Virus record (IMG/VR): IMGVR_UViG_3300050821_002864
Location: 1-22,098 of that record
Direction: 5' to 3' (one strand)
Length of the DNA: 22,098 nt
Source of the DNA: a virus
Shown here: one piece after another, positions 1-22,098 of the stretch
How positions within the stretch are numbered: position 1 is the first letter of the stretch
How the letters are laid out: every line of letters begins with the position of its first letter
The notes under the pieces: model-generated
The model's database searches: none
What the model was told of the DNA's origin: nothing
What the model saw: only the letters and a program-made list of their open reading frames with translations
Position numbers and translations under genes: made by a program

Positions 1-1026
1 GATTCGCGACCTTGTCGGCACGCAAACGACCACGATCAGCGCGTCAACCACCGAGACCACGATCGTCACGGCTGGCGCCGCTGGTGTGTTCAATGACCTG
101 ATCATGCTCATCGTGAGCAACACGTCGACGGCCACGGCAAGCACGACCTGGCGGCCGAACTTATCGACCATCTTCCCGGTCAAATTGCCGTCCGATGCGG
201 CGGCCGGAAGTGCTGTCTTGGCGATACCTGAATTAAAGGTGGCATTGGCCGGGACCGCGGCGCCCGTCGCTCCGACGCCCCAATTCGCCGCGGTGCCTGG
301 GTTGACGGTCCACGGTGCGCCGCCCTGGTTGGCCGTGACGGTGCCGGACACTGACCACGGCCCGCCGCTTTGCGTGACCGCCCCGATGACGTTCGCCCCG
401 GTGGGCAAGGCATTCGTGATCGCGGTGACTGCGGTGACCGTAGTGACGGTGCCGATGTTCCAGGTGCCGGATTGCGAAACAGCCGGAACGTTGGTGATGA
501 AGGCGTTGACGCCCGGCACCAAGACGGCGCCCGGCGAGGTGCCGTAGTTCGCCATCGCGCCAAGCGTGCCGCCCGCCCAGAGGGTGGCGTTAACCGTCCA
601 CGGCGGCGTGCCCTGTTGGACCGTCCAAGTGCCCGACTGAGTCGCGGCGACGGTGCCGGTAACGGTGGCGTTGAGGTTCGCGGCCGTGGCTTGCGTAACC
701 GTTACGGTGCCAGAAACCGCCTGCGTGGCCGGGAAGTTGGCTACATTGACCTGGCCGGTGCCGTCGGTGGGCAGCTCGACCCGGAGTGCACCAGCGGCTG
801 TCCCATGACCTGTGGCTGTGGTAACGCCGTTAATCGATGAGATGTCACATTTGGCGGCATTGTTCGCGAGAACGAACTGCGTGTTAACGCCGGCCGGGTC
901 GATGGTGACCTTGGCGATGATCCACGGGCCGGCACCCGTGCCGCTGACATCGATAAAGTCAACGCCGCCGGGGATTGTCGCGCCAGCTCCGTCAAGCGCC
1001 GAGCGTGTGCTGACGGAGAAGGCCAT
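1..1026 (-). CDS. QSGTW-repeat tail/virion protein, broken at its C-terminal end, open at left edge
   Basis: The frame is open from ATG at 1026 to the window edge (342 codons, no stop). The product is Thr/Val/Gly-rich and beta-type. Imperfect repeats of the form VTQSGTWTV, VSQSGTWNI and VTQSGGPWSV alternate with PPWTVN/APWTVN and VSGTVT segments. Such repeats are common in phage tail and baseplate-periphery proteins. The recognisable protein ends at about position 140 with the residues KMVDKFGRQVVL. After that the minus-strand reading becomes Val/Leu-rich nonsense that looks antisense, while the plus strand reads like the missing C-terminus (see 2-145). The start follows the preceding gene's TAG by 3 bases (TAGTCCATG). 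It is probably a virion surface or tail component. I am sure it is a real gene in 140-1026 and unsure of anything to the left of that. Confidence 0.75.
   Translation of the reverse strand, partial: MAFSVSTRSALDGAGATIPGGVDFIDVSGTGAGPWIIAKVTIDPAGVNTQFVLANNAAKCDISSINGVTTATGHGTAAGALRVELPTDGTGQVNVANFPATQAVSGTVTVTQATAANLNATVTGTVAATQSGTWTVQQGTPPWTVNATLWAGGTLGAMANYGTSPGAVLVPGVNAFITNVPAVSQSGTWNIGTVTTVTAVTAITNALPTGANVIGAVTQSGGPWSVSGTVTANQGGAPWTVNPGTAANWGVGATGAAVPANATFNSGIAKTALPAAASDGNLTGKMVDKFGRQVVLAVAVDVLLTMSMIRSLNTPAAPAVTIVVSVVDALIVVVCVPTRSRI
2..145 (+). other. Inverted C-terminal fragment of the neighbouring tail protein
   Basis: The plus-strand frame starting at base 2 reads IRDLVGTQTTTISASTTETT, then a VTAGAAGVFNDLIMLIVSN stretch, then TSTATAST. 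This is the kind of Thr/Ser-rich beta domain that usually follows a GRQVV-type segment in this class of small phage virion proteins. The minus-strand gene supplies such a GRQVVL segment and stops making sense exactly where this fragment begins. The fragment therefore looks like the C-terminal part of the same or a sister protein in opposite orientation. After base 145 the plus-strand frame is just the antisense of the tail gene. The family resemblance is from memory; the orientation conflict is seen directly. Confidence 0.55.
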
Positions 1027-1029
1027 GGA

Positions 1030-1206
1030 CTATCCAAACATGATCAGATTCAACATCCCGAGGCCGGGGGTGGGCGGGCCGCCGAACTGCGCGTTGAATT
1101 GCGTGGACAAGGCGCCTGTCAGGGGCGGCGGCCCACCGCCGGGCGCTCCCGCCGTTATCTGCGAATGCGTCTTGACCGACTGCTGTGCGCCGCCGATCGC
1201 GCTCAT
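1030..1206 (-). CDS. Small Gly/Pro-rich protein, 58 aa
   Basis: This short ORF starts with ATG at 1206, overlapping the upstream gene's TGA in an ATGA, and ends with TAG at 1030-1032. It therefore fills the gap between two genes exactly. The N-terminus is polar (MSAIGGAQQSVKTHSQITAG), a PGGGPPP linker follows, then a short C-terminal stretch FGGPPTPGLG and a hydrophobic end MLNLIMFG. I recognise no family. The placement between a coiled-coil protein and a tail/virion protein suggests a small virion or tail-assembly part. Translational coupling is the main evidence that it is real. Confidence 0.7.
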   Translation of the reverse strand: MSAIGGAQQSVKTHSQITAGAPGGGPPPLTGALSTQFNAQFGGPPTPGLGMLNLIMFG

Positions 1207-1502
1207 CGATGATCGCTCAGCGCTTTACTCAATCCGGCAACGCGTCGATTGTGGGCCGCCCGGTCCCTCTCCAACGCATCTTCCTTCTGCTTGATGGCCG
1301 CCGCTCTTTTGTCGAGCTCGGCCTGTGCGGCTGCCGCACGATCAATTACAGCCTGAGCTTTTTCGAGCGCCTCTTTCGAGGAGACCTCAAGCGCCTGCAA
1401 TTGCTTCACACGGTCGAGCGCCGCGGGCGTTTGAATGAACGCCGCCAGCTGGATCAGCTTTTCGAATTCGGTGCTACCGCCACCGCCGCCCATTGTGCTC
1501 AT
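1203..1502 (-). CDS. Coiled-coil protein, 99 aa
   Basis: After a flexible MSTMGGGGGST start, the rest is one long Ala/Lys/Glu/Gln helix (about residues 15-95, with stretches such as RVKQLQALEVSSKEALEKAQ and ELDKRAAAIKQKEDALERD). It should form a coiled coil. I chose ATG 1502, which lies two bases after the upstream TAA. An ATG at 1526 in the same frame would overlap the upstream gene by 22 bases. The Shine-Dalgarno site is weak, so coupling to the upstream gene is likely. A role as a tail-fibre chaperone or a trimerising virion rod is possible but unproven. Confidence 0.75.
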   Translation of the reverse strand: MSTMGGGGGSTEFEKLIQLAAFIQTPAALDRVKQLQALEVSSKEALEKAQAVIDRAAAAQAELDKRAAAIKQKEDALERDRAAHNRRVAGLSKALSDHR

Positions 1503-1504
1503 GT

Positions 1505-1867
1505 TTACACCGTTGGATACCACCACACATCAAAGCCGCATGTGGTGGATGTCCCCAGAGTGAATTGAATGCCCTGCCCGATAGCGCCCTGCCACCAGAA
1601 ATCGCCGTTGTCGGGCATGTCGAGAACGATCGACCCGTTGGCCGCAAGTTGGATTGCCTGACTCAACGCGGTTGGTGTCGTGTCCTGAATCGTCAGCGTG
1701 GTTGCAGCCAGGACGGTAGTGATCAGCCGGTAGATGCCGCATCGCTGCCCGGGGTTGGGGGCCTGCAAGAGAAAGTTGGCCGCCGTCAGAACCGGAATAG
1801 CCGTGCCGGTCACATTGCCGAACGCGTGCATCAGCTGCGACCGGGAATTGAGGGTGACTCCGCCCAT
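1505..1867 (-). CDS. Small beta-rich virion protein, 120 aa
   Basis: The product is beta-rich throughout (GIYRLITTVLAATTLTIQD, ANGSIVLDMPDNGDFWW, GFDVWWYPTV), with two Cys residues that could pair. It has no signal peptide or membrane segment. The layout, alternating hydrophobic strands with an aromatic C-terminus, resembles small beta-sandwich proteins decorating heads or tails of phages. A good ribosome site, GGAGG, sits 9 bases before the ATG. The neighbours are a signal-peptide beta protein upstream and a coiled-coil protein downstream. I cannot name a family. Its place in the tail/virion end of the operon is the main functional hint. Confidence 0.75.
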   Translation of the reverse strand: MGGVTLNSRSQLMHAFGNVTGTAIPVLTAANFLLQAPNPGQRCGIYRLITTVLAATTLTIQDTTPTALSQAIQLAANGSIVLDMPDNGDFWWQGAIGQGIQFTLGTSTTCGFDVWWYPTV

Positions 1868-1906
1868 ACCTAAATACCTCCGGCGTTTTTCCTTTTGGGG
1901 CGGGTT

Positions 1907-2341
1907 TCAGTACTCCCACACCGTGACTGGCGAAGTCGACGCATTGGTGATGCCGTTGAAGCCTGCCGTCGCCACAGCCGCACCACCAACATCGGCCGGC
2001 ATGTTGAGGCAGTTATTGGTGACGTTCGCGGCAGCCGCGGAATTGCGGGAGAGCAGGAACGATCCAGCGCCCAAGGCTGCCACAACGATCGGCGCCCCTG
2101 ATGTATTGATCGGGGCAATCCACACGTCGTTGGTGGCACCAACATTGCAAATCTTGAGTCCCCTCCGGGACGGGTTGGCAGCCACAACCAGAGTGGAGGA
2201 GTTCGCTACCGTGACAGCGGTGGCAAACGGCAGCGATGCAGTCGGCTGCGACCGCGACGGGCCAGCCAGAAACACCACCGCAGCGACAGCCAAAACCGCA
2301 GCAGCAACAGCGGCTTGCCAGATTATGTTGAAGGCCTTCAT
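1907..2341 (-). CDS. Signal-peptide or membrane-anchored beta-sandwich protein, 144 aa
   Basis: The N-terminus (MKAFNIIWQ followed by a long Ala/Val stretch to about residue 27, then GPSRSQP) is a signal peptide or signal anchor. The remainder is a beta domain with the pattern RRGLKICNVGATNDVWIAP followed by GAPIVVAALGAGSFLL. That pattern resembles small phage virion proteins whose core reads roughly R-x-L-x-I-x-N-x-G-x-x-x-I-x-V. The 12017-12343 protein has a similar core without a signal. AAAGGA lies 6 bases before the ATG, and the gene starts 3 bases after the upstream TAG. Export of a virion-like domain is unusual: it may act in the periplasm or envelope during exit, or be a lysogenic surface factor. 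Function unknown. Confidence 0.75.
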   Translation of the reverse strand: MKAFNIIWQAAVAAAVLAVAAVVFLAGPSRSQPTASLPFATAVTVANSSTLVVAANPSRRGLKICNVGATNDVWIAPINTSGAPIVVAALGAGSFLLSRNSAAAANVTNNCLNMPADVGGAAVATAGFNGITNASTSPVTVWEY

Positions 2342-2344
2342 GAC

Positions 2345-2683
2345 CTATCCTTTCCGGAGATAGAGGAACACCAACGGGAACACGGTCAGACCTGAGAACA
2401 CGGCAGCCGCGATAATCCGCAGTTGCGTAGGCTCGTAAACACAGAACGACCATACACCCGATGCCGTGATGACCGCTAGTAGGAGCAGAATCCTAGTTGC
2501 GCAAATGCGGGCGATCGCCTGCGCCATCTCGAGCAGCGCCGGGCCGACGTCCTCCTCGCGGGCAGGGCCGGGCTCGGGCTCGATGCGGAACGACGGCCGC
2601 ACCTGTGGAGCAGCCGCAGGGAACGCCTGCACATTCTCGAACATGTCCCTCTGGGGGAGGGTCGGCGGGGGTTGTGCGCTCAT
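2345..2683 (-). CDS. Two-helix membrane protein, holin-like candidate
   Basis: The first 55 residues are Pro-rich and soluble. Two hydrophobic helices follow at about 61-81 (CATRILLLLAVITASGVWSF) and 88-108 (RIIAAAVFSGLTVFPLVFLY), ending in the basic LRKG. The start overlaps the preceding stop as ATGA. The length (112 aa) and two-helix layout are compatible with a holin, but the long soluble N-terminus is not typical. No endolysin or spanin pair is visible next to it, so lysis function is only a possibility. A membrane-associated virion or entry factor is an alternative. Confidence 0.7.
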   Translation of the reverse strand: MSAQPPPTLPQRDMFENVQAFPAAAPQVRPSFRIEPEPGPAREEDVGPALLEMAQAIARICATRILLLLAVITASGVWSFCVYEPTQLRIIAAAVFSGLTVFPLVFLYLRKG

Positions 2684-2865
2684 CCGAAAAAGTCCTCCGC
2701 TTCGGCTGGGTTAATCTTGTGTTCGATCTGCAGCAGCTTGGCCCCGTTGGCGACCGCAGCATTGATATCGCGCTTGGTCGCTTTGCTGTCGGTAATCACA
2801 GCCCTGACCGCCGCCTTGAGGTCGGCCAGGAAGTCGTCTGCCTTGGGTTTCCGGGGCTTGGTCAT
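2680..2865 (-). CDS. Small Lys-rich helical protein, 61 aa
   Basis: A compact all-helical product with a basic start (MTKPRKPKADDF), an amphipathic middle (LADLKAAVRAVITDSKATKR) and an acidic end (PAEAEDFFG). It is coupled on both sides by ATGA overlaps, which supports expression. I do not recognise a family and see no membrane segment or Cys. It sits between the HTH-carrying virion-type protein and the two-helix membrane protein. It could bind DNA or a partner protein; nothing in the sequence decides this. Confidence 0.75.
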   Translation of the reverse strand: MTKPRKPKADDFLADLKAAVRAVITDSKATKRDINAAVANGAKLLQIEHKINPAEAEDFFG

Positions 2866-3575
2866 TTGTCCTTCACGGAAAACAGCTTCAGGAACTGCTG
2901 CAGCTCGGCGGGGTTGATGTCTTCCGCTGGCGCTGCGGGCAGTTCAAACCTCGGCAGCGATAGATCGGTTGTTGTAGATAAAGATTTGTCCCACTCAGAC
3001 GGCGGACGCACGCGTTGCGACGCCATCTTTGCTTTTATTCTCCCGTGCAATATGCCTTTAATTTGGTCTACTGAGAGTCCCGTCTTTTCAGATATCTCAC
3101 CCTGCGTGTGCCCTAGCTTTCTGAGTTCATCAATCCTCTGCACTGTCTCTGCTGAGTGAGTCTTTGGTCGACCACCTTTGTATATCCCAGGTGATTCCAC
3201 GCCGTAGAGCTTAGAAGCTCTGGTTAGATTCTGGTTAGTTCCCCCTTCAAAACTTTTAAGAGTGTTGCCCTCTTCGACGTGTTTGCGAAGAGCGCCCACT
3301 CTCTCAGAGGTCCAAGTCCTGGGACTGCTTGCGCGAGTAGGTGCCAATGCCTGATTCCCCCACTTCAATATCCCCAGCCCGGGCGCGGCAGCGAAATTGT
3401 CCGGGTTCTGCAATGCCCGGCCGACGAAATTATTCGGCAGCCCAAGAGCTCTTTGCATGCCGCCGCTGGCGAAATTCGCCGCAGAACCGACAATCGGAGG
3501 AACCGGATTCGGCCCTTCCGGCTGGTGCGTCATAGCCAGCGCATCATCCGAACCTATGGCAAGCGCGTCGCTCAT
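2862..3575 (-). CDS. DALA-motif virion-type protein with tandem helix-turn-helix region
   Basis: 237 aa. It begins with two copies of the short motif shared with its neighbours (MSDALAIGSDDALAM). A Gly/Ala/Asn-rich part follows to about residue 85. Residues about 87-125 start TWTSERVGALRKHVEEGNTL and resemble the WT-x-E-R-V opening of GcrA-type DNA-binding regions. Residues about 140-180 (ETVQRIDELRKLGHTQGEIS, then EKTGLSVDQIKGILHG) are a clear resolvase-like or sigma-4-like helix-turn-helix. The C-terminal 50 residues are Pro-rich, ending FLKLFSVKDK. DNA for the HTH part is markedly poorer in GC (about 49% over 3061-3300 by hand count) than its surroundings, suggesting an acquired module. 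The start is the ATGA overlap with the upstream gene. It may be an internal protein that binds phage or host DNA after ejection; this is inference. Confidence 0.8.
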   Translation of the reverse strand: MSDALAIGSDDALAMTHQPEGPNPVPPIVGSAANFASGGMQRALGLPNNFVGRALQNPDNFAAAPGLGILKWGNQALAPTRASSPRTWTSERVGALRKHVEEGNTLKSFEGGTNQNLTRASKLYGVESPGIYKGGRPKTHSAETVQRIDELRKLGHTQGEISEKTGLSVDQIKGILHGRIKAKMASQRVRPPSEWDKSLSTTTDLSLPRFELPAAPAEDINPAELQQFLKLFSVKDK

Positions 3576-5260
3576 TGCGCCAGCGCGTCCTCATCATCGC
3601 GCGCCGCCAGCGGGTCGCCCACAATGCCGCCGCGCACCAGGGGAATGGTCGCCTGCGGTATCGCTTGTTGAATCGGCACCACGCGGCGCTCTTTCAACCG
3701 CGCCTGCCCGCGAGGTGAGTTGGCTATATTCCCGGCAACGCCCTTGGCCTGACCGTACAATGTCGTTGCCTGTGCGCGCTCCGTCGTGCCTGAACTTCTC
3801 CCCAGAGGAGTCAGCACCTTGACACCGGCACGCGCCAGCTCCTGAAGCCCGCCACCGCGACCGGCTGCATACGCCAACTTAGCATCAGTCGTGCCAGTGA
3901 GAGCCTGTCTGAGCTTTGCCGGCGATAGCGTACCTTCCGCCGCCGCCTCCCCAGCACCGGAGACCGACTTTTTGAGAACAATTAAATTGTACCACTGACG
4001 ACGGGCTTCTTTCAGATCCTGTTGGGCTTGCGCCAGCTCAATAGCCCTCGCCTGCGCTGGCCCCCCAGGCCTCCCGCGCGAAAACGCATTTTTTACAGCC
4101 CTATCAACACCGCGCTCCATCGCATCGTCGAGCGCCCCACGAATACGTGTCGCGTAATAGGCTACATTCGGATCAGGATCATCCATGGCACGCTGCAGCG
4201 GCGTGCCCTTTCGCGTTGCTGCCTGGTAATTTTTCCCAGGCATGACGCCGCGGCCACTGGCCCGCGTTATAAATCCATTGTTGATAGCGGCTGCTTGCGC
4301 CGCAATACGATCGGTTATTTGGGCTGGAAGCCCTTCAGCAAAAGCATCTTGAACGATTTTCGCCAATTCATTGCCGAGCGCCTGATCATAATTCACCGGC
4401 AATCGCTGAGCTGAGCTTTCAAACGTATTCCCTAACCGCTGTTCGACTCGCTGAAATACGTCAGGCTCGAGAAGTTCTCCGGGCTGAAGATGTTCCCCCA
4501 CCCCCTCTAGCGCACCGCTCCTCGTATAAGCATCAGAAACAGCCTGATTATTCCGGGATGCCGATCCGCTCACGGATAAATCGCCCAACTCTTCCAAATG
4601 CTCAAGGGTGCGGCTGCCGGTGACTTTACTTGCAGTCGGCTCGATGCCGCGGTCGCGCAATTGCTGCACGAAGGGTGCCCTGCGAGGCGGTATATTTGGC
4701 ACACGAGGCGACTGCGCCGCAGCGGCAGCGCCGGGCAGTCCGCCGGCCACCCCACCGATGAGGCGGCCCACGCCGCTGCCCGTCAGTTCCTCGCCAGCCT
4801 GCGCGCCTGCGCCGCTGAGCGCCGCCGATCCTATCTTCAGCGGCAGCCCTCCCGGCCCGACATAGCTTGCCGGGTTGCCGACTGCCTCGCCGATCGATGC
4901 GCCATATCGGCCCGCCGTTGTCTCCGGCTCGTGCATCTTGCCGGTGACATTCTTCTCCACAATGCCCATCGACTCTTCTTGGCCCGGCACGCCCTCCACG
5001 CCCTGCAATGTCGCCTCTGCCTGCCCCGAGGAGGACATTGCCGAGATGATCCCAGACACGACGCCGCGCGGAAAGGAGTGAAAGAAATCGACCAGCGATG
5101 AGGGTTCGGGTTTCTCCGTGGGTTCCTTAGTTTCGAACCACTCGGGATGGGACTGCTTGACTTCGCCGAACTTGGCCTGCGCATCATCCAGCGATGCGCC
5201 TTCCGGCCCATGCACCGTGAACTTGCGGCCGTCCGGACTGGTGAAGATGAAATCCGTCAT
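3572..5260 (-). CDS. Large internal virion / DNA-ejection protein candidate, 562 aa
   Basis: The product opens with a small beta-type head domain (MTDFIFTSPDGRKFTVHGPE, then GASLDDAQAKF), a start I associate with large internal or putative injection proteins of phages. Residues about 130-185 are Gly/Ala-rich and weakly hydrophobic (IGSAALSGAGAQAGEEL, GVGRLIGGVAGGLPGAAAAA) and could insert in or lie on a membrane. The remainder is mostly helical and charged, ending DEDALAQ, a copy of the motif common to its neighbours. It is coupled by ATGA on both sides. With no tape-measure gene in the window and a podovirus-type order, an ejected channel or DNA-transfer protein (in the role of P22 gp16/gp20) is the likeliest job. 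No lysozyme or peptidase motif is evident. Confidence 0.8.
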   Translation of the reverse strand: MTDFIFTSPDGRKFTVHGPEGASLDDAQAKFGEVKQSHPEWFETKEPTEKPEPSSLVDFFHSFPRGVVSGIISAMSSSGQAEATLQGVEGVPGQEESMGIVEKNVTGKMHEPETTAGRYGASIGEAVGNPASYVGPGGLPLKIGSAALSGAGAQAGEELTGSGVGRLIGGVAGGLPGAAAAAQSPRVPNIPPRRAPFVQQLRDRGIEPTASKVTGSRTLEHLEELGDLSVSGSASRNNQAVSDAYTRSGALEGVGEHLQPGELLEPDVFQRVEQRLGNTFESSAQRLPVNYDQALGNELAKIVQDAFAEGLPAQITDRIAAQAAAINNGFITRASGRGVMPGKNYQAATRKGTPLQRAMDDPDPNVAYYATRIRGALDDAMERGVDRAVKNAFSRGRPGGPAQARAIELAQAQQDLKEARRQWYNLIVLKKSVSGAGEAAAEGTLSPAKLRQALTGTTDAKLAYAAGRGGGLQELARAGVKVLTPLGRSSGTTERAQATTLYGQAKGVAGNIANSPRGQARLKERRVVPIQQAIPQATIPLVRGGIVGDPLAARDDEDALAQ

Positions 5261-6690
5261 GGCCCCATCTCGACAGTCCAGCCGTCGCCGACGTCACGCG
5301 ACTGCTTCGGTCCTGATGCGCCCTGTGCCCCGCTGAGCGGTTTCTGGCCCTTCGGAACAAACGCGCCCGGCACCTCGGGGACCGTCATCGGCGTTCCGGC
5401 GCGCTGCTCTTGCGTCGCTTTGAATTCGCGCTGAATCTCCCGCACCATCTGGTTCAGTATCGTGCGGTAGGCTTGCGGGCTCTTGGCTGTGCTCAAGTTT
5501 TCAAGCGCACGCCGCTGAAGGTCGACGTCAAGCACGCCGGTCGGCTTCATCGCCCTCGCCCACAATTCAGCCAAGGCAAGGTTTTGAGTGTCGAACGCCG
5601 CAATAGGCGGATTGCTTACCCCTCTCCGTACGGCTTGAATATACTCATTGAGTTTTACCCAGGAGCCGCGCGGCACGGCGTCCGAAGCCGCGATAGCATC
5701 CGGCACAAGTGACGCAAGCTTACGCGAGATGTTTTCCATCTGAGCATTACGAGTGCCGACACTGCGCTCGCCGGACACATCGCCCTGATAGCGCGGCGCG
5801 CTGTAGTCGGGGTTGAGTTCCATCACGCGGGCCATTGTTTGACGATCGAGAGGCTGGCGCGGATTAGTGATTGGCGGCAGCTTGTATTCCGCAATCGCTT
5901 GCGCGCGGGACTCTATCGCCGCTTCTTGACCCTGCCCCTCCGTGAACCGATTGTGCCGCTCCGTCTCATCCTGCCGCCGCTGGTCGAGCTTCAGTCTCTC
6001 CTCAGACTGCCGCCACTGCTGGTGTTGCTGAAGGAGCTGGGCACTGGTTCGCTCCGTCTCCGTTCCCAACCTGGCTCGCTGCTCCAGCAGCCGGCCGAGC
6101 GTCTCGAAGTCGTGTTGCTGCGCCGCCTGCATGACGGCGCGGTCGTCGTACTTCGCGGCCGTCAACTGCAGCTCCATCGCCTTCTGCTCAAGCGCAAGCT
6201 TCCGGCTTTCCAGGGTGGCCTTGTACTGGTCTAGCGAGGCCTGGTTGGTTTCCAGGATGCGCTTGTTCTCGGCGTTCCACTGCTTCAAGTTCTCCTCGAA
6301 CTTGTCCTTCCGCCCCTCCTGGTAGCCGTTCATGGCGCCCGTCATGGCGGCGAGCGCGTTGGTGGCGTGATTGCGCGTCAGGCCGCCCGCTATGGCGCCG
6401 AGCACCCCGACGGTCGCCAGCCATACCTCATCGGCCGCCTGTTCCTTGGGCTGCCCGGGCACTGGCGGGGGCTTCTGCATCTGCGGCGCCTGCGGCAGCG
6501 GCTGGCGCACCTCACGGATTTGACTCTGCCGAACCGGCTCCAGCGCGGTCTCGCGCTCCTGCAGCGTCTTGTTGCGCGCTCCCATCGAGCCGCGGATATC
6601 CTCAATGTTGCGGTCGATACCGGACAGGTCCGGCGGCGCCGGCATCGCCAGCGCGTCGGACGGAAGGGCGAGGGCGTCGGCTTCAGGCAT
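5257..6690 (-). CDS. Coiled-coil internal virion protein candidate, 477 aa
   Basis: It starts MPEADALALPSDALAMPAPP, two copies of the shared DALA motif. A Pro/Gln-rich linker (residues 60-85) and a hydrophobic helix at about 89-107 (VWLATVGVLGAIAGGL) follow. A long Gln/Glu/Arg/Lys coiled coil runs from about 125 to 270. The C-terminal third is globular and ends DGWTVEMGP. I chose ATG 6690 because AAAGGA lies 6 bases upstream and the reading is protein-like from there; an ATG at 6744 would add residues that are the upstream gene in another frame. Length, coiled coil and position match internal head proteins delivered with the genome. No enzymatic motif seen. Confidence 0.8.
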   Translation of the reverse strand: MPEADALALPSDALAMPAPPDLSGIDRNIEDIRGSMGARNKTLQERETALEPVRQSQIREVRQPLPQAPQMQKPPPVPGQPKEQAADEVWLATVGVLGAIAGGLTRNHATNALAAMTGAMNGYQEGRKDKFEENLKQWNAENKRILETNQASLDQYKATLESRKLALEQKAMELQLTAAKYDDRAVMQAAQQHDFETLGRLLEQRARLGTETERTSAQLLQQHQQWRQSEERLKLDQRRQDETERHNRFTEGQGQEAAIESRAQAIAEYKLPPITNPRQPLDRQTMARVMELNPDYSAPRYQGDVSGERSVGTRNAQMENISRKLASLVPDAIAASDAVPRGSWVKLNEYIQAVRRGVSNPPIAAFDTQNLALAELWARAMKPTGVLDVDLQRRALENLSTAKSPQAYRTILNQMVREIQREFKATQEQRAGTPMTVPEVPGAFVPKGQKPLSGAQGASGPKQSRDVGDGWTVEMGP

Positions 6691-6886
6691 CGCGAATCCT
6701 TTCGATCGAGATGCGTGGGATTGACGATTGTTTGGTGTGCACAATCATAATAATTGCGAGCCTACCAAGGATCAGGCCGCAACAACTCGCCTCATCGTGA
6801 GGGTCAGAAAAAAATGGATAAATACCGCACGCCGACAAAGCGCGCGTTACCAGGTTGTGCTTATATTCTCTGAAATCCACGTCCAT
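6683..6886 (-). CDS. Small Cys-containing hydrophobic protein, 67 aa, uncertain
   Basis: An ORF fits exactly between two certain genes. ATG 6886 lies one base after the upstream TGA, with GAAGG about 9 bases before it, and the stop overlaps the next start by 8 bases. It contains a short hydrophobic run (ASCCGLILGRLAIIMIVHT), three Cys and a basic end. Base composition is unlike the flanks: 47% GC over 6741-6840 by hand count, including a run of seven A on the plus strand. It could be a small membrane protein. Alternatively the stretch is not coding and carries control elements. Spacing and ribosome site favour a gene; composition and lack of a known family argue for caution. Confidence 0.45.
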   Translation of the reverse strand: MDVDFREYKHNLVTRALSACGIYPFFSDPHDEASCCGLILGRLAIIMIVHTKQSSIPRISIERIRDA

Positions 6887-6887
6887 A

Positions 6888-7928
6888 TCATGCCGCCTTC
6901 AACGTGATGGTATTGCCGCCGCCGGCCACTCGGCCGAACGCCGCAGTAGCGTTGACAAGCGTATTGGTGAAGTTCTGGTCGGCATTCATCTGCATCTGCG
7001 CGATCTGGATCAGCTGGGCATCGCCCGCAAGCGAGTTCTGGATGTTCTGCTGAATCATCTGCTGCGTGGCGGCTGTGGTCTGCTGATCGATCTGCGCCTC
7101 GATCTGGGGCCAGCGGCTATCCTTCGATATGTCTTTCACCCCCTGGTTATACAGCACCTGCCGCCACTGGTTGGTGAGGTCTTGCTTCATCTGGGCGACG
7201 GTGGCCGCCTGGGCAGGATTGAGGTTCGACCCCTGGCTCGCCAGCGCAGACGCATTGGCCTGCGCGGGGTCGATCTGGCCTGGCAACGGGGGTTGCCCGC
7301 GGCCGAGCGCCAGCGCGAGCGGGGCGGCCCCAAGCGCGAGCTTTGTCCATGGCGAGCTCATGGTGTCGCCGAGCGTCTTTGTCAGGCCGCCACCGCTGTC
7401 GGCTGAAGCATTCGCGCCAGCGCCCGTCAAACCCGACCATTCTTCGCCTTGGGAAAATGACGGCGCCGCCGCCGTATCGCCCACGCCCCCTGCCGGGCCG
7501 AATGCCGTATCGATCGCCGAAAGTCCGGGGTCTGAGGCGAACGCGCCCCCGGTGAACGCATCTGCGGATCCGGCGAGCGCATCCCCGGCGAACGCGCTGA
7601 GGCCGCCTGCGCCGCTAGCCAGCGCATCGACGCCCCCAAGGCCGAGGGCAGCATCAGCCGAATTTGCCGCGAACAGCCCCGTGTCAAACGCGCCAAAGGC
7701 GGCATCGGCCGCGCCAAGATCGGCCGCGCCTAACGCCGCATCGGCCCCGAGCGCCGCGCCACCCCCACCAATAATCTCCGGTGCCAGGAACGGGGCGGCG
7801 ACCAAGAGTGCGGCGGCCCCCGTTTCAATCATGTCAGCCGGGTGATTGATGAACGACGACGGCGCGTGCGCGAGGTCGTTGCCCAGGTTTCCGAAGTTTC
7901 CTTCAAACAAATCGCTGAAGAAACTCAT
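6888..7928 (-). CDS. Internal virion / ejection protein candidate, 346 aa
   Basis: It begins MSFFSDLFEGNFGNLGNDL and has a hydrophobic Ala/Gly segment at about residues 36-60. A long Ala/Gly/Asp low-complexity region follows, holding two shared motifs (VDALASG and GDALAGS). The C-terminal 120 residues are a Gln/Asn/Ala helix bundle (PAQAATVAQMKQDLTNQW, SRWPQIEAQIDQQTTAATQQ). This layout, a low-complexity head and a helical Gln-rich tail, is typical of internal head proteins of short-tailed phages. ATG 7928 is chosen because it overlaps the upstream stop as ATGA; an ATG at 7982 would run back into the upstream gene. The WPQI sequence recurs near the C-terminus of the upstream gene's product, hinting at a shared domain. 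Confidence 0.8.
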   Translation of the reverse strand: MSFFSDLFEGNFGNLGNDLAHAPSSFINHPADMIETGAAALLVAAPFLAPEIIGGGGAALGADAALGAADLGAADAAFGAFDTGLFAANSADAALGLGGVDALASGAGGLSAFAGDALAGSADAFTGGAFASDPGLSAIDTAFGPAGGVGDTAAAPSFSQGEEWSGLTGAGANASADSGGGLTKTLGDTMSSPWTKLALGAAPLALALGRGQPPLPGQIDPAQANASALASQGSNLNPAQAATVAQMKQDLTNQWRQVLYNQGVKDISKDSRWPQIEAQIDQQTTAATQQMIQQNIQNSLAGDAQLIQIAQMQMNADQNFTNTLVNATAAFGRVAGGGNTITLKAA

Positions 7929-9499
7929 GCCGCGGCTCCTGGCTGCTGCCGTTGCACAATGGCGGACAGTATCTGCGGCCACTGCGGCAGGGTCGCGGGG
8001 TCAATGCCGAACCGCGCAAAAATACCCTGCCGTATCTGGTTGATCGCATCTTCGTTAAGACCCCCAACCGCCTCGCCAAAGTTTGCCCCACCTCCGGGTG
8101 CCCCTCCGAGCGCTAAGGCATCCGACACAAAACCCGGAGGGGCTCCCGCCGTGCCGCCGAGATTGCCGGCAAAGTTTCCGAGTTGGGAAGCGAAGTTGCC
8201 GCCACCGACTGCGCCTGTAGCAGCGGCCAGGGCCTGGTCGGGTGTGAGGTTGGTTGTCCCGGCGCCACCGCCACCGCCTGCGCCGGGCACTCCCTGATCG
8301 AAGGGGGCTGCTACGGTGCCCGGCACCCCACCGGGCGCCAGCGCATCCACCACGCTGCCGTCCGCCTCCTGGATGCCGCCGGCCGCACCGGGCGAGGCAA
8401 ACGACAGCGTCTCAAGAGGCGAGCCGCCAAAGCGAACGCCACCGCCGTCGCCAGACACGCCGCCCTGAAACCCTCCGGTGTCGAAATTGGTCTGGCCAGG
8501 CTGTTGGCCGGCCTGATCTGTGAAAGTTATGTTGCCCCCTCCCATTCTTCCCTGATCTTCGGGCGATGGCTGGGCGCTGGTACTGAGAACGCTCGTGGTT
8601 CCCGGCCCTACAGGTCCGCCGGGGTTGGTTCCAAAGGGGCTGTCAAACAGCCCGGCGATCGGGTCCGCCAGATCGCCCCTTCCGGGGTTTGCAAGCTGTT
8701 CAAGGTCTTGTGGTGTCGCTTGCGGCGCGCCGGGGGCGAGCGCATCCGGTCCCACGCCAGGAGTACCTGGACTCGTCATCGCAATGCCGTGGCCACCAAA
8801 TTCATCACCTTGCGGGCCGGTAGCGCCGAACATCCCGCCACCAAAGCCGCCGCTGAAACCCGTGCCCATAGTCGCGGTTTGCCCGGTGATGCCAGTCGTG
8901 GCGCCAGACATATCGACCCCAGCCCCACCCGGGCCAAAACTGCCGACATCATTTATTCCGAGCGCGTCGGCCAGCCCACCACCGGGGCCGAGAGCATCAC
9001 CACCTGCGCCAGCGCCGCTGAATCCACCCGCCCCGCCAAAACCGCCCGTCCCGCCAAAACCAGGCCCGGCCCCAGCAGCCTCCCCGGTTACCCCAGCCGC
9101 AGCCCCGGACTGGTCAGTGGCGCCAGCTCCAAACCCGCCGCCCGCCGCACCGCCAAAACCAGCCGCGCCGCCAAATCCGGCAGCCTCTCCGCCGGCTCCA
9201 AACCCCTCCCCGGTCGTTGCCGCCGCGCCGGTAACGCCCGCGGTGGCCCCTGACTGGTCCGTTGCGCCAGCCCCGAACCCGCCGCCAGTGCCGCTATCCG
9301 GCCCCACGCCCTCGCCGCCAGTGCCGCCCAGCCCGCCGACACCGCCTCCCGCGTCGCCAATTCCACCGATGCCACCACTCTCGCCTGTCGCTGCAGCATC
9401 CCCACCGCCACCACCATCCCCGCCGCCGCCATCGCCCCCGCCGCCTCCGAGGACCATGCGCCAGGACCAGTCAGCCGTATCGTGCATAAGCTCGCTCAC
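7925..9499 (-). CDS. Gly-rich repetitive virion protein, about 524 aa
   Basis: An N-terminal stretch (ELMHDTADWSWRMVL) is followed by about 400 residues dominated by Gly with Ala, Asp, Phe and Thr. A block reading GAGATDQSGATAGVTG appears twice, with a diverged third copy (GVDMSGATTGITG). Several DALAPG/DALALGG motifs occur from the middle to the C-terminal part. The C-terminal 55 residues are ordered (EDAINQIRQGIFARFGIDP, then LPQWPQILSAIVQRQQPG). I chose GTG 9499: AAGGA lies 8 bases upstream and the gene then begins one base after the preceding TGA. ATG 9487 is the alternative. It is flexible and structural rather than enzymatic, likely an internal or fibre-like component. A Pro-rich plus-strand frame over the same DNA is its antisense shadow. 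Confidence 0.75.
   Translation of the reverse strand: MSELMHDTADWSWRMVLGGGGGDGGGGDGGGGGDAAATGESGGIGGIGDAGGGVGGLGGTGGEGVGPDSGTGGGFGAGATDQSGATAGVTGAAATTGEGFGAGGEAAGFGGAAGFGGAAGGGFGAGATDQSGAAAGVTGEAAGAGPGFGGTGGFGGAGGFSGAGAGGDALGPGGGLADALGINDVGSFGPGGAGVDMSGATTGITGQTATMGTGFSGGFGGGMFGATGPQGDEFGGHGIAMTSPGTPGVGPDALAPGAPQATPQDLEQLANPGRGDLADPIAGLFDSPFGTNPGGPVGPGTTSVLSTSAQPSPEDQGRMGGGNITFTDQAGQQPGQTNFDTGGFQGGVSGDGGGVRFGGSPLETLSFASPGAAGGIQEADGSVVDALAPGGVPGTVAAPFDQGVPGAGGGGGAGTTNLTPDQALAAATGAVGGGNFASQLGNFAGNLGGTAGAPPGFVSDALALGGAPGGGANFGEAVGGLNEDAINQIRQGIFARFGIDPATLPQWPQILSAIVQRQQPGAAA
8865..9290 (-). repeat. Internal amino-acid repeat block in the Gly-rich protein
   Basis: Three imperfect copies of a unit reading roughly G-x-x-x-T/M-x-x-SGA-x-x-G-x-TG lie at about 9231-9285, 9086-9137 and 8885-8925. 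They are separated by GFGG-type spacers. The first two copies are nearly identical in protein; the third has diverged. This suggests growth by tandem duplication. Confidence 0.6.
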
Positions 9500-9500
9500 G

Positions 9501-9980
9501 TCAGAGTTCCTTGATGAAAACGGTTTCCCACGGAACATAGCCCAGATCCCGCATGCTCTCATCATGCGGGTGCGCGGTCTTGAGCCGGCCATAGGCGTAC
9601 CGGACGCCTGCCTTGCGCAGTTCTTCCAGCGCGACCTCGCGCAGACGGCGGCCGATGCCGAGCTTTCTCAAGGCAGGTTCCACATACCACGCATCATCCT
9701 GCGCCACTCGCGCGTTGAAGTGCAGGTCACGGTGCCAAAAGTGGCTTGAGTAGCCCTGCACAACATCACCCGTATCACGCACCGTGATGTAGACTAAGCG
9801 CCCCTCGCGCTGCATTTGAAGATAGCGAGGGATATCGAGGTCAGAAGGAAAGCCGCGCAATTCCACACCGTGCGCATCGAACATCCCCTTTTGGCGCAAC
9901 CAATCCCACGCATCGGGGTTGAAGTCCTCGCGCTGGTACGTGAGGTCGATAGTCCGATAGGTGGTCAATTCGTTCATCAT
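9501..9980 (-). CDS. GNAT-fold acetyltransferase-like protein, 159 aa
   Basis: It has the GNAT pattern: a strand pair (RLVYITVRDTGDVVQGYSS) and then motif A at about residues 99-117 (WYVEPALRKLGIGRRLREVA), with the R/Q-x-x-G-x-G acetyl-CoA loop as RKLGIG. Helix EELRKAGVRYAY follows, and a late LGYVPWETVFIKEL strand typical of the fold's end. The start is ATG 9980, overlapping the upstream TGA. T7 gp13, an internal virion protein, is placed in the same fold superfamily to my knowledge, so a virion role without catalysis is as possible as acetylation of a host or phage protein. The location just before the block of large internal proteins fits that. Substrate unknown. Confidence 0.85.
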   Translation of the reverse strand: MMNELTTYRTIDLTYQREDFNPDAWDWLRQKGMFDAHGVELRGFPSDLDIPRYLQMQREGRLVYITVRDTGDVVQGYSSHFWHRDLHFNARVAQDDAWYVEPALRKLGIGRRLREVALEELRKAGVRYAYGRLKTAHPHDESMRDLGYVPWETVFIKEL

Positions 9981-10330
9981 GCGACTCCGAATGCCTGATC
10001 CAGCAAGGCGTGCTCGATGTTGTGCGTGTCCTGCCACGAATAGAAATACCGCGGATCGTCAAAGTCGAGGTCGGCCAGGTTGGCCCCCGTGACGCCGGCG
10101 ATCGGCCGGAGCAGCTCGTGCCAGTTCTCATGAGCGTTGAGCCAGAACCGGATTTCCTGCCGGTTGCCACCAAAATACATGATCGGGAATTCCGGCAGCA
10201 CGACTGCGGGCGTTCTTTTGGCGAGCACCGCGTTGTAGCGCAGGTGCTGGCGGAAGTGGCCGTCCGACCACGCGCCGAGCCCGGCGACGTCGCCATAGAC
10301 GACGGTGTTGGGCTGGAACTCTGTGGTCAT
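9977..10330 (-). CDS. Conserved-looking unknown protein, 117 aa
   Basis: An acidic, aromatic-rich globular protein with His/Trp-containing segments (SDGHFRQHLRYNAVL, INPUT-free HENWHELLRP core, YFYSWQDTHNIEHALLDQAF). No signal peptide, membrane helix or recognisable catalytic motif is present. ATG 10330 overlaps the upstream stop as ATGA, and the next gene (GNAT-fold) overlaps its stop the same way, so the two are probably made together. An ATG further upstream (10402) would run into the previous gene. I do not recognise the family. Pairing with the GNAT gene suggests a shared function. Confidence 0.75.
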   Translation of the reverse strand: MTTEFQPNTVVYGDVAGLGAWSDGHFRQHLRYNAVLAKRTPAVVLPEFPIMYFGGNRQEIRFWLNAHENWHELLRPIAGVTGANLADLDFDDPRYFYSWQDTHNIEHALLDQAFGVA

Positions 10331-10563
10331 TTCCTGGCCTCGGCGAGCTGCTTTTCCAGTTCGACAATCTTTGCCTGTGCTTGCGACAACGCCACGCTGC
10401 ACGACAGGCCCTCGTTGATTTCCTTGATCAGCTTGGTGCTCAGTGCCTGCTCAGTGGGCGACTGCTGCTGCGCCAGCGCAACCTGCACTGCCAAACAAGC
10501 AAAACCAAGGAAGCTCAATGCGGCCAGCATTCCAGCAACATAGAAAACAATCCGCATGATCAT
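10327..10563 (-). CDS. Small membrane or exported coiled-coil protein, 78 aa
   Basis: One hydrophobic segment at residues about 4-31 (IVFYVAGMLAALSFLGFACL, then AVQVALAQQQ) could be a transmembrane anchor or a signal peptide with an ALA site. A helical, coiled-coil-prone tail follows (SVALSQAQAKIVELEKQLAE). That is the layout of an inner-membrane spanin, but it is shorter than usual and no outer-membrane lipoprotein partner is embedded or adjacent. It is coupled by ATGA to the fibre-like gene upstream and to the unknown gene downstream. The start at 10563 is chosen for that overlap. Lysis, fibre assembly or envelope function are all open. Confidence 0.7.
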   Translation of the reverse strand: MIMRIVFYVAGMLAALSFLGFACLAVQVALAQQQSPTEQALSTKLIKEINEGLSCSVALSQAQAKIVELEKQLAEARK

Positions 10564-12020
10564 GCTCCAAAGCAGGTCCATGACAGCGCCGCCTGCGCGG
10601 TGCCGAACGTTATTGCTAACCCGCTGGTCGACGGAACAGCTAGAACTGTCGACGCCGCAGTGCCCGGAGCGACAGTGCATTTAGGTGCAACACCGTAGGT
10701 TGCTCCAAACGTGATCGAGCATGTGGTTCCGCTGGTATAAGTAAGTGATCCTGCAGTGTCGCTTGATCCGGTTCCGAGCGCAAACCCAGCACAAGCATTT
10801 GCCGTTGGTGCCGGTCCTGTAAATGCTAGATGCCCGTTGAAATCGAATTTCATCGAATTGGCAAACAGCGTCGTCGCATTGCTGGTAAGAAAAGAAATGT
10901 TGGAGGGTATATTACTTCCAGACGAAGCGGCGGCTTGGCTAAAAGCTATGTCGGCCGTAAGACGCGAGGCGGCATTTGCAAAACCAAAAGCGGCAATCCC
11001 GCCCAGCGAATCCGCCGCAAGCGTATTTCCTCCCGTTCGGCTTTTCTGAAAACTTAGGCCGGGTCCGTTTGCGTCGCTTGTCGTATTCGTCAGCGAAAAA
11101 CCGGGACTTGATGAAACGGAACTCGTTGCGGTCAGGGTGCCCGTAGAAGCCTGCCATGATCCCGTAATCCCTGCCGATGCACCTAGAAAATTCAGCCAGT
11201 TCCCGGTGACCGTCGCTGACGACGCGTCGAGCGCATTGGCAACCGTAAACGATCCCTGCGTACCGAACAGGGTGCCGGTGGTGGCAACACCGCCCAGCCC
11301 GCCCTGGTTCGCGACTAGAAAGCCATTCTTCCAGCAAACGGCGCCGGTCTGGCACAACACTGCAAAGCCGGCATCCCAGGCCGATCCCTGCACCGCGTCG
11401 CCGGTGATAGAAAACGCCGAATAGCCCCACTTGATCGCAGGCGTCGATCCCGTTTGAACGAACAGGTCAGCTTCGATGCCTGCGCATTGACCGAACGTTC
11501 CGATGGACGGCGCCGCGCCGCAGACAGCGCCGACACCAAAATAATTTCCGAGATTGTTGTTGTTGGCGCCGACGTTCATGGAGAACACGGCGCTGACGTA
11601 TTGCCGGTTGGAGTCGACCGCATTACCGGCGGCCGTGAGGGTCGATTGAACGTGCAGGCTTTCGCGCGCCCCCGTCATGGCAGCGCCGCCGAAATTGTGG
11701 GCTATATTCAAGACCGACGTATAGTTAAGCACGCCGCTGACGGCAACGTTGTCCGTATTGAAGGCGAATTGGCTGCCCAGGAAATTAGTCGCCCCGATGC
11801 TACCGGTTGGGGTCTGTGTCACCAGCAGCCCTTGCGTCAGGCTGCCGGCCGGCGGGTTGATAATCAGCGGCGCAACAGGAGCAGAGACAGCGCCTTGCAC
11901 AAACGCGGTTGACGCGCACGCGTTGCTGCTGTCGCCGGCCGGTCGCGTCGGACATAGCACATTCTGCGCCAGCGCCGGCGAGCTCCACAGCAGGGCAAGC
12001 GCGATCAGCAGCCTCTTCAT
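10560..12020 (-). CDS. Tail-fibre-like protein with Sec signal peptide, 486 aa
   Basis: Residues 1-19 (MKRLLIALALLWSSPALA, then Q) are a textbook Sec signal peptide with an ALA cleavage site, odd for a tailed-phage virion protein. Next, PTRPAGDSSNACASTAFVQG matches the A-GDxS-x-x-A-T-TAFVQ motif frequent in phage tail fibres. The rest is Gly/Ser/Thr/Ala/Asn-rich beta structure with six or more Cys after the signal, compatible with disulfides outside the cytoplasm. The C-terminal part (APTANACAGFAL, GTTCSITFGATYG) looks like a bead-type beta end domain. ATG 12020 overlaps the upstream stop as ATGA. It may be a receptor-binding fibre, or a fibre derivative exported to the cell surface. The product class is confident; the destination is not. 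Confidence 0.8.
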   Translation of the reverse strand: MKRLLIALALLWSSPALAQNVLCPTRPAGDSSNACASTAFVQGAVSAPVAPLIINPPAGSLTQGLLVTQTPTGSIGATNFLGSQFAFNTDNVAVSGVLNYTSVLNIAHNFGGAAMTGARESLHVQSTLTAAGNAVDSNRQYVSAVFSMNVGANNNNLGNYFGVGAVCGAAPSIGTFGQCAGIEADLFVQTGSTPAIKWGYSAFSITGDAVQGSAWDAGFAVLCQTGAVCWKNGFLVANQGGLGGVATTGTLFGTQGSFTVANALDASSATVTGNWLNFLGASAGITGSWQASTGTLTATSSVSSSPGFSLTNTTSDANGPGLSFQKSRTGGNTLAADSLGGIAAFGFANAASRLTADIAFSQAAASSGSNIPSNISFLTSNATTLFANSMKFDFNGHLAFTGPAPTANACAGFALGTGSSDTAGSLTYTSGTTCSITFGATYGVAPKCTVAPGTAASTVLAVPSTSGLAITFGTAQAALSWTCFGA

Positions 12021-12343
12021 TGCGTCTGCTCCATTATGGTGAGTGGATTGTTGGAAGCGCTGGCGGCCAGCGCCTGCCATGCTTGCGCGGCGGCCGGGAA
12101 ACCGATCGTTCGATCGCCGCCGTTGGCGAATATGCGAAAGCCGCCGCCAAGGGACGCGAGCGACGGGGTCAGTGTGACGCTCGCGCCGCCGGACAGCACC
12201 GTGGTCGGGAACACGAAGATATCCACTGTTCCGGGATTGTGAAACGTGATCAGTTGGCGCGATGCATTTGAGCCGATGATGCTGATCGGACTGGTGCCCA
12301 GGTTGTTGACCGCCGTGATGGTGGAGTTTGCAAGCGTGCTCAT
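12017..12343 (-). CDS. Small beta-sandwich virion protein, 108 aa
   Basis: It is beta-rich with the core SRQLITFHNPGTVDIFVFP followed by GGASVTLTPSLASLGGGFRI, a pattern of small phage decoration or tail proteins (R-x-L-x-x-x-N-x-G-x-x-x-I-x-V). I chose ATG 12343 because it overlaps the upstream TGA as ATGA; an in-frame ATG five codons earlier is possible. It sits between the tail hub and the fibre-like protein, so it may join or decorate the tail. Its core resembles the signal-bearing protein at 1907-2341, which suggests an old duplication. Function inferred only from position and fold type. Confidence 0.8.
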   Translation of the reverse strand: MSTLANSTITAVNNLGTSPISIIGSNASRQLITFHNPGTVDIFVFPTTVLSGGASVTLTPSLASLGGGFRIFANGGDRTIGFPAAAQAWQALAASASNNPLTIMEQTQ

Positions 12344-14148
12344 GGCAGGATGCCCCATTCGTCGGCGTCGATGTATTCGATTGCGACCGCGTTGATGGCG
12401 AACAGCAGCACGGTCCCGGTGATGGTGGCCCCGAGCACCTTGCCGTAGCCGTCGACGCTGCTGTACGGAAAGCGGAAGCCGCCGCCGATGAAGATCACGG
12501 TGCCGAGCGAGTTATTCTGCCACGTCACCAGGCCGCCGGAGTTGTTGATCCAGTTGATTACCGAGGCAGCGGCCAGCGGATAGGAGACGCTGTTGTTTTC
12601 CGTCTCGACCTTCATGGTGAAGTTCTGCGCCAGCGAGGTCGTCACCGCGACGCCGGCCTTGATGGCCTTCTTGGCCTGGATGAGGTTGCCGTGGGACGAC
12701 AGCGCGGTGCGCAACGTCACCGGCACCGCGACGTTGGGGTTATTCAACAGTTGCGTGACATCACTTCCGCTCGACCCGAAGGTTTCGACCTGGGTTGTGC
12801 TGCCGAGCGGAATCGACGTGATAGCGATGAGGCTGCCCTGAGAGATGACAAACCACTTGTTCTGCTGAAACGCCACGATGATGGAGCGCAAGCCCAGGAC
12901 CGGGTCGAGGTACTTGAGCAGCAGGAGGTAGCAATGGATGTTGTTGAGGTCGTTGAGCGCCGCCGATGGCAGGAGGGAGAAGTCAGTGGCCTGGAAGATG
13001 CCGTCGAGATCATCGGAGACTTTCTGCACCGATGCCCCGAAGATCCCATAAACCCCCTGTTTGTTGGCGAACAGTACGAGGCGATTGTAGCTGAGTATCG
13101 TCATCGGGAATGACGTGCCGATATCGGAAGCGAGCGTCAGCGGCGTGAACAGCGTGATGGAGCCGGGGACTGTTACCGTGATGCTGCCGATCTGCTTTAT
13201 CGACTGGTCACCGAAGATGTAGAGGAAGTTATTGAGCGCCCGCAGCGCGGTAATGTTGTGGGCGAGGTCGGCATCCGTGATGGTGGTCGAACCTGCGGCG
13301 TTGGCGGGGTTGATGTCATCGAATCCCGCAGTTCCGGTAAAGTTCAGCTGCCGGAAGTTTCCCGATGTGGTTTTCGATACCCACCAGACCCGTCCGGCGA
13401 ACACCGCTATGGTGTTGCCGGAGACCTGGGGAAAGACCACCACCGTTGCGGTCGCAGGCGTTGTGTTTGCGCCCGTGAATACAACCGTAATCGCTGCTCC
13501 AGCCGCGTTGCCTGTTCCCGGGTTGGTAAGATTAACTGCAACAACCGATCCCCCAGAAAGGACAGCCGTTGCCGCAGCTCCGCCGGCGTTTCCTCCAGCG
13601 CCTCCTGTAAAGCTGACCGCGGGTGGTGCGCCATAACCTGATCCTCCATTAGTGACGTGGATATTCGGGGATATGCCTCCCGTCCCGGACTGGACGAACA
13701 ACGTCCCATCCCAGGTGGCGTAGCCCGCCAGCGGGTCCATGATCAGGATGCGCTGAGAATTATACACCGTCATGTCCGGGAGTGGCGAGAACGTTCCATC
13801 CGGAGCGAAAGTGGTCTTAACGCCAGTGTCCGCATTTATCGCAATGCCGGCGCCGAGGACCGTAAAGGCAATGATGTAATCGACGGCGCCGATGTTGGCC
13901 TCAAAGAATCGCGAGACGGTTTCCGCCGTCAGGGTCGCCAGTGTCGCGGCTGCGCCAGGCACCGCCTTTAGGTCGTTCCCCGATATCGGCTGCAGGTTTT
14001 CCATCCAGCCGGCCTCGGTCTCGGGGAGGTTCTGCCGAGCCGGCTTGGTGTTCATCTTCTCGAACTGCTGGAACGCGATGACCCTGGCCGTCTGCTGCGG
14101 CGGCGCGTTCTGGCCGGTGCGTTGCATGCGGTGGGCCTGGCGCGCCAT
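12340..14148 (-). CDS. Tail hub / DNA-stabilisation-type protein (P22 gp10-like), 602 aa
   Basis: A Gln/Arg-rich N-terminus leads to NLPETEAGWMENLQP, a start I associate with the phage tail-hub or packaged-DNA-stabilising class (P22 gp10-like). Most of the remainder is beta structure with repeated propeller-like units (SQRILIMDPLAGYATWDG, LRALNNFLYIFGDQSIKQIG, YNRLVLFANKQGVYGIFG, QNKWFVISQGSLIAI). At about residues 158-240 a Gly-rich repeat module (VTNGGSGYGAPPAVSFTGG and following) is inserted between propeller strands. The start lies four bases after the upstream gene's TGA. The place downstream of the adaptor gene supports a role closing the portal channel and forming the short tail. Assignment is by order and sequence style, not by search. 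Confidence 0.7.
   Translation of the reverse strand: MARQAHRMQRTGQNAPPQQTARVIAFQQFEKMNTKPARQNLPETEAGWMENLQPISGNDLKAVPGAAATLATLTAETVSRFFEANIGAVDYIIAFTVLGAGIAINADTGVKTTFAPDGTFSPLPDMTVYNSQRILIMDPLAGYATWDGTLFVQSGTGGISPNIHVTNGGSGYGAPPAVSFTGGAGGNAGGAAATAVLSGGSVVAVNLTNPGTGNAAGAAITVVFTGANTTPATATVVVFPQVSGNTIAVFAGRVWWVSKTTSGNFRQLNFTGTAGFDDINPANAAGSTTITDADLAHNITALRALNNFLYIFGDQSIKQIGSITVTVPGSITLFTPLTLASDIGTSFPMTILSYNRLVLFANKQGVYGIFGASVQKVSDDLDGIFQATDFSLLPSAALNDLNNIHCYLLLLKYLDPVLGLRSIIVAFQQNKWFVISQGSLIAITSIPLGSTTQVETFGSSGSDVTQLLNNPNVAVPVTLRTALSSHGNLIQAKKAIKAGVAVTTSLAQNFTMKVETENNSVSYPLAAASVINWINNSGGLVTWQNNSLGTVIFIGGGFRFPYSSVDGYGKVLGATITGTVLLFAINAVAIEYIDADEWGILP
13429..13677 (-). repeat. Gly/Tyr beta-repeat module inserted in the tail hub
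   Basis: Two units, VTNGGSGYGAPPAVSFTGG with a following ATAVLSGGSVVAV, then LTNPGTGNAAGAAITVVFTG. They interrupt otherwise propeller-like sequence. The same unit type occurs in the proteins at 14350-15252 and 16001-17236. Confidence 0.65.
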
Positions 14149-14152
14149 CAGG

Positions 14153-14350
14153 TCACCACGTCGCTACGCCGACCGAAAAACCGATCGGACCAAAGCGCAA
14201 AGTACGATATTGACTCCAAGGAAGTTCACGCGTCTCCAGCCCGAACTTCCAAGTTCGCGGAAACAAGTAGAACCCAATCCCGCAATTCACCGTCCTCGGA
14301 ATGAGAAGCCAAATTGCAAAAGAACCAGTGCCAACTGTAAGATTAAGCAT
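14153..14350 (-). CDS. Small hydrophobic/aromatic unknown protein, 65 aa
   Basis: The product is short, aromatic and strand-like (GSFAIWLLIPRTVNCGIGFY, LFPRTWKFGLE, RTLRFGPIGFSVGVATW). ATG 14350 overlaps the adaptor gene's TAA as TAATG, and the hub gene starts four bases after its stop, so it fills a precise slot. Its DNA is visibly richer in A/T than its neighbours. The regular FG/IG pattern hints at a small beta barrel or membrane-associated protein. No family recognised. The expression context is good; function unknown. Confidence 0.65.
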   Translation of the reverse strand: MLNLTVGTGSFAIWLLIPRTVNCGIGFYLFPRTWKFGLETRELPWSQYRTLRFGPIGFSVGVATW

Positions 14351-15252
14351 TACGTCCTCCGCATCTTTTCGTAAAATGAGCGGTTGTACGGATTGGCAAT
14401 GCGGTAGCCGCCGGCGCCGGCAATGACGCGCGGCACGTAGCGGTCATAGTTGCGGGCGTAGTATTCCGACTGGCCAAAGTTCTGGTGCTTCATGAGCAGC
14501 AGCTCGGCCGCCTTGAACTGCACCGCCTGCGCCCACGGGTCGGGGATTTGCGTGTCGATGTCGGTCAGGGCGACGAGCGGCGAGGCAATCTGCACCACAT
14601 CCCATTCGGAGAGGTAGAGCTGGTTGGGCGGCGGGTCTACGTAGACCAGCTGGTCCTGCTGGTGGATCGTCCATATGCCGGGCTGGGAGGTGAAGCCCTG
14701 GGACTGGAGCATGCGCGCCCAGGCCTGGAACACCGTAAAGCCTCTGAAGCTCAGGGTGTAGCGCATGGTATTCCAGAGATTGGATATCGAAATGACGTTA
14801 AGGATGTTGATCAGCATCACCGGCGACGCTGCCGCGCCCGAGCCTATTCCTCCGATGGTGATGCTGGGGGCTGACGTGTAGCCCTGGCCCCATTGCGTGA
14901 GCGATATTGACGTAAGAACTCCGCCAGTAAGATTCCCAATCCCAAGAGCAGTAGTCCCGCCTGGAGGAGCAGCAGCAAAAGTGACTGGTACTGTAGAACC
15001 GGCACCATAATTGCTACCTCCGGCCGTGACGTTGGCCCCCGCCACCGCACCGACGTAGTTGTAGGTTTCCTTGTTGAGCAGCAGTTGCACGCCGGTTTTC
15101 AGCGTGCGCACGCACTGCATGTCGAGCGACACGTCCTTGCGGGCGTCGTTGATGCGGCTGATTATCTCGGCTTGCGACCAGGCGCTATTGGTCGAGTCGT
15201 GGATGAGCGACTGGACCTGGTTAACGTAGTCCTGCAGCGCGAGCGTGGACAT
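14350..15252 (-). CDS. Head-tail adaptor (gp4-like connector), 300 aa, with inserted repeat module
   Basis: The N-terminal helices (LQDYVNQVQSLIHDSTNSAW, then SQAEIISRINDARKDVSLDM) are the usual opening of podovirus head-tail adaptors that dock under the portal. The C-terminal part (PDPWAQAVQFKAAELLLMKH, QSEYYARNYDRYVPRVIAGA) also fits that class. Between them, at about residues 68-145, lies a Gly-rich beta-repeat (VTAGGSNYGAGS, then WGQGYTSAPSITIGG) that breaks an otherwise helical protein. Without it the chain would be about 220 aa, nearer the size I would expect. ATG 15252 follows the upstream TGA after six bases. The product would join the packaged head to the tail hub encoded two genes on. 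Confidence 0.75.
   Translation of the reverse strand: MSTLALQDYVNQVQSLIHDSTNSAWSQAEIISRINDARKDVSLDMQCVRTLKTGVQLLLNKETYNYVGAVAGANVTAGGSNYGAGSTVPVTFAAAPPGGTTALGIGNLTGGVLTSISLTQWGQGYTSAPSITIGGIGSGAAASPVMLINILNVISISNLWNTMRYTLSFRGFTVFQAWARMLQSQGFTSQPGIWTIHQQDQLVYVDPPPNQLYLSEWDVVQIASPLVALTDIDTQIPDPWAQAVQFKAAELLLMKHQNFGQSEYYARNYDRYVPRVIAGAGGYRIANPYNRSFYEKMRRT
14820..15051 (-). repeat. Gly/Tyr beta-repeat module inserted in the adaptor
   Basis: Two units (VTAGGSNYGAG with PVTFAAAPPGG, and LTQWGQGYTSAPSITIGGIG) separate the two helical parts of the adaptor. A hand count over 14941-15000 gives 34/60 GC, lower than most flanking adaptor sequence. This fits a later insertion. Confidence 0.6.
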
Positions 15253-15258
15253 TCATTC

Positions 15259-15816
15259 TCACGCCTCCGTCGCCGGCTCTGGCTGGGGCTGGGTTTCAAC
15301 CGGCTGCGGATCGGGCGCCTGCATCTGCGGCTCGAGTTGCAGCTTGCGCGGCCCCCGGCCCTTGCCCTTCGGCCAGCCGCTGCGCTTCTTGCCCTTGCCC
15401 ACCCTACGGGTCGAGCGCGGGTTGCGGATGTTCCAGGTCGTCTTGCTGGGGTCTTCGAATTCCCCCTCCTGATCGGCCGGAATGGCCCCGTCGGGGTCGG
15501 TGACACGGCGCAGCTCGTAATTCTGGACCGTGATTTCCACGTTGGCGCAGTAGTGCTCCCAGAGCGGACGGCCCTTCCATTGCAATTTGATGTGGTCCGG
15601 CAGGTTCCAGCCCCAGCGCTTGGCCATGTGGCGCCAGCGGTCCTCCTCGTCGCCGGGCCAGCCCAGGATGTGGTTGGCGACGTCGAGCGGGAGGTCGACC
15701 TCTTCATTGGGCTTGAACACGTATGGCACGCCGTCGAAGCGGTCCTTGATCGCGAAGTCGTTGCGATTGACGACGCGGACGCGCTGCAGCTGGTCGGCCG
15801 GTACGGCGTCGGTCAT
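15259..15816 (-). CDS. Unknown head-tail region protein, 185 aa, with basic and Pro/Gln-rich tail
   Basis: The N-terminal 120 residues form a compact domain (LQRVRVVNRNDFAIKDRFDG, VPYVFKPNEEVDLPLDVANH, HILGWPGDEEDRWRHMAKRW). A strongly basic segment (RVGKGKKRSGWPKGKGRGPR, about 138-157) and a Pro/Gln/Glu tail follow. Its start overlaps the small upstream gene's TAA (TAATG). It sits between the repeat-rich virion protein and the adaptor. The first domain looks like a conserved phage protein seen near connector genes, but I cannot name it. The basic segment could bind packaged DNA or RNA. Real gene, function open. Confidence 0.8.
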   Translation of the reverse strand: MTDAVPADQLQRVRVVNRNDFAIKDRFDGVPYVFKPNEEVDLPLDVANHILGWPGDEEDRWRHMAKRWGWNLPDHIKLQWKGRPLWEHYCANVEITVQNYELRRVTDPDGAIPADQEGEFEDPSKTTWNIRNPRSTRRVGKGKKRSGWPKGKGRGPRKLQLEPQMQAPDPQPVETQPQPEPATEA

Positions 15817-16004
15817 TAGTCGTCCTCGTCGTACTTCGGCTGAGGAGTCGACGCAGGCGACTGCGGGGCGCTGCGGATGGAGTCAGCCTCCTGCGCCTCC
15901 TCCGGGTGCTCGCGCACCCAGTCGGTCCACTTGGCCATGTCCTGGGCGTATTGCGATTGCTCGGCCGGGGTACAGGCAGGGCCGGGCTCTACGGGCTTGA
16001 TCAT
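15816..16004 (-). CDS. Small acidic protein, 62 aa
   Basis: Short, acidic and Pro/Gln-rich: the helical centre CTPAEQSQYAQDMAKWTDWV, then REHPEEAQEADSIRS, and an acidic end PKYDEDD. It is coupled on both sides (ATGA with the upstream virion gene, TAATG with the downstream gene). No family recognised. The fixed slot between head and connector genes suggests an assembly or connector helper. Confidence 0.75.
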   Translation of the reverse strand: MIKPVEPGPACTPAEQSQYAQDMAKWTDWVREHPEEAQEADSIRSAPQSPASTPQPKYDEDD

Positions 16005-17236
16005 GAGTTCACCGTTGATTGGATGACTGTGGTGTCGACAATGCTGCCGTATTGGGTGTTGGTCACCGTGGCGAGACTTGTGCTGCCTCCGTTCACCAGG
16101 ACGGCACCGCCCTGCAGGCCAAAGCCGGGATCTTCCACTGTGAACGACCCTGCGGCGGCAGTGATAAGACCACGCGCCGGGCGCGGCCAGAATTGACCAT
16201 TATTGAAGCTGCTGGCGATCAAACCGAGGGAAGTAATTGCTGGTGACCCAACAACCGCGGCCGTACCGCCAGTCGCCGTTGCGGTAGCCGCATTCATGCA
16301 GAACGACATGATGGCTGTAGCCGCCACGCCGCCCGCCAGGCCGCCGCCGGAGAACGAGATGGCCGGGACGCTATCGCCGCGGTAGCCGCCGCCGTTGAAC
16401 GTGATCACGAGGCCGGTCAGGGTGCCGGAGCCCGTGAGGACAGCAGGGGTGAGCAGCACACCGAGGGTGCCAAGCGCAATATTGCCCTGATACAGCGAGC
16501 CGGCCCAGACGTTGGCCGGGTTGATGAGGCCGGGCGGCGGGAAGACACCAGCGCCGCCGAGCGCGCCGGGAAGGTTGGCCGGGGAGCCGATGGCGGGCGG
16601 ATATTGCGGCGTTGCGAACGCAAACTGCGGGTTCGGCACCACGTAGAAGGCCGGCGTCGAGATGTAGCCGGCGCCGACGTTCTGCATCGTGATGGCGGTG
16701 ATGACGCCCGCGGCCGAGATGGTCGCCACCGCGGTCGCCTGGATACCGCCCTGCGGAGGCGGGTCGATCAGGATGAGCGGCGGCACCAGGAAGCCCGAGC
16801 CGCCCTGCGTGATGGTGGGGGCCGCCACCGAGCCGCCGACGATGGCGTAGGCTTGCGCGGTCGCGGTCACACCCCCAGCCGCCGGGGCGGCGATTGCAAC
16901 GAGAACGCCGGTCTGCGCCGGACCGATGCCGTTAGTGCCGCCCGAGCCCGCGTTGGTAATCTTGGCGCCGGCCACGACACCGGAATAGTTGATGAGTCGG
17001 AAGTTGCCGCCATCTGAGGTGAACGTGGCGTAGGAACCCGGCGGAGCCCAGGCCCGCCACATTAGGTTGTTAGGATCCCACCATTCCAGGATGGTCTGGC
17101 TGCCCGAGGCGATCAGGTAGTCGCCCGCGAGCGGGTAGTACTGCCCGCCGGATGGCAGCGTGATGATTTCGCCGCGCTGGGTATTCTGCGGTGAATCGAA
17201 GGTGAGCGGAATGCCAGGACCGCGAATCTGACCCAT
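16001..17236 (-). CDS. Repeat-rich virion/decoration protein, 411 aa
   Basis: The gene follows the capsid gene after nine bases with a GAGGT ribosome site. The first 85 residues (TFDSPQNTQRGEIITLPSGG, QYYPLAGDYLIASGSQTILE, WWDPNNLMWRAW) form a distinct domain resembling bases of capsid-associated phage proteins. Residues about 88-200 and 271-312 are Gly/Tyr beta-repeats (ITQGGSGFLVPPLILIDPPP, ITMQNVGAGYISTP, ITFNGGGYRGDSVPAISFSG). The end is Thr/Ser-rich and beta (TVEDPGFGLQGGAVLVNGGS). Placement right after the major capsid gene and the lack of catalytic motifs make a head-decorating or head-fibre protein the best guess. A tail-associated role is possible. Confidence 0.75.
   Translation of the reverse strand: MGQIRGPGIPLTFDSPQNTQRGEIITLPSGGQYYPLAGDYLIASGSQTILEWWDPNNLMWRAWAPPGSYATFTSDGGNFRLINYSGVVAGAKITNAGSGGTNGIGPAQTGVLVAIAAPAAGGVTATAQAYAIVGGSVAAPTITQGGSGFLVPPLILIDPPPQGGIQATAVATISAAGVITAITMQNVGAGYISTPAFYVVPNPQFAFATPQYPPAIGSPANLPGALGGAGVFPPPGLINPANVWAGSLYQGNIALGTLGVLLTPAVLTGSGTLTGLVITFNGGGYRGDSVPAISFSGGGLAGGVAATAIMSFCMNAATATATGGTAAVVGSPAITSLGLIASSFNNGQFWPRPARGLITAAAGSFTVEDPGFGLQGGAVLVNGGSTSLATVTNTQYGSIVDTTVIQSTVNS
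16301..16975 (-). repeat. Gly/Tyr beta-repeats in the capsid-adjacent virion protein
   Basis: At least four units of the form I-T-x-x-G-x-G-Y/F-x-x-x-P-x-I-x-I followed by GG-x-x-ATA lie at residues about 88-200 and 271-312. They are separated by a Pro-rich stretch. The same unit occurs in the adaptor and tail hub. Confidence 0.6.
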
Positions 17237-17245
17237 GGGGCGACC

Positions 17246-18262
17246 TCAGATGTTCAGGAATTGCAGGCCATCGATCTTGGCGTGGCACTTGGGTTTGACG
17301 TCGACCAGTTCGAGCAGCGACAGGATCGCGCTTATGTATCCGAACTGGTTGTTAGGGAGTGTCGACTCGAAGCCAGTAAAAGTGAAGGCCGCCCTCTCGT
17401 GCAGGAACAGAGACAAGTAATTCGTATTTATGATGTAAAGCGTCCCCTCCGGCGTATACGGATCCGCGTAGAAGGGGATTCCTGCTATGTCCAAGGCCTG
17501 AAAAGACGAGTGGCCAACGAAGTCCGCGCTCGCCTCCATCCGATTTGCCGGATTGATCGAATACCGCTCTTGCGGGGTAAAGTCCTGGGCGAGCAGTGTC
17601 CATGTGCCAAATCCCATGATGCCGATCTGGGGCATTTCGCCGGTCGTTTTGCTGACCTGCGCGATGTACTGCAGCATCAGGTTGCGGGTCGGCACCACGT
17701 TGCCGGCATTGTGGACGTAGGTGGATTTCCAGAAGGTGTTGACCGATCGCGAGATGCCGCCGTAGACGTTGGCGAAAGTTCCGTCGTCGATTGCGGCGGG
17801 TAATCCAATCAGTTGTTGGGTATTTGCTACGTTATTATAAAGGGTTGTGGCGAAAGTATCTATGCTCACATTAGTCGCGTCGTTCATGCGCGCGTCGATG
17901 AGCGGAACAATAGAGTAGTCGAGTTGCACGAGGCCTTCGAATCCAAGGAACGGGACGGGCGTGCAATAGGCCTTGAGGTTGAACTCGGCGTTCTGGATGC
18001 CGGGCATGACGCCGGGCTGGTTGAACGAGCCGGAGTAATCGACCCACTGGCCCGACACCATCGGTGCGCCCTGGACCGGGGCCGTGATGGGCGATAGACC
18101 GCCCGAGGCCACCTGTGCGGCCGACAACAGGCAGGCCATCAGCGGAGCCGACTTCCACAGCTGCACATACACCCGGGGCATGAATCCCCTGCGGACGACG
18201 GCGCTAAGCTCTGTCGCTATCGCCGAGGCGGCCGGGATGATGCCACTACCAAGTTGGGGCAT
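17246..18262 (-). CDS. Major capsid protein, 338 aa
   Basis: Best read as the coat subunit. The length is right for an HK97-fold phage coat, it lies straight after a scaffold-like gene and before a decoration-like gene, and its ribosome site (GAGGA, 8 bases before ATG) is strong. It starts MPQLGSGIIPAASAIATELS and has mixed helix and strand (TRNLMLQYIAQVSKTTGEMP, IGIMGFGTWTLLAQDF, NRMEASADFVGHSSFQALDI, AGIPFYADPYTPEGTLYIIN). The segment IPFYADPYTPEGTLYIIN followed by LHERAAFTFTGF is of the type often found in the P-domain/beta-hinge part of coats. No protease-cleaved delta domain is visible within this ORF. Family sub-assignment is not possible by eye. Confidence 0.85.
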   Translation of the reverse strand: MPQLGSGIIPAASAIATELSAVVRRGFMPRVYVQLWKSAPLMACLLSAAQVASGGLSPITAPVQGAPMVSGQWVDYSGSFNQPGVMPGIQNAEFNLKAYCTPVPFLGFEGLVQLDYSIVPLIDARMNDATNVSIDTFATTLYNNVANTQQLIGLPAAIDDGTFANVYGGISRSVNTFWKSTYVHNAGNVVPTRNLMLQYIAQVSKTTGEMPQIGIMGFGTWTLLAQDFTPQERYSINPANRMEASADFVGHSSFQALDIAGIPFYADPYTPEGTLYIINTNYLSLFLHERAAFTFTGFESTLPNNQFGYISAILSLLELVDVKPKCHAKIDGLQFLNI

Positions 18263-18276
18263 AGGTCACTTCCTCA

Positions 18277-18846
18277 TCAGCGCCGAAAACCCGGCGACAG
18301 GCTCTTGTTCTTGAATTCCGTGATGACGTTGTAGGCGGCGTTGAGCGAGTGCGTGCGCGGATCGGCGGCGAAGGACTTGAAGTCCATTTGCTTGCCGTCC
18401 TTGCCGGCGACGGTCGGGAATTCCCACGTCGCACCCGGCCGCTCGCTCGGCGATGGCGGCTGTACGGACGGGTCCGTTTCGCCGCTCCTGTGGGCATAGA
18501 CGATGGCGGCAGACTCAAGGTCGCTGGTTCCGAGTCGGGCGGCCTCCGCCTCGATGGCCTCCATGCGCTTTTCGTCGTAGCGCTCGGCGAGCTTGGCGCG
18601 CTGCTCGTCCGCCTTATCCTTGGCGGCCTTGGCCCCCTTGAGGTCGAGCTTCTCCTCAATTTCGGTGCGGAAGGCTTCGAGCTTGTCGACCTGGTCGACG
18701 TCGGCGAAGGAGCGTGCGGCGCGCTGCGGGTCGATCTTCTTGACCAGCTTGGCGAGGTCTTTGCGGGTTTCGGGATTGTGGCCGAGGTTATACGCGAGCG
18801 TCGCGAGATCGGCCTGCTGCTGGGGGGTGAGACGCGGGGCGGCCAT
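18277..18846 (-). CDS. Capsid scaffolding protein candidate, 189 aa
   Basis: A charged, Ala/Lys/Glu/Asp-rich helical protein with a long coiled-coil centre (AFRTEIEEKLDLKGAKAAKD, KADEQRAKLAERYDEKRMEA). The tail part is looser (PSVQPPSPSERPGATWEFP) and the end basic (KNKSLSPGFRR). Gene order (just before the coat), size and composition are typical of internal scaffolds, which are rarely alike in sequence. ATG 18846 overlaps the stop of the 45-codon gene before it (TGATG). No maturation protease is seen in the window, so scaffold exit without cleavage, as in P22, is plausible. Confidence 0.75.
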   Translation of the reverse strand: MAAPRLTPQQQADLATLAYNLGHNPETRKDLAKLVKKIDPQRAARSFADVDQVDKLEAFRTEIEEKLDLKGAKAAKDKADEQRAKLAERYDEKRMEAIEAEAARLGTSDLESAAIVYAHRSGETDPSVQPPSPSERPGATWEFPTVAGKDGKQMDFKSFAADPRTHSLNAAYNVITEFKNKSLSPGFRR

Positions 18847-18983
18847 CAGTGCGGGCTCCTTCGCAGGCGCTCGATTTCATCGATCGCGTCCTGCAAGTTT
18901 TTCCGCTCCCAATCGAGCGGATAGCCGAAACTGGAAAGCATGCTCTTGAGGCGATCGACGATATCGGCAAGCTTGGGTTCCAT
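18846..18983 (-). CDS. Very small helical protein, 45 aa
   Basis: An ORF of 45 codons fits exactly between two genes, with one-base TGATG overlaps at both ends. It reads MEPKLADIVDRLKSMLSSFG, then YPLDWERKNLQDAIDEIERL, and ends RRSPH. Both halves look like amphipathic helices. It is too short for most gene callers but the double coupling is strong evidence. No family recognised. It may cooperate with the adjacent scaffold in head assembly. Confidence 0.7.
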   Translation of the reverse strand: MEPKLADIVDRLKSMLSSFGYPLDWERKNLQDAIDEIERLRRSPH

Positions 18984-19231
18984 CAGAGCGGACTCTTTCC
19001 TGTGATGGATTTCTCCATGCCGAGCATTTTTTCATAAGTCTTGTTGCGGCCGCCGGGGCGCGTCCCATCCAGGTTGGCTGGGCGCTTGGGCGGGGAGGAG
19101 GGAAGGTCCGGAGTTCTGCCGCGCATGGTGTATGAGTTCCCCATCGGATTGCGGAACTCGAAATCCTCCGTGCGAGCTTTGAACAACTGCTCCTTCGTCA
19201 AGCCTTTCGGCCGCATGTAGTCGCCGCCCAT
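18983..19231 (-). CDS. Small protein, 82 aa, paralogue of the 66-aa protein two genes upstream
   Basis: The real start is ATG 19231 (MGGDYMRPKGLTKEQLFKAR), where it overlaps the Tad2-like gene's TGA (TGATG). A longer frame from 19396 is only that gene in another frame. The pattern DY-M-R-PKG-L-x4-L-x-K-x-R-x-ED-x-x-FRNP is shared with the protein at 19455-19655 (DYLKPKG, then L-x-K-x-x-x-ED-x-x-FRNP). The remainder is Pro/Arg/Lys-rich and probably disordered. Function unknown; the pair flanks the Tad2-like gene. Confidence 0.75.
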   Translation of the reverse strand: MGGDYMRPKGLTKEQLFKARTEDFEFRNPMGNSYTMRGRTPDLPSSPPKRPANLDGTRPGGRNKTYEKMLGMEKSITGKSPL

Positions 19232-19455
19232 CAAGCAAGCTCCCAATCGATTGCGAGAAGATCGGTCTGCGAGCACAGCCAAGGAATCAGGCTGCCATCG
19301 ACGGTGCTCATGAAGACAAACGGCCGGCAAAAGGTGCCTGCCGCATCGACTGGCTGCCCGGGCGTCAGGGCAATCCACATGCCTTTGCCGTTCCATCCGG
19401 CGCGGCGCACATGGCTGCCGTCGCGCATCCGATCAACGGCGTTGCCGATGTCCAT
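19231..19455 (-). CDS. tad2: DUF2829 / Tad2-like anti-Thoeris protein, 74 aa
   Basis: The sequence keeps the DUF2829 hallmarks: an opening helix (MDIGNAVDRMRDGSHVRRAG), then GWNGKGMWIAL, a middle PFVFMSTVDGSLIPWLCSQT and the ending DLLAIDWELA. Known family: DUF2829 proteins such as SPO1 Tad2 bind the cyclic ADP-ribose signal made by Thoeris TIR proteins and so block that defence; some members also bind other cyclic nucleotides. The length of 74 aa is within the short range of the family. It overlaps both flanking genes by one base (TGATG). Odd points: it lies in the head operon rather than an early region, between two paralogues. Family assignment is confident; activity in this phage is inference. 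Confidence 0.85.
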   Translation of the reverse strand: MDIGNAVDRMRDGSHVRRAGWNGKGMWIALTPGQPVDAAGTFCRPFVFMSTVDGSLIPWLCSQTDLLAIDWELA

Positions 19456-19655
19456 CAGATCGGCCTGCCGCTGACAGCCTTCGGGCCGCCGCGCTCAAGG
19501 GTCATCTTGTTGCGGTCGAACTTGCCCTTGTCGACCGATGTAAAACCGCCGAAAGCCGACATGGTCGGCGGGTTGCGAAACTGGCCGTCCTCCATGCTGC
19601 GCTTTTGCAGGTTGGAGGTATTGACGCCCTTCGGCTTGAGGTAATCCTGCGCCAT
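19455..19655 (-). CDS. Small protein, 66 aa, paralogue of the 82-aa protein downstream
   Basis: It reads MAQDYLKPKGVNTSNLQKRS, then MEDGQFRNPPTMSAFGG, with a Lys/Arg/Gly-rich end. It shares the DY-x-x-PKG...ED-x-x-FRNP pattern with 18983-19231. The start is one base after the upstream TGA, with GGAGA about 7 bases before the ATG. No membrane segment or enzymatic motif. It flanks the Tad2-like gene, so the three may have travelled together. Function unknown. Confidence 0.75.
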   Translation of the reverse strand: MAQDYLKPKGVNTSNLQKRSMEDGQFRNPPTMSAFGGFTSVDKGKFDRNKMTLERGGPKAVSGRPI

Positions 19656-19656
19656 G

Positions 19657-20109
19657 TCACATCTCCGGTGGCATTCCGCCTCCGCCGCCGCCCATTGGGC
19701 CGCCTGGAGGCATTGTGGGAGGGGGGCCGCCGCCCATGCCCGGTGGAGGGCTGCCGGCTAGCGGCGGCTTGGGCGCCTGTGCGATCTGGCGCCGCGCGGC
19801 CGGAACGAGATCCTGGTCGGTTGGCTTGCCGAATACGGGGTTGAGCGCCTTGATTGCGCTCATGAGCCCGTTGAATTCCCGGCTGCCGGGCTCGAAATTC
19901 ATCGCCTCGGCGAGCAATGTCTGGGTGCAGGCCTTGATCTTGGCTACCGCCTTGGCCTTGCCTCCCGCATTAGCGCCGGGCGACACCATCGGGCTTGCCC
20001 CGGGGCCGCCAGCGCCTCCGATTGGTGACTTTGGCAGCGCTGCAGGGGCTGCTCCGGCGGGGCCTGCGCCTGGTCCGCGCGGCATGAATGGCATGGGCAT
20101 CTGAGCCAT
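19657..20109 (-). CDS. Gly/Pro/Met-rich protein with central helical domain, 150 aa
   Basis: Low-complexity ends (MPFMPRGPGAGPAGAAPAAL at the front, then Pro/Gly/Met-rich from about residue 115) surround a central ordered part at about 48-105 (GKAKAVAKIKACTQTLLAEA, SREFNGLMSAIKALNPVFGK). The most upstream ATG has AAGG almost touching it; the second ATG (three codons later) is better spaced, so the true start may be 9 bases in. It is the first gene after the spacer behind the portal. Such Gly/Pro-rich proteins near portals are common but uncharacterised. Function unknown. Confidence 0.75.
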   Translation of the reverse strand: MAQMPMPFMPRGPGAGPAGAAPAALPKSPIGGAGGPGASPMVSPGANAGGKAKAVAKIKACTQTLLAEAMNFEPGSREFNGLMSAIKALNPVFGKPTDQDLVPAARRQIAQAPKPPLAGSPPPGMGGGPPPTMPPGGPMGGGGGGMPPEM

Positions 20110-20133
20110 GCCTTGGATTGGTATTCTTTCCTA

Positions 20134-20146
20134 GGAATTAAGTCAA
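20134..20146 (-). promoter_or_regulatory. TTGACTTAATTCC motif, candidate promoter element
   Basis: On the minus strand TTGACTTAATTCCTAGG precedes the 19657-20109 gene. It matches a -35 box (TTGACT), but the -10 at normal spacing (TACCAA) is weak. Two more copies of the same motif occur at 20350-20382. It may be a promoter or another repeated control site. Confidence 0.3.
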
Positions 20147-20156
20147 TGTATGGGAA

Positions 20157-20174
20157 TTGTTTCACATGAAACAA
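20157..20174. promoter_or_regulatory. parS-like near-palindrome
   Basis: TTGTTTCACATGAAACAA contains a 16-mer with one mismatch to the bacterial ParB site TGTTTCACGTGAAACA. It lies in the only real spacer of the window. As RNA it could also form a small hairpin. Whether any ParB binds is not known. Confidence 0.45.
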
Positions 20175-20176
20175 CT

Positions 20177-20199
20177 GACCCCGGCTTTTGGCCAGGGTC
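20177..20199 (-). terminator. Hairpin, possible attenuator or weak terminator
   Basis: In minus-strand RNA the stem GACCCUGGC / GCCGGGGUC pairs over 9 positions (one U-G) around a CAAAA loop. No clear U-run follows; instead the parS-like palindrome comes directly after. It may set the ratio of portal to downstream products rather than end transcription. Confidence 0.35.
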
Positions 20200-20241
20200 G
20201 CGCGTGCGCGTCCAGGGAGGAAAGTGGTAAGGGGGGGTGGA

Positions 20242-20298
20242 TTAACGCCGGCGATGCTTGCGCCGACGACGGTTGTGCACGATAGCGTGGCCCAACAT
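20242..20298 (-). CDS. Arg-rich micropeptide, 17 aa
   Basis: ATG 20298 reads MLGHAIVHNRRRRKHRR, then TAA. A perfect AGGAGG lies 6 bases before the ATG, the best ribosome site in the window. Nearly half of the residues are Arg or Lys. It sits between the portal gene and the spacer with a hairpin. A tiny DNA- or RNA-binding or head-packaged basic peptide is the natural guess. Nothing else could explain the strong ribosome site: the alternative frames nearby have no good start. Function unknown. Confidence 0.6.
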   Translation of the reverse strand: MLGHAIVHNRRRRKHRRR

Positions 20299-20349
20299 GT
20301 CCTGCCTCCTGTTCTGCTCTTGCGGTGCATTCCGCTGGTCTAAGAGGTG

Positions 20350-20382
20350 GGAATAAAGTCACATGGATAGGAATAAAAGTCA
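20350..20382 (-). repeat. Tandem TGACTTTATTCC motifs after the portal gene
   Basis: Minus-strand copies TTGACTTTTATTCCTATCC and GTGACTTTATTCCCACC follow one another, the first overlapping the portal stop codon. With the copy at 20134-20146 they make three related motifs around one spacer. They could be control sites, phage promoters or packaging-related signals. Confidence 0.35.
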
Positions 20383-22098
20383 ACGTCGCCGACGGCCGCC
20401 GCCGCCGCCAGCGATGGCCTGGAGGCGCTGTTCGGGCGGCAGCGATTGCAGCATCTGGCGCTGCTTGCGCGCCTGCGCCCGCTGACCGTGAATGATGGCG
20501 TCCTGGTTGGGCGGGTGGAGCATGCGAACGAACATCTCGTTGTCAATCGCGTTGGATTTCTTGAGCAGCGCCGCCATCTCGCGGGCGTCGTCAACGAACA
20601 GCGGCGAGTGGGCATGGCCGCTGATCTTGATCTTGACGTCGGTGGCGAGCTGGGCCGCAACGAAGGGCTCGGAGGTCTCTTTCCCATCCTTGCCCTCATA
20701 GGGCTCCGGGATGATGGCGTCATCGTCGTTGCGCATCTTGAGCTTGAGGCCGAGGTCACCGAGCCGCACCAGGGCGGGCTCAAGCGCCAGCGCGGCGCGC
20801 TTGATGCGGCCGGATCCGGTTCGCTGCAGTGCCTGGGCGTGGTTCTTGGACCGCACCCCTTGGGCGCCCTGGCCGGAAATCACCTCCGTCAGCCCCGATG
20901 CTTCCAGGAAAAAAACGCCTATCTCCTTGAGTTCCGCGAACATGTCTTCGGGCATGTCGGGCTTCAATTCCTCGATCTTAGCGCCAGGCGTCTGCTCCAG
21001 GATGGAGGTGTCGGCCGCCCCGAACTGCTCGAATTTCTCGTCCGTGAGGCCGCTCATGCCACTTCCCCACTTGGCTGGGTAGGCCTGTTTCTCCAGCAAA
21101 TCATCAATCTGTTCGAATCTCTCGTTCATCCAGTCCTGCAGGCTCGTCAGGCTATCGATGTGTGCCTTGCCCCAGAAGTAGTTGTACTTGCGGTAGGGCT
21201 GGATCTTGGTGAAGGGATTTTCCCCGGGCAGGAACAGGTTGGACTGCGAGATGGCGAATTCGTCGTCACCGGGCGCCACTGTGGCGAGCTCGCCGTCCTT
21301 GGCAGCGCGCCTGCGCCGCGGGGTTTTTCCAGCCTTGTCCTCCAGCATCCGCCGTGCGCCCGGCGATGACATCATGGCGCGGACGGTCTTGCGGCTGTCG
21401 CCGATCAGGATGTCGGGCTCGACCAGGTGGAAAATCCGGTAATCGGCGCACTCCGAGTCCCATGCCCACAGTTCGTTGAACATCACCATGGGGTGCTGGG
21501 TCTGCGGCTGGTAGGTATCGAGCGGCGTGTATTCGGGGTTGATCTGGCCGAGGATGTTGCCCTGAAGATTAAGCCCGCCGGTGCCCGCAATGATCATCCT
21601 CGTCAACATCTCAGGGAACGGCGACTCGTAGGGCTGGTTGACGATCGACATGCGGGCGATGTCGGTCGATCGGCCGGCGCGGTTCAGGCGTTCCACCGCA
21701 TCGTGATACTCAAGCGGGTAGGTGTGAACGAACGCCTCCTGCTCATCGAGTCCGGTCAGGTCTTCCCGAAACACCCCGAACTGGTGCGGCGGGATGAGCA
21801 TTATCGTGCCCTCGCCGCGGATGTCGTTCCAGCCCTGCTTGCACAGCATGGTGTTGTAGACGCAGGACCAGGGGATAGCTTCGGAGAAGGCATCGTTGGC
21901 CCCCATGTCCTGGAAGTCGTCGTTGAACTCGTCCTGCAGGGCGGTGGCCTGTTTGACGACTTCGTCTGAGGCGTTGCGCTGCGCCGCGATATTGTAGAAA
22001 GCATGGTCGGGCGCATACAAGAACGACGCCACCAAATCAATGTGGCTTTCGATGCGGTTGTAGCGCACCATGTCGCCCGGCCCTGCGCTGCCAAACAG
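20380..22098 (-). CDS. Portal protein, at least 572 aa, open at right edge
   Basis: The frame runs in from the window edge (LFGSAGPGD before the first ATG at 22071), so the start lies outside. The sequence has portal features: an N-terminal segment (MVRYNRIESHIDLVASFLYA), a charged body with wing-type strands, and the stem/clip stretch FLEASGLTEVISGQGAQGVR, then SKNHAQALQRTGSGRIKRAA and LALEPALVRLGDL. The latter is characteristic of dodecameric portals. The end is unusual: LQAIAGGGGGRRRR, a Gly hinge and four Arg, just upstream of the separate Arg-rich micropeptide. It forms the ring through which the terminase packages DNA. The terminase would be expected to the right, outside the window. 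Confidence 0.85.
   Translation of the reverse strand: MFGSAGPGDMVRYNRIESHIDLVASFLYAPDHAFYNIAAQRNASDEVVKQATALQDEFNDDFQDMGANDAFSEAIPWSCVYNTMLCKQGWNDIRGEGTIMLIPPHQFGVFREDLTGLDEQEAFVHTYPLEYHDAVERLNRAGRSTDIARMSIVNQPYESPFPEMLTRMIIAGTGGLNLQGNILGQINPEYTPLDTYQPQTQHPMVMFNELWAWDSECADYRIFHLVEPDILIGDSRKTVRAMMSSPGARRMLEDKAGKTPRRRRAAKDGELATVAPGDDEFAISQSNLFLPGENPFTKIQPYRKYNYFWGKAHIDSLTSLQDWMNERFEQIDDLLEKQAYPAKWGSGMSGLTDEKFEQFGAADTSILEQTPGAKIEELKPDMPEDMFAELKEIGVFFLEASGLTEVISGQGAQGVRSKNHAQALQRTGSGRIKRAALALEPALVRLGDLGLKLKMRNDDDAIIPEPYEGKDGKETSEPFVAAQLATDVKIKISGHAHSPLFVDDAREMAALLKKSNAIDNEMFVRMLHPPNQDAIIHGQRAQARKQRQMLQSLPPEQRLQAIAGGGGGRRRR

Follow-up and report, generated by a model that had tools for sequence, protein, structure and literature searches.

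A phage tail gene divided head to head between two strands at a contig end, very probably by a fold-back chimera

The contig and its tail gene

The stretch analysed here, referred to as the window, comprises all 22098 bases of an IMG/VR record that is classed as linear. The record represents part of a tailed phage whose structural genes lie on the minus strand, with the portal gene at the right end and further virion proteins (Table 1). The left end is occupied by the gene for a phage tail or fibre-like protein, a minus-strand ORF (1-1026) without a stop as far as base 1; its correctly oriented portion, part A, is truncated at the 3' end by the join described below. The protein has no family match in Pfam or PHROGs and its relatives are absent from cultured phage records, while the repeats of part A gave partial matches in 80 IMG/VR loci. 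When the neighbouring gene (1505-1867) was used as the query, the scan found no relatives; a homologue of this gene is present in 6 of 49 related records.

One sister contig, L102 (IMGVR_UViG_3300021478_000160, 12682 bases), matches window positions 9415-22096 with 100% identity and covers that part only. Its end and the right end of the window are 2 bases apart: both records break at almost the same point inside the portal gene. The C-terminal domain of the tail protein is absent from the close capsid relatives. Seven relatives, with a major capsid protein 77-81% identical to that of the window, carry a small serine recombinase of the resolvase/invertase type just upstream of the terminase large subunit gene, either directly or with one gene between. 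In this phage the equivalent site would lie outside the window, past its right end, and by analogy may also hold a serine recombinase.

Table 1. Features of the window and recombinase genes of seven relatives
Feature	Record	Positions	Strand	Basis or remark
Contig end	Window	1..1	.	~0-4 nt from where part A would resume
Inverted piece S, first ~45 residues of the C-terminal domain naturally following part A	Window	1..136	plus	Profile, alignments, DNA match
Join	Window	125..142	.	Alignment gap between the pieces; exact bases inferred
Part A, correctly oriented tail/fibre-like protein gene	Window	131..1026	minus	ORF and profile A1 match
Major head protein	Window	17246-18262	minus	
Small serine recombinase	L181	1040-1555		
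Small serine recombinase	L182	4486-4989		
Small serine recombinase	L183	7919-8503		
Small serine recombinase	L184	6657-7331		
Small serine recombinase	L185	7226-7675		
Small serine recombinase	L186	7383-8039		
Small serine recombinase	L187	8106-8579		

One gene on two strands

The translation of the minus-strand ORF runs ...LTGKMVDKFGRQVVL and then AVAVDVLLTMS... up to the contig end, and bases 2-136 of the plus strand translate to IRDLVGTQTTTISASTTETTIVTAGAAGVFNDLIMLIVSNTSTAT. In homologues (L082-L085, L089, L093 and others) the two parts form a single frame on a single strand, of the form ...DKFGR(Q/S)VxL-x-x-x-(I/V/M/F)RDLVGTQTTTISAST.... With plus-strand bases 2-148 as the query, 20 IMG/VR loci were recovered; residues 1-45 are 87% identical in the best of them. 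The four closest homologues are 84-89% identical to the plus-strand piece, whose residues there come after ...DKFGRQVxL and three linker residues, in the same strand and frame; the C-terminal domain ends ~109 residues on.

A profile built from 16 homologous sequences (A1) gave the same picture. On the minus strand, its model positions 3-52 match window bases 127-276 (E 3e-11); on the plus strand, the match starts at base 2 and takes in model position 52 onward (E 1e-20). This double-strand match is far above chance, and a separate six-frame search returned it as well. Across 100 homologous IMG/VR loci, a set that includes some contigs fetched twice, A1 was uninterrupted in 95 and matched both strands in none; only in the window is it split at a single point over two strands. 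By comparison with the homologues, then, the minus-strand gene (1026 to ~131) and plus-strand bases 1 to ~136 are adjacent parts of one gene, and the original prediction that the C-terminal part lies on the wrong strand is borne out. The homologues do not continue with the residues that the minus strand encodes over 1-139. These residues match only antisense sequence: seven matches to the frame AVAVDVLLTMS... were confirmed in viral_contigs, and every one is antisense to an intact version of the C-terminal domain.

Position of the join

At the DNA level, window bases 2-124 align with 4001-4123 of the best homologue, L083 (80% identity), and bases 135-198 align with 3995-3932 on the opposite strand (78% identity), with bases 125-134 aligned to neither side. 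The two pieces are thus ~4 nt apart in L083 (base 2 corresponds to 4001 and base 135 to 3995). Since they are so close, the contig reads as part A followed by the reverse complement of S, halting where S began. An exact 29-mer of S occurs in no other viral contig among those returned, so the true order is shown by no sister contig.

The minus-strand residues AVA are probably the natural three-residue linker of the homologues. As AVA fills the linker, and base 1 would occupy the third position of the linker's final codon, the codon count places the join most likely at 130/131. On that placement, S would directly follow part A in the true genome. The minus strand had been described as coherent down to about 140; its coherence was confirmed, but the end point shifts, as the strand probably runs slightly further, through the AVA linker, to a join most likely at ~130/131. 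The true right edge of S is uncertain, lying between about 127 and 142, with S taken as bases 1 to ~130. The hexamer GCCACG (131-136) fits both sides of the join and is a candidate for shared bases, which number at most ~6-12 nt.

A piece length of exactly one maxK of 127 was considered as proof of an assembly origin and rejected: base 1 (G) is the third codon base before ATT, whereas base 130 implies a C at that place, so that S seemingly reaches at least 130.

Explanations for the join

The flip is real in the record, and nothing marks it as a biological switch. Switches of the Mu or P1 type depend on an invertase, on a pair of recombination sites and on an alternative gene end that can itself be used. 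The likeness to the Mu G and P1 C segments, on which the original prediction of an invertible host-range switch was built, is that here too the 3' part of a tail-type gene is inverted; unlike those segments, the inverted piece is far too short and cuts through a domain, and the window supplies no invertase or alternative coding end and, as far as it reaches, no recombination sites. No match to PF00239 or PF00589 was found in the window, that is, neither a serine nor a tyrosine recombinase and hence no invertase gene. A repeat search of the window found no long inverted repeat at the join and nothing beyond microhomology; when the two flanks were compared in eight homologues, inverted repeats reached 5-8 nt at most, within the range of shuffled controls. 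Set against sites of ~26 bp, the join shows at most ~6-12 shared bases, and the outer half of a second site would fall outside the window. S comprises only the first ~45 residues of a C-terminal domain of ~110 residues; flipping it would ruin that domain without providing a replacement. Nor does the window encode an alternative tail end: the only matches to the minus frame of 1-130 are antisense to that same domain.

A small site-specific segment of ~130 bp that flips inside the tail gene and switches its C-terminus is therefore very unlikely, even though inversion between two short repeats would yield the observed order and tail-gene invertases are known. The main point sustaining programmed inversion is the small serine recombinase of the seven relatives, but that gene lies near the terminase, away from the tail gene, and the break falls in the middle of a conserved domain that is split in none of the 100 homologous loci. 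Slightly less probable still is a programmed micro-inversion of ~130 bp that would act at very short repeats, be driven by a small serine recombinase encoded elsewhere in the genome, near the terminase, and disrupt the C-terminal domain. The short microhomology also fits a spontaneous, non-programmed inversion or rearrangement in this phage lineage. Such an event would leave the tail gene broken and its coincidence with the contig end unexplained, and no sister contig spans the join to attest it, L102 being confined to the right-hand part of the window; its probability is accordingly slighter again. The remaining candidate, and the most remote, is that the plus-strand piece comes from a different phage or from another copy of the gene, placed head to head with the minus-strand one. 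The origin of S in this genome is unproved and such domains are common, yet the profile match of S takes over precisely where that of the minus-strand piece stops (model position 52), and a second head-to-head or convergent gene would show its own end rather than a domain start cut midway.

In all likelihood, a fold-back (inverted) chimera produced the join at the contig end, which would make it a laboratory or assembly artefact rather than biology. This alternative, which the original prediction had also raised, gains support from the homologues: two close segments, adjacent in the order taken from them, are joined here in inverted orientation, and the contig ends at their boundary. Adjacency and inversion are read from the alignments, and a laboratory or assembly step is the cause that we infer for them. 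In an amplification or library-preparation step, a strand whose copying had reached the end of part A would anneal at its 3' end, by a few complementary bases, to the nearby opposite strand ~130 bases downstream, and would then be extended back through S towards part A. An assembler following such reads would pass from part A into reverse-complemented S and halt where part A would recur; at a thinly covered contig end, a few chimeric fragments could suffice to give part A, the reverse complement of S and then a stop. In the true genome, as the homologues suggest, part A, S and the remaining ~65 residues of the domain very probably all follow one another on the minus strand. Against an artefact, the minus frame happens to remain open up to the contig end. 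No hairpin was found at the end of any other locus fetched, so that this collection gives no base rate.

Published artefacts offer close parallels. Among chimeras of multiple displacement amplification (MDA), 85% are inverted, mostly within 10 kb, with complementarity of 2-21 nt (Lasken and Stockwell 2007, PMC1855051); the join studied here, judged from sequence alone, shares with them the inverted orientation and the close segments, and GCCACG would be a candidate for the few complementary bases. Amplification chimeras have an overlap peak at 6 nt and a spacing peak at 250-300 nt (PMC4595205), compared with a spacing of ~130 nt or less here. Sonication libraries yield reads with a reverse-complemented stretch between two short inverted repeats (PMC10908179). 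In the PDSM model of these end-repair chimeras, such a stretch is reversed within one fragment, as would be the case here, although they were described for human DNA reads and the present case is a contig end. De Bruijn assemblers, which stop at branch points, produce ends as long as maxK, with k of 99-141 in use (PMC10914622), similar in size to the inverted piece. By analogy, the join thus carries the published signature of inverted chimeras: a nearby segment, inverted, with putative short complementarity.

Consequences and further features of the window

The consequence is one of quality control only: bases 1 to ~130 need to be trimmed or to carry a flag. If the end is left untrimmed, gene callers add ~45 false residues to the minus-strand tail protein, and such ends would be counted as matches when viral contigs are scanned for invertible host-range genes.

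Several other features of the minus strand may be recorded. Three different virion proteins (12340-14148, 14350-15252 and 16001-17236) have a similar glycine-rich repeat domain (NGGSGYGAPPxVSFTGG-like), and each matches the same PHROG families (phrog_460, 701 and 19630). Over 2862-9592, a short DALA(L/M/P) motif, for example SDALAMP, recurs near the ends of several adjacent ORFs, one of which (2862-3575) also contains a helix-turn-helix-like stretch, GRPKTHSAETVQRIDELRKLGHTQGEISEKTGLSVDQIKGIL. Finally, a GNAT acetyltransferase (PF00583) is encoded at 9501-10037, amid the virion genes.

Follow-up and report, generated by a model that had tools for sequence, protein, structure and literature searches.

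The tetrapeptide DALA recurs in five adjacent proteins of a short-tailed soil phage, and we read it as this phage's version of an undescribed short linear docking motif, which would serve as a loading tag for internal or ejected proteins by way of a common partner in the head. We put the probability of this reading at about 0.5. The phage is represented by a 22,098-base IMG/VR virus fragment, which was analysed whole and is called the window here. Its minus-strand order is portal, scaffold-like gene, major capsid gene, tail-region genes, and then five genes designated E, D, C, B and A. The major capsid gene gave a profile match to phrog_9953 (E 4e-28), and the scaffold-like gene (18277..18846, minus strand) to phrog_648 (E 0.002); the product of the latter is a candidate receptor for the tag. 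A GNAT acetyltransferase-like gene (9501-10037, minus strand; PF00583, E 7e-6), with relatives in 18 loci, lies between the tail genes and the ejection cassette. No published description of the motif was found in the literature searched, from which subscription journals were largely absent.

Ten DALA copies lie between positions 3534 and 8746 in minus-strand frames, two in A, one in B, two in C, two in D and three in E. The first-pass annotation had claimed that a recurring DALA links these five proteins, and had asked for an enrichment test against shuffled proteins of the same composition. Shuffling each protein at its own composition gave a mean of 0.20 DALA copies, with a maximum of 4 in 20,000 trials, so that the ten copies stand far above expectation and the recurrence is borne out. 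When residues were shuffled inside 20-aa blocks, the mean was 0.34 and the maximum 5 in 5,000 trials. DALA is the sole 4-mer present in at least four of the five proteins, and 4,014 aa from the other window genes contained no copy. One extra DALA is encoded on the plus strand, antisense to D. Degenerate copies, a DPLA at the C-terminus of B and two DALG in E, had been overlooked.

All the codon variants listed in the first-pass annotation are present, which supports conservation of the protein rather than of the DNA. A translated DNA-level repeat would be in keeping with the last copy of B and the first copy of A, which share 10 of their 12 bases and are separated by 20 bases, in different frames. 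Against it, the ten copies are encoded by seven distinct 12-mers, and in relatives the peptide persists although its letters vary and synonymous changes occur; such a repeat is largely refuted, and we give it almost no credence.

The copies differ in their placement along the five proteins, all of which are encoded on the minus strand. Gene A (2862..3575; 237 aa) is an orphan without relatives among the fetched loci; it has an HTH-like stretch at residues 135-181 and a paired tag at the N-terminus, with DALA at residues 3-6 (3558..3569) and 11-14 (3534..3545). Gene B (3572..5260; 562 aa) occupies a gp16-like position and carries DALA at residues 558-561 (3578..3589) of its C-terminus. The B C-terminus is also paired, since it ends GDPLAARDDEDALAQ, in which that copy is accompanied by the DPLA at residues 549-552 (3605..3616). 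Gene C (5257..6690; 477 aa) encodes an all-helical protein in a gp20-like position, with a paired tag, at residues 5-8 (6667..6678) and 12-15 (6646..6657), on a probably disordered N-terminus. Gene D (6888..7928; 346 aa), in a gp7-like position, has an Ala/Gly-rich N-terminal part and a conserved helical C-terminal domain, and its copies are at residues 101-104 (7617..7628) and 116-119 (7572..7583). Gene E (7925..9457; about 510 aa, the longest ORF running from 9592) is Gly-rich with a D-like C-terminal end; DALA is found at residues 238-241 (8735..8746), 371-374 (8336..8347) and 446-449 (8111..8122), and DALG at residues 154-157 (8987..8998) and 164-167 (8957..8968). The copies in D and E sit in low-complexity sequence. 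D and E apparently have a short C-terminal region in common (QWPQI and RWPQI; window 6888-9457, minus strand), and because BLAST labels the E of relatives as D, a duplication together with Gly-rich expansion is suggested.

We then considered whether A-E are carried in the head and ejected, as had been proposed. B alone among the five matches an ejection-protein family (the DNA ejection protein family phrog_26400 of PHROG); we regard carriage of A-E in the virion as likely. In their AF2 models C and D are helical, with low confidence in the motif-bearing N-termini, which are probably disordered. The D model, at pLDDT 61, was too poor for structure search. Neither a PDB sequence search nor Foldseek of the C model against the PDB gave anything usable, and among viral models only uncharacterised proteins of uncultured phages matched C at E <= 0.001. 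Seven B homologues in one alignment (A5) match phrog_21712, labelled 'major head protein'; this label is probably wrong, because the MCP is another gene. The N-termini of window B (3572-5260) and P22 gp16 (L155 11484-13313) both start in a manner like SPDG-x-x-F...P-x-G-x-S, a likeness of 15 columns with an hhalign E of 0.012 and low probability.

Conservation was examined in related phages, recovered by MCP, H and alignment queries. Coat-protein and downstream-gene searches yielded some 70 related contigs, 25 of them with C, from which the D-C-B regions were extracted and oriented; gene calls are simple ORF choices. B or C as the sole query gave no matches among viral contigs. Relatives of D or C were not found on any bacterial genome contig, and the motif-bearing relatives are metagenomic. 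The prediction that homologues would share the motif failed for the exact letters, DALA being mostly absent, and held strongly for a generalised form, [D/N/S]-[A/V/P]-L-[A/S/G], often in tandem. The literal DALA is the window's version of this broader motif. Outside the sister group, the C-terminus of B has DLDPLAAGFGDPLA or SKDVLSAGPLSSDDVLGYE, D and E contain internal DVLS, DILS and DLLG, and the N-terminus of C in L077, L078 and L080 has MPDVLAQDDVLSF. In the sister group, B ends with SPLASGGP, NSPLAQPGQ, SSPLAAQGQ or ASALAQPGN; either SPLAPQSPLSALG or SALAQPDQ is found in C. The bodies of B, the gene after C, in L077, L078 and L080 have no detectable similarity to window B, and their C-terminal paired motif is kept.

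Counting in the relatives revealed the same positional preference. The pattern [DSN][APV]L[ASG] occurs at the C-terminus of 16 of 20 B proteins (1.3 expected; at most 7 in any of 2,000 shuffles) and at the N-terminus of 19 of 25 C proteins (1.4 expected, at most 6), with a weak signal in D N-termini (9/21; 2.7 expected, at most 9). The relatives that gave rise to this pattern are also those in which it was counted, a circularity mitigated by a k-mer test, a gene-family control and two later contigs. In the motif-free count of 4-mers, the B C-termini of 20 relatives gave SPLA (7) and SALA (5) at the top, with a 99% shuffle maximum of 4, and the C N-termini gave SPLA (6) first and SALA (5) joint second, with a 99% shuffle maximum of 5. 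The gene-family control made C and B stand out and D moderately so, with no enrichment in coat, portal-sized or terminase-sized families. When every ORF in 15 near-complete genomes was taken, C-terminal matches outside B were about as many as shuffling predicts. A Pro-rich small protein between portal and scaffold had SPLA in 3/7 against 0.32, a weak signal, and was not counted as tagged. The few later contigs agree by and large: L178 has a C with SPLS and a D with NPLA, and L117 has a B with SPLS and a C without the tag; homologues in L079, L082 and L101 also lack it. In a 16-protein alignment of B (16-34% identity to window B), the Leu of the motif, which is that of DPLA in the window, is one of three invariant columns.

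These counts bear on chance, that is, on Ala/Leu/Asp-rich composition together with helix N-cap preferences. S/D-P/A-L could cap helices, D and E are of low complexity and the enrichment in the D family is modest, all of which would suit such an origin. The shuffles in the window and the relatives and the genome-wide controls largely refute it where B, C and the paired tag are concerned, and we hold it to be very improbable. Since relatives keep the motif at the same places with varied letters, it is probably an address tag for docking to a common partner.

The letters themselves follow the clades. The window clade uses D-letters (DALA, DVLA, DPLA) and the sister clade S-letters (SPLA, SALA), and the coat proteins fall into two sister clades that match these flavours. 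The first letter, D/N in 5 genomes and S in 10, agrees between C and B in 15/15 (Fisher p 3e-4 when descent is ignored, the switch being a single evolutionary event). Judged from these letters, the change in C and B looks concerted. Between L078 and L080, residues 1-20 of C show zero amino-acid differences and three synonymous codons, and beyond residue 60 there are 76 amino-acid differences in 446; the tag of C is thus kept as a peptide despite synonymous changes.

Whether the paired tag occurs on other proteins was examined with a stringent pattern, two copies of [DN][APV]L[ASG] close together near a start codon, applied to 24,400 possible N-termini in all frames. It matched 11 distinct proteins and none in 20 shuffles. 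Six of the 11 are C, from the window and four relatives, and A. Three are small, mutually unrelated proteins, where 0 were expected: one beginning MADVLAIDDVLS (L032 13657-14115), located between the I and H genes, with a C-terminal domain similar to the end of Tunturiibacter phage Tunturi_3 gp25; one beginning MPADPLALPNDALSP (L066 1566-1970) adjoining a 624-aa gene, probably terminase; and one beginning MADGDPLALHDPLSPGG (L003 7516-7917) upstream of the scaffold gene. The remaining matches are a start within another gene (L068 9452) and one D-neighbour protein in L002. A second small gene of L066 (4232-4843) begins MPDDPLAPGDVL and is a possible further tagged protein. A pair on unrelated proteins is expected if the tag, and not the protein, is under common selection.

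The alternative of a processing site like that of signal peptidase had also been raised, and was weighed here for signal peptidase, a prohead protease or a host protease. It has a precedent in P22 gp7, from which a host protease removes the N-terminal 20 residues (sequence record note). The signal-peptidase and processing reading is not supported: no hydrophobic region precedes the motif, which starts at residue 3 in A and 5 in C, copies lie inside Gly/Ala-rich regions, and the residue after Leu varies among A, S and G, with S or G often there. Pairs near both termini mean that cuts would remove a few residues only, and a search of 17 records, some of them incomplete, revealed no S78 or S49 peptidase. 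We consider processing of any of these kinds improbable. A signal peptide with an A-x-A site is disfavoured by the lack of a hydrophobic segment before the motif in A and C. RTX Ca2+-binding repeats are Gly-rich nonapeptides of the form GGxGxDxLx; E offers the Gly context, but the copies in A, B and C lack these glycines, and this candidate was rejected on reading the sequences.

Docking agrees better with what was seen, namely position-specific recurrence, specificity for the ejection cassette, the probable disorder of the termini and the occurrence of the tag on small proteins that are unrelated, and the loading-tag or docking-peptide reading offered at the outset is supported. D, C and B resemble the P22 set gp7-gp20-gp16 in gene order and approximate sizes, and B matches a DNA-ejection-protein family. 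The P22 proteins measure about 230, 470 and 610 aa and follow the tail genes; D, C and B of the S clade measure 212-267, 460-590 and 450-674 aa, and D of the window clade is longer than that of the S clade. C and D have no detectable homology to P22 gp20 and gp7. P22 gp7, gp20 and gp16 do not carry the motif and have no 4-mer common to all three, so the tag belongs to this phage group and is no general podovirus rule.

The P22 ejection proteins require scaffold to enter the procapsid; N-terminal fragments are sufficient, and in gp7 and gp20 entry is ascribed to the N-terminal portion (PMC8402733). A structure from 2025 places a likely ejection-protein dome on scaffold columns (PMC12005531). 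A capsid-loading tag for internal and accessory proteins, with the scaffold as its most likely receptor, is therefore the most economical reading. The motif, usually paired with few residues between, sits on probably flexible termini (N-terminal in C and A, C-terminal in B) and within Gly/Ala-rich stretches of D and E. It would bind a single partner shared by these proteins in the assembling head, most likely the scaffolding protein; ejection proteins and accessory cargo would in this way be loaded into the procapsid, released on scaffold exit, and ride in the virion. Small genes seem to gain the tag or to evolve it, and could so become cargo.

Docking might instead act later, the tag keeping ejection proteins attached to one another or to the portal barrel in the virion, or assembling a trans-envelope channel after ejection. 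The motif is present on all three ejection-cassette proteins, and P22 ejection proteins cluster near the portal barrel (PMC8402733), as such a role would have it. The pair is also found on small unrelated proteins encoded at a distance from the cassette, among them the HTH-like A, and general cargo therefore fits better than a channel part; we regard later-acting docking as possible but doubtful. Sticker-and-spacer self-association, in which the DxLx-studded, Gly/Ala-rich D and E would form one internal body into which the tags draw A, B and C through tag-tag contacts, is suggested by the five copies in E, two in D and pairs elsewhere. B and C are tagged in the sister clade despite a short D and no recognisable E, and we find this explanation unlikely.

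The loading tag would most likely work like the capsid-targeting sequence (CTS) of T4, where a short peptide is all that the diverse internal proteins have in common; it targets them into the scaffolding core, and ten N-terminal residues of IPIII suffice for targeting (PMC3012670, PMC8402733). In both cases a short sequence is common to otherwise diverse proteins, here putatively internal. The phage motif differs in having four residues, other letters and usually a pair, and in being N-terminal in C and A, C-terminal in B and internal in D and E, where the CTS is N-terminal. It is also present on the candidate ejection-channel proteins themselves, and no S78 or S49 prohead peptidase accompanies it in the records searched. 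Encapsulin cargo-loading peptides, which are short and C-terminal, dock cargo inside an HK97-fold shell; the likeness is that of a short docking peptide, in an unrelated system, whereas the phage motif is found at both termini and on several proteins. Phage polyvalent proteins bring virion-carried accessory domains that are predicted to be injected, and a common packaging tag is not mentioned in the portions of that account considered here (PMC5512222). Our phages differ in that a candidate tag for such cargo is visible.

Even for P22, where scaffold is required, the literature searched describes no motif that recruits ejection proteins into the procapsid. A visible, transferable tag opens the question of such recruitment in podoviruses to peptide binding and fusion loading, and could act as a cargo-loading handle. 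It also gives a rule by which virion-carried, injected proteins could be found from sequence in metagenomic phages. We tentatively suggest, at somewhat less than even odds, that in this lineage of short-tailed soil phages the paired motif is read by one head-assembly protein, and that any protein gaining it is loaded and ejected into the host. If this is true, injected proteins, including the HTH-like A, would be predictable from sequence alone, and the letters of the tag would co-evolve with its receptor.

Follow-up and report, generated by a model that had tools for sequence, protein, structure and literature searches.

What is a gene of an anti-defence family doing in the middle of a phage head operon? 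The window analysed here is the whole 22,098-base virus record IMGVR_UViG_3300050821_002864 (positions 1-22,098), from a soil phage. An earlier note on this DNA placed a Tad2-like gene, of the family linked to the sequestration of Thoeris immune signals, among its head genes, considered that location odd for an anti-defence gene, and left room for either protection late in infection or a structural role. The window gene adds one member to a family that is already known, and its placement is what makes it informative.

A Tad2 family gene in a chain of overlapping head genes

The Tad2-like gene (PF11195/DUF2829; 19231..19455, minus strand) encodes a protein of 74 amino acids, shorter than homologues that carry an insertion. 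The product matches PF11195 (Tad2-like, formerly DUF2829) with 74.8 bits against a curated cut-off of 25, about three times that threshold (E 7.9e-21), and the alignment lays residues 1-73 on positions 1-72 of the 73-position profile. A phmmer search of the PDB returns seven Tad2-family sequences at E ≤1.7e-8, including those of the Myroides, SPO1, Hgm and Spt Tad2 proteins, and the motifs on which the family had first been recognised (GWNGKGMW, IPWLCSQTDLLA and DWELA) are all present in the 74-residue protein. The profile score and the fold match to SPO1 Tad2 described below bear out the family assignment, and membership is solid: the product is a genuine, conserved and mobile member of the Tad2 family in a head operon. 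Two other kinds of match were considered and judged to be chance, namely one to the RcGTA stopper (6tba, E 0.55), which is not recovered with a profile, and matches of the Tad2 profile to ubiquitin, for most of which no stretch passes alone.

On the minus strand the genes run in the order portal, p150, paraA, Tad2, paraB, p45, scaffold and major capsid protein (MCP). The portal (563 aa; 20380..22071, minus strand) has a weak match to phrog_104 (8.5e-4) and is homologous to the annotated portals of MW202825 and MW202753. The Gly/Pro-rich, 150-residue p150 (19657..20109, minus strand) is the first gene of the head run after the portal. Downstream, the scaffold-like protein (189 aa; 18277..18846, minus strand) has a weak match to phrog_648 (2e-3) and a conserved place before the MCP (338 aa; 17246..18262, minus strand), which matches phrog_9953 at 3.7e-28. 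These profile matches, weak for portal and scaffold, agree with the location amid head genes that had been proposed. Further along, two proteins encoded at 14353-15252 and 16004-17236 share profile matches to head-closure Hc2, tail-fibre and baseplate proteins over a repeat-like stretch.

Two short genes flank the Tad2 gene directly. paraA (66 aa; 19455..19655, minus strand), which is found in nearly all related head operons, ends in a TGATG overlap with the Tad2 start, and paraB (82 aa; 18983..19231, minus strand) begins in a TGATG overlap with the Tad2 stop. Both overlaps, reported before, are confirmed, and they belong to a longer chain than had been described: p45 (45 aa; 18846..18983, minus strand), an ORF matched only in the near-identical record L004, overlaps paraB on one side and the scaffold gene on the other in the same way, giving four consecutive TGATG junctions. 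The proposal that the flanking genes are paralogues is supported by a single BLASTP comparison (14/29 identical, E 3e-8) and by profile-profile comparison (probability 74.7, E 2.6e-5). Neither gene has a Pfam match, paraA has one insignificant PHROG match, and in cultured phages there is no convincing match to either except a distant paraA copy in two Manatee Spring phages.

A terminator-like hairpin lies in the gap between portal and p150 (20177..20199, minus strand); the hairpin scan found seven terminator-like sites against 3.3 (sd 1.9) expected, so this evidence is weak. A scan for sigma-70-like promoters, a weak kind of search, returns none upstream of Tad2 within the head run. The portal/p150 gap also contains a near-parS site, TGTTTCACATGAAACA (20158-20173), for which none of 100 shuffles gave a match. 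We take this site to be one mismatch from the bacterial parS consensus. Among records L004-L069, it occurs at this place only in the near-identical L004.

Accessory cargo in the head operon

A scan with the MCP gathers 66 related loci, most of which keep the order portal, p150, paraA, scaffold, MCP. The slot between paraA and scaffold is readable in 64: it spans at most 120 nt in 41, is longer but filled with other ORFs and no Tad2 in 20, and holds Tad2 in three. One of the three, L004, is 99.98% identical to the window over 12,682 bases and is the same virus or a near copy, so the independent occupied slots number two (L029 and L030). A scan with the Tad2 protein adds L072, in which paraA, Tad2, a paraB-like gene, scaffold and MCP follow one another. 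The three-gene order of the window, which the earlier note proposed to seek in other phages, is thus present in one other lineage, while the two further relatives have only paraA-Tad2-scaffold. The paraA stop and Tad2 start form TGATG in all four carriers (L004, L029, L030 and L072), against 17 of the 63 other loci read for the junction between paraA and whatever follows it.

Whole-record PF11195 searches covered the 66 loci, L072, L002, L003 and eight MAG-derived loci. Matches occur only in L004, L029, L030, L072 and L113, and fifteen records of 40 kb or more have none; most of the searched records are fragments, so that absence from them is not proof. In L113 the Tad2 gene lies before the portal and starts at the end of a putative large-terminase ORF, taken as such by its place and its likeness to counterparts. 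Relatives with an 89-90% identical MCP have no Tad2 in the slot and no PF11195 match elsewhere in their records. On a tree of 66 MCP rows, with the window standing for L004 and MCPs below 240 aa left out, Tad2 is present in four of the 64 scored rows. Its distribution takes four changes, at least three of them forced by strongly supported branches, and shuffled labels give a mean of 3.9. This agreement shows that the carriers are scattered, which is the pattern of cargo; the L072 row sits on a long branch and its placement is unsure. Occupying three of 64 slots, with L072 and L113 in addition, the Tad2 gene is accessory cargo and not a conserved part of the head.

A single old acquisition was considered because global-alignment identities of Tad2 among the window, L029, L030 and L072 (55-71%) resemble those of p150 and paraA. 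This scenario is disfavoured by three findings: the nearest MCPs to that of L030 (96%) come without Tad2, the L029 Tad2 resembles one from an unrelated phage more than it does the L030 protein, and the L113 gene lies before the portal instead of in the slot. Repeated gain and loss fits better, with gain and loss indistinguishable on the tree. In these loci the portal can also lie on the strand opposite the head genes, as it does in eight of the 65 loci where both are seen (L024, L025, L026, L028, L029, L030, L032 and L066); in L030 a terminase-like ORF and the head genes run in one direction and the portal in the other.

Exchange with more distant phages is seen in the Tad2 genes themselves. 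The L029 and L071 proteins are 83% identical, and those of L071 and L076 are 84% identical. In L071 the gene directly follows a head-tail connector (portal) that does not match the window portal, and in L076, a genome of 39% GC, it directly precedes a scaffold and an MCP of other families (phrog_8865, phrog_283). Phages with unrelated heads therefore carry closely related Tad2 genes. A head or packaging gene lies within ~3.3 kb of the Tad2 gene in seven of nine short-form loci (L071, L072, L074, L076, L077, L078 and L080), the L080 count resting solely on matches to repeat-like virion profiles. The nine loci counted are L071-L074, L076-L078, L080 and L081; L075 and L079 are left out as apparent copies of L074 and L078 with the same Tad2 sequence, and L082-L096 lie outside the count. 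As there is no control for random phage genes, we claim no enrichment of short-form Tad2 near head or packaging genes. A protein beside the L080 Tad2 gene shows the same Hc2, tail-fibre and baseplate repeat-like matches as the two window proteins noted above.

These data bear on the possibility that the product acts in the virion or in its assembly, for example as a neck protein or a capsid decoration, and shares the Tad2 fold by chance. Its location among head genes and the four TGATG junctions would suit such a part, as would the one non-Tad2 structure that stands out against the predicted model, 8qkh_S, with Z 5.3 over 64 residues (17% identity) when unrelated structures reach at most 3.8; the notes of the VIA tool caution that Z below 8 may reflect merely a common arrangement. 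This chain, one domain of which faintly resembles Tad2 in fold, is Gp168 (152 aa) of Staphylococcus phage 812 (NC_029080; L126:32431-32886). In the phage 812 neck, PMC12886913 describes a stopper decoration protein, numbered gp164, in which two helices flank a sheet; from its size and two-domain build we take it to be 8qkh_S, although the numbering differs. Even up to E 10, however, the phage 812 protein gives no PF11195 match, and it has no sequence or profile match to the window protein; it is best regarded as a lead on the origin of the fold and does not place the window protein in virions. The slot is without Tad2 in 61 of 64 related operons, some of them with the 89-90% identical MCPs, no copy was found elsewhere in the records of those operons, and its sisters occur with unrelated heads. 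A virion part is accordingly unlikely, and accessory cargo remains our reading. The result that was to have spoken for the structural role, a lost ligand pocket with conservation only as a virion part, is not what we find, since the pocket is kept (see below) and most sister head operons have no such gene.

Cultured phages place related genes in varied surroundings. In a sample of 16 from the 288 phage records matching the window protein, hand-picked for variety, the Tad2-like gene lies inside a run of virion genes in four, near terminase or lysis genes in five (Curiosium, VLCpiS10a, PmP19, Pm86 and Lb) and elsewhere in seven (XC38, N4, Tbat1_6, MW202665, MW202475, Abouo and SPO1L3). Inside virion runs, it directly follows the portal in Ruegeria 45A6 and the capsid gene in Klebsiella KPPK108.1, lies two genes before the MCP in Vibrio 1.127.O and follows an internal virion lysozyme protein in Pectobacterium Momine. 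The Ruegeria, Klebsiella and Vibrio phages share the Tad2 family and the late place with the window, while being different phages with Tad2 regions only ~40-43% identical to that of the window. Elsewhere, the Tad2-like gp49 of N4 lies beside the virion RNA polymerase gene, and in SPO1L3, a close relative of SPO1, Tad2 is found among small uncharacterised genes and not among head genes as in the window. Placement in the head region is thus recurrent without being a rule, and with nine of 16 genes in a virion run or near terminase or lysis genes, the location is less odd than had been thought. Several of the cultured phages carry the gene in replication or unassigned regions, which means that capsid timing is not needed for the Tad2 family as a whole.

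A soil podovirus, Sinorhizobium phage AP-20-A, carries a Tad2-like protein, P015, which is like that of the window in kind but differs in length (97 versus 74 aa) and is closest to the Myroides Tad2 (PMC13299392). The claim of that paper to a first Tad2-like domain in a rhizobiophage is qualified by Rhizobium phages MN988506 and MN988548 (hits H96 and H119), in which annotated DUF2829 (Tad2-family) genes are already present.

Predicted fold and ligand pocket

An AlphaFold model of the window protein, built as a monomer from 24 homologues (pLDDT 84.3, pTM 0.69), is predicted to adopt the Tad2 fold. All 24 Foldseek matches at E ≤0.001 are Tad2 or HgmTad2/AcrIIA7 structures, the best being SPO1 Tad2 with 1''-3' gcADPR (E 9.5e-7, TM 0.85), which is also the best VIA match (Z 11.8, 73 aligned, rmsd 2.3). 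In a viral structure library, the 21 matches at E ≤0.001 are named Tad2-like or DUF2829 or are nameless. The active form may be a homotetramer.

SPO1 Tad2 (Gp34.65; PDB 8sme, 8smf and 8smg) belongs to the same Pfam family and shares the GWNGK and SQTDxLAxDW motifs; it has 89-90 residues against 74 in the window and is ~34-36% identical in structural alignment. The best PDB sequence match (E 4e-11) is ModTad2 from a Myroides odoratus prophage (8v3e, apo; 9eib, with hisADPR), whose fold matches the model with Z 11.1-11.6 and which has SVSD where the window and SPO1 proteins have SQTD. HgmTad2/AcrIIA7 (8kbi-8kbm) and SptTad2 (8wjd) are of the same family (Z 10.4-11.2) and share the GWNGKGM motif with the window, and the SQTD block aligns for HgmTad2, but both carry a long insertion that the window Tad2 does not have.

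The gcADPR pocket of Tad2 is formed by loop 1-2, loop 3-4, strand 4, the following loop and helix 3 (PMC12043709). We mapped these elements of the review onto the window model, guided by the alignment. The first corresponds to the loop between strands 1 and 2 (AGWNGKGM; codons 19-26; 19378..19401, minus strand), and the second to loop 3-4, strand 4, the next loop and a short helix (TVDGSLIPWLCSQTDLL; codons 51-67; 19255..19305, minus strand). Ten of the 16 columns that are invariant in the 24 homologues fall inside these elements, which cover 25 of 74 residues (hypergeometric p 0.008); as the homologues were picked by similarity to the window and the mapping is our own, this is supportive and not decisive. 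The comparison with the SPO1 pocket that the earlier note proposed thus finds the motifs intact at the level of pocket elements; a list of the individual SPO1 Tad2 contact residues was not found in the open literature.

The relation to HgmTad2 and SptTad2, which bind cGG (PDB entry titles; PMC12043709), raises the possibility of a cyclic-dinucleotide binder that blocks CBASS or TIR-STING in the manner of HgmTad2. That binding, however, is tied to the long insertion between strands 2 and 5 (PMC12043709), and the alignment shows a gap for this stretch in the window protein, which has 74 residues against 101-104. SPO1 Tad2, which is also shorter, did not bind 3'3'-cGAMP (PMC11722364), and we consider a dinucleotide ligand very unlikely. 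An anti-CRISPR action of the AcrIIA7 kind on Cas9 is suggested by PDB entries of the same family named AcrIIA7 and Inhibitor of Type II CRISPR-Cas, and by two E. coli phage records that label the homologue an anti-CRISPR protein; yet the entries so named include complexes with 1',2'-cADPR and cGG, nothing points to Cas9 and the link is one of sequence relation, which makes this role highly improbable.

The pattern of substitution shows purifying selection on Tad2: of 15 pairs, the nine whose dS is not saturated give dN/dS of 0.10-0.31, the other six being unrated. For the window gene the values are 0.23-0.31 against L029, L030, L072 and L071, and dS is saturated against L076. A recent hitchhiker without present function, which the patchy distribution might suggest, is extremely unlikely given these values, the intact motifs and a gene GC of 0.622 that matches the 0.621 of the genome.

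A possible role timed with the capsid

The account that we think reasonably probable is that of a short Tad2 that holds an ADPR-type Thoeris signal and is carried as mobile cargo in the head operon, where it is made with the capsid. The earlier interpretation stands in its family assignment and position, and loses part of its force where it relied on the oddness of the place. According to this account, the protein would capture and retain an immune signal of the ADP-ribose type produced by a host TIR enzyme, the candidates being gcADPR in type I Thoeris and His-ADPR in type II. With its signal sequestered, the Thoeris effector would stay off. Both the ligand and the anti-Thoeris effect are proposed from kinship with the characterised proteins. 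As accessory cargo, the gene would have entered the head operon at a stop-start junction, where the TGATG overlaps are expected to couple it translationally to the genes on either side. Through this coupling, Tad2 would be made together with scaffold and MCP, and co-translation with the capsid protein is probable. Judged by gene order, expression would be late.

Such timing may be of benefit. For staphylococcal Thoeris, the phage major head protein is both necessary and sufficient for activation, and a streptococcal Thoeris is reported to sense it as well (PMC12578639). Since fresh MCP sets off some Thoeris systems, the sponge would be present in the cell when the alarm is raised. Capsid sensing makes one ask how phages can meet an alarm that sounds only while heads are being made, and transcribing a sponge gene together with the capsid gene would be one simple way. 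The main text of PMC12578639 does not use the term Tad2, and no statement linking a Tad2 sponge to the capsid trigger was found in the open literature, subscription papers not being covered. The published cases of capsid sensing are staphylococcal and streptococcal and not from soil hosts, which counts against the reading; a genome scan for the host of the window phage gave eight MAG contigs from phyla too scattered to name one.

A broader proposal, which we offer tentatively and think somewhat unlikely, is that in several unrelated phage groups a Thoeris sponge shares a translation unit with the capsid protein that sets Thoeris off. Antidote would then be made in proportion to trigger, and the whole would form a timed, dose-matched counter-defence cassette, swapped in and out where one gene of the head operon stops and the next starts. 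In these soil phages, further accessory and possibly counter-defence genes can be sought in the slot between paraA and scaffold, which often contains unrelated ORFs or a short relative of paraB that has an NP motif and frequently a GME-like one, as in L005, L018, L020, L022, L035, L042, L059, L066, L069 and L072.
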